Source of the DNA: Bacteroides sp. ET71
GTDB taxonomy: Bacteria; Bacteroidota; Bacteroidia; Bacteroidales; Bacteroidaceae
Direction of reading: 5' to 3'
Assembly: GCF_023336905.1 (NCBI RefSeq)
Contig: NZ_JAMBLS010000001.1
Coordinates: 238,469 to 302,468 of the forward strand
Length of the DNA: 64,000 nucleotides
Shown here: positions 1 through 64,000 of the stretch, piece after piece
How positions within the stretch are numbered: the first letter of the stretch is position 1
Layout: each line of letters opens with the position of its first letter
Position numbers and translations under genes: made by a program
Notes under the pieces: model-generated
What the model was told of the DNA's origin: nothing
Databases searched by the model: none
The model's input: only the letters and a program-made list of their open reading frames with translations

Positions 1-2198
<2,198 letters not shown>

Positions 2199-2202
<4 letters not shown>

Positions 2203-2381
2203 TGCGCCGGCGCAAACGGCTCTCGAAATCGCAATGCATATGCATAGTGCTCCTCTGGGGGGCGCTATGCTACATTGTGCTCACAAAGGCCGAGCGAATC
2301 GACGGACCCACGGTGCTGATGCTGCTGCTCAGCGGCGCGCTGGTGTTCATACCCGTCATCAAATCTCTCAGAGGAAGCTAA
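2199..2381 (+). CDS. Small two-helix membrane protein, hypothetical
   Basis: This 60-residue protein has a basic N-terminus (MMRRRKRLSKS) and two hydrophobic stretches (about residues 12-28 and 38-53), which fits a small inner-membrane protein. Its ATG overlaps the TGA of the malic enzyme gene (ATGA), suggesting translational coupling and one transcript. A hairpin terminator follows at once. The family is not recognised and no function is proposed. The coupling and the hydrophobic pattern are the only support that it is real. Confidence 0.55.
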
Positions 2382-2403
2382 ATTCTTCAGAAACCCATAG
2401 GAG

Positions 2404-2430
2404 GCACCGCATCCCTGCGGTGCTTTTTTA
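2404..2430. terminator. Hairpin terminator made from a palindromic repeat
   Basis: GCACCGCATCCCTGCGGTGC is an 8-bp perfect stem followed by TTTTTTA, a rho-independent terminator for the malic enzyme unit. An A-run on the other side may let it also stop the convergent wzz-like gene. It is the same palindrome family that recurs near 7.2, 21.8, 22.9-23.1 and 34.3 kb. Confidence 0.75.
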
Positions 2431-3516
2431 TTATCCATGAGAGGCAGAGCGCCCCCGCCTCCCTCGCACCCAAATCCCGGCACAGCCAACCAAGAATCCC
2501 AGCAGAGCGAAGACCGCCATGTACTTCAGCAGGCTAGGCGATACAGGATCAACGGGAGTCGTAGCAGGCTGTATGACAGCAAACACAGGCCGTACCTTTA
2601 CCAACCTGACCTCCGCGGCCTGCACCAACCGGGCTGTACGCTCGTATTCCTCGCGAGCCTGCGCAGTCTTGATTTGCAGATTAACCAACTCCTTACGCGC
2701 CATACGGGTGCTCAAATCACGATGACTGTCCTCGAAAGCAGCTTGTGTCTCTTGAGCTTGATAATATCTCTCGCGGGCTTGGCAGTGCCACTCTTGCACA
2801 TGAGCCAAGTTCTTGCGCTCTTTTTGTGTACGATAGTCGGTAATGAGAGCCTGTATGCGACTTCTCACCGTATCGGCTACAGCAGTTGCCACGTGCGGGT
2901 CTTGCATGCGGCAAGTGATGGTGATGGTACGTTTCTCCCTGTCCACGCCGATTGTGAGGCGACTTCTGATGGCTCCCGCTATACCGGAGTCTTTGGCAGA
3001 GAGGGAGAGGATGCCGGGACATGCCTCCGTCTGCTCGCCCGTATAGTTAGTCTCTACCCGGCGAGGCTTCTCGAGAAAGGAACCGGTAAGCAGTCCGACT
3101 GCCTTGCTAAAAGCTGATTGCAGGAAGTTCCACCACGGACGCCGCTGGTGTCTGTCCATGTATTCATATAGGGAAATAGTGCTATCCGGCAGACAGAAGG
3201 ATGGCTGTACGGGCACTTCAAACAGAGGGACAAGAAAGGTGGGTGAGGCAATGAGTTGTGGGTAAAGGCTGGGTAGAAGAGCGTCTTGGATTCTGTCATT
3301 TCCCAAGGCGGCATCTATGGACAGGCCGTATGTTTCGTCAGTTAACGATATTCCGGTGCTTTCAGGCACGGTGAAAATACTGCACTCATACTCATTGGGA
3401 ATGCAGAAAGCAATGAACAAACCGACGAACAGGCCCATGCCTGTCGCCTTCAGCAGACTCCAACGATTGTCCGCCAGGCGTTTCATCCATTTCGAAAAGG
3501 TGTAATTCCTCATCAT
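2431..3516 (-). CDS. Wzz-like chain-length determinant protein, cassette 1
   Basis: This 361-residue protein has the Wzz/polysaccharide co-polymerase layout: a basic N-terminus, a first membrane helix near residues 25-40 (TGMGLFVGLFIAFCIPNEY), a long periplasmic part with a coiled-coil-prone segment (about 235-300), the motif RPVFAVIQPATTPVDP, and a second helix near the C-terminus ending in a basic tail. Family members set polymer length or organise a surface polymer at the inner membrane. Two close relatives lie at 21872-22897 and 34365-35477, each after a surface lipoprotein gene. A strong terminator separates it from the lipoprotein gene upstream. I see no obvious promoter of its own, so read-through is likely. 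The polymer it acts on is not evident, since no glycosyltransferase or flippase is nearby. Confidence 0.75.
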   Translation of the reverse strand: MMRNYTFSKWMKRLADNRWSLLKATGMGLFVGLFIAFCIPNEYECSIFTVPESTGISLTDETYGLSIDAALGNDRIQDALLPSLYPQLIASPTFLVPLFEVPVQPSFCLPDSTISLYEYMDRHQRRPWWNFLQSAFSKAVGLLTGSFLEKPRRVETNYTGEQTEACPGILSLSAKDSGIAGAIRSRLTIGVDREKRTITITCRMQDPHVATAVADTVRSRIQALITDYRTQKERKNLAHVQEWHCQARERYYQAQETQAAFEDSHRDLSTRMARKELVNLQIKTAQAREEYERTARLVQAAEVRLVKVRPVFAVIQPATTPVDPVSPSLLKYMAVFALLGFLVGCAGIWVRGRRGRSASHG

Positions 3517-3547
3517 CGACGGATAGCAAGTAGAATAAGTATTTCAA

Positions 3548-3585
3548 GAAAAATCCCCGCCCATACACCAGGGTATAAGCGGGGA
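3548..3585 (-). terminator. Terminator between lipoprotein 1 and wzz-like 1
   Basis: On the minus strand TCCCCGC pairs with GCGGGGA, with an inner pairing around TATACC/GGTGTA, followed by TTTTTC. It sits in the 106-base gap between the lipoprotein gene and the wzz-like gene. Terminators occupy the equivalent position in the other two cassettes. Confidence 0.75.
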
Positions 3586-3622
3586 ATACATTCAATTAAT
3601 TAATCGGGAAGAAAGAACTTTA

Positions 3623-6439
3623 TCAGTCACCCAATGTGTCTTGCGGATAAGAACCGTTCAACCAATGGCTCTTGTCACCGAAGTTCGTGAAGCTGCGGCA
3701 GATAACGCGGGCAGCAACTTCTCCATTACCTACCATCGTCTGCGGCATGATGTTTACTACACCATCATTTTCAAACGTCTGCTGGATAGTCGTAATCGAG
3801 TTGGCTGCGAAAGAGGCTTTACCCATTTCAGTTACTACCATGTTCACACCGATATTGTTGGTGGTAGCCTTTTCGAAGGTAGCAATAGCTTGGTCAACTT
3901 TCAGCGTGCCGCCGATGTTGCTTTCAATGCCTTCGGGGAAGATGACTTCCTCATCACCCATGTCAAGCACGTTCATGTCACCACCGATGTTAACACCTTT
4001 CACGAACTTAATGTCATCTTCACCGGCAGCTCCGTGGTTGTTCTTTACGATGTTTACATCGCCCGTAACAATCAGCGTCTCGTTGAATCTCGTCCAACGC
4101 TGCGCCTCATTTTCACGGTTGATTTCAAGTTCACCCATAGTCAATGCAGCATGATCCATTTGGAAACCTCCGTTTACAATCGTCAGCTTACCGATAGTAG
4201 CCGGGATGGGCTCACTGGAAGCATCCAATTCGTGCTCCAAGGTGAGGTTTTTAGCAGCATCCAAATCAGACTCGAAGTTAATAACTTGACCATTCTTGTT
4301 AGTGATGCTGTTGTCAGCCGTGTTGCCTTTCAAAACATAGGTTTGGTCAACAGCAGGAGTAGTATCAATGAAGCGAACCAATGTTGTGCTGTGGATAGCA
4401 TCCTGGGCATTATTGATAGCGTCGAGGTAACGACGTTCACTGTTTACTTCGCAGATGTATTCACCACCGTCTTCGTTCACTACGCCCTTACCGGTGATCT
4501 GTGCACCTACCTTCACGGTGAACGTAGCACCGCTCTTGTTGGTGAAGGCATTACCTTGGGTAGCCATGTTACCTTCGATAGTCACGAAATGTTCGTTAGT
4601 CAGTGTTGCACCGTTATAAACATTCAGCGTTCCGTCATCACCGCTCTTGTCAGTTCCAGCGGTTTCAACTGTGATGTAACCTTTATTCGTCAGGCTACCC
4701 TTCAAGTCGAGGGTAGTGTAAGCGTTAACGACGATTTCGGGCTTGTTGGTTTCCGGATCTTCATTGTCGGGGTCGATAATGTTCAGGATAGTACCGTTGA
4801 TTTCGGATTGTACGCGGTTGCTCGTAGAAGTGCCCTTACCGAAGGTGATCTTGCTACCATAGTTGGTGATGGTGTAGTCTTTACCGAGGCTACCGTTCAT
4901 GTCCATCGTAGCGGGTTTCAAGCCGCAGCAGCCTTGACCTTGGATTTCAACATCACAGTTAACCGTAGCGCCCTTCATAATCCACAAATTAACAGCCTTA
5001 TCCTCTTGGCGGGTCAGCACCAACTTATCGTCAGCAGTCTCAGCCTGGATAGTAACATTGCCAGAAACGCTAACAGATTCTGTCAGCTCGATAGTACCCA
5101 ACAGGTGAATAGTAGACTGAGTCGTTTTAGCTGATTTAGCCTTCTCAACAGCAAGCTTGAAGCTGGCTTCGTCATAAGCATACAGGTTGTCAGCAGAGGG
5201 TGCCTGTATAGCTACGCTTCGAGTGAACCAGTAACTGCTACAGCCACCAGCAGGAACAGTCAGCGTTTCATCAAATTTCTTAGCCCAACTGTTGCCATCT
5301 TTATCCTGAACTACAATCGTGTAGCCATCGAAGCTGACAGGCAATGCAACGAATGCAAATACTGCCGTTCCCGGACCATAAGCATTAGCGGCAGGAATCG
5401 CAATAGGAGTAGTAACGCGAGAAACCAGCAACTTGCTCGTCTGGGTTGTTTCAGGATTTTCTACATACAGTCCGTTTACGTTTGTAATAGCTTGGCCATT
5501 GATTTTGGCTGCATCCAATCCTACGGAAGTGTAGAAGTTTCCGCCGTTAGCATACAATACAACAGATTCAATGTCCTTGATTTCACTACCATAGTTCTGC
5601 AACTGGATGGCGATGGCACCCGTCAGACGCTGCAGCGTAAACTCAGCAGATTGCGTACCGCCAGAAATGCTCGTACGGCCCACCATGAAGTGCTTGGGCG
5701 ACAATGCCTGCATAAAAACATTTTTACCGCCTCCTTGATAAGCATCTTTAAACTCGGTGTCCGAAATAGCCTGCAAGTAACCGGCATCTTTCATCTCTTC
5801 GTTGAACGGATAGTAAACCAAATAATTACCACCGAACACAGTGCCCAAGTCCGTACGGAACAGACCACGGTTAGCGTCTACGCCGGCATTAATAAAGTTG
5901 CTTTTTTCAAAAGAATATGCGCCAGCATTATCGAAGGCTGTTACCTTTGTGAAGTCTTCACCGGAAACATCCCACTTTTCAAACTGCTGTTTATTGGCGT
6001 CAAACCAAGTAGCATTGGTCATTACATTGTCGTTGCAAGGGTCGGTCTTAACCTCTGTGGCCCCTGTTGCCAACCAACCATAGTGCGTGAACTTGTAGTT
6101 CGAATACACTTGACCGTCTTCTACTTTATTCAACCATGCCAAACCGATGTTGTCCCAATTCTCTTTCAACAACAAATCAGCGATGGTGATTTGGGCATCG
6201 CTACCCACATCATTCTTCAAAGTCGGCAACCAACCTAAACGGTTATTAATCTGACCGGCACGCGTATTGGCGTCATCCTCACCCTTTGCGCCCGTTAAGG
6301 CAAAGTTATCAGGCAATTCAATCACATCCCCATTGAGACCTGCTTGTTGCCCTGCATTGTTCACTTCAAACTCATCGTTTGTACAAGCTGCAAAAACGAG
6401 AGGAAAAGCTAATGCTCCTAATAAAAATTTACTCTTCAT
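3623..6439 (-). CDS. Fimbrillin-like surface lipoprotein, cassette 1
   Basis: The start at 6439 (MKSKFLLGALAF) is chosen because it places a normal lipoprotein signal peptide, with lipobox Cys at residue 19, at the N-terminus; the open frame continues 20 codons upstream. CTNDEFE after the Cys fits the Bacteroidetes signal for export to the outer leaflet. The 938-residue protein has fimbrillin-type features in its N-terminal half: NTRAG near the start, and RLTGAIAIQLQN followed by a beta-rich segment. The C-terminal half has repeated short beta-strand-like segments (GNVTIQAE, GATLTNEHFVTIEG) resembling a beta-helix. No catalytic motif is seen. It follows a short conserved peptide gene and precedes a wzz-like gene. 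A structural or adhesin role at the surface is inferred from family only. Confidence 0.75.
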   Translation of the reverse strand: MKSKFLLGALAFPLVFAACTNDEFEVNNAGQQAGLNGDVIELPDNFALTGAKGEDDANTRAGQINNRLGWLPTLKNDVGSDAQITIADLLLKENWDNIGLAWLNKVEDGQVYSNYKFTHYGWLATGATEVKTDPCNDNVMTNATWFDANKQQFEKWDVSGEDFTKVTAFDNAGAYSFEKSNFINAGVDANRGLFRTDLGTVFGGNYLVYYPFNEEMKDAGYLQAISDTEFKDAYQGGGKNVFMQALSPKHFMVGRTSISGGTQSAEFTLQRLTGAIAIQLQNYGSEIKDIESVVLYANGGNFYTSVGLDAAKINGQAITNVNGLYVENPETTQTSKLLVSRVTTPIAIPAANAYGPGTAVFAFVALPVSFDGYTIVVQDKDGNSWAKKFDETLTVPAGGCSSYWFTRSVAIQAPSADNLYAYDEASFKLAVEKAKSAKTTQSTIHLLGTIELTESVSVSGNVTIQAETADDKLVLTRQEDKAVNLWIMKGATVNCDVEIQGQGCCGLKPATMDMNGSLGKDYTITNYGSKITFGKGTSTSNRVQSEINGTILNIIDPDNEDPETNKPEIVVNAYTTLDLKGSLTNKGYITVETAGTDKSGDDGTLNVYNGATLTNEHFVTIEGNMATQGNAFTNKSGATFTVKVGAQITGKGVVNEDGGEYICEVNSERRYLDAINNAQDAIHSTTLVRFIDTTPAVDQTYVLKGNTADNSITNKNGQVINFESDLDAAKNLTLEHELDASSEPIPATIGKLTIVNGGFQMDHAALTMGELEINRENEAQRWTRFNETLIVTGDVNIVKNNHGAAGEDDIKFVKGVNIGGDMNVLDMGDEEVIFPEGIESNIGGTLKVDQAIATFEKATTNNIGVNMVVTEMGKASFAANSITTIQQTFENDGVVNIMPQTMVGNGEVAARVICRSFTNFGDKSHWLNGSYPQDTLGD

Positions 6440-6533
6440 ACTTTGTTTTAGTTTATTAAAAAAATACATACTTCTCTTTTGCAGAACCGGACGTATCACT
6501 TAAAGTCTGACAGCCGGTTTTTCAGACAATGAT

Positions 6534-6662
6534 TCAGAACGGGGACTCACCATCGTCAGGCGTTTGTCCGCCCTCACCTATCGGCGATCCCGCAAACCCT
6601 TTCTCAATCTGTACTTCTACTACCTCCACTTCGGGAGCCACGTAATTCAAAACTTTCTCCAT
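6534..6662 (-). CDS. Short peptide with conserved leader, copy 1 (42 aa)
   Basis: The peptide begins MEKVLNYVAPEVEVVEVQIE, continues KGFA, and ends in a tail rich in Gly, Pro, Asp and Glu (GSPIGEGGQTPDDGESPF). The first 24 residues are nearly identical to peptides at 25894-25998 and 31403-31510, while the tails differ completely. This conserved-leader, variable-tail pattern is what precursor peptides show. It lies directly downstream of a promoter and 5' leader that are also conserved in all three copies, and about 95 bases upstream of the lipoprotein start. There is no signal peptide. Function unknown; candidate exported or modified peptide, or a regulatory leader peptide. Confidence 0.75.
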   Translation of the reverse strand: MEKVLNYVAPEVEVVEVQIEKGFAGSPIGEGGQTPDDGESPF

Positions 6663-6750
6663 TGTTGTTTAATTTTAATTGATTAATACTATGTTATTTA
6701 TGCTATTTTTCCGTATTTTTGCCTTCGCTATTATTCCTTTCCTTTCCTTG

Positions 6751-6801
6751 GCTCCGTACGAAATACGGTGCAAATATGATTAATATTATTCGTTCCACCA
6801 A
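6751..6801 (-). promoter_or_regulatory. Conserved cassette promoter with 5' hairpin, copy 1
   Basis: Read on the minus strand: TTGG at 6801-6798, 19 bases, then CATATTTG at 6778-6771 (Bacteroides -33/-7 type, one mismatch in each box). Next comes an inverted repeat GCACCGTA-TTTCG-TACGGAGC (6771-6751), which would fall at or just before the transcript start. The same arrangement lies at 26088-26138 and 31265-31315, and the following ~90-base leader to the ATG is almost identical. Confidence 0.75.
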
Positions 6802-6935
6802 GAAAAAAATGCTTTTTTTTATCTTTTTTTCTATAAACCGGCTCACGGGGGTGATAAGACAGGATGCAAAACCTTCCTAAACGATTGCACAAAAAATGAC
6901 CTCACTACTTAAAGCTTATTTAAAATTCCTTTTCC

Positions 6936-7029
6936 CTGTCATCCCGAGCACAGTCGAGGGATCCCACTATGCGCATGAAAAGTATTAGGGAGATGTTTCG
7001 ACTTCGCTGCGCTCCGCTCAACATGACAG
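6936..7029. repeat. CTGTCAT...ATGACAG interspersed element, copy 1
   Basis: The element runs from CTGTCATCCCGAG to CTCAACATGACAG and includes GAGATGTTTCGACTTCGCT. Related copies lie at 9039-9122, 21559-21632 and 26268-26361. The 7-bp ends are inverted repeats. Confidence 0.8.
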
Positions 7030-7119
7030 ATACTACACAATGTATAAACTAAATTTCAGTACCTACTTATATCTTATGTCAACCCTGAATCCTACCAAAG
7101 TCGTTTCTCGTCCCTACTT

Positions 7120-7168
7120 CCTCCCTACCTCGTCCCTGTTATAAGACAAGGACGAGGTAGGGACGAGG
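7120..7168. repeat. Long hairpin upstream of cassette 1
   Basis: CCCTACCTCGTCCCTGT and ACAAGGACGAGGTAGGG form a stem of about 16 bp around TATAAG. A nearly identical hairpin lies at about 26445-26493 upstream of cassette 2. Confidence 0.7.
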
Positions 7169-7202
7169 TACGATTTTGCACGCTCCCGAAAACGGGCACA
7201 GC

Positions 7203-7227
7203 AGGAGGTGGGGCATCCCTGCCCCGC
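7203..7227. repeat. Palindromic repeat (AGGAGGT plus covarying stem)
   Basis: AGGAG is followed by GTGGGGCATCCCTGCCCCGC. The stem sequence differs from other copies but stays paired. Confidence 0.7.
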
Positions 7228-7475
7228 CCTATAAAACTATATATTAAGATCCAAGTCGTTTCTCGCTCCTACCTCGCTCTTACCTCGCTCTTGTCATGCA
7301 CAAGACCGAGGCGCGAGGAATGTACGGCTGCAGACTCCCTGCGATAGCTTGCGATCCGGGCTGTCTGAGCAGAAAAGGCTGTCGCGCGCACGACATGAAA
7401 TGGGATTAAAAAGACACGCGAAACAGGAAAATCCAATAAAATTGTTATTTTTCCCCGTATTTTATTTATCATTTG

Positions 7476-7506
7476 TTTGCTCGTATCAAATTTATGTGTA
7501 CTTTTG
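7476..7506 (+). promoter_or_regulatory. Promoter of the first glutamate dehydrogenase
   Basis: TTTG (7476-7479), 19 bases, TACTTTTG (7499-7506): an exact match to the Bacteroides TTTG-N19-TAnnTTTG consensus, about 60 bases before the ATG at 7568. Confidence 0.8.
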
Positions 7507-7567
7507 CAACCGTTATCAGCAAAATAACAGAAAAACGATATCAGAAATCAATAAAACATCAACAAGT

Positions 7568-8905
7568 ATGAATGCAGCTAAAGTATTAGAAGACCTGAAA
7601 AGACGGTTCCCCGGCGAACCGGAGTACCACCAAGCCGTAGAAGAAGTGCTCTCCACCATCGAAGAGGAGTATAACAAGCACCCCGAGTTCGACAAGGTAA
7701 ACCTGATTGAACGCCTCTGCATCCCCGACCGCGTCTACCAGTTCCGCGTGACGTGGGTGGACGACCAGGGCAACGTGCGCACCAACATGGGCTACCGCGT
7801 GCAGCACAACAACGCCATCGGCCCCTACAAAGGCGGCATCCGCTTCCACGCCTCCGTCAACCTGGGCATCCTGAAGTTCCTCGCCTTCGAGCAGACCTTC
7901 AAGAACTCCCTCACCACCCTGCCCATGGGCGGCGGCAAAGGCGGCTCCGACTTCTCGCCCCGCGGCAAGAGCAACGCCGAGGTGATGCGCTTCTGCCAGG
8001 CCTTCATGCTCGAACTGTGGCGCCACATCGGCCCCGACATCGACGTGCCCGCAGGCGACATCGGCGTGGGCGGACGTGAAGTGGGATTCATGTTCGGCAT
8101 GTACAAGAAGCTGACGCGCGAGTTCAGCGGCGTGCTCACCGGCAAGGGACAAGAGTTCGGCGGCTCCCTCATCCGCCCCGAAGCCACCGGCTACGGCAAC
8201 GTCTACTTCCTCATGGAGATGCTGAAAACCAAAGGCATGGACCTCCAGGGCAAATCGGTGCTCATCAGCGGCTCGGGCAACGTGGCACAGTACACCGCCG
8301 AAAAAGTCCTCCAACTGGGCGGCAAGGTGCTGACCATGAGCGACTCCGACGGCTACATCTACGACCCCGAAGGCATCGACCGCGAGAAGCTGGACTACAT
8401 CATGGAGCTGAAGAACCTCTACCGCGGACGCATCCGCGAGTATGCCGAGCAATACCCCGGCGTGAAGTACGTCGAAGGCGCACGCCCCTGGGGCGAGAAG
8501 GCCGACATCGCACTGCCCAGCGCCACACAAAACGAGATTGACGGCGACGACGCCCGCAAGCTCGTGGCCAACGGCGTCATCGCCGTCTCCGAAGGCGCCA
8601 ACATGCCCTCCACGCCCGAAGCCATCCGCGTCTTCCAGGAAGCCAAGATTCTCTACGCCCCGGGCAAGGCAGCCAATGCAGGCGGCGTGTCCGTCTCCGG
8701 CCTCGAGATGACGCAGAACTCCGAGCGCCTCTCGTGGAGCGCCGAAGAGGTGGACAACAAACTGCATTACATCATGGAGAACATCCACGAGAACTGCGTG
8801 AAGTATGGCACCGAACCCGACGGCTACGTCAACTACGTCAAAGGCGCCAACATCGCCGGATTCATGAAGGTGGCCAAGGCCATGATGGCACAGGGCATCG
8901 TGTGA
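7568..8905 (+). CDS. gdhA: NAD(P)-dependent glutamate dehydrogenase (hexameric type), copy 1
   Basis: This enzyme interconverts glutamate and 2-oxoglutarate plus ammonia, linking nitrogen assimilation to carbon metabolism in the cytosol. The start at 7568 (MNAAKVLEDLKRRFPGEPEY) gives 445 residues, the usual length of the hexameric family; the open frame further upstream contains the promoter. Visible motifs are YKGGIRFH, the glycine-rich catalytic-lysine loop PMGGGKGGSDF, VPAGDIGVGGREVG, and a nucleotide fold with SGSGNVAQY. A strong promoter precedes it and a hairpin terminator follows, so it is likely a single-gene unit. A second gene of the same family lies at 41477-42814 with visibly different codon choice. 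Confidence 0.95.
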   Translation: MNAAKVLEDLKRRFPGEPEYHQAVEEVLSTIEEEYNKHPEFDKVNLIERLCIPDRVYQFRVTWVDDQGNVRTNMGYRVQHNNAIGPYKGGIRFHASVNLGILKFLAFEQTFKNSLTTLPMGGGKGGSDFSPRGKSNAEVMRFCQAFMLELWRHIGPDIDVPAGDIGVGGREVGFMFGMYKKLTREFSGVLTGKGQEFGGSLIRPEATGYGNVYFLMEMLKTKGMDLQGKSVLISGSGNVAQYTAEKVLQLGGKVLTMSDSDGYIYDPEGIDREKLDYIMELKNLYRGRIREYAEQYPGVKYVEGARPWGEKADIALPSATQNEIDGDDARKLVANGVIAVSEGANMPSTPEAIRVFQEAKILYAPGKAANAGGVSVSGLEMTQNSERLSWSAEEVDNKLHYIMENIHENCVKYGTEPDGYVNYVKGANIAGFMKVAKAMMAQGIV

Positions 8906-8961
8906 GACAGTCGAAAGACTGAAAAGAACTTGATTTCAGTCTCCCAAAAGCCATAGCACAA

Positions 8962-9012
8962 AAAGCAGGAAAACCCGAAAATAAGAAAACGGGGATTCCT
9001 GCTTTCTTTTTC
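8962..9012 (+). terminator. Terminator of gdhA copy 1
   Basis: AAAGCAGGAA pairs with TTCCTGCTTT, with an inner CCC/GGG pairing, followed by CTTTTTCC. Confidence 0.8.
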
Positions 9013-9038
9013 CGACGCTGATAAAAGTCTCATTTTCC

Positions 9039-9122
9039 CTGTCATCCCGAGCCAAGTCGAGGAAACCCACTATACACCTGAAAAGTATTAGGGAGATGTT
9101 TCGACTTCGCTCAACATGACAG
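9039..9122. repeat. CTGTCAT...ATGACAG interspersed element, copy 2
   Basis: Same element as at 6936-7029, slightly shorter, placed just after the gdhA terminator. Confidence 0.8.
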
Positions 9123-9254
9123 AGAGAACGATTTCTAAACAACAAGCTCTAGTCGGAAGCAAAAATTTGCCATTAACATTATTTTCCACTGGAAATCATT
9201 GCCAGCTCAAAAAAATATCCTTATTTTGCAGGCAAACCCTAAAAAAAGAAGCCC

Positions 9255-11705
9255 ATGAAGTACCTCATCATCGGCGGAGTGGCCGGAGGAGCCACCGCCG
9301 CGGCCCGCCTGCGCCGCATCGACGAAAACAGCGAAATCATCCTGCTGGAAAAAGGCAAGTACATCTCCTACGCCAACTGCGGCCTGCCCTACTACATCGG
9401 AGGCATCATCAGCCAACGAGACCGCCTGCTGGTGCAGACCCCCGAAAGCTTCGCCCGCCGCTTCCGCATCGACGTGCGCACAGAGCAAGAAGCCAAACAC
9501 ATCGACCCCGCACGGCGCATCGTGCAGATATGCAACAAAGCTGGCCAGAAGTACGAAGAAAGCTACGACCGTCTGCTACTGTCGCCCGGCTCCATCCCTG
9601 TGCGCCCACCCCTGCCAGGCATCGACACCAAAGGCATCTTCACCCTGCGCACGGTTGACGACACCGACCGTATCAAAGCCTACATCGCACACACCCATCC
9701 CAAGCATGCCATCATCGTGGGAGCCGGATTCATTGGCCTGGAGATGGCCGAAAACCTGCACCACGCAGGTATCCGCGTCAGCATCGTCGAAATGGCCTCG
9801 CAAGTCATGTCTCCTCTGGACTACTCCATGGCGGCACCCGTAGCACGCCACCTGGCAGAGAAAGGCGTAGGACTGTACCTGGAAGAAGCTGTCGACTCCT
9901 TCCGCCGCACAGACGCAGGCATCGAGGTCACACTGAAAAGCGGGAAGACACTCGCAGCCGACCTGGTATTGCTCAGCATCGGCGTGCGGCCCAACACTAC
10001 CCTGGCGCGCGACGCCGGATTGGAACTGGGCAAGACGGGAGGCATCCGCGTAGATGAATATCTGGAGACATCGGAACCAGGCATCTACGCCGTGGGCGAT
10101 GCCATCGAGTTCCCCCACCCCGTCAGCGGAATCCCTTGGCTGAATTACCTGGCAGGCCCCGCCAACCGCCAAGGACGCATCGTGGCTGACAACATGGCAC
10201 GGGGCAATCACATGAAGTACGAGGGCTCCATCGGCACCTCCGTGGCGCGCGTATTCGACCTCACCGTAGCCTCCACCGGACTCCCCGCCAAACGCCTCGC
10301 CTTGGCAGGCATTCCATATGCCTCGTCGTGGACACACCCCTCGTCGCACGCCTCTTATTATCCCGGCGCCATGCCCCTGACGCTCAAACTGACATTCAAC
10401 CCTCAAAGCGGACAGCTCTACGGAGCGCAATGCGTGGGCGTGGAAGGCGTGGATAAACGCATCGACCAACTGGCGCAAATCATCAAGCACCGAGGCACCG
10501 TGTTCGACCTCATGGAGACAGAACACGCCTATGCCCCGCCTTATTCATCGGCCAAAGACCCCATTGCGCTGGCAGGATACGTGGCGGGAAACATCGTCAG
10601 CGGGACAATGCCTGCCATCACCTGGCGCGAATTGGAAAAGGAAAAAGAACAAGTGACACTGATTGATACCCGCACGCCCGAGGAATATGCCTTCGGCACA
10701 ATCCCCAACGCCATCAACATCCCTCTGGACGAACTGCGCGAACGCCTCGACGAAATGCCCGCACAGCAGAACATTGTCGTCTTCTGCGCCGTAGGCTTGC
10801 GCGGATACCTGGCCCAACGCATCTTGGCAGGACACGGATACACCCACGTGCGCAACCTGGCAGGCGGATACCGCACCTGGTCGGCAGCCACAGCACCACT
10901 CCCACTGCAACAGCCAACAGAACCGTCGCCTGCCACCGGCAACTGCCTCGCTGCAACACCCCGGCCCGCCACGCTCCGCATAGACGCCTGCGGACTGCAA
11001 TGCCCCGGCCCCATCCTCGAAGTAAAGAAAGCCATCGACCGGATGGAAGAAGGACAATGCCTGGAGATTAGTGCTACCGATGCAGGCTTCTCACGCGACG
11101 CCGAAGCCTGGTGCGCCTCGACAGGCAACACATTGCTGGAACGCCGCACAGAAAACGGACGCTACCTGGTGCGCATCCGCAAAGGAAAAAACCAGCAGCC
11201 TGCTCCACAACAAACATCGGCCTGCACTGCCCCCGAACGAGGGAAGACACTCATCCTCTTCAGCGACGACTTCGACAAGGCACTGGCCACCTTCGTGCTG
11301 GCCAACGGAGCTGCCGCCACCGGGCGTAAAGTATCCATCTTCTTCACCTTCTGGGGACTGAACCTCTTGAAAAAAGAGCAGAAACCGGCTGTCAAAAAAG
11401 ACTTCTTCGGACGGATGTTCGGCTGGATGCTTCCCGCCAGCTCGCGGTCGCTGAAGCTCTCCAAACTCCACATGTTAGGACTGGGCACCGCACTGATGCG
11501 CACCCGCATGAAGCAGAAAGGTGTAGCCTCGCTCGAAACACTCCGTAGCGAAGCACTGGCCCAAGGTGTAGAGTTCATCGCCTGCCAAATGTCGATGGAC
11601 ATGATGGGCATCGCACGCGAAGAACTGATTGACGGGGTAAGCATCGGCGGCGTAGCCACCTACATGCAACGAGCCGAAGAAGCCAACGTGAACCTGTTTA
11701 TTTGA
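9255..11705 (+). CDS. CoA-disulfide/persulfide reductase with rhodanese, TusA and DsrE-like domains
   Basis: This 816-residue cytosolic flavoprotein joins four sulfur-handling modules. Residues 1-450 form a pyridine nucleotide-disulfide reductase with FAD motif GGVAGGATAAA and single active Cys42 in YANCGLPYY, as in CoA-disulfide reductases. Residues about 463-550 are a rhodanese domain with Cys511 in VVFCAVGLRG. Residues about 572-645 are a TusA-type domain with Cys583 in the CPGP motif. Residues about 670-816 resemble the DsrE family. Such fusions are known in bacteria and probably reduce CoA or protein persulfides and relay sulfane sulfur between domains; the physiological substrate cannot be read from sequence. 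A MarR-type regulator starts 10 bases after the stop and may control it. Confidence 0.9.
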   Translation: MKYLIIGGVAGGATAAARLRRIDENSEIILLEKGKYISYANCGLPYYIGGIISQRDRLLVQTPESFARRFRIDVRTEQEAKHIDPARRIVQICNKAGQKYEESYDRLLLSPGSIPVRPPLPGIDTKGIFTLRTVDDTDRIKAYIAHTHPKHAIIVGAGFIGLEMAENLHHAGIRVSIVEMASQVMSPLDYSMAAPVARHLAEKGVGLYLEEAVDSFRRTDAGIEVTLKSGKTLAADLVLLSIGVRPNTTLARDAGLELGKTGGIRVDEYLETSEPGIYAVGDAIEFPHPVSGIPWLNYLAGPANRQGRIVADNMARGNHMKYEGSIGTSVARVFDLTVASTGLPAKRLALAGIPYASSWTHPSSHASYYPGAMPLTLKLTFNPQSGQLYGAQCVGVEGVDKRIDQLAQIIKHRGTVFDLMETEHAYAPPYSSAKDPIALAGYVAGNIVSGTMPAITWRELEKEKEQVTLIDTRTPEEYAFGTIPNAINIPLDELRERLDEMPAQQNIVVFCAVGLRGYLAQRILAGHGYTHVRNLAGGYRTWSAATAPLPLQQPTEPSPATGNCLAATPRPATLRIDACGLQCPGPILEVKKAIDRMEEGQCLEISATDAGFSRDAEAWCASTGNTLLERRTENGRYLVRIRKGKNQQPAPQQTSACTAPERGKTLILFSDDFDKALATFVLANGAAATGRKVSIFFTFWGLNLLKKEQKPAVKKDFFGRMFGWMLPASSRSLKLSKLHMLGLGTALMRTRMKQKGVASLETLRSEALAQGVEFIACQMSMDMMGIAREELIDGVSIGGVATYMQRAEEANVNLFI

Positions 11706-11715
11706 AGAACCGCTT

Positions 11716-12162
11716 ATGGAAGACCTATGCAAAATACGCGACCTGCAACGGGCCATCGCACGCTTCGAGGCCGCTTTCATCCAACGCTTCGGCCTGACGC
11801 TGAACGAAGGCATGCTGCTCTGCACCCTGCTGGAACAACCCTGCCTCAGTGCCAGCGAACTGGCCGAAGCCTTGGGGCTGACACCCTCCAACACATCGAA
11901 AGTCATCCGCCCCGTAGAAGACAAGCAACTCATCGCACGCCTCATAGGCAAGGAGGACAAACGGCACATGCTCTTCACACTCACACCCGAAGGCAGACGC
12001 CTCATCCAAGAAATAAAAGAAAGTACACACGAGGTGCCCGAAGATTTGCTCAAAGCCCTAAGCCGCTTCCCCGACCATGACAAGCAGAGACCAAAGCCTC
12101 CCACACAGCCGGATGCAGAAAGAAGCGCACATCCCTGCCTTGAGCCAAAGACTGGCGGATAA
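11716..12162 (+). CDS. MarR-family transcriptional regulator
   Basis: This 148-residue protein has a winged-helix DNA-binding domain (about residues 25-105): recognition-helix region [21 protein letters not shown] and wing region [20 protein letters not shown]. It lies 10 bases after the CoA-disulfide reductase gene and probably shares its transcript; MarR proteins often sense oxidants or thiol-reactive compounds, which would fit a sulfur-stress partner. The last ~37 codons run antisense into the convergent nadD gene (113-base overlap). This tail is low in predicted structure and may not matter, but the stop codon is where it is. Confidence 0.8.
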
Positions 12163-12640
12163 AAGTGGAACTAACATCCAGGACAGGCGCAGAGGTGAGG
12201 CGCACACGCGGAGGCAAGGAGCCCTCGTCTACGGGATAACCCGGGCGGGGGTAAATAATCAGGTGATGCTCTGCCAAGATACGCCCCGCCTCGCGCCAGC
12301 GCGGGAAACCCGCCCAATTGTCTGAACCAATGATGAGATGGAACTCATGCGAAGGATACAGGCTCCGAAGCTTGTCGAGCGTATGGATGGTATAAGAAGG
12401 GCGGGGCAAGGCGAACTCCACATCTGAAGCGCGGAAACGCGGATAACCCTCAATCGCCAAACGGACAAGGCGCAGGCGCAAATGGTCGTCCATCAACTCC
12501 TGCCCTTGCTTGAAAGGATTGCGGGGCGAGACAAGGAACCACACCTCGTCCACCTCGCCAAACTCGCACAAATAGTTGGCCAAAGCCAGATGGCCCACAT
12601 GCACGGGGTTGAACGAACCGCTGAAGACACCGACCTTCAT
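12050..12640 (-). CDS. nadD: Nicotinate-nucleotide adenylyltransferase
   Basis: NadD transfers AMP from ATP to nicotinate mononucleotide, the penultimate step of NAD synthesis. The 196-residue protein begins [20 protein letters not shown], with the nucleotidyltransferase motif [10 protein letters not shown], and carries the C-terminal ISSTxIR-like motif as [10 protein letters not shown]. Length and motifs fit the family. It is the last gene of a minus-strand group yicC-gmk-small membrane protein-nadD. Its 3' end overlaps the convergent MarR gene. Confidence 0.93.
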
Positions 12641-12647
12641 GCCCCGC

Positions 12648-12881
12648 TCATTTCTGGTTGTTCTTCAGGAACAAACCGCTCCGGATGGCATTGCCTGCGG
12701 CAACAATCATCACCAGCAGCATGGCCACCGTTCCCACCGTTTCTTTGTAATAAAGGTTTCCTCCTGCAAGGGCGGCTGCGGCCAGGAACAAAACAATGTT
12801 GACCACCAGCAGCACTTTATGCGTCTTCCGGGAGAGGTGTTTTCCGCTATAATCACGTTTCATGGGAAGCTTATTTTTCAT
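12648..12881 (-). CDS. Small membrane protein between gmk and nadD
   Basis: This 77-residue hypothetical protein has a basic N-terminus and two hydrophobic segments (about residues 22-40 and 50-66). The first ATG overlaps the last codons of gmk; a second Met at residue 7 (12863) would avoid the overlap. The position inside a tight operon supports it being real. No function can be assigned. Confidence 0.65.
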
Positions 12882-13440
12882 TCAGAAATTCTTTCACTAC
12901 TCGCAGCGTCTCGGCCTTGGCTTGCTCCAGGTCGTCGTTCACGATGACGCGGTCGAAGCGCGAAGCAAAGGTCAATTCGTAAGAAGCCTTGGCCACGCGA
13001 CTTTCGATGACTTCGGGCGTGTCTGTGCCTCTTCCCACCAGGCGCCGGCGCAACTCTTCTACTGAAGGCGGCTGAATGAAGATGCTCAACGCCCGCTGGC
13101 CGTAAAACTCCTTGATATGGCATCCGCCTACCACGTCGACATCGAAAATGACATTCTGCCCGGCGTCCAACTGGCGCTCGACTTGCTCCTTCAGCGTGCC
13201 GTAGAAGCGGTCTTTGTAAACTTCCTCATACTCCAGAAAGTCGCCTGCCTGGATGCGCCGGCGGAACTCGTCGGGGGTAAGGAAGAAATACTCTACGCCG
13301 TCGCGCTCCGTGCCTCTCGGGGGGCGGCTGGTGGCGGAGATGGAAAAGGCCAGGTCCAGACCCGGTTGTGCCAGCAAGTAGTTGATGATGGTCGATTTGC
13401 CCGAGCCGCTGGGGGCGGAAAAGATAATCAGTTTCTTCAT
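12871..13440 (-). CDS. gmk: Guanylate kinase
   Basis: Gmk phosphorylates GMP to GDP with ATP. The 189-residue protein starts MKKLIIFSAPSGSGKSTIIN with the P-loop SGSGKST, then SATSRPPRGTERDGVEYFF, the GMP-binding region, and EYEEVYKDRFYGT. Length is standard. It lies 7 bases downstream of yicC, a common bacterial pairing. Confidence 0.96.
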   Translation of the reverse strand: MKKLIIFSAPSGSGKSTIINYLLAQPGLDLAFSISATSRPPRGTERDGVEYFFLTPDEFRRRIQAGDFLEYEEVYKDRFYGTLKEQVERQLDAGQNVIFDVDVVGGCHIKEFYGQRALSIFIQPPSVEELRRRLVGRGTDTPEVIESRVAKASYELTFASRFDRVIVNDDLEQAKAETLRVVKEFLNEK

Positions 13441-13447
13441 CTTTCCA

Positions 13448-14326
13448 TTACATTACGTTCAACACCTGTTCCTTGATTTGCTCCAGTTCGTCTTTCATGC
13501 GCACGACGATGCGCTGCATCTCCGCCTGGTTCGACTTGCTGCCGAGGGTATTGATTTCGCGCCCCATCTCTTGGGCGATGAAGCCCAGCTTCTTCCCCTG
13601 TCCGTGGCCTTCTTCCAAGGTTTGGATGAAATATTTCAGGTGGTTGGCCAGCCGCTGTTTTTCTTCGTTGATATCCAGCTTTTCGATGTAGTAAATCAAT
13701 TCTTGTTCCAAGCGGTTTTTGTCATAATCCACTTCCAATGTCTTCTGAAGAGCCTCCACGATGCGCTCTTTGATGCGCCCCACACGTTCTTGCTCATAAG
13801 GCTCTACTTCTGTCAGGAGGCGGGAAATGTTGGCAATCTTCTCGCGGAATTTTTTCTCCAACGCAATGCCTTCCTGGCGTCGGAACTCCACCAGCGCGTC
13901 CAAGGCACGCTGGACAGCTTCGTGCGCCAAAGCCCATTCTTCATCCGAAAGCTCCTGCACTTCGTTCTTGGCCAAGACGTCGGGCAGGCGCAAGAGGGTG
14001 CCAAACCAATCGGCTGGCTCGGGGATGCCCGTGGCCGCGGAAATTTCTTTAATCCGCTGGTAATAGGCTTGCACCAGAGCCGGGTCGATGGGAGTAGCCG
14101 GGGTGGCTCCTTCCTTTTTCTCTATCCACAGGCAGAAATCCACCTTGCCGCGTTCGAGCGTGCGCGCTATCTCCGCCCGGATTTCCATCTCCTTTTCACG
14201 ATAAAGAGGCGCGATGCGGGCGGACAAATCCAGCGCCTTACTGTTGAGTGACTTTATCTCGACATTGATTCGTTTATCGGGTCCTTCGACGGCAGCCTTG
14301 CCATAACCCGTCATGGATTGTATCAT
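13448..14326 (-). CDS. YicC-family endoribonuclease
   Basis: This 292-residue protein begins MIQSMTGYGKA, the hallmark of the YicC/YloC family, and ends with the conserved GREINTLGSKSNQAEMQ...MKDELEQIKEQVLNV. YicC-type proteins have been shown to be endoribonucleases involved in RNA turnover in E. coli and B. subtilis. It heads the minus-strand operon with gmk and nadD, with its promoter at 14347-14378. Confidence 0.9.
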   Translation of the reverse strand: MIQSMTGYGKAAVEGPDKRINVEIKSLNSKALDLSARIAPLYREKEMEIRAEIARTLERGKVDFCLWIEKKEGATPATPIDPALVQAYYQRIKEISAATGIPEPADWFGTLLRLPDVLAKNEVQELSDEEWALAHEAVQRALDALVEFRRQEGIALEKKFREKIANISRLLTEVEPYEQERVGRIKERIVEALQKTLEVDYDKNRLEQELIYYIEKLDINEEKQRLANHLKYFIQTLEEGHGQGKKLGFIAQEMGREINTLGSKSNQAEMQRIVVRMKDELEQIKEQVLNVM

Positions 14327-14346
14327 AATGCTTCTTAAGTTTTGCG

Positions 14347-14394
14347 CAAAATTACGCGAATATTTTAATTACTGAAAATAATCCCGTATTTTTG
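14347..14394. promoter_or_regulatory. Divergent promoters for yicC (minus) and tsaB (plus)
   Basis: Minus strand: TAATTTTG at 14354-14347, preceded by TTTT about 20 bases upstream. Plus strand: TATTTTTG at 14387-14394, preceded by TTTA 19 bases upstream. Both -7 boxes match TAnnTTTG exactly. Confidence 0.65.
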
Positions 14395-14452
14395 TAGGCT
14401 GAAAGAGAGGAGAAAGCATACAGACACGCCTGGCTTGGCCGGCATTTCCTTC

Positions 14453-14518
14453 TTCCTCGACGTGGAGACGGCTTTTCCTCGGCGTGAGGACGGCTCTTCC
14501 TCGGAATGACGATAAACA
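14453..14518. repeat. Period-22 tandem array upstream of tsaB
   Basis: Three adjacent units of 22 bases start with TTCCTCG (14453, 14475, 14497), for example TTCCTCGGCGTGAGGACGGC. They lie in the presumed 5' leader of tsaB. The complementary motif GAGGAAGAGC also recurs in the array at 61496. Confidence 0.7.
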
Positions 14519-14538
14519 GAATTACAGTAAACATAGCT

Positions 14539-15231
14539 ATGTCATCTATCTTACATATTGAAACATCTACTACGGCCTGCTCGGTAGCTGTGAGCCAAGA
14601 CGGGCAATGCATCTTCCGGCAAGAAGAACGCAAGGGTCCTTCGCATGCCACCTTGCTGGGTGTATTTGTGGACGAAGCCTTGTCTTTCGCCGACAGCCAC
14701 GCCATACCGCTGGACGCCGTGGCCGTCAGTTGCGGGCCAGGCTCGTACACAGGCCTGCGCATCGGCGTGTCGATGGCCAAAGGCATCTGCTACGGACGCG
14801 ACCTGCGCCTCATCGGCCTGCCCACGCTCCAAGTGTTGTGCGTACCCGTGCTTCTCTACCACGACGAACTTCCAGACGACGCCCTGCTATGCCCCATGAT
14901 AGACGCCCGCCGCATGGAGGTGTATGCCGCCATCTACGACCGTGCCTTGCACACCATACGCCCCACAAACGCCGACATCGTGGACGAACACTCGTACGCA
15001 GAGTTCCTGGAGCAGCACCCGGTGTATTTCTTCGGAGACGGCGCCGCCAAATGCAAAGACCGCCTGACCCATCCCAATGCACACTTCATCGACGGCATCT
15101 ACCCGCAAGCCTCCATGATGTTTCCGCTGGCCGAACGCGCCATGGCCGAAGGCCGCTTCGAAGACGTGGCCTATTTCGAACCTTTCTATCTGAAGGAATT
15201 CGTGGCCGGCAAACCAAAGAAACTTGTTTAA
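14539..15231 (+). CDS. tsaB: tRNA threonylcarbamoyladenosine biosynthesis protein TsaB
   Basis: TsaB is the non-catalytic, ASKHA-fold partner of TsaD in making t6A at position 37 of ANN-decoding tRNAs. The start at 14539 (MSSILHIETSTTACSVAV) is preferred over an ATG 11 codons upstream because homologues begin with ILxIETS. The motif CGPGSYTGLRIGVSMAKGI is diagnostic. The 230-residue length is normal. Confidence 0.93.
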   Translation: MSSILHIETSTTACSVAVSQDGQCIFRQEERKGPSHATLLGVFVDEALSFADSHAIPLDAVAVSCGPGSYTGLRIGVSMAKGICYGRDLRLIGLPTLQVLCVPVLLYHDELPDDALLCPMIDARRMEVYAAIYDRALHTIRPTNADIVDEHSYAEFLEQHPVYFFGDGAAKCKDRLTHPNAHFIDGIYPQASMMFPLAERAMAEGRFEDVAYFEPFYLKEFVAGKPKKLV

Positions 15232-15344
15232 TAGAAGAATGAAAAATCGCGCCTCACGCACGGTGAAGAATTTTCCGGTTCATCCACTGTCTTTCATGCC
15301 TGCTGAGTTCTTCATTCTTCATTCTTAATTCTTCATTTAAATAT

Positions 15345-15983
15345 ATGCAATACAACACCCAACAGAAACGAATGTCACTGCCCGAATACGGACGAAGCAT
15401 CCAGAACATGGTAGATTATGCCCTGACCATACAAGACCGCGCCGAACGCCAACGCTGCGCGAACACCATCGTCAACATCATGGGCAGCATGTTTCCACAC
15501 CTGAGAGATGTGCCCGACTTCAAACAAAAGCTCTGGGACCATCTGGCCATCATGTCCGACTTCAAGCTGGACATTGACTACCCGTGCGAAATCATCCGCA
15601 AAGACAGGCTGAACACCAAACCAGACTCAATCCCCTATCCGCGTACCCAAATACGCTACCGCCACTACGGCCGCACACTGGAAGTCCTTATTCAAAAAGC
15701 TTGCGAAATGCCCGAAGGAGACGAAAAACAAAACCTCGTGGCTCTCATCTGCAACCACATGAAAAAAGACTACATGGCATGGAACAAAGACACGGTAGAA
15801 GACCAGAAGATTGCAGACGACCTCGAAGAATTGTCTAAGGGAAAGCTGCACATGACGCCAGACATCGTGCGCTTGATGAACGAACGCATCAACCGCTATT
15901 GCCGCCCCCTAAAAAATAATTATCCGAACAGCAATAACAACAACCGCAACAATAACCGCAACAAAAAAGGCGGAAAACGCTAA
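15345..15983 (+). CDS. DUF4290 domain protein
   Basis: This 212-residue protein (MQYNTQQKRMSLPEYGRSIQNMVDYAL) matches the DUF4290 family found widely in Bacteroidetes, usually directly before murA, as here (19-base gap). The C-terminus is low-complexity Asn/Arg/Lys (about residues 190-212). Function unknown. The 113-base gap upstream holds only TTCTTCATTC-type short repeats. Confidence 0.85.
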   Translation: MQYNTQQKRMSLPEYGRSIQNMVDYALTIQDRAERQRCANTIVNIMGSMFPHLRDVPDFKQKLWDHLAIMSDFKLDIDYPCEIIRKDRLNTKPDSIPYPRTQIRYRHYGRTLEVLIQKACEMPEGDEKQNLVALICNHMKKDYMAWNKDTVEDQKIADDLEELSKGKLHMTPDIVRLMNERINRYCRPLKNNYPNSNNNNRNNNRNKKGGKR

Positions 15984-16001
15984 AAAAGAAAACTTCAACT
16001 C

Positions 16002-17306
16002 ATGGCATCATTCATCATCGAAGGAGGACACAAGCTGGAGGGAGAAATACGCCCCCAGGGCGCCAAGAACGAGGCACTGCAAATCATCTGCGCCACCCTG
16101 CTCACACAGGACGAGGTAGTGGTGCGCAATGTGCCCGACATTCTGGATGTAAACAACCTCATCCAACTCCTCCGCGACATGGGCGTGCGTGTCACCAAGG
16201 AAAGCCCCGACACCTATCGCTTCCAGGCCGCAGACGTGGACTTGTCCTACCTGCAAAGCGAGGCCTTCCTGAAGACCTGCGCCAGTCTGCGCGGCTCGGT
16301 GATGCTGGCAGGACCGCTGGTCACCCGCTTCGGACAAGCTGTCATCTCCAAGCCCGGAGGCGACAAGATTGGCCGACGCCGACTGGACACGCACTTCATC
16401 GGCATACAGAAGCTGGGAGCCAACTTCAACTACAACGCCGACCGCCATGCGTATGAAATCGAGGCCGAACACTTGCGGGGCACTTACATGCTGCTGGACG
16501 AGGCTTCAGTGACGGGCACGGCCAACATCATCATGGCTGCCGTCCTGGCCGAAGGGCGCACCGTCATCTACAACGCCGCCTGCGAGCCCTACGTACAACA
16601 GCTCTGCCACCTGCTGAACCGCATGGGAGCGAAGATTTCGGGCATTGCCTCGAATCTCCTGACCATCGATGGCGTGGAGACCCTGCACGGGGCGGAGCAC
16701 ACCATCCTGCCGGATATGATCGAGGTGGGCAGCTTCATCGGCATGGCCGCCATGACCCGGAGCGAACTGACCATCAAGGACGTGTCCTACCAGCATCTGG
16801 GCATCATCCCCGACAGCTTCCGACGCCTGGGCATCCGCCTCGAGCAGAGGGGAGATGACATTTACGTGCCTGCCCAGGAGCACTACCGCATCGAGTCGTT
16901 CATGGACGGCTCCATCATGACCATTGCCGACGCGCCGTGGCCGGGACTGACGCCCGACCTGCTGAGCGTGATGCTCGTCGTGGCCACCCAGGCGCAGGGC
17001 AGCGTGCTCATCCACCAGAAGATGTTCGAAAGCCGCCTGTTCTTCGTGGACAAGCTCATCGACATGGGGGCGCAAATCATCTTGTGCGACCCGCACCGTG
17101 CCGTCGTCATCGGTCATGACCACAGTTTCCGTCTGCGCGGGGGCAACATGACCTCACCGGACATCCGTGCGGGCATCGCTCTGCTCATTGCCGCACTGAG
17201 TGCCGACGGCATTAGCCGCATACACAACATTGAGCAGATTGACCGCGGGTACCAGGACATTGAAAAGAGATTGAACGCCATCGGCGCAAGGATTACAAGG
17301 ATATGA
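16002..17306 (+). CDS. murA: UDP-N-acetylglucosamine 1-carboxyvinyltransferase with Asp at the catalytic-Cys site
   Basis: MurA adds enolpyruvate from PEP to UDP-GlcNAc, the first committed step of peptidoglycan synthesis. The 434-residue protein has the family start ([23 protein letters not shown], with the catalytic Lys/Asn region) and the expected repeats. The loop that normally reads PGGCxIG reads [15 protein letters not shown] here, so Asp121 replaces the Cys attacked by fosfomycin. Cys-to-Asp MurA enzymes are active and fosfomycin-resistant in mycobacteria and chlamydiae. Gene order DUF4290-murA-rimM, with a 4-base overlap with rimM, suggests one operon. Confidence 0.95.
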
Positions 17307-17839
17307 TACGACCGGAAGAAGTATATAAAATAGGTATGTTCAACAAGCCGCACGGCATCGGCGGCGAGTTGCAGTTCACCTTCACGGACGACATCTTCGA
17401 CCGCGTGGAGGCGGAGTATCTGGTGTGCCCCATGGACGGGATACTGGTGCCCTTCTTCATCGAAGCATACCGCTTCCGCTCGGACACCACCGCACTGATG
17501 AAGCTCGAAGGCGTAGACACGCAGGAACAGGCCCGGCAGTTCACCAACACCCCGGTCTACTTTCCTGTGAAGCATGCTGAAGAGGGGGAGCCGGGCGAGC
17601 TCTCCTGGGACTTCTTCGTCGGCTTCCGCCTGGAGGACACCGTGCACGGGCACTTGGGCGAGGTGGCCGACGTGGATACCTCCACACCCAATACCCTCTT
17701 CGTCATCGACCGTGGAGGCAACGAACTCCTGGTACCCGCCCGCGAGGAGTTCATCCTGGACATGGACACCAAGCACCGCGTCATCACCGTCCGCCTGCCC
17801 GAAGGACTGCTGGACCTGGACGATGCGGAAGAATGTTAA
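17303..17839 (+). CDS. rimM: Ribosome maturation factor RimM
   Basis: RimM helps process the 16S rRNA 3' domain of the 30S subunit. The 178-residue protein begins with [17 protein letters not shown], the family N-terminal motif, and has the PRC-barrel region in the second half ending RLPEGLLDL. The start overlaps the murA stop (ATGA). Confidence 0.93.
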
Positions 17840-17871
17840 TCACTTACCACTAAACCCTAATCGCTGAAAAC

Positions 17872-18741
17872 GTGGCAACACCGAAGAAGAGAAAGAAACG
17901 AAAGCCGTTTTGGAAGGACATCAAGTTCAAGTACCGCCTGACCATCACCAACGAGAACACGTTGGAAGAGGTGGCCAGCCTCTATGTGTCCAAGCTGAAC
18001 GGCATTTCCATCCTGCTCTTCGTCCTGCTGGGGCTGTTTCTCGTGGCCGCATTGATTGTGTCCTTCACCCCCCTGCGCAACTACCTGCCCGGCTATATGA
18101 ACAGCGAGGTGCGCGAGCAGGTGGTGAACAATGCCCTGCGCGCCGATTCGCTCCAGCAAGTGTTGGAACGCCAGAACCTCTACGTGATGAACATCCAGGA
18201 CATCTTCCGCGGCGACGTCAAGACCGACACCGTGCAGAGCATGGACTCGCTCACCCTGCTGCGCGAAGACTCCCTGATGGAACGCACCCAGCGCGAGGCC
18301 GACTTCCGCAAGAAATACGAGGAAGCCGAGAAATACAACCTGACCAATATCACTGCCCGCACCGATGCCGACGGCCTCATCTTCTACCTGCCCACACGCG
18401 GCCTGGTGTCCGCTCCCTTCGATGCCGAGGGCAAACACTTCGGTACGGACATTGCCGCCAATCCCGGCGAGAGCGTCCTGGCCACGCTGGACGGCACGGT
18501 GCTGATGAGCAGCTATACAGCCGAGACGGGTTACGTCATCGTCGTGCAGCACCGCCAGGACTTCGTGTCCGTCTACAAGCATTGCGGCTCTCTGCTCAAA
18601 GCCGAGGGTGACGCGGTGAAGGGAGGCGAAGCCATTGCCCTGGTGGGAAACACCGGCACGCTGACCGCGGGACCCCATCTGCACTTCGAGTTGTGGCACC
18701 GGGGGCGGGCAGTCAACGCAGAACAATACATCGTATTCTAA
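17872..18741 (+). CDS. M23 peptidase with single N-terminal membrane helix
   Basis: This 289-residue protein starts with GTG at 17872 (MATPKKRKKRKPFWKD). It has a basic cytoplasmic head, a membrane helix at about residues 43-63 (GISILLFVLLGLFLVAALIV), and a C-terminal LytM-type domain. The zinc and catalytic motifs are canonical: HFGTD and GPHLHFELW. It should cleave peptidoglycan cross-bridges or activate another hydrolase in the periplasm. It lies between rimM and dxr in the same operon. Confidence 0.88.
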   Translation: MATPKKRKKRKPFWKDIKFKYRLTITNENTLEEVASLYVSKLNGISILLFVLLGLFLVAALIVSFTPLRNYLPGYMNSEVREQVVNNALRADSLQQVLERQNLYVMNIQDIFRGDVKTDTVQSMDSLTLLREDSLMERTQREADFRKKYEEAEKYNLTNITARTDADGLIFYLPTRGLVSAPFDAEGKHFGTDIAANPGESVLATLDGTVLMSSYTAETGYVIVVQHRQDFVSVYKHCGSLLKAEGDAVKGGEAIALVGNTGTLTAGPHLHFELWHRGRAVNAEQYIVF

Positions 18742-18772
18742 AGAGATATTCTATATAATATAATAGGTATAT

Positions 18773-19933
18773 ATGAAGAAACAGATAGCCATACTCGGCT
18801 CCACCGGTTCCATCGGCACCCAGGCCCTGCAGGTCATCGAGGAGCACCCCGACCTGTACGAAGCCTATGTGCTGACCGCCAACAACCGCGTGGACGAGCT
18901 GATAGCCCAGGCGCGGAAATTCCAGCCCGAGGCCGTGGTGATAGCCAACAAATCGAAATACCCTCCACTGAAAGAGGCCTTGTCCGACCTGCCCACCAAG
19001 GTCTACGCGGGCGAAGAGGCCCTGTGCCAGATTGTACAGGAGAAGCCCGTGGACATTGTGCTGACGGCCATGGTGGGCTATGCCGGATTGAAGCCTACCA
19101 TCAATGCCATCCGTGCCCGCAAGACCATCGCCCTGGCCAACAAGGAAACACTGGTGGTGGCCGGCGACCTCATCAACGACCTGGCGCGGGTGAACGGCAC
19201 GCCCATTCTTCCGGTGGACTCCGAGCACTCGGCCGTTTTCCAATGCCTGGCGGGCGAGGTGGGCAATCCGATAGAAAAGGTCATCCTGACCGCTTCCGGC
19301 GGTCCCTTCCGCACCTATACCCACGAGCAACTGGCCACGGTGACCAAGGAGCAGGCCCTGCATCACCCCACTTGGAACATGGGCGCGAAAATCACCATCG
19401 ACTCCGCCTCGATGATGAACAAGGGCTTCGAGGTGATAGAGGCCAAGTGGCTCTTCGGGGTGCGCCCGGAGCAGATAGAAGTGGTGGTGCATCCGCAATC
19501 GGTCATTCACTCGATGGTGCAGTTCGAAGACGGAGCCATCAAGGCACAACTGGGGATGCCGGACATGCGCCTGCCCATCCAGTACGCCTTCTCCTACCCC
19601 GACCGCGTCCGCTCGTCATTCCCCCGGCTTGACTTCGCCACATGTTCGGCCCTCACCTTCGAGCGCCCCGACACCACGCGCTTCCGCAACCTGGCCCTGG
19701 CCTACGAGGCACTGCACCGGGGAGGGAACCTGCCGTGCATCATCAATGCCGCCAACGAGATATGCGTCCACGCCTTCCTGACGGACCGCGTGTCTTTCCT
19801 AGGCATGAGCGACGTCATCGAGAAGACCCTGACGCGCGTGCCGTTCATTGCCAAGCCCACCTACGAGGACTATGTGCAGACGGACGCCGAAGCGCGCCGC
19901 GTGGCAGAAGAAATCCTTACAAACAGGGGCTGA
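18773..19933 (+). CDS. dxr: 1-deoxy-D-xylulose 5-phosphate reductoisomerase
   Basis: Dxr makes 2-C-methyl-D-erythritol 4-phosphate in the non-mevalonate isoprenoid pathway using NADPH and a divalent metal. The 386-residue protein begins with the nucleotide motif ILGSTGSIGTQ and contains LANKETLVVAG, VDSEHSAVFQ and TIDSASMMNKGFEVIEA, with the metal- and substrate-binding residues of the family. Thirty-one bases separate it from the M23 gene. Confidence 0.96.
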   Translation: MKKQIAILGSTGSIGTQALQVIEEHPDLYEAYVLTANNRVDELIAQARKFQPEAVVIANKSKYPPLKEALSDLPTKVYAGEEALCQIVQEKPVDIVLTAMVGYAGLKPTINAIRARKTIALANKETLVVAGDLINDLARVNGTPILPVDSEHSAVFQCLAGEVGNPIEKVILTASGGPFRTYTHEQLATVTKEQALHHPTWNMGAKITIDSASMMNKGFEVIEAKWLFGVRPEQIEVVVHPQSVIHSMVQFEDGAIKAQLGMPDMRLPIQYAFSYPDRVRSSFPRLDFATCSALTFERPDTTRFRNLALAYEALHRGGNLPCIINAANEICVHAFLTDRVSFLGMSDVIEKTLTRVPFIAKPTYEDYVQTDAEARRVAEEILTNRG

Positions 19934-19948
19934 GGGACACCCCTCTTT

Positions 19949-20050
19949 CCCGTTTGTCCCCGACGACACCCTCGTGGGGGACAAACGAGACCCTCGTCGG
20001 GGACAAACGATACCCTCGTCGGGGACAAACGGGAACCTCGTGGGGGATAA
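19949..20050. repeat. Period-22 tandem array between dxr and rseP
   Basis: Three full 22-base units and one partial (starts 19968, 19990, 20012, 20034) share CCTCGTNGGGGACAAACG. They are preceded by an inverted copy, CGTTTGTCCCCGACGA, so a hairpin can form with the downstream units. Confidence 0.85.
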
Positions 20051-20135
20051 GTAAAATAGATATTGATTATCAGAGTATTATAAATAAGAGAGAAGAGAAA
20101 CAAGTAAAAATAAGAAAAGTAATAATTAGAGACAA

Positions 20136-21497
20136 ATGGAAACATTCTTAATCCGTGCCCTCCAGCTCATCCTGAGCCTTTCGCTCCTGGTGATTATTCA
20201 CGAGATGGGGCACTTCCTCTTTGCCCGGCTGTTCAAGACGCGGGTAGAAAAGTTCTGCCTGTTCTTCGACCCTTGGTTCACGCTCTTCAAGTTCAAGCCC
20301 AAACGCAGTGAGACGGAATACGCCGTCGGCTGGCTGCCGCTGGGCGGATACGTCAAAATCAGCGGCATGATAGACGAATCCATGGACCTGGAGCAGATGA
20401 AACAACCGCCCCAACCTTGGGAATTCCGCTCGAAGCCCGCCTGGCAACGCCTGCTCATCATGGTGGGCGGCGTGCTGTTCAACTTCCTCCTGGCCCTGTT
20501 CATCTACTCGATGATACTTTTTGCCTGGGGTGACACGTACATCCCCGTGCAGAAAGCCCCGTTGGGCATGGACTTCAACGAGACGATGCACCAAGTGGGC
20601 TTCCAGGATGGAGACGTGCTCATCTCTGCCGACAGCAAGCCTTTCGAGCGCATGGGAGCCGACCTGCTGATGGGCATTGTGGACGCCCGCCAGGTCACCG
20701 TCCTGCGCGACGGCAAGGAGGCTTCGGTCTATATCCCCGACGGCCTGATGGACCGCCTGCTGGCCGACAGCGTACGCTTTGCCGACTTCCGCATCCCCTT
20801 CGTGCTGGACAGCCTTGCCGCAGGCAGCCCCGCCCAACTGGCCGGCCTGCTGCCCGGTGACAGCATCACGCACCTGGACGGGGAACGCATCGCCTACCTC
20901 GACTTCCGCGAACAGATGGCGCGGCGTCATGAGCAATACGCTCAGGCCCCGACAGACAGCACCGCCCAGGCCTTGCGCGACATCACGCTGACTTACATGC
21001 GCCAGGGTGTGGAAAACACCGTCGCCCTCCGCGTGGACACGGCCTTCACCATCGGCGTCTATGCGGTGGGACAGACCGACCGTCTGCTGCCCGTAGTGCA
21101 GAAAGACTACAGCTTCTTCGCCTCCTTCCCCGCCGGTGTCAAGTTGGGCGTGGAAACCCTGAAAGGCTACGTGGGCCAGATGAAGTACCTCTTCTCCAAG
21201 GAAGGAGCCAAGCAACTGGGCGGATTCGGCGCCATCGGCAGCATCTTCCCCGCTACGTGGGACTGGCACCAGTTCTGGTACATGACAGCCTTCCTCAGCA
21301 TCATCCTGGCCTTTATGAACATCCTGCCCATCCCGGCACTGGACGGCGGGCATGTGCTCTTCCTCATCTACGAGATTGTGGCACGGCGCAAACCCAGCGA
21401 CAAATTCATGGAGCGGGCTCAGATGGTAGGCATGTTCCTGCTCTTCGCCTTGCTTATCTGGGCGAACCTGAACGACGTGATACGCTTCCTGTTCTAA
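20136..21497 (+). CDS. rseP: RIP metalloprotease RseP (site-2 protease)
   Basis: This intramembrane zinc protease cleaves membrane-anchored regulators such as anti-sigma factors. The 453-residue protein has HEMGH in its first membrane helix (residues 22-26), PDZ-type segments in the middle (PAQLAGLLPGDSITHLDGE), and NILPIPALDGGHVLF in the C-terminal membrane helix carrying the third zinc ligand. Position after dxr is conserved in many bacteria. Confidence 0.93.
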   Translation: METFLIRALQLILSLSLLVIIHEMGHFLFARLFKTRVEKFCLFFDPWFTLFKFKPKRSETEYAVGWLPLGGYVKISGMIDESMDLEQMKQPPQPWEFRSKPAWQRLLIMVGGVLFNFLLALFIYSMILFAWGDTYIPVQKAPLGMDFNETMHQVGFQDGDVLISADSKPFERMGADLLMGIVDARQVTVLRDGKEASVYIPDGLMDRLLADSVRFADFRIPFVLDSLAAGSPAQLAGLLPGDSITHLDGERIAYLDFREQMARRHEQYAQAPTDSTAQALRDITLTYMRQGVENTVALRVDTAFTIGVYAVGQTDRLLPVVQKDYSFFASFPAGVKLGVETLKGYVGQMKYLFSKEGAKQLGGFGAIGSIFPATWDWHQFWYMTAFLSIILAFMNILPIPALDGGHVLFLIYEIVARRKPSDKFMERAQMVGMFLLFALLIWANLNDVIRFLF

Positions 21498-21558
21498 AGC
21501 TCCTGTCTTCTACAAAGTAATAAAGGAACTGGAATCGCAATACAAAATTGCTATCATT

Positions 21559-21632
21559 CTGTCACCCTGAGCGCAGTCAAATGGTCTCACATATTAAGGA
21601 GTGAGATGTTTCGACTCCGCTTAACATGACAG
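21559..21632. repeat. CTGTCAT...ATGACAG interspersed element, copy 3 (diverged)
   Basis: This shorter and more diverged copy (CTGTCACCCTGAGCGCAGTC ... TTAACATGACAG) lies in the gap between convergent rseP and the wzz-like gene. The rest of this ~370-base gap holds only palindromic repeats. Confidence 0.7.
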
Positions 21633-21754
21633 ACTATAACCTTAATGAAATAGTCAAAAGAAGTTTTGAGCGAAGCTAATGATAGTGACTTTACATTACG
21701 ATACACCGCCTTTCTTTACTATTTCATCACTTAAGCAGATGAACGGGCTGTCAT

Positions 21755-21850
21755 AGGAGGTGCCGCATCCTGCGGTACATACACCATACAACATACTAAA
21801 AAACATTCAGAAAACGTGTGATGGCGTGCCGCAAGGATGCGGCACCTCCT
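21755..21850. repeat. Two palindromic repeats after wzz-like 2
   Basis: AGGAG plus GTGCCGCATCCTGCGGTAC (21755-21778), and the inverse orientation GTGCCGCAAGGATGCGGCAC plus CTCCT (21826-21850). They face each other. Confidence 0.75.
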
Positions 21851-21871
21851 AATACACGCTTTTGCCGGCGC

Positions 21872-22897
21872 TTATTTTCTTTTTTTAATTTTGAAGAAAC
21901 CGATGCGGGCATATCCTACCACAACGCCCAACAGCGCGAAGGCTGCCATATATTTCATCTTCGAGGGCGAAGAGGGACGGATAGGCGTCGTGGCTGGTTC
22001 TATCACGGCAAAGACAGGACGCACACGAACGACTTGCGTTTCTGCGGCGTGTACCAGCAAGGTGGCACGGACGTACTCTTCCCTCGCAAAATTAGTCTTG
22101 ACGCGCAGTTTGACCAATTCCTTTCGGGCATTAGTCAAAGAAAGATCGCGATTGCGGTCCTCGAAGGCGGCTTGCACTTCTTGTGCCCGGTAATAGCTCT
22201 TACGGGCTTCTTCTTGCAGTCTTTTTGCGCTGGCCAGTTCCTCACGCTCTTTGCGAGTGCGGTATTCGGTGATATAGGCCTGTATGCGACGGCTGAGGCT
22301 ATCGAGCACAGTGGCGGCCACCAGCGGGTCTTGCATACGGCAAGTAAAAGTAGTGACTCTACGCTCCCTGTCCGGTATGATGGTTATCCTTTCCCGAAGG
22401 AGGTCGACGATGTCGGCGTCCTTGGCAGAGAGGACGGGGAGTCCTTCCGCGAAGGGTGAGGCGGGCGGGGTGACAAGGTCACTTACGACGCTGGCCGGAT
22501 ATTCCCACCACGGACGATGGAGATGATTCTCCAGGTAGTCGCGGAGAGTAAGTGTGCTGTCGGGCGGGCAGTCAGTGGTCTGCACGGGCAGGTCGAAGAG
22601 CGTAATGAGGAAAGACGTAGAGCTGAATATTTCAGGATAAAGACTGGGCTTCAGGGCATCGTAACGCTTTGCACGGCTCAAGCTATTGCTCAAATCAAGT
22701 CCCTCCAGACCCTCGTCGTCGGGAATAGCGATACTTTCGGCAGCGGTAGCGACGACTACTTCATATTCCTGAGGAATGCTGAGGGCGATGAACAGGCCCA
22801 GCAGCAAACCGATGCTCATAGCTTTCAGCAGCGGTTTCCGGTGTTGCCAGGCGACGAGCAGCCAGAGCAGCAGAGAGGTGTATGGAGACTTTTTCAT
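21872..22897 (-). CDS. Wzz-like chain-length determinant protein, cassette 2
   Basis: The start at 22897 (MKKSPYTSLLLWLLVAWQHR) is preferred because the 21 codons further upstream merely translate a palindromic repeat. The 341-residue protein has a membrane helix at about residues 25-45, FTCRMQDPLVAATVLDSLSRRIQAYI, a coiled-coil-prone segment (about 205-270), the motif RPVFAVIEPATTPIRPSSPSK, and a C-terminal helix. It clearly resembles the proteins at 2431-3516 and 34365-35477. About 260 bases with a terminator and three palindromes separate it from the lipoprotein gene upstream. Confidence 0.75.
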   Translation of the reverse strand: MKKSPYTSLLLWLLVAWQHRKPLLKAMSIGLLLGLFIALSIPQEYEVVVATAAESIAIPDDEGLEGLDLSNSLSRAKRYDALKPSLYPEIFSSTSFLITLFDLPVQTTDCPPDSTLTLRDYLENHLHRPWWEYPASVVSDLVTPPASPFAEGLPVLSAKDADIVDLLRERITIIPDRERRVTTFTCRMQDPLVAATVLDSLSRRIQAYITEYRTRKEREELASAKRLQEEARKSYYRAQEVQAAFEDRNRDLSLTNARKELVKLRVKTNFAREEYVRATLLVHAAETQVVRVRPVFAVIEPATTPIRPSSPSKMKYMAAFALLGVVVGYARIGFFKIKKRK

Positions 22898-22926
22898 ATA
22901 TGCAAGTACAGAGAATTTGAAATCAT

Positions 22927-22992
22927 AGGAGGTGCCGCATCCTTGCGGCACATTTACCATGCGCTATAGGAGGTGCCGCATCCTTGCAGCGC
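22927..22992. repeat. Two direct palindromic repeats before wzz-like 2
   Basis: AGGAGGTGCCGCATCCTTGC occurs at 22927 and again at 22968, 41 bases apart. The first is a perfect palindrome (stem GTGCCGCA); the second is decayed on its right arm. Confidence 0.8.
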
Positions 22993-23049
22993 CCTCACAT
23001 TGCCTCTCCTACAACAACATGTTGCAAAGATTGCACCGCGCACTCGAGT

Positions 23050-23074
23050 GTGCCGCAAGGATGCGGCACCTCCT
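23050..23074. repeat. Palindromic repeat, inverse orientation
   Basis: GTGCCGCAAGGATGCGGCAC followed by CTCCT, next to the terminator of lipoprotein 2. Confidence 0.75.
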
Positions 23075-23078
23075 AACA

Positions 23079-23112
23079 GAAAAGAGGCCGCCCCGTGTAC
23101 AGAGGCGGCCTC
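23079..23112 (-). terminator. Terminator after lipoprotein 2
   Basis: Minus strand: GAGGCCGCC ... GGCGGCCTC followed by TTTTC. It lies between the lipoprotein and wzz-like genes, as in the other cassettes. Confidence 0.75.
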
Positions 23113-23157
23113 GATGCGTTACATTACAAGTCTTGAAACATTCTCAATGTCTAAGCT

Positions 23158-25842
23158 TTATTCGTAGGAGAAATTCCATTGACCCAAAGCACCATCTTTT
23201 TCGAAGTTTTTCAACATCAGTGATGTGATATCCTGAGCATCATTTCCAACAGTGCCGCTGAGAGAAACTCCGTATTGTGCTTTATACCAATTTTTGAAGG
23301 CATTGTAGAACTTTACGGAAACCCAAGTATCTAGTGCACCAGGCCTCTTTACATAACTCATCAAGCTTTCAAGGAATTTTTCTTCAGAGCTTGTATCAAT
23401 ATCATCGGCTTTAACACATTCTTCATATGCATCTATTACAGCGTGAGCTTCGGCTGACAATGAAGGTATGGGAACTTTCGGATTTCTTACGATGTCACCC
23501 TTAGTCTGGCCATCTTGTACATAAGTACCCGAGTACCAAATGTGTTCGTCAGGATCTACATTGATAACGGAAGTATCATAGTTCATATTGTTGATATCAA
23601 CCGTCTCAACACTGGTAGTAACGTTCAACGTACCGTAGTTCGTGATGGTAGCATCTTCTGCGGGCAATACCAGGTCTTTGTCCTCGTTGCTGTAAGTGCC
23701 ATATACTTCGTCAGACTCGATGGTCAGCACGCTGCCTTCTTCAACGGTGATGTTACCCAGAGGAATGACGTCGCGGATTTCATTTTTACCGCTTCTGGAG
23801 ATGACGTTCTTCACATTGTCGTTGGCATCACCCTTCTTGTAAACCACTTTACCGTTCACCAATACGATGTCGATCAGATCCAACGGAAGCAGGTATTGAG
23901 CAGGGGTTGTCGCCGTTTCATATCTGTCACCCGGGTCTTCATCCTTGGCCTTTGCATTGAGGTCGAGTGTAACCTGTGCTTCTTCAGTACCAATGTACAG
24001 CGTATTGACGTATGCATATTCGTTTTGGTCAGCGAACTTCGTGTTATCCGTCTGAATCAGGGTGTTGATGTTGCCCATCGTTTCCTGTTCGCTGTCCTTC
24101 ACTTCGAAGGCGATTTCACCTACAGTAGCATCACCGCTCGGATAAACGTATGCGCCAAACTCAACGAATACTGTACCGTCAGTGTTGTCCAAAGCCTTGC
24201 TGTCCTGCGTGCTGATAGAAGCCAATGCACCGGCATAGATAGTACCGTTGTTGGTGATGGTGGCATCAAGCTCAATCTTCTTACCTGCAGTGGCTGTGCC
24301 TGCTGCACCAACCTTCAATACTGCGTCAGCGGCAACAACGATGTTGTCAGCCTTGTCAGCAATGAGGTTTTCGGGCCATTCGGACGTGCCGTTGATAGTC
24401 AGGCTGTTGCTGTTAGTAACCAGTTCGATCTTCACACCATTCTTCGGAGTGGCAATGTTGCCGGTGAAGCTGAGGTTGCCGCCCAGCGTGAAGGTTACTT
24501 CTTGGCCGGCTTTGTACTTGCCGCCTTCGCCGGTCAGAGCATCAATCAGGTTAACCAAGTCGTTCCACTGGGCAACTTCGGTGATGTTGTCCGTTGCCGG
24601 AGTGAAGTTCTGGGGCGTCAGGACAGCGCTCATGCTCTTAGCAGAAACGAGAGCTTTCGGAGCACCGGTCTGCTGGTTTCTCAAGATCTTGGTCATAGAC
24701 CATTCGGCGTTGTTACCGTACAGCTTCTTCAGGTTCTCGATAAGCGTTTGGCTGTCTGCCTGATCAGCGTCTACCTTGAACTCACCCAGCTTCCAAGTAC
24801 CTTGATTACCTTTTACTACGAATACTACGTCCGGGCTGTAAGCAACACCATTAAACCAGCTCAAAGCCTGTTTGATGGGGAACGAGAACACGCGAATCTG
24901 ATGCAGATTTTCGCCGCCAGCCAATGTGAAGTATTTGCTGTCGCCCATGCTGGTAGTCACAGATGTAGCCCAGTCTGAAACTATGAGGTAAGGACTGCTG
25001 TTGTCAGTCGTCAAAACGGCTGCTTTATCCATCGCTTCACGTGTAGCCTCTGTATCAATGTCTCCATACATGGTTCTCACTACATGAGGAATGAGGTGCG
25101 GATTGATCGTTGCTTTGGTAGCAATCACGCCGCCTTGCGCATTCGTGTTAACAGTCATGCTAGTGATGTACATGGCTTTCAGGTAGTCACTGGCCGTGAT
25201 GTAAGCATTGGGTGCGGGCACTACGGCATATTGGTTCAAGGGGCTTACCAAACAGAAATCCCATGCCAAGGCACCATCTGCAGTTACACCTGCGCCACTC
25301 GCGATGAAGTCCTGTGCAGACAATTGGAATCTGTTGGTATAACGGTCGCTAGCGAAGGCGCCGGTCTGTGCCGGTTCGTTAGGCGTAACAACCATTTCCT
25401 CTTGGAAACCTTTGCGCGACCAAGGATAGTAGGCAAAGTACGGACCCTGGTAAATGTTGGCCATCGTCGTCCACGTGGCACCGTTGTCCTCTGTTTCGAA
25501 GCTGGGAATGTTGTAGATCTTCTTGTCTTGATTAGCATTAGAAGAACTCCAGTCCGACTGATTCTGCGTGTTGCCATATTTCCCTTCTTCGTTCAGGTTG
25601 TAGGCAGCCAAACCAATGATATCACCATTGGTAAAGTTTCCTGAAGCACCCATACGTGTGTCGGCCTCGCCGTCTTGCACGGTAATCGTCATGCCTTTCG
25701 ATACCAGGTCGGCACCTACGGTCTCTCCGATTTCAGTGGCAACATTTTGGTTGCCTTCCATTGCGCTCTGGAAGTCGTCGTTCGTACAAGCTGTGAAGCA
25801 GGCTGCCAGTGCGCATGCGCTGAATAATACTCTTTTTTTCAT
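23158..25842 (-). CDS. Fimbrillin-like surface lipoprotein, cassette 2
   Basis: This 894-residue lipoprotein has signal peptide MKKRVLFSACALAACFTAC with lipid-attached Cys19, followed by TNDDF, which fits surface export. The N-terminal half has fimbrillin-family features (ADTRMGASGNFTNGDIIGLAAYN; GPYFAYYPWSRKG). The C-terminal half has repeated short beta segments separated by Asp/Asn/Gly turns (KIELDATITNNGTIYAG; EDATITNYGTLNVTTS), similar to the cassette 1 protein but different in sequence. No enzyme motif is seen. A terminator follows, then the wzz-like gene. Role at the surface (fimbria tip, adhesin or matrix) is inferred. Confidence 0.75.
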   Translation of the reverse strand: MKKRVLFSACALAACFTACTNDDFQSAMEGNQNVATEIGETVGADLVSKGMTITVQDGEADTRMGASGNFTNGDIIGLAAYNLNEEGKYGNTQNQSDWSSSNANQDKKIYNIPSFETEDNGATWTTMANIYQGPYFAYYPWSRKGFQEEMVVTPNEPAQTGAFASDRYTNRFQLSAQDFIASGAGVTADGALAWDFCLVSPLNQYAVVPAPNAYITASDYLKAMYITSMTVNTNAQGGVIATKATINPHLIPHVVRTMYGDIDTEATREAMDKAAVLTTDNSSPYLIVSDWATSVTTSMGDSKYFTLAGGENLHQIRVFSFPIKQALSWFNGVAYSPDVVFVVKGNQGTWKLGEFKVDADQADSQTLIENLKKLYGNNAEWSMTKILRNQQTGAPKALVSAKSMSAVLTPQNFTPATDNITEVAQWNDLVNLIDALTGEGGKYKAGQEVTFTLGGNLSFTGNIATPKNGVKIELVTNSNSLTINGTSEWPENLIADKADNIVVAADAVLKVGAAGTATAGKKIELDATITNNGTIYAGALASISTQDSKALDNTDGTVFVEFGAYVYPSGDATVGEIAFEVKDSEQETMGNINTLIQTDNTKFADQNEYAYVNTLYIGTEEAQVTLDLNAKAKDEDPGDRYETATTPAQYLLPLDLIDIVLVNGKVVYKKGDANDNVKNVISRSGKNEIRDVIPLGNITVEEGSVLTIESDEVYGTYSNEDKDLVLPAEDATITNYGTLNVTTSVETVDINNMNYDTSVINVDPDEHIWYSGTYVQDGQTKGDIVRNPKVPIPSLSAEAHAVIDAYEECVKADDIDTSSEEKFLESLMSYVKRPGALDTWVSVKFYNAFKNWYKAQYGVSLSGTVGNDAQDITSLMLKNFEKDGALGQWNFSYE

Positions 25843-25893
25843 TGTCTTAATTTCAGATTTAACTTAATAACGTTTTACTTTGTTCTAATCGGA

Positions 25894-25998
25894 TTAATAA
25901 TCTTCAGTAGGGAGTTCTGGGCTGAATGCGAAGCCTTTCTCAACCTCCACTTCTACAACCTCCACTACGGGAGCCACGTAATTCAAAACTTTCTCCAT
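25894..25998 (-). CDS. Short peptide with conserved leader, copy 2 (34 aa)
   Basis: The peptide reads MEKVLNYVAPVVEVVEVEVE then KGFA, with the tail FSPELPTEDY. It shares about 22 of the first 24 residues with the copies at 6534-6662 and 31403-31510; the tail is unrelated to theirs apart from a Ser two residues after KGFA and acidic content. It lies about 50 bases before the lipoprotein gene and follows the conserved promoter and leader. There is no signal peptide. Function unknown. Confidence 0.75.
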   Translation of the reverse strand: MEKVLNYVAPVVEVVEVEVEKGFAFSPELPTEDY

Positions 25999-26087
25999 GT
26001 TGTTTTTAATTTTAATTGATTAATACTATGTTATTTATGCTATTTTTCCGTATTTTTGCCTTTGCTATTATTCCTTTCCTTTCCTTG

Positions 26088-26138
26088 GCTCCGTACGAAA
26101 TACGGTGCAAATATGATTAATATTATTCGTTCCACCAA
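26088..26138 (-). promoter_or_regulatory. Conserved cassette promoter with 5' hairpin, copy 2
   Basis: TTGG (26138-26135), 19 bases, CATATTTG (26115-26108), then GCACCGTA-TTTCG-TACGGAGC (26108-26088) on the minus strand. It matches copies 1 and 3. Confidence 0.75.
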
Positions 26139-26242
26139 GAAAAAAATGCTTTTTTTTATCTTTTTTTCTATAATGACACTTCCGGAAAGCATGAGACAAG
26201 CCTCGGAAGGCGATAATTGGCTTCAAAAATGCCTTCCGGCTT

Positions 26243-26644
26243 AAAGCCTGTCTAAAATTCATTTTCTCTGTCATCCTGAGCGCAGTCGAAGGATCCCACT
26301 ATACGTCTGAAAAGTATTAGAGAGATGTTTCGACTTCGCTGCGCTCCGCTCAACATGACAGATACTGCACAATGTATAAACTAGATTTCAGTATCTTCTT
26401 ATATCTAGCCCAAAATCCTACCAAAGTCGTTTCTCCTCCCTACTTCCTCCCTACCTCGTCCCTGTTATAAGACAAGGACGAGGTAGGGACAAGGTACGAA
26501 TTTGGTACGGACTTGTAGAGAGAGAAACACCTGCCCAAGCGCGTAGTGAGGTCACTCGATGCCCCCTCTTGCCTCCCCCGTTTGACGGGGGGAAGAACAA
26601 CGCTCGGGATGACAGGAAAATGAATTTTAAATGACAGGCTCTAA
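26243..26644. repeat. ~400-bp element with ~38-bp imperfect inverted ends
   Basis: The left end (AGCCTGTCTAAAATTCATTT, then TCTGTCATCCTGAGCG) matches the complement of the right end (CGCTCGGGATGACAGGAAAA, then TGAATTTTAAATGACAGGCT). It contains a CTGTCAT element (26268-26361) and the long hairpin at about 26445-26493. No open reading frame inside looks real. The structure is like a non-autonomous mobile element, but no target duplication was established. Confidence 0.55.
26268..26361. repeat. CTGTCAT...ATGACAG interspersed element, copy 4
   Basis: Very close to copy 1 at 6936-7029; both sit at the same place relative to a cassette promoter. Confidence 0.8.
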
Positions 26645-26719
26645 GTATATGAAAAATGCCCCAAAGCCACATCGCACTGTCAAGTCTGTAAGAAAACCAT
26701 TTTTTTAACGGCTTCCATA

Positions 26720-26750
26720 TTTGTATTTTGGGGTATTCTACGTACCTTTG
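26720..26750 (+). promoter_or_regulatory. Promoter of the exporter/HprK-like operon
   Basis: TTTG (26720-26723), 19 bases, TACCTTTG (26743-26750): an exact match to the Bacteroides consensus. The expected transcript start is near 26757, giving a leader of about 140 bases before the ABC transporter ATG. Confidence 0.8.
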
Positions 26751-26796
26751 CGGCAGCAATTTCCTTTCCTACCTTTCTTTGTTCTACAGGAATGTA

Positions 26797-26922
26797 ATGC
26801 GCCTGTACGAATCTCTTGGAGTCTGGTTCAACCGAAAAAGCGATTGGGCTGTGACAGGGTATTTATCGCCCTTTCTCTCTGAGTATATAAAAATATGTAT
26901 AAGAATGTGCTTCGTTTGCTGA
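26797..26922 (+). CDS. Possible 41-residue leader or precursor peptide
   Basis: An ATG at 26797 opens a 41-residue frame (MRLYESLGVWFNRKSDWAVT ... ending CIRMCFVC) within the 5' leader of the ABC transporter operon. It overlaps the transporter start by 28 bases, so it could be a coupled leader peptide or a chance frame. No homologue is recognised. Three Cys lie in the last nine residues. Confidence 0.25.
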   Translation: MRLYESLGVWFNRKSDWAVTGYLSPFLSEYIKICIRMCFVC

Positions 26923-28532
26923 CCAAAGGCCAACGCCGACAGGCTTATCGGGTGTTATTGGCCGTTGTGGTGCGCGCTTTGCTGGATTTTGCAGGAGTGG
27001 CGGCCTTATTCCCTGTGCTGCTGATGTTGCTGAAGCCCGGTAGCGGACGGTGGGAAATGTTGTTGTTGTGCGGCGGTGTACTGTTGTTCGTGGTGGCAAA
27101 GAATGTGTTGGTATGCTGCTTGGCACGTATACAGAGCCGCTTCCAGTTGGAGGTATACAAGGATGTCAGCTTGAGGATGTTTGGCAATTACTATCGCCGC
27201 GGTCTGTTGTTCCTGAAGGGAAAAGGCAGCACGCGCTTGTCTCACGAGGTCAATTATACGGGCTATGCTTTTTGTCAAGGTATTTTAGCTTCCTTATTCC
27301 GACTGTGCGGCGAGGGCGTATTGACAGCCTTGATGCTGGCAGCCTTGTTTATATGGGAGCCAACGGCAGGCATACTGCTTTGTGCAATCTTCGTATCCTT
27401 GTCAATAGGTTATGTCCGTTTGGTGCGGAAGCGGCTGCAGCAGTATGGCACCGAAGAGTTTGAAGCACGGCGCAGACAGGCGCGGACGGTGATGGAAACT
27501 TTTCGTGGATATGCCGAAATAGAGATAGCCCATTCGTTCGATAGCTCGCTGACAAATTTTGTGCAGGGGACGGAAATCATTGCTACGAACCGGCTGCGTA
27601 CGGAGATTTGGCAATTGTTACCTTTGTTTCTGTCCGAGACGGCAATTGTGTTGGGCATGGCATTGTTGGTTGTGGCCGGAAGAGAAGATTTGGGACTATC
27701 GGGCGGTGTGTTCGCCATCGCGGCATTCCGCTTGGTGCCAGCCGTGCGAGCCATGCTGAATGCCTATGCGGTGATACAAAACTCATCGCAAACACTAGCT
27801 GTCTTGACTGATGGTTTAGACGAACGGGAAAGTGAAACGACAAAAGAATCGGTCAATTTTACTTTTGAAAAAGGCATCGAACTGAAAAATTTGGGCTATG
27901 CCTTTCCCGATGGACACCTACTGTTCAGCGGATTGAACTGGCACATCAATCGAGGAGAACGTGTGGGCATCCGGGGAGCAAGCGGATCGGGTAAATCGAC
28001 ATTATTCAACCTGCTGCTCGGTTTTCTGAAACCCACGGAAGGCGAGATTCGCATTGACGGACAGTTGCTGACACCGGATAACCGCATGGGCTGGCACCAG
28101 AGAGTGGGCTACGTTCCGCAAGAGATATTCGTCATGGACGGTACTTTGCTAGAGAACATCGCGTTGGGCCAGTCTGTACCAGATCGGCAAAAAGCTCAGA
28201 AAGTGTTGGAACAAGTACAACTGGGCGAATGGTTGGCCGAGCTACCGGAAGGATTGAACACTCTGTTGGGCGAGTCGGGCAGCAGGATGTCAGGCGGACA
28301 AAAGCAGCGTTTGGGCATCGCCCGCGCTTTGTATAAGGAAGCCGATGTCTTGTTCTTCGACGAGGCAACGTCGGCTCTCGACAACAGGACAGAACAAGAA
28401 ATAAACCGAGCCTTACAGCAACTGTCGGCATCCTATCAGGAATTGACTATGATTATCATCGCACACCGGGAAAGTTCACTGGCCTTATGTGACCGGATTT
28501 TTGATTTAGAAAAACAAACAGAAATAGTATAA
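26895..28532 (+). CDS. ABC transporter with fused membrane and ATPase domains
   Basis: This 545-residue half-transporter has a membrane domain in residues about 15-310 and an ATPase domain from about 330, with Walker A GASGSGKST near residue 360, the Q-loop region VGYVPQEIF, signature MSGGQKQR and Walker B VLFFDEATSALD. The layout is that of exporters of lipids, drugs or peptides (MsbA/McjD-like). There is no N-terminal C39 peptidase, so any leader removal must be done elsewhere, possibly by the signal-peptidase-like protein two genes downstream. It is first in an operon with HprK-like, peptidase-like and nucleotidyltransferase genes (gap of 7 bases to the next). Confidence 0.88.
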   Translation: MYKNVLRLLTKGQRRQAYRVLLAVVVRALLDFAGVAALFPVLLMLLKPGSGRWEMLLLCGGVLLFVVAKNVLVCCLARIQSRFQLEVYKDVSLRMFGNYYRRGLLFLKGKGSTRLSHEVNYTGYAFCQGILASLFRLCGEGVLTALMLAALFIWEPTAGILLCAIFVSLSIGYVRLVRKRLQQYGTEEFEARRRQARTVMETFRGYAEIEIAHSFDSSLTNFVQGTEIIATNRLRTEIWQLLPLFLSETAIVLGMALLVVAGREDLGLSGGVFAIAAFRLVPAVRAMLNAYAVIQNSSQTLAVLTDGLDERESETTKESVNFTFEKGIELKNLGYAFPDGHLLFSGLNWHINRGERVGIRGASGSGKSTLFNLLLGFLKPTEGEIRIDGQLLTPDNRMGWHQRVGYVPQEIFVMDGTLLENIALGQSVPDRQKAQKVLEQVQLGEWLAELPEGLNTLLGESGSRMSGGQKQRLGIARALYKEADVLFFDEATSALDNRTEQEINRALQQLSASYQELTMIIIAHRESSLALCDRIFDLEKQTEIV

Positions 28533-28539
28533 CATCATA

Positions 28540-29388
28540 ATGGAACAAGATTATCTAATAGCGGGACATCGCATCCGCATACAAGGCAAAGACCTTCTGG
28601 AAGCCTTGGCCCCCCTACCTGCATTTATCCCCTTCCGAACATCGGATGGCGGAACCCCCGTAGGCGAATTTATCGTAAGCAGCGAAGATGGCCCCACAAT
28701 GACCAACAGGTTGTATTGTGTCGAAGTGTATGGGACATTTTGGCGTTTCGGACGCTATGCCGACGGTTATGCTTTTGAAATCGAATCACCTGCGGGAGAA
28801 CTTTTGCGACTGTGGACCATAGACAATCGCATCTACCTGTCGGGGGTATTACAAGAACGTTTGCTGCATTTCGCCTGCTGGATGGGGTTTGGCTTGTTAG
28901 TAGCAGAAAGACAAACGATGTCAGTACATACCAGTGCCATTGTCTACCGGGACAATGCTGTGTTGTTTTTGGGCGAGAGCGGAACGGGCAAGAGCACACA
29001 TACACGCCTATGGCGCGAAAACATAGAGGGTGCTTTCTTGCTGAACGACGACAGCCCATTTGTACGCATCGTCAATGGGAAGCCTTACGTATATGGCAGC
29101 CCTTGGAGCGGCAAGACACCCTGCTACCGCAATGAATGTTACCCCATAGCGGCTTGTGTACGCCTCTCACAAGCGCCTTACAACAAAATTGAGCGCTTGC
29201 CCATACTTCAGGCGTACGCAGCCTTACATCCTTCATGCCCTCCAGCTTTTGCCTACGATGAATCATTGTATGACGTGATTAGCCAGATACTCGACAATAT
29301 GTTGTCACAGGTGCCCGTCTTTCACCTGAACTGCCTGCCGAATGCCGAGGCAGCCCGCTTGTCTTGCAAAACAATATTCGGCGTATGA
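28540..29388 (+). CDS. HPr-kinase-like P-loop protein
   Basis: This 282-residue protein has a P-loop LGESGTGKSTHTRLWRENI (Walker A near residues 145-152), an acidic motif LLNDDSPFVR, and YGSPWSGKTP, matching the HPr kinase/PEP-carboxykinase-like proteins found beside PqqD-like and nucleotidyltransferase genes in peptide clusters of other bacteria. It is not the classical HprK, which has a different N-terminal domain and acts on the phosphotransferase system. It probably phosphorylates a peptide or protein; the substrate is unknown. Its stop overlaps the next gene's ATG (ATGA). Confidence 0.75.
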   Translation: MEQDYLIAGHRIRIQGKDLLEALAPLPAFIPFRTSDGGTPVGEFIVSSEDGPTMTNRLYCVEVYGTFWRFGRYADGYAFEIESPAGELLRLWTIDNRIYLSGVLQERLLHFACWMGFGLLVAERQTMSVHTSAIVYRDNAVLFLGESGTGKSTHTRLWRENIEGAFLLNDDSPFVRIVNGKPYVYGSPWSGKTPCYRNECYPIAACVRLSQAPYNKIERLPILQAYAALHPSCPPAFAYDESLYDVISQILDNMLSQVPVFHLNCLPNAEAARLSCKTIFGV

Positions 29389-29840
29389 CAATGAAACGTT
29401 TGGTACTAAATAATGCCTTCCTGGGTGAAGCAGCCGAAGCTCTGCGCGCCGGACGTCAGGTAACAGTCCGCATTGACGGAGGAAGCATGTATCCTTTCAT
29501 ACGGGGAGGGCGTGACGTAGTCGTGTTACTGCCTTGCCCACAGAAGGAAGTCTTACAAGATGGATGCTGTTACTTCTTTTCCTGGAAAGGACAATATATG
29601 GTGCACCGTTTTGTGGGAACAGACGGTGCCCATTGCCTGTTTATGGGGGATGGCAACATCGTCCGGCAAGAACGGGTAGAACGTAGCGAAGTCGTAGGCA
29701 TACTCCGCTACATCGTTCGTCCTGGTGGCCGGACCATAGATTGCCTCTCCCCCTCTTGGTTGCGGCGTGGAAGAGACTGGTACCGATGGCGTTTCTTACG
29801 ACGTTGGCTGTTGCCGTTATGCCGGATACTAAAGATATGA
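29385..29840 (+). CDS. S24/S26 signal-peptidase-like protein, Ser/His type, no membrane anchor
   Basis: The start at 29385 overlaps the upstream stop; 151 residues. RIDGGSMYPFIRGG carries the likely nucleophile Ser34, MVHRFVG carries His74, and LFMGDGN follows. This order (GGSM...P, VHR, GDGN) resembles the archaeal/ER signal peptidases that use Ser-His rather than the bacterial Ser-Lys pair. No N-terminal membrane helix is present, only a basic hydrophobic C-terminus (WRFLRRWLLPLCRILKI) that might touch the membrane. Such small proteins often sit next to HprK-like and nucleotidyltransferase genes in Bacteroidetes. A role in trimming a peptide is an inference. Confidence 0.7.
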   Translation: MTMKRLVLNNAFLGEAAEALRAGRQVTVRIDGGSMYPFIRGGRDVVVLLPCPQKEVLQDGCCYFFSWKGQYMVHRFVGTDGAHCLFMGDGNIVRQERVERSEVVGILRYIVRPGGRTIDCLSPSWLRRGRDWYRWRFLRRWLLPLCRILKI

Positions 29841-29875
29841 AAATAAGAAGATAGAAATCCAAATAAAAAACTGAC

Positions 29876-30991
29876 ATGAACTATCAACAACAACTGCTTG
29901 CACTGCTTCGCGCGGGCTTGGGTAACGGGAAGCTTGACACCACTCTGTTTGACAGTTCTACTGACTGGACAACGATCTACCGCATGGCTCGCCAGCAAAC
30001 CGTGGCCGGTGTTGTGTTCGACGGTCTAAAACATCTGCCGACAACCAGTATCCTACCCCGGAACTTGTATCTGGCATGGTGCAACGAAGTATTGAGACTG
30101 GAAACAAACAACCGGAAACTTGACTCGGAAATAGCCAATCTTTATATACTCTTTCGTATGCACGGACTGGAACCCTTGCTCATGAAAGGGCAAGCCGTGG
30201 CACAAAATTATCCCCAACCCCTGCACCGGCAATGTGGAGACATTGACCTCTACACCGGCCCGCAAGGTTTCCAGTGGGGCAACAAACTGCTTCGGAGAGA
30301 AGCCACCAGCGAAAAAGAAGAACGCTACAAGCATACATCCATGTGTTGGCACGACGTTTTGGTAGAAAACCACCGCGTCATGGCCAATCTGAGCACGCCG
30401 TGGAAGGATATGAAATTGCAGAAAGACATCAACAAACTGTCTGACCCGCTGACCCCGAAAACAGTTCTGAACATAGGAGAAACGGAAGTTACAGTACTGC
30501 CACCGTCCTTCAACACATCCTACCTGTTGATTCATGCCCTTACACACTTTTTGAATGAAGGCATCGGTCTGCGCCATCTCTGCGACTGGGCTTGCCACGT
30601 GGCCAAACACTGCTCTCCTGAAGAAAAAGAAGAAGCTGCACGCCTGTTGCGTCGCTATGGTCTACAACGTCCAGCCCGCATTTTCGGCGCATTGGCCGTA
30701 CAACAGTTGGGCATCCCTTTTGAAAGTCTCCCCATTCCCTTCACCGCCAAAGATCAGAAAAACGCCCGCTTCCTGCTAGCTGAAATCTGGGAAGGAGGCA
30801 ACTTCGGTCGCTATGACGAACGCACGGGGAAGCGACCGGCCGGCCGCTGGTGTGGCAAATGGTACACCTTCACCCGCGCACTTCGCCGCTGTTTACGCGT
30901 CTGGCGGCTGGCCCCCTCCGAAGCTGCTTGCTATCCCCTATCCTTGGCTTGGCACAGTGGGCTGGTACTGCTCCGACCACGACGCCGATGA
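29876..30991 (+). CDS. Nucleotidyltransferase-family protein (NTP_transf_5-like)
   Basis: This 371-residue protein has LEPLLMKGQAVAQNYP followed by RQCGDIDLYT, the GDxD metal-binding motif (Asp122, Asp124) of the uncharacterised nucleotidyltransferase family 5. The family is repeatedly encoded with HprK-like kinases, PqqD-like proteins and exporters, including lasso-peptide and exosortase-linked loci. The modified molecule is unknown. It is the last gene of the 26.9-31.0 kb operon, 35 bases after the peptidase-like gene. Confidence 0.75.
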   Translation: MNYQQQLLALLRAGLGNGKLDTTLFDSSTDWTTIYRMARQQTVAGVVFDGLKHLPTTSILPRNLYLAWCNEVLRLETNNRKLDSEIANLYILFRMHGLEPLLMKGQAVAQNYPQPLHRQCGDIDLYTGPQGFQWGNKLLRREATSEKEERYKHTSMCWHDVLVENHRVMANLSTPWKDMKLQKDINKLSDPLTPKTVLNIGETEVTVLPPSFNTSYLLIHALTHFLNEGIGLRHLCDWACHVAKHCSPEEKEEAARLLRRYGLQRPARIFGALAVQQLGIPFESLPIPFTAKDQKNARFLLAEIWEGGNFGRYDERTGKRPAGRWCGKWYTFTRALRRCLRVWRLAPSEAACYPLSLAWHSGLVLLRPRRR

Positions 30992-31080
30992 ACACAAACA
31001 TCACCACAAGCTTCCGCAGCCTACCGCCTGACGTCGTGGTACCCTCATTCCGTTTGCCCTCTTCCCCGCTTCCCTATTAC

Positions 31081-31166
31081 AAGAGCCGTGTTTCGTCCGC
31101 GCACGAAGCACGGCTCTTTCGTACCCAAAGTGCACTTCTTCCACACACCAAGCATAGCTCACTTTT
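31081..31166. repeat. Degenerate period-22 tandem array
   Basis: Units start at about 31081, 31103, 31125 and 31147. Unit ACGAAGCACGGCTCTTTCGT closely resembles ACGAAGCACCCCCCGTACGG in the array at 38386. The 410-base gap between the nucleotidyltransferase and the third short peptide otherwise holds only the cassette promoter. Confidence 0.5.
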
Positions 31167-31264
31167 ACCTCCTCCACAAACTGTCTGACGTTATCCCACA
31201 GAACAGCTTTCTTTTAGAGTTTTTTCCTTTTCAAAGAAAAAAACAAAAAAAAGTGTATTTTCTC

Positions 31265-31315
31265 TTTGTCATCCGAATAAAATTAATCATATTTGCACCG
31301 TATTTCGTACGGAGC
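31265..31315 (+). promoter_or_regulatory. Conserved cassette promoter with 5' hairpin, copy 3
   Basis: TTTG (31265-31268), 19 bases, CATATTTG (31288-31295), then GCACCGTA-TTTCG-TACGGAGC (31295-31315). The leader from here to the ATG at 31403 is nearly the same as in copies 1 and 2. Confidence 0.8.
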
Positions 31316-31402
31316 CAAGAAAGAAAGGAATAATAGCAAAGGCAAAAACACGGAAAAAATAGCATAAATAACATAGTATTAATCAATTAAAATTAAACAA
31401 CA

Positions 31403-31510
31403 ATGGAGAAAGTTTTGAATTATGTGGCTCCCGAAGTGGAGATTGTAGAAGTGGAGGTCGAAAAAGGCTTCGCAGTAAGCGACCTGGAAGAAGGCGATAA
31501 CTGGGGATAG
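31403..31510 (+). CDS. Short peptide with conserved leader, copy 3 (35 aa)
   Basis: The peptide reads MEKVLNYVAPEVEIVEVEVE then KGFA, with the tail VSDLEEGDNWG. The first 24 residues match the other two copies almost exactly, including at the DNA level for the first eight codons (ATGGAGAAAGTTTTGAATTA). The tail is again different and acidic. It lies 57 bases before the lipoprotein gene and 411 bases after the nucleotidyltransferase gene. Candidate substrate of the neighbouring exporter/HprK-like/peptidase-like/PqqD-like set. Confidence 0.75.
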   Translation: MEKVLNYVAPEVEIVEVEVEKGFAVSDLEEGDNWG

Positions 31511-31567
31511 TAGCCATCCTGTTAATACTGAGATTTAACTAAATGTAAAACCAATTATTATCAAACA

Positions 31568-34174
31568 ATGAAAAGAATCTTATTTTGCGCGGGTCTCTTA
31601 GCTTTCATGGCAAGCTGTACCCAAGATGAGTTTGAACAACAAACGATAAGCAACGAGGCACAAGCCCCGGGCATCTCGTTTGTCGGCGTAGAAGCCGAAG
31701 CACCCTCTACAAGAGGTGAAGTGTATTGGGATGAAAGCACACTGAAGTACAAATGGTATGCAGAACAAGACCAAGTTGACATTTATGCTGTCGGTGCAAT
31801 CAAAGGTGGTACTCTGGGAACTGGTGTCAGCGGCACTAGGGTGGATGACTGGAGCAAATGGGTTCAAGCATCCCCTTCAACCGGTGAAGCAACTCCTGCC
31901 CAATACAAGGCTACGCGTTCTATGAACGAACCTTGGTTTACGGGCGTAAGCAACGATGATATTTTATACTTCGCGGCAGATAAAGATGCTGATGATCCTG
32001 CAGAGTTCTTGGCTGTTTATCCGGAAACTTCAGTGCTTGATTTCAGCCAAGAGAATCAAGGAAAACTTATCATCAAGAGTCTGCCTGACATAACAACTCA
32101 GAATCAAACCAGTGGCACTGAAGGTAATTCTATTGCAGAAAAAACCCTTATGCTGGCTTATGGTACTGGCTACCCCAACCCTGATGCTACTTATGAATCC
32201 GTTGGTGAAAGAGTGAATCTTTCTTTCAAACGCCCAATGGGTTACATCGCATGGAAGACCGCGAACCTGGATAGCGACCCCGTGCTGAGTGCTGTGAATG
32301 AAAATTTGAAAAGTATTTTCGGCAATTTGCAGACTATTAAAGTGGAAGCTAAAGGTTATGACCAGAATGGCAATGGAGATTATACAGACGAAGGCGATAT
32401 CGCTCCTTCTATTCTGAACTATGGTAACGCACAGATGCGTATCAACATGCCTAATCCCGACAACAGCGAATTCGACTGGAAAGACGTAGATTTCTTGTCT
32501 TCTGATGGAACCAAAGTCGTTGCTTCTACCAATAGCAACACTCAGATTGATGGTGAGTGGAGCACAGACGTAACAGGTGCTGCAAACGAAGTTACATTAA
32601 GTCTTAACCAGGCATGGTCAGACAACAATTCTGCCTTCATGATCGTTAGCCCGGTTTTCCGCACTTTGAACGGTTATAGCAGAGAGAAAGACATCAATGA
32701 AGAACTGGTTGCTACTTACACTTTCGAAAACATCACCTTAAAGGCTGACAAGGAGTCAGGAATAGGTATTATATCGCCTTTCGGTGGGTTCTCTACTGCC
32801 GGCGACTGGAGCAACACAAAGGGGTACAACCGTTACACACTGGATATCGCCAAATATCCTTATCTGGTTACTAACAAGCCCAACGATCGCGCTCTGATTA
32901 TCAATGATGCCACTTTTGCAGAAGATATCATGCGTGGAAGCAATGTAATATGGAACGGAGAAAGCATCAATCCTACAGAGTTTACTACCATCATCTCTAA
33001 AACTCCCATCTATGACGAGGCTAACAATGTTGACCAATACAGCTACCTGAAGCAGTTCACGAATCTGAAAAAGCTCGTCTTGATCAACGATACGAAGATC
33101 CCCGCCAACGCCTTCAATCGTAGCACGTTCAGCCAGTTGACAGAAATCAACTTCCCCGCTGTTACTGAAATTGATGCAACAGCCTTCACTGGCTTCGGCA
33201 AAGAGGGTAACAATGGTCTGACCAATGTTTATCTGAAGAGCTATCCGTTCTTGGACCGCGACATTGCCTTCTCCTTCTTGGATGACGACAAGCTGTTGAA
33301 ACTCGACATGAGCAAAGCCACAGTGATGAACGTCGGCTTCCCGTCTCAGGGCTTCACACTGGAAGGCTACAGCAATCTGAATGAAGTAACTGTAGGCACT
33401 GTAGAAGTAGGTCCTAACTCCTTCGATGGATGTATTAACCTGGCCACTATCAAGGGTGATGGTAACTTCATACTGAATACAAACGGCTTCGCAGCCTTCC
33501 GTGGCACAGCGCTGACCACTATCAACTTGGTACAGACCGCAGCAATTCCGGCTTACGCATTCCAGAACTGCGATGATCTGGTATCTGTAACAAGCGATGG
33601 CACAACTCTGACCGCTGTTAACGAGTATGCATTCCAAGCCTGCAAAAAGTTGACTTCTTCAGCTACAAACAGCATCAAACTCGACAACGTACAAACCATC
33701 GGTGACTACGCTTTCTATGGCTGCGAAGAATGGACTGATGCAAAATTGGAGAACACCACGAGCATCGGCAAGTGCGCCTTCAAGGATTGCTCGAAACTGT
33801 TCGGTGCTTGGTATGAAAACAGAAAAGTGATTAAAGTAGGTGCAGAAACCGTAGGTTCTGGTGCATTCCACATGTGTACTGCTATTGAACACATCCAGTT
33901 CCTGAATGCAACAGAAGTAGAACGCGGTGTGCTGGGCGGTGCATCCAAGCTGATTCAAATTCAATTTGACCAGCCGTTCACCTGCAACGTTGATGCCGAC
34001 GGATCTACTCTCCTTCCTGGTTCTCAGTGGTCCACGACATTCGGTAGCAATACGAAAAACGTCACCTTGTTCGTCAACCCGGCTCAAACAGGTCGCACGT
34101 CTACTCAGTTGACCATCGGCGATACTGACAATACGGTTATCACATTTAAGTCTATCTTGAATATAGAGAACTAA
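31568..34174 (+). CDS. Surface lipoprotein with fimbrillin-like N-terminus and BspA-type leucine-rich repeats, cassette 3
   Basis: This 868-residue lipoprotein has signal MKRILFCAGLLAFMASC with Cys17, followed by TQDEFE for surface export. The N-terminal part is fimbrillin-like (PSTRGEVYWDES...YKWYAEQDQVDIYAVG; LSFKRPMGYIAWKT). From about residue 490 it has BspA-type leucine-rich repeats with IPANAF, IDATAF, VGPNSF, IPAYAF, VNEYAF and IGDYAF spaced 20-30 residues apart. These repeats mediate binding in BspA proteins. The C-terminal repeats set it apart from the beta-rich C-termini of the cassette 1 and 2 proteins, as if the surface-exposed half had been swapped. A terminator follows at 34244. 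Confidence 0.8.
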   Translation: MKRILFCAGLLAFMASCTQDEFEQQTISNEAQAPGISFVGVEAEAPSTRGEVYWDESTLKYKWYAEQDQVDIYAVGAIKGGTLGTGVSGTRVDDWSKWVQASPSTGEATPAQYKATRSMNEPWFTGVSNDDILYFAADKDADDPAEFLAVYPETSVLDFSQENQGKLIIKSLPDITTQNQTSGTEGNSIAEKTLMLAYGTGYPNPDATYESVGERVNLSFKRPMGYIAWKTANLDSDPVLSAVNENLKSIFGNLQTIKVEAKGYDQNGNGDYTDEGDIAPSILNYGNAQMRINMPNPDNSEFDWKDVDFLSSDGTKVVASTNSNTQIDGEWSTDVTGAANEVTLSLNQAWSDNNSAFMIVSPVFRTLNGYSREKDINEELVATYTFENITLKADKESGIGIISPFGGFSTAGDWSNTKGYNRYTLDIAKYPYLVTNKPNDRALIINDATFAEDIMRGSNVIWNGESINPTEFTTIISKTPIYDEANNVDQYSYLKQFTNLKKLVLINDTKIPANAFNRSTFSQLTEINFPAVTEIDATAFTGFGKEGNNGLTNVYLKSYPFLDRDIAFSFLDDDKLLKLDMSKATVMNVGFPSQGFTLEGYSNLNEVTVGTVEVGPNSFDGCINLATIKGDGNFILNTNGFAAFRGTALTTINLVQTAAIPAYAFQNCDDLVSVTSDGTTLTAVNEYAFQACKKLTSSATNSIKLDNVQTIGDYAFYGCEEWTDAKLENTTSIGKCAFKDCSKLFGAWYENRKVIKVGAETVGSGAFHMCTAIEHIQFLNATEVERGVLGGASKLIQIQFDQPFTCNVDADGSTLLPGSQWSTTFGSNTKNVTLFVNPAQTGRTSTQLTIGDTDNTVITFKSILNIEN

Positions 34175-34243
34175 ACAACGCAGAACGAGAGCCCAACAAC
34201 TCTCGGCAAAAACGGGCAATCACACCGATTCCCAATACAACGA

Positions 34244-34272
34244 AAGGTGGGGACACGCTCCCCACCTTTTTT
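34244..34272 (+). terminator. Terminator between lipoprotein 3 and wzz-like 3
   Basis: AAGGTGGGG pairs with CCCCACCTT, followed by TTTTTTC. It is a strong terminator in the same relative place as at 3548 and 23079. Confidence 0.85.
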
Positions 34273-34288
34273 CTTGAATACTCTGCAC

Positions 34289-34352
34289 AGGAGGTGAGGC
34301 ATCCCTGCCTCACACTAACAAACCAACCATCGCAAGGATGCGATGACTCCTA
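34289..34352. repeat. Two palindromic repeats before wzz-like 3
   Basis: AGGAG plus GTGAGGCATCCCTGCCTCAC (34289-34313), then CATCGCAAGGATGCGATG plus ACTCCT (34329-34352) in the inverse orientation. Both stems are perfect though their sequences differ. Confidence 0.8.
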
Positions 34353-34364
34353 CATACCCAAGAC

Positions 34365-35477
34365 ATGACTGATAAAGTAACCCAAAGACATCGCCTCACC
34401 CGCCACCTGCACCTCGCCTGGCGTCACCGTCGCACCCTGCTCCGGGCCGCAAGCATCGGACTTATCTTCGGCCTCCTCGTCGCCCTCAGCATCCCCAAGG
34501 AATATGTCGTCCGTATCCTTCTCTCCCCCGAAAGCATCAGCGACGGCAGCAGTACATCCGGTAATTGGGCAGCAGACATTCTGGGCGGAGGAGAAGGAAA
34601 AGAGCGCGATGCTATTACTCCCGATTTCTACCCTTACATCGTCAGTTCTACCGGTTTCCTCGTTACTTTGTTCGATATTCCTTTGCAAACCATCGACTGT
34701 CCACCCGACAGTACCTTGACTCTCTATGAATATATGGATAAACACCAAAGCCGTCCTTGGTGGAGTTTCTTCCAAACCGCCTTCGGCAAGCTTCTCGCCT
34801 TGATTACTGGCTCTTTCCTCGACAAGCCCAGAGAGCAACAAACCAACTATGTCACCAACAGCAATACTGACACGACGTTTACCATCCTCACTCTCTCGGC
34901 CAAAGAAACAGGCATTGCCGCAGCCATCAATGGCCGCATCAACATTGAGCCTGATGTAAAGAGTCATACAGTAACCATCAACTGCCGTATGCAAGATCCG
35001 CTCGCCGCAGCCATCGTGGCCGACAGTCTCAGCCGCCGCATACAAGCTTACATCACCAACTACCGCACACAAAAAAGGGAAAAAGAATTAGCCATCGCAC
35101 TCCGACAGCAGCAAAAAGCCAAGCAGAAGTATTACGAAGCGCAGGAGGCACAGGCTGACTTCGAGGACCGAAACCGTGACCTGGCCTACAGAAATGCGCA
35201 GAAAGAACAAATCAAACTACGCATACTGACCGAACAAGCCTACCAGGAATATGTCCGTACGAGTTTGCAAGCGCATGCCGCCCGCGTAAAGGTCATCAAG
35301 GTGCGTCCGGTCTTTGCCGTCATACAGCCAGCCACAGCACCTGTCCTCCCTTCTTCGCCATCAAAGTTAAAATACATGGCAGCCTTCGCCCTACTAGGCA
35401 TTGCGACAGGATACATCCGCCTTTGGCTGCCTGGTTGGAAAAAATTCTCAAGCAATAACACCGCAACGCGTCAGTGA
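34365..35477 (+). CDS. Wzz-like chain-length determinant protein, cassette 3
   Basis: This 370-residue protein has a membrane helix near residues 26-48 (LLRAASIGLIFGLLVALSIPKEY), a periplasmic domain with LFDIPLQTIDCPPDSTLTLYEYMDKH, a coiled-coil-prone segment (about 240-305), RPVFAVIQPATAPVLPSSPSK and a C-terminal helix with a basic tail. It is closely similar in layout to the wzz-like proteins of cassettes 1 and 2. The last 30 bases overlap the convergent PqqD-like gene. Confidence 0.75.
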   Translation: MTDKVTQRHRLTRHLHLAWRHRRTLLRAASIGLIFGLLVALSIPKEYVVRILLSPESISDGSSTSGNWAADILGGGEGKERDAITPDFYPYIVSSTGFLVTLFDIPLQTIDCPPDSTLTLYEYMDKHQSRPWWSFFQTAFGKLLALITGSFLDKPREQQTNYVTNSNTDTTFTILTLSAKETGIAAAINGRINIEPDVKSHTVTINCRMQDPLAAAIVADSLSRRIQAYITNYRTQKREKELAIALRQQQKAKQKYYEAQEAQADFEDRNRDLAYRNAQKEQIKLRILTEQAYQEYVRTSLQAHAARVKVIKVRPVFAVIQPATAPVLPSSPSKLKYMAAFALLGIATGYIRLWLPGWKKFSSNNTATRQ

Positions 35478-35714
35478 TTCTATCCAGCGTCCGGCGTCGG
35501 TCTGAGCCTGCTCTTTCGAGATGCCGAAGCGACCAACCAAGACTTCGGCTGCGTCATCTGCTGTAAAATCTTTACCCTGCAAAGCTTCCCACAACAGCAG
35601 GGCTGTGGTATTCAACGAAATGACCTTCGTCATGTCCGAATGATCTTTACCTTGATTAACAACTAGATTCTCGCCGGCAATCTGCCGCACCTTATAATTC
35701 TCTTTTATACGCAT
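35448..35714 (-). CDS. PqqD-family peptide-binding protein
   Basis: This 88-residue protein matches the PqqD fold used as a RiPP recognition element: a short beta N-terminus (YKVRQIAGENLVVNQG), the motif VISLNTTALLLWEALQGKDF (like LNETGxxIWxLLDG), then DDAAEVLVGRFGISKEQAQTDAGRWIESLTRCGVI. Such proteins bind the leader of a precursor peptide and present it to a processing enzyme. It is the nearest PqqD-like gene to the HprK-like/nucleotidyltransferase operon (4.5 kb away, opposite strand) and faces cassette 3. It appears to have its own promoter. Confidence 0.8.
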   Translation of the reverse strand: MRIKENYKVRQIAGENLVVNQGKDHSDMTKVISLNTTALLLWEALQGKDFTADDAAEVLVGRFGISKEQAQTDAGRWIESLTRCGVIA

Positions 35715-35747
35715 ACTGTTATCTTTTTAAATTAGTTAATAGTGGGA

Positions 35748-35778
35748 CAAAGGTAAGCAATGGTAGTGAAAAGCGAAA
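35748..35778 (-). promoter_or_regulatory. Promoter of the PqqD-like gene
   Basis: On the minus strand TACCTTTG (35755-35748) is an exact -7 match; a weak -33 (TTTC) lies about 19 bases upstream. The distance to the ATG is about 33 bases. Confidence 0.55.
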
Positions 35779-35843
35779 ACACCAGGAGCACTTTTTTCGG
35801 AGGAAGGCCTGTCTCTGGGAAGAACAATCACTCCTTCTCTTTC

Positions 35844-37160
35844 TTATTTCTTCAGCAGCCGGTAGCCGACAATCCCGCCCAAGATGGATGCGGCAAAGAT
35901 GCCCAGCTTGGCCTGCAGCAGCAAGGTATCGTCCGTAAAGGCCAGCGTGGAAATGAACATGGACATGGTGAAGCCGATGGAAGCCAGAAAGCCCAGCCCC
36001 ACGACACGGCGCATCGTCAGCCCCTCGGCCGGACGGGCCACGCCCAGGCGCGACAGCAACCACGTGGAAAACACAATGCCCAAGGGCTTGCCCAGAAACA
36101 GGCCCAGTGCCACACCCAACGCCACGTTCGTAGAAAAGACCACCGAACCGTCGAGCCCGGCAAAAGACACGCCCGCATTGGCCAAGGCAAAGATGGGCAT
36201 CACCACAAACGACACAAAGGGATGCATGGCATGCTCCAGCCGTTGCGAGGGAGGCATGGCATCGCGCGTGTCGTTCCGCATTTGTGCCACCACCTCCAGT
36301 TGCTTGTGGTCCAGCGTAGAGACGCCGTTGGGTTCCATGCGCGAGAAGGCCCGCAGATGCCGCGCGGCCCGCTTCAGGTAAATCGCTTCGGGCAGACGTG
36401 CATCGGCCGGAATGACAAAGGCAGCCAGCACGGCGGCTATCGTGGCATGAATGCCGGACATCAGGAAGGCCACCCACACACCGCCGATGCCCAGCAGGCC
36501 ATAGAACAGGACGTTCTTCACCCCCAGCTTGTTGGCTCCCCACATCACCAGCAGGAAGGCAACGCCAATGGCGATGTTGAGCAGGGAAATCTCCGAAGTA
36601 TAGAACAGGGCGATAACCACCACGGCTCCGAGGTCGTCCACAATGGCCAGCGTGGTGAGGAATACCTTGGCCGCCAGCGGCACGCGGTCGCCCAGCAGGT
36701 AAATGATGGCCAGCGAGAAAGCGATGTCCGTAGCCATCGGGATGCCCCAGCCACCAGCCGCACCGGTGCCGGCATTCAGCAGGGTATAAATCAGGGCAGG
36801 CACCAACATGCCCGCCACGGCTGCCCCGATGGGCAGGATGGTATTGCGCGGGTCGGACAGTTCGCCGCCGATAAACTCACGCTTCAGCTCCAGACCTACC
36901 ACGAAGAAGAACATCGACATCAGTCCGTCGTTAATCCAGTGGTGCAGGGAGTAATAGAGGTAAGGCTCGCCGTTGAAGAAGAAGCCCACTTTGTTTTCAA
37001 ACAAATGAAAATATTCCTCACTCCAAGGAGAATTGGCCAACACCATGGCCACCACGATGCTGATGCCCAGCACCACGCCGGCCGACTTCTCGCGGTTGAT
37101 GAATTGCTGCACGGGGAGTACGACTCCCCGGCTAAGTCTGCGCTTGTATTTTCCAGTCAT
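35844..37160 (-). CDS. nhaA: Na+/H+ antiporter NhaA
   Basis: NhaA exchanges internal Na+ for external protons across the inner membrane for pH and sodium control. The 438-residue protein has the expected hydrophobic helices and the family motifs GIPMATDIAFSLAI and IVDDLGAVVVIALFY, with the paired Asp that binds the ions. The C-terminal part includes TMSMFISTLAF. Length is slightly above the E. coli protein because of a longer N-terminus. Confidence 0.94.
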   Translation of the reverse strand: MTGKYKRRLSRGVVLPVQQFINREKSAGVVLGISIVVAMVLANSPWSEEYFHLFENKVGFFFNGEPYLYYSLHHWINDGLMSMFFFVVGLELKREFIGGELSDPRNTILPIGAAVAGMLVPALIYTLLNAGTGAAGGWGIPMATDIAFSLAIIYLLGDRVPLAAKVFLTTLAIVDDLGAVVVIALFYTSEISLLNIAIGVAFLLVMWGANKLGVKNVLFYGLLGIGGVWVAFLMSGIHATIAAVLAAFVIPADARLPEAIYLKRAARHLRAFSRMEPNGVSTLDHKQLEVVAQMRNDTRDAMPPSQRLEHAMHPFVSFVVMPIFALANAGVSFAGLDGSVVFSTNVALGVALGLFLGKPLGIVFSTWLLSRLGVARPAEGLTMRRVVGLGFLASIGFTMSMFISTLAFTDDTLLLQAKLGIFAASILGGIVGYRLLKK

Positions 37161-37305
37161 GTCTTTCTGTTTATTCTAAGATGATTGATTGCAAGGATAA
37201 AGGAATCGCTGTCGGGGGCGTCGTCTGACGAAAAAAGGATGCCCACCCCCGTCTTTTGTACACGGGAGGAGACATCCTTGTTCCGTATCCGCCCCTGATA
37301 TAGTC

Positions 37306-38205
37306 TTATACCAGATGGCCAATCCACTCGTCGCGTTCGCCCGGCAAGAGGTCGACGACGGGAATCTCTATCATCGTATAGCAACCGGGCTGCTGGCGCA
37401 TGGCGGCGCGAGCCACACAGACAAGCACCTGTGCCGTGAGAGCCGGGTTGTTGATGCGCATGTTGAACTCAAAGAGTTGGTTTTGCGTCTTGCCCGATAC
37501 GCCTTTGCGCGTCAGGTTGACACCGTGGCCCATGTCGAGCAGGGCGTCTACGCTGGGCACCTGCTGCACGTGCGTCTCGTCGTTCACGAAGTAGGGGTCG
37601 GCCTTGATGGCGGCAGCCACCTGATTGAAGTCATAACCGTCTTCCACTTCGATATAGACCATGCGGCGATGGATGCCGGTGCCTACGGGAATGGTCATGG
37701 ACAGGGCGGCCTTGACGCCCGGCACGGCTTTGACGGCTACGGTGTGTCCCATGCTCATGCCCGGTCCGAAATTCGTATAGGTAATGCCCTTGGGGGCGAT
37801 GGCTTCGAGCAGGGTACGTACCACGGAATCGCTTCCCGGGTCCCAACCGGCGGAGATGACGGAGACGGTGCCGTGCGCCCGTGCCACTTCGCCCAGTGTG
37901 CGGCGCAAGGCAGGCACTTCGGTGTGGATGTCGAAGCTGTCCACGGTGTGGATGCCCATCGCCAATATTTCTTTGGCGTATGCTTCTACCCGGCGGGTAG
38001 GAGTGCAGAGGATGGCCACATCTACGCTTTCCAACTCAGAAATATGCTTCACCACAGGATATTCACTCAATTCGGCAGGACGGTTTTCTGCTCCTGCACG
38101 GCGCACCACACCGGCAATCTCAAAGTCCGGTGCTGCCTGCAAAGCTTGGAGCACGTAGTGCCCAATATTACCATAGCCAACAATGGCTGCTCTTACTTTT
38201 TTCAT
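37306..38205 (-). CDS. ddh: Meso-diaminopimelate D-dehydrogenase
   Basis: This enzyme makes meso-diaminopimelate from tetrahydrodipicolinate and ammonia with NADPH in one step, feeding lysine and peptidoglycan synthesis. The start at 38205 ([18 protein letters not shown]) puts the dinucleotide motif GYGNIG at the N-terminus; 15 extra upstream codons are unlikely. Diagnostic segments are [40 protein letters not shown] and [15 protein letters not shown]. The length of 299 residues fits the family, which is common in Bacteroidetes. Confidence 0.93.
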
Positions 38206-38385
38206 ACGTTTACAGGTTTTATATGTCACATGTCTTGTTTTCGGCCGCAAAAGTAAGCATTTCTTCGCAAACTACCGCCCAAAAGGCTCATTTAGTGCAT
38301 CGCGTTTTTTCTTTTTTTAGATTATGCCGTCTCGGAAAGAATGTGTATCTTCGCGCAATAAACAGACGGCAAGCCCCTGGCGCAC

Positions 38386-38451
38386 ACGAAGCACCCCCCG
38401 TACGGACACGAAGTACGCCTCGTACGGACAAGAGCCAAGCTTCGGTCGAAG
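38386..38451. repeat. Period-22 tandem array upstream of ruvA
   Basis: Units start at 38386, 38408 and 38430. The first two read ACGAAG...CGTACGGAC and match at most positions. They lie 45 bases before the ruvA start. Confidence 0.75.
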
Positions 38452-38495
38452 AGGGAGCAAATGCCTGTACCATAGCTTATTACAATACACTTAAT

Positions 38496-39089
38496 ATGAT
38501 AGAATATATCCGGGGCGAAATAGCCGAACTGACTCCCGCCATGGCCGTCATCGACTGCAACGGCGTAGGTTATGCCGCCAATATCTCCCTCAACACCTAT
38601 TCCGCCATCCAAGGCAAAAAAAGCTGTAAGCTCTACATCTGCGAAGCCATCCGCGAAGACGCCTACACCCTGTTCGGGTTTGCCGACCGGCAGGAACGCG
38701 AACTGTTCCTGCTGCTCATCTCCGTTTCGGGCATCGGCGGCAACACGGCCCGCATGATTCTCTCGGCCCTGTCGCCCACCGAGCTGGTGAACGTCATCGG
38801 CAACGAAAACGCCAACCTGCTGAAGACGGTGAAAGGCATCGGCCTGAAGACGGCACAGCGCATCATCGTAGACCTGAAGGACAAAATTCGGACGGGCGCC
38901 GTGGCCGCCGCCGGAACAGGCACGACGGGCACAGCGCCCAACGCCGAGGTGATGGACGAAGCCGTGGCCGCACTGACCATGCTGGGCTTCCAACAAGGCG
39001 CCTCGCAAAAGGTGGTCATGGGCATCCTCAAAGAAGACCCTTCGGCACCGGTGGAACAAGTCATCAAATTAGCCCTGAAAAGACTATGA
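38496..39089 (+). CDS. ruvA: Holliday junction branch migration protein RuvA
   Basis: RuvA tetramers bind Holliday junctions and load the RuvB motor. The start at 38496 ([20 protein letters not shown]) matches homologues; longer frames upstream translate the tandem array. The 197-residue protein has the OB-fold N-domain (GVGYAANIS), helix-hairpin-helix motifs ([33 protein letters not shown]), an Ala/Gly/Thr linker and the C-terminal UBA-like domain. Confidence 0.96.
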
Positions 39090-40087
39090 TAAGCAGCCTC
39101 AACCTTCAGCAATGGCTCCGGGCCAACGGACGCCGAAAGGTCATGGAGAGCGACAAGTGGTACATAGACTTCGCCTCGACACTGATGCCTGCTGTCACCG
39201 GTTCATCTTTATTCAAAGGACAGAAACCGGAAGCGCAAGAACAGGCAGTCTGGGCGCTGACCCTGTATTTCCAAGACTCCATCGGGCAAAACGGCGGATG
39301 GACAGACTTCACCCGGCACTACCGAACACTCTATCCGGGCCGCACACTCCCCTTCCTGCCCACCGGCGAAAACTATGCCGCCGATGAAATCAATCCGGAA
39401 GACGTTGCCCTGGTGCTTTGGACACAACTGGCCCGCCCCGCCCGGAAACAACCCGGCGACTACACCTTGTTCAATCCGGAAGACGAACGGCTGGCCGCCT
39501 TGGCCGGAGTGGCCTACGACCTGATGGACACATCGTTCGAACAAGCACCCGTAAACGACGAAGCCCCCTCCATCCCCTGGGTAAAAGGCACGGACAGCCT
39601 GCTGACGCCTGCCGCACCCCTGCCCGACTCAGCCATGCGGCCCGACATGAACCCCAACGCCCTGCGCTGCCTGGCACACACAGGCGGATATCCTCTGCTG
39701 TACTTTGCCGACTACGACGAGCTGCGCCGCTTCTTTGTCGACACACTTGGCTGGCCCGACCGCCCCGGCGCACTGCTGCCCGACCTGGCCCCTTGCCGCG
39801 AGTTCGTCATCTATGCCAACACCAAGGGCATACTGCTGGCACACGACGTGGCCGCCTGCTTCCGCGACCCGCACAACCCGATGTACGACCCACAGCGAGC
39901 CATCGAAGAAGGCCACACCTTGTTCTGCCAACCCGGCCGCTGCCCCTTCGACCTGCTGAAAGCAGGCATGGCCCTGGGGCTGCTGCCCGACGCCCGCTTC
40001 CCTTTCCACAACGGACGCGTCCTGCTGCATGACAACTGGGACTTCGTGGCACGCTACTACCTGGGCGAGTATTACGAAGGACGATAA
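39086..40087 (+). CDS. Conserved hypothetical protein, DUF3843-like
   Basis: This 333-residue soluble protein ([20 protein letters not shown]) overlaps the ruvA stop by 4 bases (ATGA), so it is probably co-translated. It lacks a signal peptide and membrane segments. It resembles the Bacteroidales-restricted DUF3843 family as I recall it, with [25 protein letters not shown] and [17 protein letters not shown] as distinctive segments. No function is known. Confidence 0.7.
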
Positions 40088-40179
40088 TCCAGACCACTCA
40101 AAACAAGGCGCATCAAAGCCCGACGAACACTACGTCCACCGGCTTCGATGCGCCTTTTCTTCTACGATACGAGATACGC

Positions 40180-41343
40180 CTACAAAGCAATGATTTCCTC
40201 GGGCGCCTCAGTAAGTTTCTCCACACCGTCTGCCGTCACCGCCCACGAGTTTTCGATGCCCACAGGCCCCACTCCAGGCAAAACAACCTTCGGCTCCAAC
40301 GCAAAGACCATGCCCGGCTCCAACTCCTGACGGATGCGCGGAGCCAGCACAGGAGCCTCGTTAATCTCCAGCCCGATGCCATGCCCCACGAACTTAGCCT
40401 TCTGGCCGACACCCATGAAATAATCAGCAAATCCAGCCTTGCTCACCACTTCCACCGCCTTGTTGTAAAGTTCCTCGCAAGCCACACCCGGACGAGCCAA
40501 CGCCGTGACCTCCGCCTGTGCCTCCAGACATGCCTGATGGGCATCATACGCCTTCTGAGGCAGAGAGCCGACGGAATAAACACGGCTCATGTCACCCATA
40601 TAACCGTAGAAATTTCCGCCTAAATCCACCATAATGCTCTGTCCGGGCTGCAACAACGTGCCGTTCGCCCCGCCCGGCAACGACGGGTCAAGCCCCTCGC
40701 CCCCCAACGCAAAATCATACGGACTGGGCGCAGCCGCATTGTCACCCGACAGCACACTGCCCATAAAAATCTCCATACTACGCCCGAAGACACGAAAAAT
40801 GCCCAGACAACCCTCCAAACGCATCAGACGCTCTATTTCGATAGAGAATTGCCGGTCCGTCATTCCCGAACGATAAACCGACGGAATCTGCGCATAAGCC
40901 CGTGCATGTGCCACACCCGAACGACGGAACAACTCCAGTTCCATCGCAGTCTTCACACTACGTGCCCGACGAATCAGTTCGGTGCCGCAAGGCAACACTT
41001 CACTATCAGGGAAACAAGCAGCCAAACGATTGTATTCACGGAAAGGCAACTCATCGCCCTCCAACATAAGTCTTTTAGGCATAGGCAATCCACGCTCCTT
41101 CAGCAAATCCGGCAACTGTTCAGGCTTGCGAATAGGAGTCACAAACTCTCCCGTAAGATTATTGGGTCGCTTGACAAACAATTGAGCCGGCGCTTGGAGA
41201 GGCAAATACAAATAACCACTGACTACACGGCCACAAGTATAAATCAGATTCACGTTGCAAGTAACGATGGCAGCATCTATCTCCTGCAAAGCCATCAGGG
41301 CGCGTATCTTATCACGCCTTAACTTCAATTCGGGTTGTAACAT
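40180..41343 (-). CDS. Xaa-Pro aminopeptidase-like M24 family protein
   Basis: This 387-residue cytosolic metallopeptidase has a creatinase-type N-terminal domain (residues about 10-150) and a pita-bread C-terminal domain. Metal-site motifs are MVDLGGNFYGYMGDMSR (two Asp), GHGIGLEINEAP (His) and FALEPKVV (Glu). Family members remove N-terminal residues preceding proline, or cleave Pro-containing dipeptides. It is flanked by ordinary metabolic genes and appears monocistronic. Confidence 0.88.
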   Translation of the reverse strand: MLQPELKLRRDKIRALMALQEIDAAIVTCNVNLIYTCGRVVSGYLYLPLQAPAQLFVKRPNNLTGEFVTPIRKPEQLPDLLKERGLPMPKRLMLEGDELPFREYNRLAACFPDSEVLPCGTELIRRARSVKTAMELELFRRSGVAHARAYAQIPSVYRSGMTDRQFSIEIERLMRLEGCLGIFRVFGRSMEIFMGSVLSGDNAAAPSPYDFALGGEGLDPSLPGGANGTLLQPGQSIMVDLGGNFYGYMGDMSRVYSVGSLPQKAYDAHQACLEAQAEVTALARPGVACEELYNKAVEVVSKAGFADYFMGVGQKAKFVGHGIGLEINEAPVLAPRIRQELEPGMVFALEPKVVLPGVGPVGIENSWAVTADGVEKLTEAPEEIIAL

Positions 41344-41476
41344 ACACTATAATGATAAAATTGACACGCGCAAAGGTAGCAAATCTTCGCCCCCGCACAA
41401 AAAAAACCGTCCGCAACCTTCACAGGCACGGACGGTCTAAACCACAAATACAAATACAACTAAACAAAGCCAATCA

Positions 41477-42814
41477 TCAGATGATGCCTTGCCCCATCAT
41501 GGCATGTGCTACCTTCATGAAGCCGGCAATATTGGCACCCTTCACGTAATTGATATAGCCATCCGGCTCAGTGCCATACTTCACACACTGTTCATGAATG
41601 GCGTGCATGATGCCATGCAAACGCTCGTCTACTTCTGCAGCACTCCAACTGATGTGCATGGCATTCTGGCTCATCTCCAGGCCGCTGGTGGCCACGCCAC
41701 CGGCATTGACAGCCTTGCCCGGCGCATACATCATCTTATGCTCTATGAAGAGGTCAATGGCTTCCGGTGTACAACCCATATTAGATATTTCACCCACACA
41801 AAGCACGTTGTTGTCGATTAAATGGCGCGCATCTTCCCCATCCAATTCATTCTGTGTAGCGCAAGGCAGTGCAATGTCTACTTTGACCTCCCAAGGCCGC
41901 TTGCCAGGAACGAACGTAGCTCCCGCGAACTGTTCAGCATACGGTGCAACTATGTCATTGCCCGAAGCACGCAGTTCCAGCATATAATCAATCTTTTCTC
42001 CGCTGATTCCATCAGGATCATAGATATAGCCATCCGGGCCGGAGATAGTGACAACTTTGGCTCCCAACTGCGTTGCCTTCGTAGCAGCACCCCATGCCAC
42101 ATTGCCAAAGCCTGAGATGGCCACGGTCTTGCCCTTAATGTCTATGCCTTTGGTCTGAAGCATCTGGTTAACGAAATACAAGCCTCCAAAGCCAGTGGCT
42201 TCTGGACGAATCAGTGAACCACCAAATTCCAGTCCCTTACCCGTGAATGTTCCTGTAAATTCACGAGTAAGCTTCTTGTACATACCGAACATGTATCCTA
42301 CTTCGCGACCACCAACGCCAATGTCCCCCGCGGGCACATCCATGTCGGGTCCCAAATGACGCCACAGTTCCAGAATAAATGCCTGGCAGAAGCGCATAAT
42401 CTCAGCATCACTCTTACCACGGGGCGAGAAGTCAGAACCGCCTTTACCGCCACCCATAGGCAGAGTGGTAAGTGCATTCTTGAACGTTTGTTCGAATCCC
42501 AGGAATTTCAGGATGGAGAGGTTAACTGAGGCATGAAAGCGAATACCTCCCTTGTACGGGCCAATAGCATTGTTGAATTGTACGCGGTAGCCCAGATTGG
42601 TCTGTACTTCTCCTTTGTCATCTACCCACGTCACACGGAAAGTAAAGATGCGGTCTGGTTCTACCAAGCGCTCGATGATTTTGGCTTTCTCAAATTCGGG
42701 GTGTTGGTTATAAACCTCTTCAATGGAAAGGAGGACTTCCTTCACTGCCTGAAGGTATTCTGATTCGCCGGGGTGTTTAGCTTCCAGGGAAGCCATAATT
42801 TTTTCGATGTTCAT
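41477..42814 (-). CDS. gdhA: NAD(P)-dependent glutamate dehydrogenase (hexameric type), copy 2
   Basis: This is the second member of the family in this window, 445 residues from the start at 42814 (MNIEKIMASLEAKHPGESEY). The open frame before it includes the promoter and is not coding. Motifs are the same as in the copy at 7568: PMGGGKGGSDFSPRGK, VPAGDIGVGGREVG and the nucleotide loop SGFGNVAWG. SGFGNVA here versus SGSGNVA in copy 1 may reflect a different cofactor or regulation, but specificity cannot be read safely. Codon use is more AT-rich than in copy 1. A -7 box TATATTTG lies at 42893-42886. Confidence 0.94.
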   Translation of the reverse strand: MNIEKIMASLEAKHPGESEYLQAVKEVLLSIEEVYNQHPEFEKAKIIERLVEPDRIFTFRVTWVDDKGEVQTNLGYRVQFNNAIGPYKGGIRFHASVNLSILKFLGFEQTFKNALTTLPMGGGKGGSDFSPRGKSDAEIMRFCQAFILELWRHLGPDMDVPAGDIGVGGREVGYMFGMYKKLTREFTGTFTGKGLEFGGSLIRPEATGFGGLYFVNQMLQTKGIDIKGKTVAISGFGNVAWGAATKATQLGAKVVTISGPDGYIYDPDGISGEKIDYMLELRASGNDIVAPYAEQFAGATFVPGKRPWEVKVDIALPCATQNELDGEDARHLIDNNVLCVGEISNMGCTPEAIDLFIEHKMMYAPGKAVNAGGVATSGLEMSQNAMHISWSAAEVDERLHGIMHAIHEQCVKYGTEPDGYINYVKGANIAGFMKVAHAMMGQGII

Positions 42815-42980
42815 AATATTACGTTTTAAAGTTGCGCTTATGTGTAACTTGCGGATGCCACGCACAAAGTGTAAGCAGCCAACACTGCAAATATAAGAAA
42901 ACTTTTCAACCAAACCACGCTTTATGGCAATATTTTGATTATTTAATAATAAAACGTCACTCCCAAGCCGAACTGGGCAC

Positions 42981-43040
42981 AAAAAGAAGCAGCCGCCGGC
43001 TTTTTCCCTCTCTTAAAAAGAAGAAATTGCAGGCGGCTGC
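42981..43040 (-). terminator. Terminator after the DUF362 lipoprotein gene
   Basis: On the minus strand GCAGCCGCC pairs with GGCGGCTGC across a ~34-base loop, followed by TTCTTTTTG. Confidence 0.6.
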
Positions 43041-43077
43041 GTTTGATGTTTAACGGCAAATGATTTTCAAGCAGGCA

Positions 43078-44058
43078 TTAATCCAACCTGACTAGCTCAT
43101 ATTTCTGGCTGCCCAAGCCCAAACGTTCGGCATACTCCAGGGTGTGCATGCCTTTACGCGAGTCGATGCGTTCTATCAGATGGATTTTGCCATGGTCTTC
43201 GGACGAACGAACCAGGTCTGTACAAGCCTTGTCCAAGGCAACCGGATCGAGGGAGGCCAAAATGCCGATGTCCCCCATTTTCGGGTCTTCGGGGGAAGAG
43301 TCGCAGTCGCAATCTACGGAAAGGTTGTTGGCTACACTTATATATAATATGTGTTCACCGCAATGATCGATGACTGCTTTGGCTGCCTCGGCCATTGTTT
43401 CCAGCCATTCTTCTTGGCTCGGGTTGCCCCAACTGTCGGTGCTGGTTCCGCCTGAATGTATCCAACGCTTGCCATTGGCCGATGCTATGCCTATGGAAAT
43501 GTTTTTCAATGCTCCGCCAAATCCGGCCATCGCATGCCCCTTGAAGTGAGAAAGAACGACGGTAAAGTCATAACCGGGATAATGAGAGCCGACAATGTCA
43601 TACGAGATGTGCTTGCCTCCCTTGACAGGCAGGCGCACTTCACCTTCGGCATCCATAATGTCTACGGGGGCAATGGCGGTAAAGCCGTGGTCTTCGGCAG
43701 CCTGCAAGTGTTTTTGCGTGTCCGAACGCCCACCCCCGTAAGCCGTGTTGCACTCTACGATGGTGCCATCTACCAGTTGTACCAAGTCTTTAATCAAAGC
43801 CGGTTGCAGGAAATTGTGTCCGCCGGGTTCGCCGGTAGATAGTTTCACGGCAACCTTGCCTGTGGCCTCACGACCCAGTGCTTTGTAAATCTTCACCAGA
43901 TTCTCCGGCGTAATTTCTTTGAACATATATACCTTGGGCAGTGTGTTGCTGCCGGCATCTGCCCCTTTCTGTTGCGGTGCGCTTTGTGCACAGCCCGTTG
44001 TGCTTATCGCTGCCAGAGCCAGCAGCGAGCATACCCATGTACGAACGTAATTCTTCAT
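43078..44058 (-). CDS. DUF362 domain lipoprotein
   Basis: The start at 44058 (MKNYVRTWVCSLLALAAISTTGC) gives a lipoprotein signal with the Cys in STTGC; it is followed by AQSAPQQK rather than an acidic surface-export signal. The body matches DUF362 (VAVKLSTGEPGGHNFLQPALIKDLV; VLSHFKGHAMAGFGGALKNISIGIAS). Some DUF362 proteins carry ferredoxin clusters; here a Cys-x-Cys (VDCDCDSSPEDPKMGD) is present but no full 4Fe-4S set. 326 residues. Function unknown. Confidence 0.8.
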   Translation of the reverse strand: MKNYVRTWVCSLLALAAISTTGCAQSAPQQKGADAGSNTLPKVYMFKEITPENLVKIYKALGREATGKVAVKLSTGEPGGHNFLQPALIKDLVQLVDGTIVECNTAYGGGRSDTQKHLQAAEDHGFTAIAPVDIMDAEGEVRLPVKGGKHISYDIVGSHYPGYDFTVVLSHFKGHAMAGFGGALKNISIGIASANGKRWIHSGGTSTDSWGNPSQEEWLETMAEAAKAVIDHCGEHILYISVANNLSVDCDCDSSPEDPKMGDIGILASLDPVALDKACTDLVRSSEDHGKIHLIERIDSRKGMHTLEYAERLGLGSQKYELVRLD

Positions 44059-44329
44059 GTCTACTGTCATTTAATAAGTTATCGGCCATAAAAGTAGTGC
44101 TTATGTATTGGAAAGAAGCTACATAAATCACTGATAATTATACCTGAATTACGGGAAAAGCTGTTTATGTCATTTTAGCAGAGAAAGCGCCATTTTGGCC
44201 GTCTGTTCCGCCACTGTTTACAGATTGTCAGCTTTATGTAAGCACAGATGGTTAAAAACAGGGTGTTTAAGTTTAAAAAGGTCTTCATAGGTTTAAAAAC
44301 AGGGCGAACACGATGACACTTTGCCAAAC
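44059..44329. other. Upstream regulatory region of the small heat shock gene
   Basis: No gene is supported. It holds a direct repeat, GTTAAAAACAGGG (44251) and GTTTAAAAACAGGG (44291), spaced 40 bases, which could be activator sites for the sigma-54-type promoter that follows. Confidence 0.4.
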
Positions 44330-44343
44330 GGCACAGGTTTTGC
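44330..44343 (+). promoter_or_regulatory. Candidate sigma-54 promoter
   Basis: CGGCACAGGTTTTGCA carries GG (44330-44331), ten bases, GC (44342-44343), matching TGGCAC-N5-TTGCA except for the first base. It lies about 87 bases before the Hsp20 ATG. No good TAnnTTTG box was seen there. Confidence 0.5.
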
Positions 44344-44430
44344 AAATACTAAGGCGAAGCACGAAGCCGAAAGGCGGAGGGCTTCAGAAAACAATTAGTA
44401 ACAAACAATTAAATATAGGAGATTACAACT

Positions 44431-44868
44431 ATGATGCCTTCAAGAAGAAATTACAATCAGAACTGGTTACCGAGTATCTTTAATGATTTCTTTGATAACG
44501 ACTGGATGGTAAAAGCCAATGTTACGGCACCGGCCATCAATGTCATCGAAAGTGACAAAGACTACAAAGTCGAAGTGGCCGCCCCGGGTATGACGAAGGA
44601 CGATTTCAACATCCATCTGAGTGAAGACAATGAATTGGTCATCACGATGGAAAAGAAGAATGAAACGAAAGAAGAGGACAAGGAAAACAAGAAGTACTTG
44701 CGCCGCGAGTTCTCTTACTCGAAGTTCCAACAGAGCCTTGTGCTGCCGGACGACGTGGAGAAAGAAAGAATCAGCGCCAACGTCAGCGACGGTGTGCTGA
44801 CCATTGATTTGCCGAAACGCACGCCTGAAGAAAAGGCTAAAGTCAACCGTGTTATCGAGATTCATTGA
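44431..44868 (+). CDS. Small heat shock protein, Hsp20/alpha-crystallin family
   Basis: This cytosolic ATP-independent chaperone holds unfolding proteins. The 145-residue protein has the alpha-crystallin domain (about residues 35-130) with YKVEVAAPGMTKDDFNIHL, LRREFSYSKFQQSLVLPDDV and the closing VSDGVLTIDLPK. ATGATG gives the start, preceded by AGGAG, which is unusual for this lineage and suggests strong translation. A hairpin terminator follows. Confidence 0.93.
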   Translation: MMPSRRNYNQNWLPSIFNDFFDNDWMVKANVTAPAINVIESDKDYKVEVAAPGMTKDDFNIHLSEDNELVITMEKKNETKEEDKENKKYLRREFSYSKFQQSLVLPDDVEKERISANVSDGVLTIDLPKRTPEEKAKVNRVIEIH

Positions 44869-44884
44869 TAACGGGTAAGTATAA

Positions 44885-44926
44885 AAAGTCCCCCTCTGTG
44901 CCGAAAGGTGCGGAGGGGGATTTTTT
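44885..44926. terminator. Terminator between hsp20 and the M23 gene
   Basis: TCCCCCTC pairs with GAGGGGGA around a GCC-GAAA-GGT inner hairpin, followed by TTTTTTG. A-runs on the left side may make it work in both directions. Confidence 0.8.
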
Positions 44927-44942
44927 GTGTCCGTGCCCGTCG

Positions 44943-46193
44943 TTAAAGAGCCTCCAGCCGATGCAGCAGTGAATCGCACAGCGTGGTGAACTGCGGCCGG
45001 TTCTGCGCACTAATGGGTTTCTTGGGCTGTGACTTGATGGTGAGCGGATTGATGGGCTTGCCGTTTTCGTGCACACGGAAATCCAGGTGCGGGCCGGTGG
45101 ACAGACCGGTGGAGCCGACGTAACCTATCACTTGCTTCTGCTTCACCTCCGAACCGACTTGTATGCCTTTGGCAAAACGCGACAGGTGCATGTAGGTGGT
45201 GACGTAAGTCCGGTTGTGGCGAATTTTGATGTAGTTGCCGCCTCCGTTGCGTTGGTAAGCCTTGGCTATCACTTTCCCGTTGCCCACGGCGTAGACGGGA
45301 GTGCCAGCCGGAGCGGCATAATCGACACCGTGGTGAGCACGGTAACGCTTCAGCACCGGATGGAAGCGGGCGTTGGAGAAACGCGAAGAGATGCGGTAGA
45401 AATCCAGGGGTGCCTTCAGGAAGGCGCCCTCCAGGCTGTTGCCCTGTTCGTTGTAATACAATTCTTCACCTTCCTGCACGAAGGGGATGGCGTAGTACGT
45501 GCTGTCCGAATGGCGGAAAGCGGCGGCCAGGACGTGAAAGTTGTCCAGCGCCTTGTCGTCGACGTATTCCTGCTCGTAGATGACGCGGAACTCGTCGTCC
45601 TTCTTCAAATCGAAAAAGTCGATAGACCATCCGTAGATGCCGGACAGTACCATCGCCAGCAAAGGCGACGTCTCGCGGTTCTGCATGGCCACCCAGAGCG
45701 ACGACTCCACGCGGCCTTTCACCGTCTTCTGCCGCCACACCGAGGGATTCTCGCCCCGGCGCACGGAGTAATCGCCCCGCAGGTCGAAAACGACGTATGA
45801 CTTCGGACTTTCTTCATACACCAGGAACACGGTCTGCGGCACGCTGTCGCGGGTGGTAAAGACAGCATACGACTGGCCGGCACGGATGGTTCGCACGTCG
45901 AACACGCCTTCCGCCCGTTCGTTGACCCGGTGCACTTCGCGATGTGACAGGCCGTGGTCGGAAAGAATATATGACAAGTTTTGCCCGGACTTGACGATTC
46001 CGTAGTCCACTTCGTAATCGTCCGTCGGGATGCCATACTTATAGACTATTTCCTCCACTTCCACCGAGTCAGTCACCTGCACCTCGTCCAGCATATCGTC
46101 CGCCGTGCGCTTAGGCAGGAAGACCAGGACCAAGGCGGCCACTGCCAGCAGTATGCCGACGGCAATCGAATATTTCTTCTTGATTTTCTGCAT
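44943..46193 (-). CDS. M23 family peptidase with altered zinc motif
   Basis: This 416-residue protein has an N-terminal membrane helix (about residues 8-28, YSIAVGILLAVAALVLVFL), a middle region with two OapA/LysM-like segments (SGQNLSYILSDHGLS), and a C-terminal M23 domain (HHGVDYAAPAGTPVYAVGNG). The second motif reads GPHLDFRVHENGKPINPL where canonical enzymes have HLHF, so the second zinc-ligand His is Asp. This version is seen in Bacteroidetes homologues as far as I recall, and activity is uncertain. It probably acts on, or regulates hydrolysis of, peptidoglycan. Confidence 0.85.
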   Translation of the reverse strand: MQKIKKKYSIAVGILLAVAALVLVFLPKRTADDMLDEVQVTDSVEVEEIVYKYGIPTDDYEVDYGIVKSGQNLSYILSDHGLSHREVHRVNERAEGVFDVRTIRAGQSYAVFTTRDSVPQTVFLVYEESPKSYVVFDLRGDYSVRRGENPSVWRQKTVKGRVESSLWVAMQNRETSPLLAMVLSGIYGWSIDFFDLKKDDEFRVIYEQEYVDDKALDNFHVLAAAFRHSDSTYYAIPFVQEGEELYYNEQGNSLEGAFLKAPLDFYRISSRFSNARFHPVLKRYRAHHGVDYAAPAGTPVYAVGNGKVIAKAYQRNGGGNYIKIRHNRTYVTTYMHLSRFAKGIQVGSEVKQKQVIGYVGSTGLSTGPHLDFRVHENGKPINPLTIKSQPKKPISAQNRPQFTTLCDSLLHRLEAL

Positions 46194-46244
46194 GATTCTA
46201 TCTTTTATAACTTATTGTTTATCAAACGAGTCCGGACAGCGTGC

Positions 46245-46335
46245 AAGCATCTCCGCCCGAGCGTACACGAAGCGCGGCCCGAGTGCGCGCGGAGCACGCT
46301 TCGTGTCCGGCACAGGCAGAGCCCCCGTGCGTAGC
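46245..46335. repeat. Degenerate period-22 tandem array with hairpin
   Basis: The segment from CGAGCGTACACGAAGCGCGG to GTGCGTAGCTTCCGG shows weak 22-base periodicity and shares ACGAAGC and GTCCGG motifs with the array at 38386. ACACGAAGCG and CGCTTCGTGT can also pair. Confidence 0.4.
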
Positions 46336-46465
46336 TTCCGGAGAGAAAATCCGTTGGGCCGCACAAAAATAAAGAAAAGAATGAAAAGAAGCTAACGCCG
46401 CCCCCTATATTTTGCGGTTAAGAGCTTTATTGCTAATATTGCGGCGTCGAAATCAGAATACTTTT

Positions 46466-47557
46466 ATGCTTTTTATCCTCATCGCACTCACCATCTACCT
46501 GGGAGCCAACGGCTGGGTGTACTACCATGCCCACATGGCTCTCCAGGGCTGGCCGACGGGTCTGCGCATCGGCTTCGGCCTGCTGTTCTGGGCTGTCGCC
46601 CTGTCCTTCATCCTCTTCATGTACATGCGTGGCCGCCACCTGACGCCGTTGGCCGGCCATTGGTTCTACCAGATAAGCACGGGATGGCTCGTGGCCCTGC
46701 TGTACCTGACGCTACTGCTGCTGGCCGGACAGTTGCCCCGCCTGGCCGGCATACACATCCCCCACCTGTTCGGCATCTGCACGGGGCTTACGGCCTTGCT
46801 GCTGGCCTATGGCTACTGGCACTACCGCCATCCCTCGGTGCGCCATCTGCAAATAGACATCGCCAAACCGGCGGAAGGCATAAAGCACCTGCGCGTTGTG
46901 GCCGTGAGCGACGTACACTTGGGATACGGCAACAATCGCCGCGTGCTGGAAAAATATATCACAATGATTAACGATGCCCGCCCGGACGCGGTGTTCATCG
47001 CAGGCGACCTGATAGACATGTCCGTGACGCCGCTGTGGCGCGAGCGGATGCAAGAAGCCCTCCGGCAAGTGCATGCCCCACAAGGCATCTACATGGTGCC
47101 GGGCAACCACGAGTTCATCAGCGGAATAAAGGAAAGCGAAGCGTTCATCAGCCAGACTCCTGTCTGCCTGTTGCGCGACAGCATAGCCACCCTGACGGGC
47201 GGCATACAGATAGCGGGCCGCGACGACCGCAGCAATCGCCGTCGGCTAAAGCCCTCCGAACTTCTCGGCCAGGCCGACCCGTCGCGCCCCATCTTCGTAC
47301 TGGACCACCAGCCGTATGACGAAGAACTGAAACAAACGGCGGCAGCCGGAGCCGACTTCGCCCTGTACGGCCACACGCACGACGGGCAGGTATGGCCCCT
47401 GACCTTGGTCACAAACGCCATCTACCGCCAACCATACGGATACGGGCTATGGGGAAAAATGCAGGCTTACGTCTCGTCCGGACTGGGGCTGTGGGGACCA
47501 CCCTTCCGCATCGGCACCCGCAGCGAGATGGTCATCATAGACTTTTGCTTCCAATGA
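46466..47557 (+). CDS. Membrane-anchored metallophosphoesterase
   Basis: The start at 46466 (MLFILIALTIYLGANGWVYY) is preferred, since upstream codons are basic and lack a proper start. The 363-residue protein has about four N-terminal membrane helices (to residue ~125) and a calcineurin-like phosphoesterase domain with VSDVHLGYG, IAGDLIDMS, PGNHEFI and YGHTHDGQ. It resembles YkuE/YaeI-type phosphodiesterases. The substrate is unknown. The 3' end overlaps the convergent MscS gene by 23 bases. Confidence 0.88.
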   Translation: MLFILIALTIYLGANGWVYYHAHMALQGWPTGLRIGFGLLFWAVALSFILFMYMRGRHLTPLAGHWFYQISTGWLVALLYLTLLLLAGQLPRLAGIHIPHLFGICTGLTALLLAYGYWHYRHPSVRHLQIDIAKPAEGIKHLRVVAVSDVHLGYGNNRRVLEKYITMINDARPDAVFIAGDLIDMSVTPLWRERMQEALRQVHAPQGIYMVPGNHEFISGIKESEAFISQTPVCLLRDSIATLTGGIQIAGRDDRSNRRRLKPSELLGQADPSRPIFVLDHQPYDEELKQTAAAGADFALYGHTHDGQVWPLTLVTNAIYRQPYGYGLWGKMQAYVSSGLGLWGPPFRIGTRSEMVIIDFCFQ

Positions 47558-48743
47558 GCGCCTGCACATCATCGCCCGAAGGAGACTGGAAGATGCGCAA
47601 CCCAAACTCGGGAACGATGGCCAACACGTAGTCGAACACATCGGACTGCACGCCCTCATAAGCCACCCAATCCTTGATGCGTGAAAAGAAATACAACTCC
47701 AGCGGGATGCCATGCTCCGTAGGCTGAAGCTGACGCACCATGCAGTGCAAGTCGGTGTTGACCACGGGCCGGGTGCGCAACCAGGCCACCAGATAGGCAC
47801 GCAGCACACCCAGATTGGTCAGCGGCTCTTCGTGCGGGCTTTCCAGATAATCTTTCAGCAAAGACATACCCCGGAACTTCTCCATCATCTGGGGTGTGCA
47901 GAAACAGACACTGCGGATGTCGATATTGATACTGCGCTTGACACGCCGACCGCCACTTTCACGCATGGCATTCCAATTCTCGAAAATATCACTCACCAGC
48001 AGATAAGGAGGCAAGGTGGCCACGGTGTTGTCCCAATTCCGCACCTTGACAGTCGTGAGCGACACCTCCGTCACCGTCCCGTCCACACCATACTTGGGCA
48101 TCTTAATCCAGTCGCCCACCTTCAGCATGTTGTTAGCCGAAAGCTGCACTCCGCTGACAAAGCCCATGATGGTGTCCCTGAACACCAGCATCAGCACAGC
48201 CGACATGGCGCCCAAACCGCCCAACAGGTTCAGCACTTCCTGCCCCGTCAGTTGGCCAACGATACAGATAATGCCCACCAGCCACATGAGCACCTGCACC
48301 GTCTGCACCATACCCTTGAGCGGGCGGTTGCGGTAACGCCCCGTGGCGCTGTAGACCGTATAGACCGCTCCCATGAAAGAATGGCCGAACGACAGCAACG
48401 AAAGAATGATTATCACCATGCAGATGCGCTGGATAAGATTTATTGTGGCAGTAGCCGCATCGGCAAAGGCAACGGGGATGAACAAGTACACGATGAGCGG
48501 CACGACAATGTGGCTGAGACGCACCATCACCTTGTGGTCGAACACGACATCGTCCCACGTGGCTTTGGTCTTCTTCACCAGGCGGGCGACTGATGTTAAC
48601 ACCAGCCGACGGAATATCTGGTCGGCCAGCAACGCCAGCAGTACCAACAAAAGGAAGGCAATGAAGTGGTCCAACGCATCCGCCGTGTCCGGAGCCATTC
48701 CCCAACTCACAAGCAATTTCTTTATGACATTCAATATTTCCAT
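47535..48743 (-). CDS. MscS-family mechanosensitive channel
   Basis: This 402-residue inner-membrane protein has about five hydrophobic helices followed by the MscS pore and beta domain: GLGAMSAVLMLVFRDTIMGFVSGVQLSANNMLKVGDWIKMP, then VTEVSLTTVKVRNWDNTVATLPP. Length and layout resemble the YbdG-type subgroup. It protects cells from hypo-osmotic shock. It is the last gene in a row of five minus-strand genes starting with meaB. Confidence 0.9.
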   Translation of the reverse strand: MEILNVIKKLLVSWGMAPDTADALDHFIAFLLLVLLALLADQIFRRLVLTSVARLVKKTKATWDDVVFDHKVMVRLSHIVVPLIVYLFIPVAFADAATATINLIQRICMVIIILSLLSFGHSFMGAVYTVYSATGRYRNRPLKGMVQTVQVLMWLVGIICIVGQLTGQEVLNLLGGLGAMSAVLMLVFRDTIMGFVSGVQLSANNMLKVGDWIKMPKYGVDGTVTEVSLTTVKVRNWDNTVATLPPYLLVSDIFENWNAMRESGGRRVKRSINIDIRSVCFCTPQMMEKFRGMSLLKDYLESPHEEPLTNLGVLRAYLVAWLRTRPVVNTDLHCMVRQLQPTEHGIPLELYFFSRIKDWVAYEGVQSDVFDYVLAIVPEFGLRIFQSPSGDDVQALIGSKSL

Positions 48744-48803
48744 GAAACACTCTTTACTATTACAATTTATCTTTGACAGTCCCCTTGCGCCTTAGCCAAG
48801 CAA

Positions 48804-49820
48804 TCACCTTCCGTCCGGTTCCTGCTCACCATCCAAAAAGCGGCGAATATCCTCGCGCACCCACTGATAAAGGAAAAGGTCTTTGTAATTGCTATTCTTG
48901 CGAAGCATCAGTTGGACATTTGTCTGGCAGTTCTCATACCCCGTCAGCTCGTTTCGGAACTGTTCGTTATGCTCGGCCAAACGCTTGATTTCCTGCTCGC
49001 GTTCCCGGCGCAACTGGGTGCAGATAGGAGCCAGCAGCTTCATCACCACACCGTCCATGATGTGATGTCCCTGTATGTACAGATAGGTTGTGTCCGGCTC
49101 CAGCCCCAGCTCCTTCAGCTCGCGCCCCAACGAATCCACTTGGGGTACGTATTGCGGATACAGCTCGCGCAATTCGGCCAGCTTGGCATTGACCGTTTCA
49201 CGCATCTCGTCCAAACAGCGGTAAGGCTGCTTCAGGCTGACATCGGACAGACGGACGCAAGCATTAAAATCATACATAGGAAAAGTCTCCGTATCTCTCA
49301 TTCTGTAGAACCAGACATTCCACAAAAAGAGTGGATAAGCAATCTGCGAATAACGGCGCATGAAAGCAGGCAAATCCAACACAGGACGGTCGTTCAATGT
49401 GGCCATCACACACACTTCGTGCAAACTTTCGGCGTAACACTGAAAGTTCTCGATAGCATAGGCATACGTCTGGAAGATATAAGGATTCCGGTTGATTTTG
49501 CGCGAGACGCGCGTAGCCCCTTGAAGCAGGAAATCGTAGTCACTGTCCACGCAGGCAATAAGGCTGTACCCCAGCTCATCAGTGTTCAGTGTATTCATCA
49601 GCACCATCTTCTTGCCCTTAGCCAACGAAGTGGACGAGGGAAGCATTACCTGAAAATACCGCGTATCGTCTTCAAATTCGGACAGCAACGTCCGCCAGAA
49701 AGCCACGTCATCATAACTCTCCACATAGGCCACGATGCGACGGCGCTTCTTCTTTGGAGAGAGCCGTCGGGCAGCATCCAAATAGGCAGATGTCAAATTA
49801 TGGCGCAGAGTAGTAGGCAT
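48804..49820 (-). CDS. DUF4435 (TOPRIM-like) protein, partner of the adjacent ATPase
   Basis: This 338-residue protein has the TOPRIM-like signature of DUF4435: VAYVESYDDVAFW (Glu34, Asp37/38) and ACVDSDYDFLL (Asp92, Asp94, Asp96). DUF4435 proteins next to AAA-type ATPases include AriB of the PARIS anti-phage system, in which the TOPRIM protein is the toxic nuclease effector released by the ATPase. Here the ATPase gene lies only 10 bases upstream on the same strand. The long helical C-terminus (about 230-320) has HNEQFRNELTGYENCQTNVQ. A defence role is an inference. Confidence 0.75.
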   Translation of the reverse strand: MPTTLRHNLTSAYLDAARRLSPKKKRRRIVAYVESYDDVAFWRTLLSEFEDDTRYFQVMLPSSTSLAKGKKMVLMNTLNTDELGYSLIACVDSDYDFLLQGATRVSRKINRNPYIFQTYAYAIENFQCYAESLHEVCVMATLNDRPVLDLPAFMRRYSQIAYPLFLWNVWFYRMRDTETFPMYDFNACVRLSDVSLKQPYRCLDEMRETVNAKLAELRELYPQYVPQVDSLGRELKELGLEPDTTYLYIQGHHIMDGVVMKLLAPICTQLRREREQEIKRLAEHNEQFRNELTGYENCQTNVQLMLRKNSNYKDLFLYQWVREDIRRFLDGEQEPDGR

Positions 49821-49830
49821 AATCGTTGAT

Positions 49831-50652
49831 TTAGAGGGCTGTGGAAATTTCGCTTACCTCGGTCACTGCATCCATCCACCCCTCCATGATGACAGCCGGC
49901 GAATGAGTGGTGAGAATGAGTTGCAGGTTCGGGTTCAGTTCGCGTATCATGCCAATCAGTTTCTGTTGCCAGTCCACATGCAGCGAGGCTTCCGGCTCGT
50001 CCATGAAGAGGACACAATGACCGCCGTCACGCACCAATACTGTCAGCAGAATGACCAGCATCTGTTTCTCGCCCGAAGACAATTTATAGGGCGACAAACG
50101 TTCTCCACCTTGCAGAAAAACGATGTCATTGCTCTTGCGGTCAATCGTTTTGCCCGTGTAAGCAAAAAGTCCGTCTACCAAGTCCTGGAACTTACGTTTG
50201 GGAGCAGATAGCGAAGGAGCTTGCTGGCGCTGCTCGTCCGTGCCACTCAAAAGCTCTATCATCTTATTGCCCACGTTCACCTGATAATCCAGATAACGGC
50301 GCTGCAAAAGGTAAAGTTGCCAGTCCAACTCCGACTTCACTTCCGGGTCGGCCATGCGGGCGGTAAAATCGCCCATCACCAACGGACGGTCGTAACTGCG
50401 GATAACATCGTAAGGAATATAGGTTGCTTCTGGATTGTCAAACGATACACGCACGCCGTTCTTCATATCGCGTTTCACCTCTCCCGTGGTTTGCTCCAGA
50501 TAACTGACCGAACGATTCAGGATGGTGGTCTTCCCCACTCCGTTGATGCCAGCCAAGATGTTGACATCCGGGCGCAAGTCCCAAGCAATGTCATATCGGT
50601 GCCACAACCCATGTATCTCGATGCGTTTAATATAGTTTGCCGGTATTTCCAT
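49831..50652 (-). CDS. AAA/ABC-type ATPase paired with DUF4435 protein
   Basis: The start at 50652 (MEIPANYIKRIEIHGLWHRY) fits; the extra 59 upstream codons lie in the intergenic gap. The 273-residue protein has Walker A AGINGVGKTT (about 34-43), signature LSSGEKQ (about 191), Walker B VLFMDEPEASLHVDWQ and the His switch LTTHSPAVI, as in SMC/OLD-like ATPases. Such ATPases act as sensors or scaffolds for TOPRIM effectors. It is shorter than the AriA ATPase of described PARIS systems. Confidence 0.82.
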   Translation of the reverse strand: MEIPANYIKRIEIHGLWHRYDIAWDLRPDVNILAGINGVGKTTILNRSVSYLEQTTGEVKRDMKNGVRVSFDNPEATYIPYDVIRSYDRPLVMGDFTARMADPEVKSELDWQLYLLQRRYLDYQVNVGNKMIELLSGTDEQRQQAPSLSAPKRKFQDLVDGLFAYTGKTIDRKSNDIVFLQGGERLSPYKLSSGEKQMLVILLTVLVRDGGHCVLFMDEPEASLHVDWQQKLIGMIRELNPNLQLILTTHSPAVIMEGWMDAVTEVSEISTAL

Positions 50653-50728
50653 AGTAGTAATCTTAAACACACGGGCAAATATAGCAAATAATAGAGGATT
50701 CTCGCTACACTCAGCCCCGTTTTTAACG

Positions 50729-51286
50729 TCACACTTCTTCGAAAGCTTTGTCGTAACATACCATGCCTTGTACTCCTTCCAAGCCTCCGGGACATAGCTC
50801 AATGGCCATGCAACAGTCCTCCGGGACATCGTAGGAGAACGTAATATTCCAACTGGACGCCTTCCGATAGCCCAGACGGGGATAATAGTCTTTATGTCCC
50901 AACAATACGGCAGAACGATAGTTCAAGGCAGCAGCACACCGGTGGGCCTCCAACACCAAAACACTTCCTATGCCCATCCGCTGCCACGCCGGCAGCACAC
51001 TCAGCGGAGCCACGCCCAAAGAAAGAGTTTCCTTGCCAGCGGCCGAAACAATCCGTACACGCGTCAAGAGAATATGACCTACGATTTCGCCCTTGGGGCT
51101 TTCTGCCACTAAAGAAAGTTCCGGGATAAAAGCTTCAGAATGGCGCAAACGTTCCACCAGCAAATGTTCTTTGTGGTCGCTCTCTGCGACGTCTCTAAAA
51201 GCCGATTCTATCAAAACCTTGACAGTAGGAATGTCTTCTGGACGCTCTTGGCGGATACGATAGTTCTTTTCGTTAAAGGTTTCCAT
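50729..51286 (-). CDS. GNAT-family N-acetyltransferase
   Basis: This 185-residue protein has the acetyl-CoA motif LSVLPAWQRMGIGSVLVLEA and the YhbS-like segment VLLGHKDYYPRLGYRKASSW. The acceptor is unknown. It overlaps meaB by 14 bases and is probably co-transcribed with it. Confidence 0.88.
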   Translation of the reverse strand: METFNEKNYRIRQERPEDIPTVKVLIESAFRDVAESDHKEHLLVERLRHSEAFIPELSLVAESPKGEIVGHILLTRVRIVSAAGKETLSLGVAPLSVLPAWQRMGIGSVLVLEAHRCAAALNYRSAVLLGHKDYYPRLGYRKASSWNITFSYDVPEDCCMAIELCPGGLEGVQGMVCYDKAFEEV

Positions 51287-52391
51287 TGTTTTCTTTCTCT
51301 CTTAACTCGCCAAAATAGGTATCCAGCAATTCTTTGGCAGCCACAAACGAGGTGAGCCCGCCTTGCAATACTTGCGCCTCTTTGTCAGCCAGCATAGTTT
51401 CGATACGTGGATTGTGGTAGAAACTGTCGCGCAGGTGTTCGTTGATGGTCTCATACATCCAATACTTGCTTTGCTCGTTGCGACGATAGTCAAAGTAACC
51501 GTTCGCTTTCACAAAGTCAATGTAACTGTACACCATGTCCCAGATTTCTTTTACGCCCAGGTTATAGAAACCTGAATAAGTAAGCACTTGTGGTGTCCAG
51601 CCGCTTTCGGGAGCCGGGAAAAGATGAAGCGCATTACGGAATTGATTGGCAGCCAGCCTGGCCCGTTCCAGGTTGTCGCCGTCGGCTTTGTTGATGACAA
51701 TGCCATCGGCCATCTCCATGATGCCGCGCTTGATACCTTGCAACTCGTCGCCCGTGCCGGCCAACTGGATAAGCAGAAAGAAATCTACCATGCTGTGCAC
51801 GGCTGTCTCGCTTTGTCCCACGCCAACGGTCTCTACAAATATCTTGTCGAAACCAGCCGCTTCGCAAAGGACAATGGTTTCACGCGTCTTACGTGCCACA
51901 CCACCCAGCGAGCCGGCCGATGGACTGGGACGGATGAAAGACTTGGGATGTACAGCCAGCCTCTCCATGCGGGTCTTGTCGCCCAAGATGCTACCCTTGC
52001 TGCGTTCGCTGCTGGGGTCGATGGCCAAGACGGCCAGCTTGCCGCCATACTGCTCTAAGACGTGCAGCCCGAAGACGTCGATGCTGGTACTCTTGCCTGC
52101 ACCGGGCACACCGCTAATGCCTACACGGATGGATGCTCCGGAGTAGGGCAGGCATTTTTCTATCACTTCTTGTGCCACGGCCTGGTGTTCGGGGCGGATG
52201 CTTTCGACCAACGTGACTGCCTGGCTCAGCACTGTGACGTCACCCCGCAAGATACCATCCACGTATTCGGAAACTGTGAGTTGCCGCTTGTGGTGCTTGC
52301 GTTTCAGATAGGGATTGACAGACGAAGGTTGCTCGATGCCTGCATTAACCACCAAGCCTTTGTATGCGTCGTTGTTTTCGGGATGAAACAT
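51273..52391 (-). CDS. meaB: Methylmalonyl-CoA mutase-associated GTPase MeaB
   Basis: MeaB is a G3E GTPase that protects and reloads the adenosylcobalamin enzyme methylmalonyl-CoA mutase. The 372-residue protein has Walker A GVPGAGKST (about 94-102), AIDPSSERSKGSILGDKTRM, ETVGVGQSE and VINKADGDN. The mutase itself is not in this window. It heads the minus-strand row down to the MscS gene. Confidence 0.93.
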   Translation of the reverse strand: MFHPENNDAYKGLVVNAGIEQPSSVNPYLKRKHHKRQLTVSEYVDGILRGDVTVLSQAVTLVESIRPEHQAVAQEVIEKCLPYSGASIRVGISGVPGAGKSTSIDVFGLHVLEQYGGKLAVLAIDPSSERSKGSILGDKTRMERLAVHPKSFIRPSPSAGSLGGVARKTRETIVLCEAAGFDKIFVETVGVGQSETAVHSMVDFFLLIQLAGTGDELQGIKRGIMEMADGIVINKADGDNLERARLAANQFRNALHLFPAPESGWTPQVLTYSGFYNLGVKEIWDMVYSYIDFVKANGYFDYRRNEQSKYWMYETINEHLRDSFYHNPRIETMLADKEAQVLQGGLTSFVAAKELLDTYFGELREKENNGNL

Positions 52392-52396
52392 GGTTT

Positions 52397-52539
52397 GAGT
52401 TTTTAAGTTTATGAGTTTATGGGTTCTTTAGTTTATGAGTTCTTTAGTTTATGAGCTTATGAGTTTTTTGAGTTGGCATAAAGACTATTTATCTACATAC
52501 AAACTCAAGAAACTCACAAACTCATAAACTTAAAAACTC
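52397..52539. repeat. Inverted and tandem repeat of GTTTATGAG units
   Basis: GAGTTTTTAAGTTTATGAGT at the left pairs with ACTCATAAACTTAAAAACTC at the right. The left side also has tandem TTCTTTAGTTTATGAG units. The stop codon of the DUF1573 gene lies inside the right arm. A terminator or cruciform role is possible. Confidence 0.7.
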
Positions 52540-53618
52540 ACCGCTCTACGGGCGGCAGTGATATTTATTTCCATTTTGGGGTGTGCCGGGTCGTTGGTAA
52601 TCATCAGCACACGCAGATGGCGTCGATGGCGGCCTATACCCCGTTTGGTGACGGTCACGCGCAGCCGGGTGGATTCACCCGGCTGCAAGACGCTTTTCTT
52701 CAGATGGACGCCTACAGCGGGATGGAAGACTTGCAGTTTGCTGATGTGCAGCGGAGAGCGCCCTGTGTTGGTGACGGTGATGTCTGCCTTGGCTTTGCGC
52801 TTCCCCTCCAGCAGATGGCTCAAGTCGAGTTCATGGGCCGAGAGGCTGGCGACGGGTGCGTTTTGCAGTTCAGTCTCGGTCAGGCCGGAGAAATCGGGCA
52901 GCAGCACGGCCGAGAGAGGCAGTTCGTTCTCCTCGCCCACTTTGTCGCCCGAGAAGCGCGACAGGTAGACGGAGGTCTGCGTCAGTCCCAGGTCGGTCAG
53001 CTTTTCTGTGTCGAGCGTCAGGATGACGGTCCCCTTCTCGCCCGGTTGAAGAACCGCCGGACGGGCTTCTGCCTGCAAGTAGGGGGGCAGGTGCATCAAG
53101 ACGGGTTCGTAGGGCAAGGGCGACTGGTTGGCAACACCCAAGCGCAAGACCGGATTCTCTCCACGGTGGGCATCGGGGAAGTCAAGCGCCTCCATGCTGA
53201 GGCGGATTTGCCCGATGGCGTAAGGGTGGGTCTGCGTGAAGTCTTTCAGCTCGCGCACCACCTCTCCGTCCAGGTAGAGATAGACCACGTGGGGCTCGGC
53301 ATTGGTAAAGACGGCTATTGATTTCTGGAAATGTCCCAAGGCTTCGGCATCGAACGTCACACTTACCGTGCCGGTTGCTCCCGGTGCGATAGGGGTCTGC
53401 GTCCATTGGGCCACAGCACAGGCGCAGTCCGGTTCCACGTCGCTGAGCACCAGGGGCTGGTTGCCGGTGTTGGTGACGAGGAAGTCAGCCGTCACCGGAT
53501 GCTTCCATTCTATCTGCCCCAGGCTGTGGCGGGCGGTGTTCGAGGTGAATCGGGCCTGTGCCGCGACGGTGGCAGAGAGGCAAGTGGTTGCGTATAAAAG
53601 GATTAAAAACTTCTTCAT
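52530..53618 (-). CDS. Secreted DUF1573-type protein
   Basis: The start at 53618 (MKKFLILLYATTCLSATVAAQA) gives a clean signal peptide cleaved after AQA. The upstream 89 codons of open frame are GC-rich intergenic sequence. The 362-residue protein has at least two Ig-like DUF1573 modules: FLVTNTGNQPLVLSDVEPDCACAVAQW (with the Cys-x-Cys typical of the family) and ITVTNTGRSPLHISKLQVFHP. Function unknown; probably periplasmic or surface structural. Confidence 0.82.
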   Translation of the reverse strand: MKKFLILLYATTCLSATVAAQARFTSNTARHSLGQIEWKHPVTADFLVTNTGNQPLVLSDVEPDCACAVAQWTQTPIAPGATGTVSVTFDAEALGHFQKSIAVFTNAEPHVVYLYLDGEVVRELKDFTQTHPYAIGQIRLSMEALDFPDAHRGENPVLRLGVANQSPLPYEPVLMHLPPYLQAEARPAVLQPGEKGTVILTLDTEKLTDLGLTQTSVYLSRFSGDKVGEENELPLSAVLLPDFSGLTETELQNAPVASLSAHELDLSHLLEGKRKAKADITVTNTGRSPLHISKLQVFHPAVGVHLKKSVLQPGESTRLRVTVTKRGIGRHRRHLRVLMITNDPAHPKMEINITAARRAVSF

Positions 53619-54013
53619 TGTTTCCGTTGGATTGACTTCACAAAAATAGAGTTTTTCGGCGAAACAGCCTAATCTGAGAGCGTGCAAAATCTGTTTTCCC
53701 TCACCCATCGCCGTCCGGCTCAGGCCTCCGGCTCGGATGAAGACAGGAAAATAGCCCGGGCGTAAGGAGACGGACGGGACGGCAAATGAATGACGGACGA
53801 GACGGGAAGTAGCTACATATCGGTGCGGCAACCTATATGCCGACGCTGCGGACAATTCATCGCACGGCGTGCGATAATATATCACGGCACACTATAAAAA
53901 ACAGACAGGTATGAAGACAATCTTCCGGACGCAGGAAAGAAGAATTATCAGCCGTAGAAAAGAAGGAGATATCGGCCGTGGGAAGAACAGGTATCGGCCG
54001 CGGGGATAAAAGA
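53619..54013. other. Intergenic region with short degenerate repeats
   Basis: No gene is supported. It holds GACGGACG repeats (about 53770-53810) and three ATCRGCCG units at 53947, 53971 and 53993, spaced 24 and 22 bases. Confidence 0.5.
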
Positions 54014-54160
54014 AGAGGGTGTGCCGTCATATGAATGGCACGCAGATGACGCTGATTAGATGGATTCCCACAGATTTCTTCAGTGATATATCATATAATC
54101 TGCGGTCATCTGTCCCATCTGTGTCATCCGCGTGCCATACGCCATTACGGCACACCCTCT
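54014..54160. repeat. 147-bp element with 14-bp perfect inverted ends
   Basis: The ends AGAGGGTGTGCCGT (54014-54027) and ACGGCACACCCTCT (54147-54160) are perfect inverted repeats. Inside are a second inverted pair, GGCACGCAGATGAC and GTCATCCGCGTGCC. The core resembles the element at 62183-62282. It has no coding capacity, so it is likely a MITE-like element. Confidence 0.75.
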
Positions 54161-54177
54161 ACCGGCACGGCTTCCGG

Positions 54178-57100
54178 CTACTTGCCTTCACCCACCTGCA
54201 GCGTGGCACCGGCCGAATGTGAGGCATATTCCGGAGCATAGGCACATTGCACGGTGGCGATGCCGGCCTCGTAGAGACCACTGCGTGCCACGCGCTGACG
54301 GTGTTCCAGGACATAGACGCCTTTGCCCAGTGAGTCGAAGAAGAAGCAGGTAGCGGCATCTCCCACCTCTTCATAGCAGGGAACCCGACCCATGCGATAG
54401 CCGGACAGGGCATTGACCGGCTCCAGACAAGCCGCACGCTCATCCTTCAGTTGCACGAAGTCCATGGCGCGCTCCACCCGAAGCGTAAGGCGGGAAACGA
54501 CCATGTCACCCTCGGACAAAGAGACCTCTCCCGTCAACGGGACGAGCGACTTGCTGCCGTCGGCGGCCACACGCTCCAGATAAAGCTGCTTGTCCACCGA
54601 CAAATCTCCGCCCTGCTGCTTCTGTTCCGACATCGGCGACAGGTACTGGGCATAGACTGCCCCCCAGGCCACGCCTGCATCGCGTTTTTCCACCGTCACG
54701 GCCTTGGCCTCCACAACCGGAGACTCCTCGCCATAGGTCTTCCGCACATAGCTCAGACCGGGTACGGAAGACTCGTCCGCCAACGTCTCAAGGGTCTCCC
54801 CGCCCACGCTGACACGCACATCGCCACGGCTCTCCAGCCAGTTGCTGCCCGTGCAGAGCAAGGCATAGACGGCATCGGCGGTAGCCACGGGCGAATCCCA
54901 CGTGGTAGTCTTCTTCTGCTGCAAGAGCCAGAGCTTCATCTCCTCCAGCACCTCGTCACAGCCTCCCTGTACGCGCAGAGCCTCCATGGCCGACACGTGC
55001 GAAGGCACAGGCATCATGCCCCAACGGTAAGGAGCGTCGAGGAAGGCGAAGTGTGCCCCCATCTCGTCCTCCCGTACCAGGTGTTCGAGCAGCGAAGCAG
55101 CCAAGTCGGCAGCTTGCGCCCGGCCGACCTTTTTCAGAATGACAAGAGCCTGGGACTTGCGCTGTACGGAAGCACTCGTCAATTCGTTCTGTACCTTGGA
55201 CAGATAATAACGATAAGTCTCGCGGTTGGCAACCGGCACTTCTGTGCCGGAAAGCGCCAGGAGGTACAGATAATCCAAAGTAAAGTCAGAAAGATGCTCC
55301 ACCTCCACCCGCGGCTGCCGGGTCAGCCAGTCCTGGTAATCCTTGCGCACCTCGCGATGCAGGAAGCCAAAAGCCTTGTCACGCATGGCCACGGCATCGG
55401 CATCCAACGCCTGACCCGTCAGCAGCGGCAGGCGCACCAGCAACGTCAAGATGTAGTCGGTGACATAGCGGCTGCCCGGCATACCGGGATACCAGCTCCA
55501 AGCCCCGTCGCCGTCCTGCAACTCCTGCAACTTATGCAACGACGACGACAGACGCAGCGACAACGTATTGAGGTCGAACAGCGTAGCGATGCGGGCCATC
55601 TGCTCGCTCTCATCGCGAGCCTCCGCCAGCCAAGGCGTCTCGCTCAGCAAGATATTCTTCAAGTCCGGATTCTGCTCCAGGCGCGACACCAGCGTCTCCT
55701 TCGTCCCGCCCTGCGCCTTCCAGGCCTCGAACATAGACTGAATACGCGGCTGCGAAGCGGCCATGTAAGCGGCCAGGCTGTTGGCATACCAAGCCGTGGC
55801 CCGTGCGATGGCATCCTCGGTCTGTGGCTCGCTCAAGGCGGGCAAAGCCTGCACGGCCATCCACGCCGGATTGCCGGTGAACTCCACAGTCAGGCGACGG
55901 TCAGTAGCATTCTTGCTGTCGCGATTGAACAGGCTGTCCAACGAGAAGGTACGCGTTTCCTCGCCACGGACAAACATGGGCACGCTCTCGGTAACAAAAG
56001 TCTTGTTGCTCAACACGGGCAAAACGTGTTGCTCACCGTCGCTGAACGCCCCCCCGTCGGCCACGATACGCACGCCCAACAGGTCGTAGCGCTCTGTCAC
56101 CTCAAAGGTAAACTCCACGGCTGTCGAGCGTCCTTCTTCCGCGGCGAAGCGCTCCTTCTTCTTCGCAAGAACCTTGTCCGTCAAGGGGTCGAAGAGCGTC
56201 AACGTCGCAGTGCCCTTCACCGACCCTTGCGTCAGGTTGTTGATGGTGGCAGCCACGTGTGTCTCATCTCCTACCCGCACGAAACGCGGCAGATTGGGCG
56301 TCAGCATGAATTCCTTGCTGGTGGTGGCGGTACTTTTCAGCAACCCGGTCAACATATCCTTCGTATGAGAATATCCCCGGAAGTTCCAACGGGTCAGGCT
56401 CTCCGGAGCAGTGAAAGAGAAGACCAGCTCGCCCAGCTCGTTCGTCCGCAACTGCGGATAGAAGAAAGCCGTCTCGGCAAAGTTGGTGCGCAGGCCTTCC
56501 TGCGGCTCGATGGTGCCCGACTCCTGCGGGGCTTCCAAGGATTCGGAACGGACTACCACCTCTTCCGAAAGCGAAGCGCCGTCTGCGTACATCTTGGCCT
56601 GCGGGGCAGCCGCAGCGTTCACAGCCCCGGTGACAGACCGCTGCACAGTGGCGCTGAGGTCTACGCCCAAAGCCTTGGTGCTCTTCACATCCGCAATGCT
56701 TATCGTCACTTGGCCCTTGCTGAACATGGCCGGATAGGCTTCGTAGAAGTGGTCGTACTGCCAATAGGGCACCTTCAAGTAATTGGTGGAGAAGTAAACA
56801 GCGGACGATGAACTCCCAACATACTGGGTGTGCCAATTATAATAAGGTATATAGCTGTTGAAATAAACCGACAGGCTTTGGCTTTGCTCGAAGATTTGGT
56901 CCAACGAGGCATCGTACATCGTGGCCAAGACCTCTGCCGCAGCAGGCAATCCCTGGGGAGTCTTCACCACAAGCTTCCATTCCTCCTGTTGGCCGGGACG
57001 CAGACGGTCGCGGAACACCTCCCACTTCATGTCCAACTGACGCGAAGGTTCACGTTTCCTCAAAGAGACTTGTTGGGTATAAAACTCCCCGTCCTTGACA

Positions 57101-59982
57101 AAGGAAAAACGGACATCCACGCCTTTTCCATAGGATGCTTTGTAGGGATACTCCAAACGGGTGAGTGTGTCGTTCAGTTGCAACACGTTGTGTTCGACAC
57201 GCCCGGCCTCGCCGTAGACATCGACCAGGACATAAGCATCGCGGCAAGAGGTACCGTAGTAGAAGACGGCAGGCTGCGTTGCATCGAACTCCGTCTGCTC
57301 TTCGTAAACGAAATAGGGTTTGAAGACAGGCAAGCGAGTGTCGTGTTTGGAGAAAAGCAAGAACTCTTCGCCTCCATCCTCCACATTACTCTCCTCCTGG
57401 CCATCGGGAGCCTTGGCAGAAAGCTCCAAACGATACGCTCCGGAAGGCAACTGTTTCCAATCGTCCAACACAAGACGTTCGCCAGACGTGAAAGTCCCTT
57501 CTTTCACCAAAGTCCGAGCCGACTTATCCGCATCCGACTTCCGGTAAAGGCGGTATGTACCCTGAATGTCCATGAGTTGAGAATCATTGTTCCACACACG
57601 GAAAGTGGCAGCCAAAGTATCTTCCTTACACAAATTTCCCACAAGCCCGCTGCCGAACTGGTATAAACGGTTCGTGGCACTGAGACGGCGTGTCTCGGCC
57701 TGTGTTTCGCCATTCTCGCCCGTCACCGAAGCAGTGACGATGTAAGTGAGCGAACGACCTTCATCCTCCGGCTCAGTTTTCAGGCAAACAGGAAGAGAGA
57801 AACGGCCTTCGTCATCGAGCCGGATGGTGTCGGACACCAGCGGTGCAGGCTTTTGCCACATATACCCCCTGCCCCAAGCATCTTGCCGGGTCACGGTGTA
57901 TGCCAACGGCACTGTCTGGATGGCCGCACCGTTATAGGCTTCTACCCGTCCGGTCAGCATAACGGTATCTCCCAAAGCATAGGCAACCTTCACAGGATCG
58001 AAGGTGATGGAGAACGTCGGGCGTTTGTACTCTTCCACCCGGATGCTTTGCATAGCCAAATCGCCCGCTTTGAGCAAGAAATCGCCGTTCAGGCAACTGG
58101 CAGGCAAAACAAATTCAGCAGAGAAGGAACCGAAGTCGTTGGTACGTACCTCTTGTTTGGAAACTTCCTTGCGGTTGACATCCAACAAAGAGATGGTATA
58201 AGTCCGTCCTTCCAACACACGCGCAGCCTCATCGTCCTGTTCATAAGCAATGCCCTTGACGTAGATGGTCTGCCCAGGGCGGTAGAGCGAGCGGTCGGTC
58301 AGGAGCGACAAGTGTTCTTCGGTCTTTTCGACGATAGGACGCACCACACCGTAGGACATACGCTGTGCCGGCAAAAAGGCATCCCCACCCTTTCGAGCCA
58401 TGAAGCTGTTCATCTTCTTGTCCCACGTCAAGAGGGCACGACCATCGGCACCGGTGGCCGTTTCGCTCACTTTCTTGTCCGTCTGTATATTATAATATGA
58501 CGAATAGAAACTGAGTTCGACATCCGGTACGGGATGGCCCGTCTTGGCGTCGAGCGTCAAGACTTCCAGCCGATTGTCGGGCAAAGTAAGCGTCAATGCC
58601 ATCAGACGGGAGAGAGCCACGAGATGGTGGTCGCTCTGCCCGCGCTTGTCGTCGGGCACTACTTGTAGCACGTACAAACCATAGTCGTCGGGCATCGGTA
58701 GATGGAACACGGTGTCCAAGCCGATATAGGGCAAATCTTCGGGAAGCACATCTTTTTGAGGCAGAAGCGCCAAGTCGAAGTGGCGGGACTGTACACGGCG
58801 TGCGTGTTGCTGCAAGAAATTCCGGTCTATGCCAACGGACGCCAAGAGATTCTCCCGGAGGTCTGTACGATACAGATTCAGGGTGAATCCCTTCTGATTG
58901 CAGTAAAAGACGTTTAACGCCAACGAATCTCCCGGATAAGCGACAGACTTGGTCGTAACAGAAAGATTGGGCTGAGTGATACGTTTCTTCAGGTTACGCA
59001 GTTCGTTGATGCGCTCGTAAGACGCATAACGCCGGATGCCCTCCTCGCAAACCTGCAACGCCTGCGCTGCCCGGCGGGGAGTCTGGCTGTTGAGCCATTC
59101 GGCCTTGGCCAGATAGACCTCGGCACACACCGGACGGTCGCCGTAACGCTCTATCAGTGAGTCCAAGACTGCCAAGTAGGCTGCACCCGAACGCTCCGGC
59201 GAAGGATAGTAGCGAAAACGCGACTGGTCGTTCTTCCAAAAGGACAAGACGCTGAGCAGCAAAGCGTCTTCACGGCCGGGGCGTTGCTTGTAAGCGTTTA
59301 TTTGATTCGTATAGATACGCTCGACACGCTCCTGCACCAGAGCCTCGTCGTAAGAGGTCAAAGCCTGATAGGCTTCGATGGCACGGGTAGAGAGCAAGTG
59401 ATAAAGGTCGTGCGCATAAAAGCGGCTTCCGTCTTCCAATTCGATAAAGGGCACATAGCCTTCCGCCGAGGCATCCAACAACACAACCGAATCGCGCAGC
59501 GCCTCCGTGCAACAAGCATCTACTTTACGGACAAGCTGTCTGGACGTCCACAAACGAATGTCACCCGAAAGGTCGTCACTGTCTACGTCCGTACGGCTGA
59601 GCAGTTCGGAACGGTTACGCCGCGCAAAAGCAGCATATTCATCGGCCAGCAACGAATAAAGAATGGCACGCGTCACGGCATCGTTCTCTGACTGTGCCCA
59701 CTGTTCCAGACGAGGCAGGCGGGAGTAAAGACTGTCCGGCGTCAATTCCTCCTGGTTCACCGCCCGGCAGACATACGCCTTCAGCATCTGTGCGGCGTTA
59801 TGTTCCTCCAAGCCCTTCCGATAAATCCGGTCGGTCAACTCAATTACCGTTTGCGGCAGGCTTTTCTCCTGCGCCTGCTCCACTTGCGTCCACAACCGGT
59901 CGTAGGATTGCGCGTGCAGGACCGAACCCGCCCCCAGCACACACAGCAGCACAAAGCTGCACAAACACTTGATTATTTTCAT
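54178..59982 (-). CDS. Large alpha-2-macroglobulin-family protein without thioester motif
   Basis: This 1934-residue exported protein begins with signal peptide MKIIKCLCSFVLLCVLGAGSVLHAQ. A helical, TPR-like N-terminal region (about 30-330) is followed by macroglobulin domains, with the MG2 signature SLYRPGQTIYVKGIAYE, the bait-region side, and the complement-like helical domain (LSEPQTEDAIARATAWYANSL ... LQELQDGDGAWSWYPGMPGS). The CxEQ thioester motif of trapping macroglobulins is absent, so covalent capture is not expected. Bacterial homologues lie in the periplasm or outer membrane and are thought to protect against proteases. The transcript end is close to the inverted-repeat element at 54014-54160. 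Confidence 0.88.
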   Translation of the reverse strand: MKIIKCLCSFVLLCVLGAGSVLHAQSYDRLWTQVEQAQEKSLPQTVIELTDRIYRKGLEEHNAAQMLKAYVCRAVNQEELTPDSLYSRLPRLEQWAQSENDAVTRAILYSLLADEYAAFARRNRSELLSRTDVDSDDLSGDIRLWTSRQLVRKVDACCTEALRDSVVLLDASAEGYVPFIELEDGSRFYAHDLYHLLSTRAIEAYQALTSYDEALVQERVERIYTNQINAYKQRPGREDALLLSVLSFWKNDQSRFRYYPSPERSGAAYLAVLDSLIERYGDRPVCAEVYLAKAEWLNSQTPRRAAQALQVCEEGIRRYASYERINELRNLKKRITQPNLSVTTKSVAYPGDSLALNVFYCNQKGFTLNLYRTDLRENLLASVGIDRNFLQQHARRVQSRHFDLALLPQKDVLPEDLPYIGLDTVFHLPMPDDYGLYVLQVVPDDKRGQSDHHLVALSRLMALTLTLPDNRLEVLTLDAKTGHPVPDVELSFYSSYYNIQTDKKVSETATGADGRALLTWDKKMNSFMARKGGDAFLPAQRMSYGVVRPIVEKTEEHLSLLTDRSLYRPGQTIYVKGIAYEQDDEAARVLEGRTYTISLLDVNRKEVSKQEVRTNDFGSFSAEFVLPASCLNGDFLLKAGDLAMQSIRVEEYKRPTFSITFDPVKVAYALGDTVMLTGRVEAYNGAAIQTVPLAYTVTRQDAWGRGYMWQKPAPLVSDTIRLDDEGRFSLPVCLKTEPEDEGRSLTYIVTASVTGENGETQAETRRLSATNRLYQFGSGLVGNLCKEDTLAATFRVWNNDSQLMDIQGTYRLYRKSDADKSARTLVKEGTFTSGERLVLDDWKQLPSGAYRLELSAKAPDGQEESNVEDGGEEFLLFSKHDTRLPVFKPYFVYEEQTEFDATQPAVFYYGTSCRDAYVLVDVYGEAGRVEHNVLQLNDTLTRLEYPYKASYGKGVDVRFSFVKDGEFYTQQVSLRKREPSRQLDMKWEVFRDRLRPGQQEEWKLVVKTPQGLPAAAEVLATMYDASLDQIFEQSQSLSVYFNSYIPYYNWHTQYVGSSSSAVYFSTNYLKVPYWQYDHFYEAYPAMFSKGQVTISIADVKSTKALGVDLSATVQRSVTGAVNAAAAPQAKMYADGASLSEEVVVRSESLEAPQESGTIEPQEGLRTNFAETAFFYPQLRTNELGELVFSFTAPESLTRWNFRGYSHTKDMLTGLLKSTATTSKEFMLTPNLPRFVRVGDETHVAATINNLTQGSVKGTATLTLFDPLTDKVLAKKKERFAAEEGRSTAVEFTFEVTERYDLLGVRIVADGGAFSDGEQHVLPVLSNKTFVTESVPMFVRGEETRTFSLDSLFNRDSKNATDRRLTVEFTGNPAWMAVQALPALSEPQTEDAIARATAWYANSLAAYMAASQPRIQSMFEAWKAQGGTKETLVSRLEQNPDLKNILLSETPWLAEARDESEQMARIATLFDLNTLSLRLSSSLHKLQELQDGDGAWSWYPGMPGSRYVTDYILTLLVRLPLLTGQALDADAVAMRDKAFGFLHREVRKDYQDWLTRQPRVEVEHLSDFTLDYLYLLALSGTEVPVANRETYRYYLSKVQNELTSASVQRKSQALVILKKVGRAQAADLAASLLEHLVREDEMGAHFAFLDAPYRWGMMPVPSHVSAMEALRVQGGCDEVLEEMKLWLLQQKKTTTWDSPVATADAVYALLCTGSNWLESRGDVRVSVGGETLETLADESSVPGLSYVRKTYGEESPVVEAKAVTVEKRDAGVAWGAVYAQYLSPMSEQKQQGGDLSVDKQLYLERVAADGSKSLVPLTGEVSLSEGDMVVSRLTLRVERAMDFVQLKDERAACLEPVNALSGYRMGRVPCYEEVGDAATCFFFDSLGKGVYVLEHRQRVARSGLYEAGIATVQCAYAPEYASHSAGATLQVGEGK

Positions 59983-60095
59983 AAGCCTTTCTTAGTTGGT
60001 TTCTTTCTATTAGATACAAAGTAACAACATTAAAGGCTAAGAAATGTTCTTTTAAGCTTAAAAATTCTTGATAGTCCTTTTCCGGAAGAGAGGTT

Positions 60096-61400
60096 TCACG
60101 CTTTCTCCAGACGGCGATACAAATCTTCAACCAGCCCGCAGGCGGTCTCCAAATCCATGCTCCCCGTATTGAGCATCAAGTCGTAATGATGAGGTTCGCC
60201 CCATTTGACGCCTGTATAATATTCGTAATGTGCAATGCGGTTGCGGTTGACACGTGCTATTTCAGAGACGGCTCTCTCGGCCGGCACTCCATATTGTTCC
60301 ACACAACGGCGGCGGGCACTCTCGGCATCGGAATAGCAAAAGACTTTGATGACTCTGGGAGCATCGTGCAGGATGAAGTCCGCACAGCGTCCGATGATGA
60401 CGCAAGGCCCTTGTGCAGACAGTTCGCGCACAATCTTGCTCTCAGCCACAAACAGCACGTCGTCGGGCGAAAGGCTACGCTCGCGGGGCAGTTCGCTGCT
60501 GCCGCCCAGCATGCACTTCAGCCAGAAAGAGGGAATGCTCTGTTCGTTCCGGCGGATATATTCTTCGGTCATGCCGCTGCGCTGCGCCGCCAGGTGGATG
60601 AACTCCTTGTCGTACAGGCTGATTCCCAAGTCTTTGGCCAGCATCTCGCCCAACAGGTGTCCGCCGCTGCCGAACTCGCGGGCAATGGTAATCACCGGAT
60701 AAGCAGCCTGCCCGTGTGTCTCGTCCGGCCTATGTTCCCGTCCCGACCCTATCCAGGAATCAATGAAACGATAGTGGGGAGAGACAAAATGCACAATGGG
60801 ACCTACCAGCAGGGCTGCCACCAGCGTGCCTTCGCGCACCCCGTAGAGCCCACCCATGAAGCCCAGAGAAAGGAGGCAGGCCACGATGAGCAGAGAAATG
60901 TCCAGCCCCAACTTCGTGTAGCCAAAATCGGTCTTGAAGCGCCGTGCGATGGCCCGCACCAGGTATTCGCCTGCCATCAGGGCGACGTCGGCCTTTACCT
61001 CGAGGGCAATGCCCAGCGCCAGTATGACGCAGCCTATCAGCAAGTGAACCACCTGTGCGGCGTAGGCCAAGGGCGAGAGCCAGTAGAGCAGACTCATGGA
61101 AAGGTCGATGCACGTGCCAAAGAACAGCGTGACGGGAATTTGCAAGAGGAACATCCGCAGGTCGCTCCGCAACTGCGCACGGGTCATCAGCGGCAATTCT
61201 ATCAGGAGGAACAAGAAGTTGAGGATGATGGTCCATTGGCCCATGGTGAGGGGAGTGAACATACTGGCCACGTAAGTGACGCTGGTGATGGGCGACGTGC
61301 CCAACGAAGCTTTCGTGATGTAGGCGATGCCCATAGCGTTGACGAAGAGAGCGAGGGCAAACAGAAGGTAGCGCCTGATAAGGTATTTTTTGTTATCCAT
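60096..61400 (-). CDS. YczE-like membrane domain fused to a cytidylate-kinase-like domain
   Basis: This 434-residue protein joins two parts. Residues 1-210 form about five or six membrane helices of the YczE/YitT type (FALALFVNAMGIAYITKASLGTSPITS). Residues about 230-434 form a cytidylate-kinase-2-like domain with ITIAREFGSGGHLLGEMLA and VIIGRCADFIL. The kinase-like half conserves the glycine-rich loop GSGG and several Arg. A membrane-tethered nucleotide or nucleoside kinase, perhaps acting on a transported substrate, is plausible but unproven. Confidence 0.82.
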   Translation of the reverse strand: MDNKKYLIRRYLLFALALFVNAMGIAYITKASLGTSPITSVTYVASMFTPLTMGQWTIILNFLFLLIELPLMTRAQLRSDLRMFLLQIPVTLFFGTCIDLSMSLLYWLSPLAYAAQVVHLLIGCVILALGIALEVKADVALMAGEYLVRAIARRFKTDFGYTKLGLDISLLIVACLLSLGFMGGLYGVREGTLVAALLVGPIVHFVSPHYRFIDSWIGSGREHRPDETHGQAAYPVITIAREFGSGGHLLGEMLAKDLGISLYDKEFIHLAAQRSGMTEEYIRRNEQSIPSFWLKCMLGGSSELPRERSLSPDDVLFVAESKIVRELSAQGPCVIIGRCADFILHDAPRVIKVFCYSDAESARRRCVEQYGVPAERAVSEIARVNRNRIAHYEYYTGVKWGEPHHYDLMLNTGSMDLETACGLVEDLYRRLEKA

Positions 61401-61495
61401 ATAATATAATAATGTGTTGGCAACCGTTATTGCCAGATAGGCACAAAGATAATCGTTTTATTACAAATTAGTACATTTTTTTAATAAGCATTAAC

Positions 61496-61570
61496 GACGG
61501 CTATGACGAGGAAGAGCGACAGCTGTGACGAAGACGGGCGGCGGCTGCGACGAGGAAGAGCAACGGCCGG
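61496..61570. repeat. Period-22 tandem array
   Basis: Units start at 61496, 61518 and 61540, plus a partial unit. Units 1 and 3 share GACGAGGAAGAGC. It lies between the terminator of the small peptide unit and the start of the kinase fusion gene. Confidence 0.75.
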
Positions 61571-61575
61571 TGTGC

Positions 61576-61614
61576 AAAGAAAAAAGGAGCATACCGAACA
61601 AGCGGCATGCTCCT
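61576..61614 (-). terminator. Terminator of the two-peptide unit
   Basis: On the minus strand AGGAGCATGCCG pairs with CGGTATGCTCCT, followed by TTTTTTC. Confidence 0.85.
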
Positions 61615-61654
61615 CTTTCTGCTTTACTTAGTAAAATATGCTTTATCTTATTTG

Positions 61655-61750
61655 TTACATCGAGTATCTATAATATTTCATAGACTCCATCCAGTTCTTG
61701 CCCATAGCGTTAAAGAAACGCTTCAACGGGTTGCTCATTTTCTTTTTCAT
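61655..61750 (-). CDS. Small cationic peptide B (31 aa)
   Basis: The frame reads MKKKMSNPLKRFFNAMGKNW then MESMKYYRYSM. It is strongly basic (Lys/Arg-rich N-terminus) with aromatic residues and a Met-rich middle. It lies 105 bases after peptide A and 41 bases before a strong terminator. No signal peptide or known family. The likeness to peptide A in size and charge and the shared transcript support both as real. Confidence 0.5.
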   Translation of the reverse strand: MKKKMSNPLKRFFNAMGKNWMESMKYYRYSM

Positions 61751-61855
61751 AATCGTAAAAATTTAGACTCAGTTGTTTTGTTATCCTACATTTACTTACG
61801 GCTTCCGCAGGAGAAGCCTGCATCTTTTTACCTTTGTGCATCGGGGGGCAGATGC

Positions 61856-61930
61856 TTAAAGCATCACGTAACCCCAAATGTTCTTATCGGCCTTGCCGAT
61901 ATTCTTAAGAATCTTCTTAAACATCTTCAT
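61856..61930 (-). CDS. Small cationic peptide A (24 aa)
   Basis: The frame reads MKMFKKILKNIGKADKNIWG then YVML. Lys at positions 2, 5, 6, 9, 13 and 16 with hydrophobic residues between suggests an amphipathic helix. It has a strong ribosome site, AGGAGG, 8 bases before the ATG, which is rare in this window. It is driven by a good promoter at 61984-61991. Could be a membrane-active, toxin-like, or regulatory peptide. Function unknown. Confidence 0.6.
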   Translation of the reverse strand: MKMFKKILKNIGKADKNIWGYVML

Positions 61931-61983
61931 TTCGTTATCCTCCTAATTAATTGTTATCCTTTTTTTGTTCATCGATGACGGTG

Positions 61984-62014
61984 CAAATGTAGGGCCTTTA
62001 TGGAAGAAACCAAG
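61984..62014 (-). promoter_or_regulatory. Promoter of the two-peptide unit
   Basis: On the minus strand TACATTTG (61991-61984) matches TAnnTTTG exactly; a CTTG lies 19 bases upstream. The transcript to the terminator at 61576 would be about 400 bases. Confidence 0.65.
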
Positions 62015-62182
62015 GGGTAGAGGGGCGAAAAATATGTTTTATAACACATTTCTTGACCTTCATCAATAAAACGGGAAGGGGGAAAGGCTTTTCTGGCAGC
62101 CGCGCATGTCAGTCTCTGCCATCTTGACAGCGAAGTTTGGAGGGAGGGAAAAAGAAGAGAGGGTGTGTCAATATATAAAATT

Positions 62183-62282
62183 GCACGCAGATGACACAGA
62201 TACAACAGATGACCGCTGATTATATATCATTGAAGTACAGATGAATCTGTGAGAATCTGTTGTATCGGTGTTATCTGCGTGC
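62183..62282. repeat. 100-bp inverted-repeat element
   Basis: GCACGCAGATGACACAGATA at the left is the imperfect complement of TATCGGTGTTATCTGCGTGC at the right. It resembles the core of the element at 54014-54160. The 430-base gap between the small peptides and pepD holds nothing else. Confidence 0.7.
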
Positions 62283-62360
62283 CAATATCTCATTATACCC
62301 CGCGCTGCCGGAAAGCGGAGAGGCTTTCCGGATTTCTTGGACGAGTGTGTTCAAACTCCT

Positions 62361-63821
62361 TTATTTCAGCGGAGTCTGTTCCAACGTGGCTACCAGGAAG
62401 GCGTAGAATTTAGCCACGGAGGGGATGTAGGCGCGCTCGTCGGGCGAATGGGGCGAACGCAAGGTGGGGCCGAAAGACACCATGTCCAGGCCGGGATAGG
62501 TGGCTCCGATGATGCCGCACTCCAGGCCGGCGTGGATGACCTTCACGGCGGGTTCGTTGCCGAACTGCTGCCGGTAGGAGGTGGTCATGGCATGGAGGAT
62601 GGGAGAATGTACATCGGGTTGCCAGCCGGAGTAGGCGCCGCTGAGTTCTACCTTCATGCCGGCCATCGAGAAGCAGGCCTCGAGGCTGTCGGCCAGGAAG
62701 TCTTTCATCGAGTCGGAGGAACTGCGGGCCAGGATGCGTATGTCGACTTTTCCGCCGCCCACGGAGACGATGGCCAGGTTGGAGGATGTCTCTACGGTGT
62801 CGGGCACGGTGGGAATCATGCGCATCACGCCGTTCTGGCAGGCCATCAAGGCGTCAATCACGTTGTCTTGTATCTCGACGGGCACTACGGTGGCGGGCAT
62901 GGGCACTTCTTCCAGATAGAGGCGGATGCCGCTCTCGATGGGGTCGAACTCTGCGCTGAGGGTGTCTTGGTATTCGCGGATGTAGTCTTCCAGGTCGGCC
63001 ACGTCTGTTGCGTCAAACAGCAGCACGGCATGGGCTTCGCGGGGGATGGCGTTGCGCATGTTGCCTCCTTCGAAGGAGGAGAGGCGGCAGTCGAACTCCA
63101 TCAGCAGGTCGTGCGTCACGCGGGCCAGCAGTTTGTTGGCATTGGCGCGTCCTTCGTTGATCTCCAGCCCGGAGTGTCCGCCACGCAGGCCTTTCAGGGT
63201 GATTTTACGGGCCACGGCCGGGTCGGCAGGTGTTTCTTCTTCCTTGTATTCGAGTGTGGCTGTGATGTCCACGCCTCCGGCGCAGCCGATGTAGAGTTCG
63301 CCTTCTTCTTCGGAATCGAGGTTCAGCAGAATCTGGCCATCCAGTTCGCCCGGTTTCAGGCCGAAGGCTCCGTACATGCCGGTTTCTTCGTCCTTGGTTA
63401 TGAGTGCTTCCAGCGGTCCGTGCTTCAGGTCGGTGGCTTCAAGCACAGCCATGATGGCAGCCACCCCCAGACCGTTGTCGGCACCGAGCGTAGTTCCTTT
63501 GGCTTTCAACCATTCGCCGTCCACCCAGGTTTCAATGGGGTCTTTGGTGAAGTCGTGCACGGTATCGTTGTTCTTCTGCGGCACCATGTCCATGTGCGCT
63601 TGCAGGATGACGCCCTTGCGGTTCTCCATGCCCGGCGTGGCGGGCTTGCGGATGATGACATTGCCGGCCTCGTCGACCCGCGATTCCAGTCCCAGTTTTC
63701 TTCCGAAGTCCACCAGGTATTCGGTGACTTGTTCGCAATGTCCCGACGGACGCGGGATGCGCGTCAGTGCATAGAAGTGCTTCCACACGTTTTGTGGAGC
63801 CAGTTGTAAGATTGTGTCCAT
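62361..63821 (-). CDS. pepD: Aminoacyl-histidine dipeptidase (PepD, M20 family)
   Basis: This metal-dependent cytosolic dipeptidase cleaves Xaa-His and other dipeptides. The start at 63821 (MDTILQLAPQNVWKHFYALT) is the family start; the 58 codons upstream translate a tandem repeat. The 486-residue protein has ILQAHMDMVPQK and LGADNGLGVAA (metal His and Asp), TKDEETGMYG (catalytic Glu), and IHAGLECGIIG near the C-terminus. Confidence 0.93.
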   Translation of the reverse strand: MDTILQLAPQNVWKHFYALTRIPRPSGHCEQVTEYLVDFGRKLGLESRVDEAGNVIIRKPATPGMENRKGVILQAHMDMVPQKNNDTVHDFTKDPIETWVDGEWLKAKGTTLGADNGLGVAAIMAVLEATDLKHGPLEALITKDEETGMYGAFGLKPGELDGQILLNLDSEEEGELYIGCAGGVDITATLEYKEEETPADPAVARKITLKGLRGGHSGLEINEGRANANKLLARVTHDLLMEFDCRLSSFEGGNMRNAIPREAHAVLLFDATDVADLEDYIREYQDTLSAEFDPIESGIRLYLEEVPMPATVVPVEIQDNVIDALMACQNGVMRMIPTVPDTVETSSNLAIVSVGGGKVDIRILARSSSDSMKDFLADSLEACFSMAGMKVELSGAYSGWQPDVHSPILHAMTTSYRQQFGNEPAVKVIHAGLECGIIGATYPGLDMVSFGPTLRSPHSPDERAYIPSVAKFYAFLVATLEQTPLK

Positions 63822-63915
63822 AACGTATATATAAATAATGAGTAACGAATCGATTGTTTTCGCAAATATAGTCGTTTCTTTGTTTTTTCCCAACAAGATA
63901 CCGGCGAAATCGACG

Positions 63916-64000
63916 CACCCCACATAGAGTTTTGTGGCACCCCCCACATAGAACGTTGTGGCACCCCCCACATAGGGCGTTGTGGCACCCCCCACATAGG
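63916..64000. repeat. Period-24 tandem array at the window edge
   Basis: TTGTGGCACCCCCCACATAG plus 4 bases repeats at 63932, 63956 and 63980, with a degenerate unit before, and continues past the window. Each unit has an inner GTGG/CCAC pairing. Confidence 0.9.

Follow-up and report, generated by a model that had tools for sequence, protein, structure and literature searches.

A probable LPP-type RiPP system in Bacteroides sp. ET71, with one operon and four dispersed MEK peptide genes

The genome of Bacteroides sp. ET71 in all likelihood encodes a RiPP system of the linear polyphosphorylated peptide (LPP) type, in which one operon and a PqqD-family RRE serve four dispersed genes for small precursors, the MEK peptides. 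The gene set, its conservation, the folds, the co-occurrence of enzymes and peptides and the geometry of the leader motif are observed and form the basis of this reading; the MEK product and its role are what we infer. LPP RiPPs were shown experimentally in 2026 for the lpp cluster of Paenibacillus alginolyticus, and the available parts of that paper describe the family as restricted to Bacillota, with its final product and role unsolved (PMC13381572). The present host belongs to the Bacteroidota and so does not fit that restriction. New relative to the LPP description are the Bacteroidota host, the very acidic cores, the proposed service of four dispersed peptide genes by one operon, and the large lipoprotein gene that follows about half of the peptides. 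Such a Bacteroidota system was not found in print among open PMC papers, which were the scope of the literature search.

Enzyme genes in the window

In the window, the whole stretch of 64,000 nucleotides that was analyzed, gene calls and Pfam/NCBIfam scans confirmed the five enzyme and transport genes and the third peptide gene at the positions given by the sequence-only reading. Four of these genes form a tight operon on the forward strand, with gaps of 7, -4 and 35 bp. They encode an LppD-like ABC exporter of the MsbA/PglK type (26895..28532; PF00005, E 2.9e-34), an LppK-like, HprK-like kinase (28540..29388), an LppS-like candidate leader peptidase of the S26-like, Ser/His signal-peptidase-like kind (29385..29840; PF00717, E 2.5e-4; TIGR02228, E 1.5e-4), and an LppN/PsmN-like NTP_transf_5 nucleotidyltransferase (29876..30991; PF14907, E 1.2e-40). 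The LppB-like PqqD-family RRE of 88 aa (35448..35714; PF05402, E 2.1e-11) is encoded separately from the operon, on the opposite strand and past cassette 3. The enzyme genes are not chance ORFs, because the alignments with relatives hold invariant or nearly invariant motif columns.

The exporter, which adjoins the kinase in many relatives, has PglK as its best NCBIfam match (E 5.6e-73, far under cut-off). The Pfam scan assigned the kinase to no family above cut-off; its AlphaFold model (pLDDT 95.9) matches PEPCK at E 7.7e-8 and HPr kinase at E 5.8e-5, and its conserved motifs, H130, the P-loop S147-T153, and N169, D170 and D171, are invariant across 33 sequences. For the peptidase, an alternative TTG start is possible at 29364. 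Its matches to PF00717 and to TIGR02228, the archaeal-type signal peptidase, are both below cut-offs, and profile matches to SPase I (4nv4, E 0.001) and SEC11C (7p2q, E 0.0011) are weak. S34 and H74 are invariant in 25 sequences, as are D89 and E96, either of which could equal LppS D93; the third catalytic acid of LppS has no clear counterpart here. In the NTP_transf_5 protein K104, G105, G121, D122, D124, E164 and H166 are invariant in 18 sequences, and a profile search returned no solved relative at E <= 1.

In the RRE, N35 and D73 are nearly invariant in an alignment of 35 sequences. By spacing and neighbors, and not by direct alignment, they match LppB N33 and D70, the two residues by which the leader's YxxP is held in the LPP system (PMC13381572). 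Among PDB folds, the RRE model is most like lasso B1 proteins in complex with their leader (Foldseek E 2.9e-3). Actinobacterial lasso B1 RREs (TfuB1, 6jx3; TbiB1, 5v1u/5v1v) are the top matches by both profile and fold, with the highest profile score against TfuB1. LppB (9x8z) was not among the PDB profile matches at E <= 10, although the entry is possibly missing from the searched copy, and kinship of the RRE with the LPP clade is therefore unproven. Actinobacterial lasso B1 proteins have as partners a cyclase and a B2 peptidase of the cysteine type; neither was seen with the present RRE.

MEK peptides and their co-occurrence with the kinase

Three MEK peptides had been counted from the window; a fourth is encoded some 14 kb ahead of it in the genome (G000:C1:224432-224527). 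Peptides 1 (42 aa, 6534..6662) and 2 (34 aa, 25894..25998) are encoded on the reverse strand and peptide 3 (35 aa, 31403..31510; alignment A1) on the forward strand, where it starts 411 bp downstream of the four-gene unit and has its own conserved upstream region. Up to 11 MEK matches occur in one relative's genome. Peptide 3, the only member scanned, has no Pfam or NCBIfam family at E <= 1.

All 15 aligned MEK peptides have YxxPx[VL] and, at a fixed distance that is nearly that of the LPP motif, a Ser (Thr in one); the block from Tyr to Ser is 20 residues long and gapless in every case, and the second half of the leader reads EVxVEKGF. The leader is under protein-level constraint, with a pN/pS of 0.28 for pairs taken between loci, including the window against the fourth copy of the same genome. 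The cores are strongly acidic, 10-37 aa long, and mostly begin A-x-S. Among 45 cores, picked by a pattern that requires Ser or Thr at the site and drops peptides with neither, A comes first in 38 and Thr occupies the Ser site in 4.

Comparative genomics supports the proposal that the MEK peptides are the substrates of these enzymes. Among 251 Bacteroidaceae genomes, strong MEK-like peptides were found in 17/18 of those with a close kinase and in 3/233 others (p = 2e-22; Fisher p-values overstate independence because the genomes are related). Part of the 17/18 holds by construction because profile A1 came from 11 of those 18 genomes, and without these 11 the figures are 6/7 and 3/233. Gaps in the ranked lists guided the choice of cut-offs, which are E <= 1e-80 for the kinase and E <= 1e-8 for the peptide and so were fixed with the data in view. 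Looser thresholds gave some HprK-like homologue (E <= 1e-5) in 206/251 genomes versus a MEK profile match (E <= 0.01) in 43/251, and other kinase subfamilies therefore appear to have other precursors or tasks. The sequence-only reading had suggested that the PqqD-like protein binds the MEK leaders and that a single operon could serve every peptide, and had named genomes with peptides or enzyme genes alone as a check; the two go together in the close subfamily, and kinase homologues without the peptides do occur at the looser level. There are individual exceptions as well: one genome (G138) has a close kinase with the MEK peptide undetected, two have peptides and no kinase that was found (G394, and G207, which is 72% complete), two have peptides with a distant-subfamily kinase only (G144, G240), and in one the kinase is weak (G284).

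Within the wider order, a kinase match at E <= 1.7e-79 was present in 6/8 further peptide-positive genomes versus 0/16 peptide-negative ones. The kinase profile behind these figures combines close with distant kinases, one genus accounts for two of the six strong genomes, and the controls were taken from the top of the list of peptide-free genomes of the order. The named kinase loci are the best 80 of 593, include some duplicates of the G-numbered genomes, and have no bearing on other phyla. Among these best 80, an S26-like gene is near the kinase in 73; in 63 the retrieved sequence contains no MEK-like peptide, which, like the individual exceptions above, counts against the LPP-type reading, and the 17 peptide-bearing loci were called by an iterated profile at E < 0.01, several of them being weak or of another type. 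In L230, from another family, a YxxP...GFAAS peptide, HprK, S26, PqqD, NTP5 and ABC genes form a single same-strand run. The peptide comes first in the runs of L056, L057, L059, L061 and L063, together with PqqD, NTP5, ABC and HprK and, contig extent permitting, S26.

Peptide cassettes and a possible regulatory role

The region directly upstream of peptide 3 (31271..31402, forward strand) is conserved at all four peptide genes. A 141-bp stretch, made up of the first 9 bases of peptide 2 and the 132 bp upstream of them, is present four times in the genome and no more, each time at a MEK gene, with identities of 100, 97, 97 and 94%. A structured RNA was considered for this shared region; its peptide 3 copy has no marked RNA structure (z -0.77), which lends the idea no support. 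Each peptide gene in the window is accompanied by a gene for a large lipoprotein. That of cassette 3 (31568..34174, forward strand) has a lipobox-like N terminus and LRR_5 repeats (PF13306, E 4.1e-24), that of cassette 2 (23158..25842, reverse strand) has no Pfam family at E <= 1, and that of cassette 1 (3623..6499, reverse strand) likewise has no Pfam family. A Wzz-like homologue is present in each of the four cassettes; those in the window are the membrane protein of cassette 3 (34365..35477, forward strand; Wzz E 0.014, weak and under cut-off) and its counterparts in cassettes 2 (21872..22960) and 1 (2431..3516), both on the reverse strand.

This arrangement invites a reading in which the MEK ORFs are regulatory upstream ORFs of the lipoprotein genes, acting by attenuation or translational coupling, while the enzymes act elsewhere, for example on polysaccharide. 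A large lipoprotein gene lies within 250 bp after 23/42 scored MEK peptides, and for 12/42 no such ORF was found; the scoring pattern misses the L230 operon peptide, two of the 42 are at contig ends, and L125, scored as "other", looks lipoprotein-like. The first of these counts, the upstream region common to four copies and the Wzz-like genes that come next in this genome all favor regulation. However, the leader is conserved at the protein level with a fixed Tyr-to-Ser spacing, enzymes and peptides co-occur tightly, and the shared region is without marked RNA structure. The pN/pS value, the one-run locus L230 and the 12 peptides without a lipoprotein ORF make an upstream ORF or attenuator unlikely, and we give this explanation little weight.

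Comparison with LPP and lasso systems

The sequence-only reading had likened the locus to the HPr-rel systems, usually with no known product; the LPP family, as set out in the available parts of its description, is now the closer comparison (PMC13381572). The gene set corresponds to A, B, S, K, N and D of the LPP core, and the two systems have in common a YxxPxV leader, a conserved Ser at a fixed distance, a discrete RRE, an HprK-like kinase, a Ser/His archaeal-type signal peptidase, an NTP transferase and an MsbA-like exporter. The lpp core starts A-Q-S, in the manner of most MEK cores. The LPP motif given in that source, YxxPxVLxHQxIxFETxxS, is 19 residues long with the phosphorylated Ser as its last residue, whereas the MEK block is one residue longer, has EVxVEKGF in place of HQxIxFET, and is without the middle LxHQxIxFET. 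MEK systems further differ in the length and strong acidity of their cores, in the dispersal of several peptide genes over each genome, in the large lipoprotein gene that often comes after them, and in the placement of the RRE in the window apart from the four-gene operon.

By homology, the RRE would bind YxxPxV in each MEK leader, and the kinase would phosphorylate the conserved Ser within AxS, which is S26 in peptide 3. Removal of the leader, probably right before AxS, would fall to the Ser/His peptidase and give a short and very acidic phosphopeptide. The NTP_transf_5 protein may put a further group, hexose or nucleotide, on the phosphate, an addition reported for PsmN in the available parts of PMC9266682, and the exporter would carry the product out. 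The single operon and the RRE would serve all four dispersed MEK genes of the genome in this way.

The same enzymes might instead mature the MEK peptides without phosphorylation of Ser, by direct nucleotidylation or glycosylation or with some other role for the kinase. The kinase fold is about equally close to PEPCK and HPr kinase, the NTP transferase is without a solved relative, and Thr replaces Ser in 4/45 cores. In the available account of the LPP system LppK did not accept Thr at the Ser site, and LppN has no proven reaction and made no visible difference when expressed (PMC13381572); the Thr cores and the silence of LppN also count against the LPP-type reading. Against phosphate-free maturation, LPP and paeninodin kinases of such kind phosphorylate a precursor Ser, and the Ser is nearly invariant in the 15 aligned peptides; we consider it very improbable. 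A lasso cluster of the paeninodin kind, in which RRE, kinase, NTP transferase and exporter contribute to a threaded macrolactam, was rejected as extremely unlikely: the shared genes do occur in paeninodin and pseudomycoidin clusters and the RRE fold is best matched by lasso B1 proteins, but the genome, 99.58% complete, has 0 matches to PF13471 (B2-type), its Asn_synthase (PF00733) matches are confined to one 556-aa frame on contig C16 and no cyclase is nearby, the peptidase belongs with Ser/His signal peptidases, and all 15 aligned leaders have YxxP versus WxxP in paeninodin leaders. The likeness to paeninodin-like lasso systems (PadeK, PsmK/PsmN) comprises a discrete RRE, a Ser-acting HprK-like kinase, an NTP_transf-type protein and an ABC exporter, whereas the conserved MEK Ser is internal and beside the leader, not C-terminal as in the available parts of their description (PMC9266682).

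If the LPP-type reading is true, an LPP-like pathway would be widespread in Bacteroidales, with cultured species, Phocaeicola faecalis for one, among its carriers. Such hosts would open the biological role and the unsolved NTP-transferase step to experiment. It would also give a task to a very small peptide class without a Pfam or NCBIfam family, as judged from the one member scanned. A more speculative and rather doubtful extension is that the single operon serves dispersed, diversifying surface cassettes, in each of which a control region and leader that hardly vary are joined to a differing acidic phosphopeptide core and often to a differing large lipoprotein, with a phospho- (perhaps glyco-) peptide displayed on or working with the lipoprotein as surface decoration or labelling and not as a secreted antibiotic. 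Among nine lipoproteins scanned, three had any family match at E <= 0.01, and two of the nine were over cut-off, with LRR_5 in L054 and Pectate_lyase_5 in L057.

MEK cassettes and the operon beside peptide 3

Pattern and profile searches agree on four MEK genes in the genome, each followed by a lipoprotein gene and a Wzz-like gene. Near-identity among the four MEK genes starts in the promoter area and covers most leader codons, with divergence beginning around the conserved Ser, and a 141-bp upstream stretch is confined, genome-wide, to the four MEK sites. Between cassettes 2 and 4, the lipoproteins share 38% identity over most of their length, and lipoprotein matches between the remaining cassette pairs are short or weak. 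The Wzz-like membrane proteins, one per cassette (window 2431-3516, 21872-22960 and 34365-35477; 978-2057 in locus L014), share 49-66% identity. The relative loci L047-L083, comprising 36 real stretches, gave no Wzz-like homologue, and neither did L013, which holds a second set of related genes.

The ABC exporter, HprK-like kinase, S26-like (Ser/His signal-peptidase-like) and NTP_transf_5 (NTP5) genes follow one another in the same direction across 26895-30991, separated by 7, -4 and 35 bp. Peptide 3 (31403-31510) starts 411 bp past the NTP5 gene and is followed by the gene for an LRR_5-repeat lipoprotein and then by a Wzz-like gene. The gene for the PqqD-family protein (RRE; 35448-35714) lies on the strand opposite to the operon, with an NhaA-type antiporter gene upstream on its own strand. 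These enzymes and the exporter were proposed to form a single set maturing all MEK peptides of the genome.

Distribution of peptides and kinase

A kinase homologue (E <= 1e-5) is present in 206 of 251 genomes of the window's family, the Bacteroidaceae. Close kinases occur in 18 genomes including that of ET71 (E <= 5.4e-81), set apart by a gap from the next kinases, at 2.5e-54 or weaker. Strong peptides (E <= 1e-8; 20 genomes) were found in 17 of the 18 close-kinase genomes vs 3 of the 233 others (p 2e-22, which overstates independence as the genomes are related), which supports the sequence-only proposal that these enzymes act on the MEK peptides. When profile-source genomes were excluded the comparison was 6/7 vs 3/233 (p 2e-9, again for related genomes). 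Within the 17 listed genomes of the genus, strong peptides occur in just two, ET71 and G149, which are the two with a close kinase.

One close-kinase genome, G138, gave no peptide match anywhere at E <= 0.01 in the profile search. Among the peptide-bearing exceptions, the kinases of G144 and G240 belong to a distant subfamily (E 4.6e-36 and 1.0e-34 with a single query sequence, E 6.7e-87 and 4.5e-82 with the profile), and in G207, a genome 72% complete, the kinase was not found. Two identical 50-aa MEK-like peptides lie about 6.4 kb apart in G207 (L133:866 and L133:7287). In the wider order, the peptide (E <= 1e-5) occurs in 9 of 295 genomes; the eight besides ET71 have a kinase at E <= 1.7e-79 (six), at 1e-20 (one) or absent (one), and 16 peptide-less genomes gave a single kinase match, at 2.9e-24 (6/8 vs 0/16 at E <= 1.7e-79, p 2e-4).

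A MEK-like peptide lies within the fetched stretch in 11 of 17 close-kinase neighbourhoods outside the window (L047, L048, L050, L051, L054, L055, L056, L057, L059, L061 and L063); for five of the other six (L049, L052, L053, L058, L060 and L062), strong peptides lie elsewhere in the genome. The order peptide, lipoprotein, PqqD, NTP5, ABC, HprK, S26 is kept on one strand in L056 (without the lipoprotein), L057 (where the contig ends before S26), L059, L061 and L063, and differs in L055. In L230, from another family, peptide, HprK, S26, PqqD, NTP5 and ABC form a single minus-strand run. Several genomes hold multiple peptides by profile at E <= 0.01 (11 in G149, 10 in G221, 7 in G208). In the best 80 of 593 named kinase loci, the genes seen near the kinase are S26 (at least 73 loci), ABC (at least 54), PqqD (at least 52), NTP5 (at least 16) and a MEK-like peptide (at least 17; absent from the stretch in 63), these being lower bounds because many loci are cut by contig ends. 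L150 (Phocaeicola sartorii JCM 17136) has a MEK-type peptide whose neighbouring HprK and ABC genes are each read as a number of overlapping fragments, suggesting that this draft contains frame breaks or assembly errors.

Protein features and likeness to linear polyphosphorylated peptides

In Foldseek, the RRE model (pLDDT 84.6) matched leader-bound structures of lasso B1 proteins at E 2.9e-3 with probability 1.00, and nothing at E <= 0.001. Identity between the window's RRE and its counterparts is 44-62% for 16 close-kinase loci and 24-36% for 18 distant ones. The kinase model (pLDDT 95.9) matches the PEPCK and HPr kinase folds; Ser and His are invariant in the S26-like protein, as is a GDxD-type motif in NTP5. 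Across 15 aligned peptides Tyr, Pro and Gly are invariant, Ser is nearly so, and the Tyr-to-Ser block is gapless; the leader has evolved under protein constraint. Asp and Glu make up 22% of residues in 45 cores and Lys and Arg 1.2%, with 44 of 45 net negative. These features fit the proposed task.

Popov et al. 2026 (PMC13381572) define linear polyphosphorylated peptides (LPP) by the six genes that also occur here. Expression in B. subtilis and cleavage assays showed in that work that LppK polyphosphorylates core Ser3 and that LppS cleaves the leader RRE-dependently; lppN deletion gave no visible change, and LppB N33 and D70 grip the kinked Pro and Tyr of the YxxP motif. By our own correspondence, from spacing and neighbours, RRE N35 and D73 fit these two residues. 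In pseudomycoidin, PsmN was linked to hexoses on phosphoserine (PMC9266682). LPP and paeninodins are stated to be restricted to Bacillota (PMC13381572), and the text of that paper contains zero words beginning Bacteroid- or Prevotella. The main text of a Bacteroidales RiPP survey (PMC10352776) has none beginning HPr or nucleotidyltransferase, and no paper whose listing describes an LPP-like system in Bacteroidota was found in the open PMC literature. Plain identity with LPP is close but incomplete: the six-gene set is the same, the leader motif departs from that of LPP in its second half, and the system is therefore filed as a Bacteroidota-type variant working like LPP, its RRE likened to LppB by spacing and neighbours rather than by clade placement. 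The MEK modification, product and role are what we infer.

Surface-role hints and a second set

A large lipoprotein is paired with 23 of 42 scored MEK peptides, and the second set of the genome includes a GT2-NTP_transf_5 fusion; together these hint at a surface role, the bolder reading. At 4290-7217 and 7390-14085 of L231 (genome G431), very large lipoproteins of 950 and 2231 aa follow MEK-like peptides, and the pairing therefore extends beyond the window's family.

The second set (L013, G000:C1:162000-181500) comprises PqqD, ABC, S26, the fusion and a different YxxP peptide. A third ORF with a predicted PqqD domain (L003, G000:C7:33873-34034) adjoins a putative membrane-transporter ORF, and no other module genes were noticed within this 3-kb locus. 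A second HprK-like gene (L233:13931-14812; HprK at G000:C1:195457-196317) lies about 22 kb from the fusion, in surroundings that resemble a polysaccharide locus.
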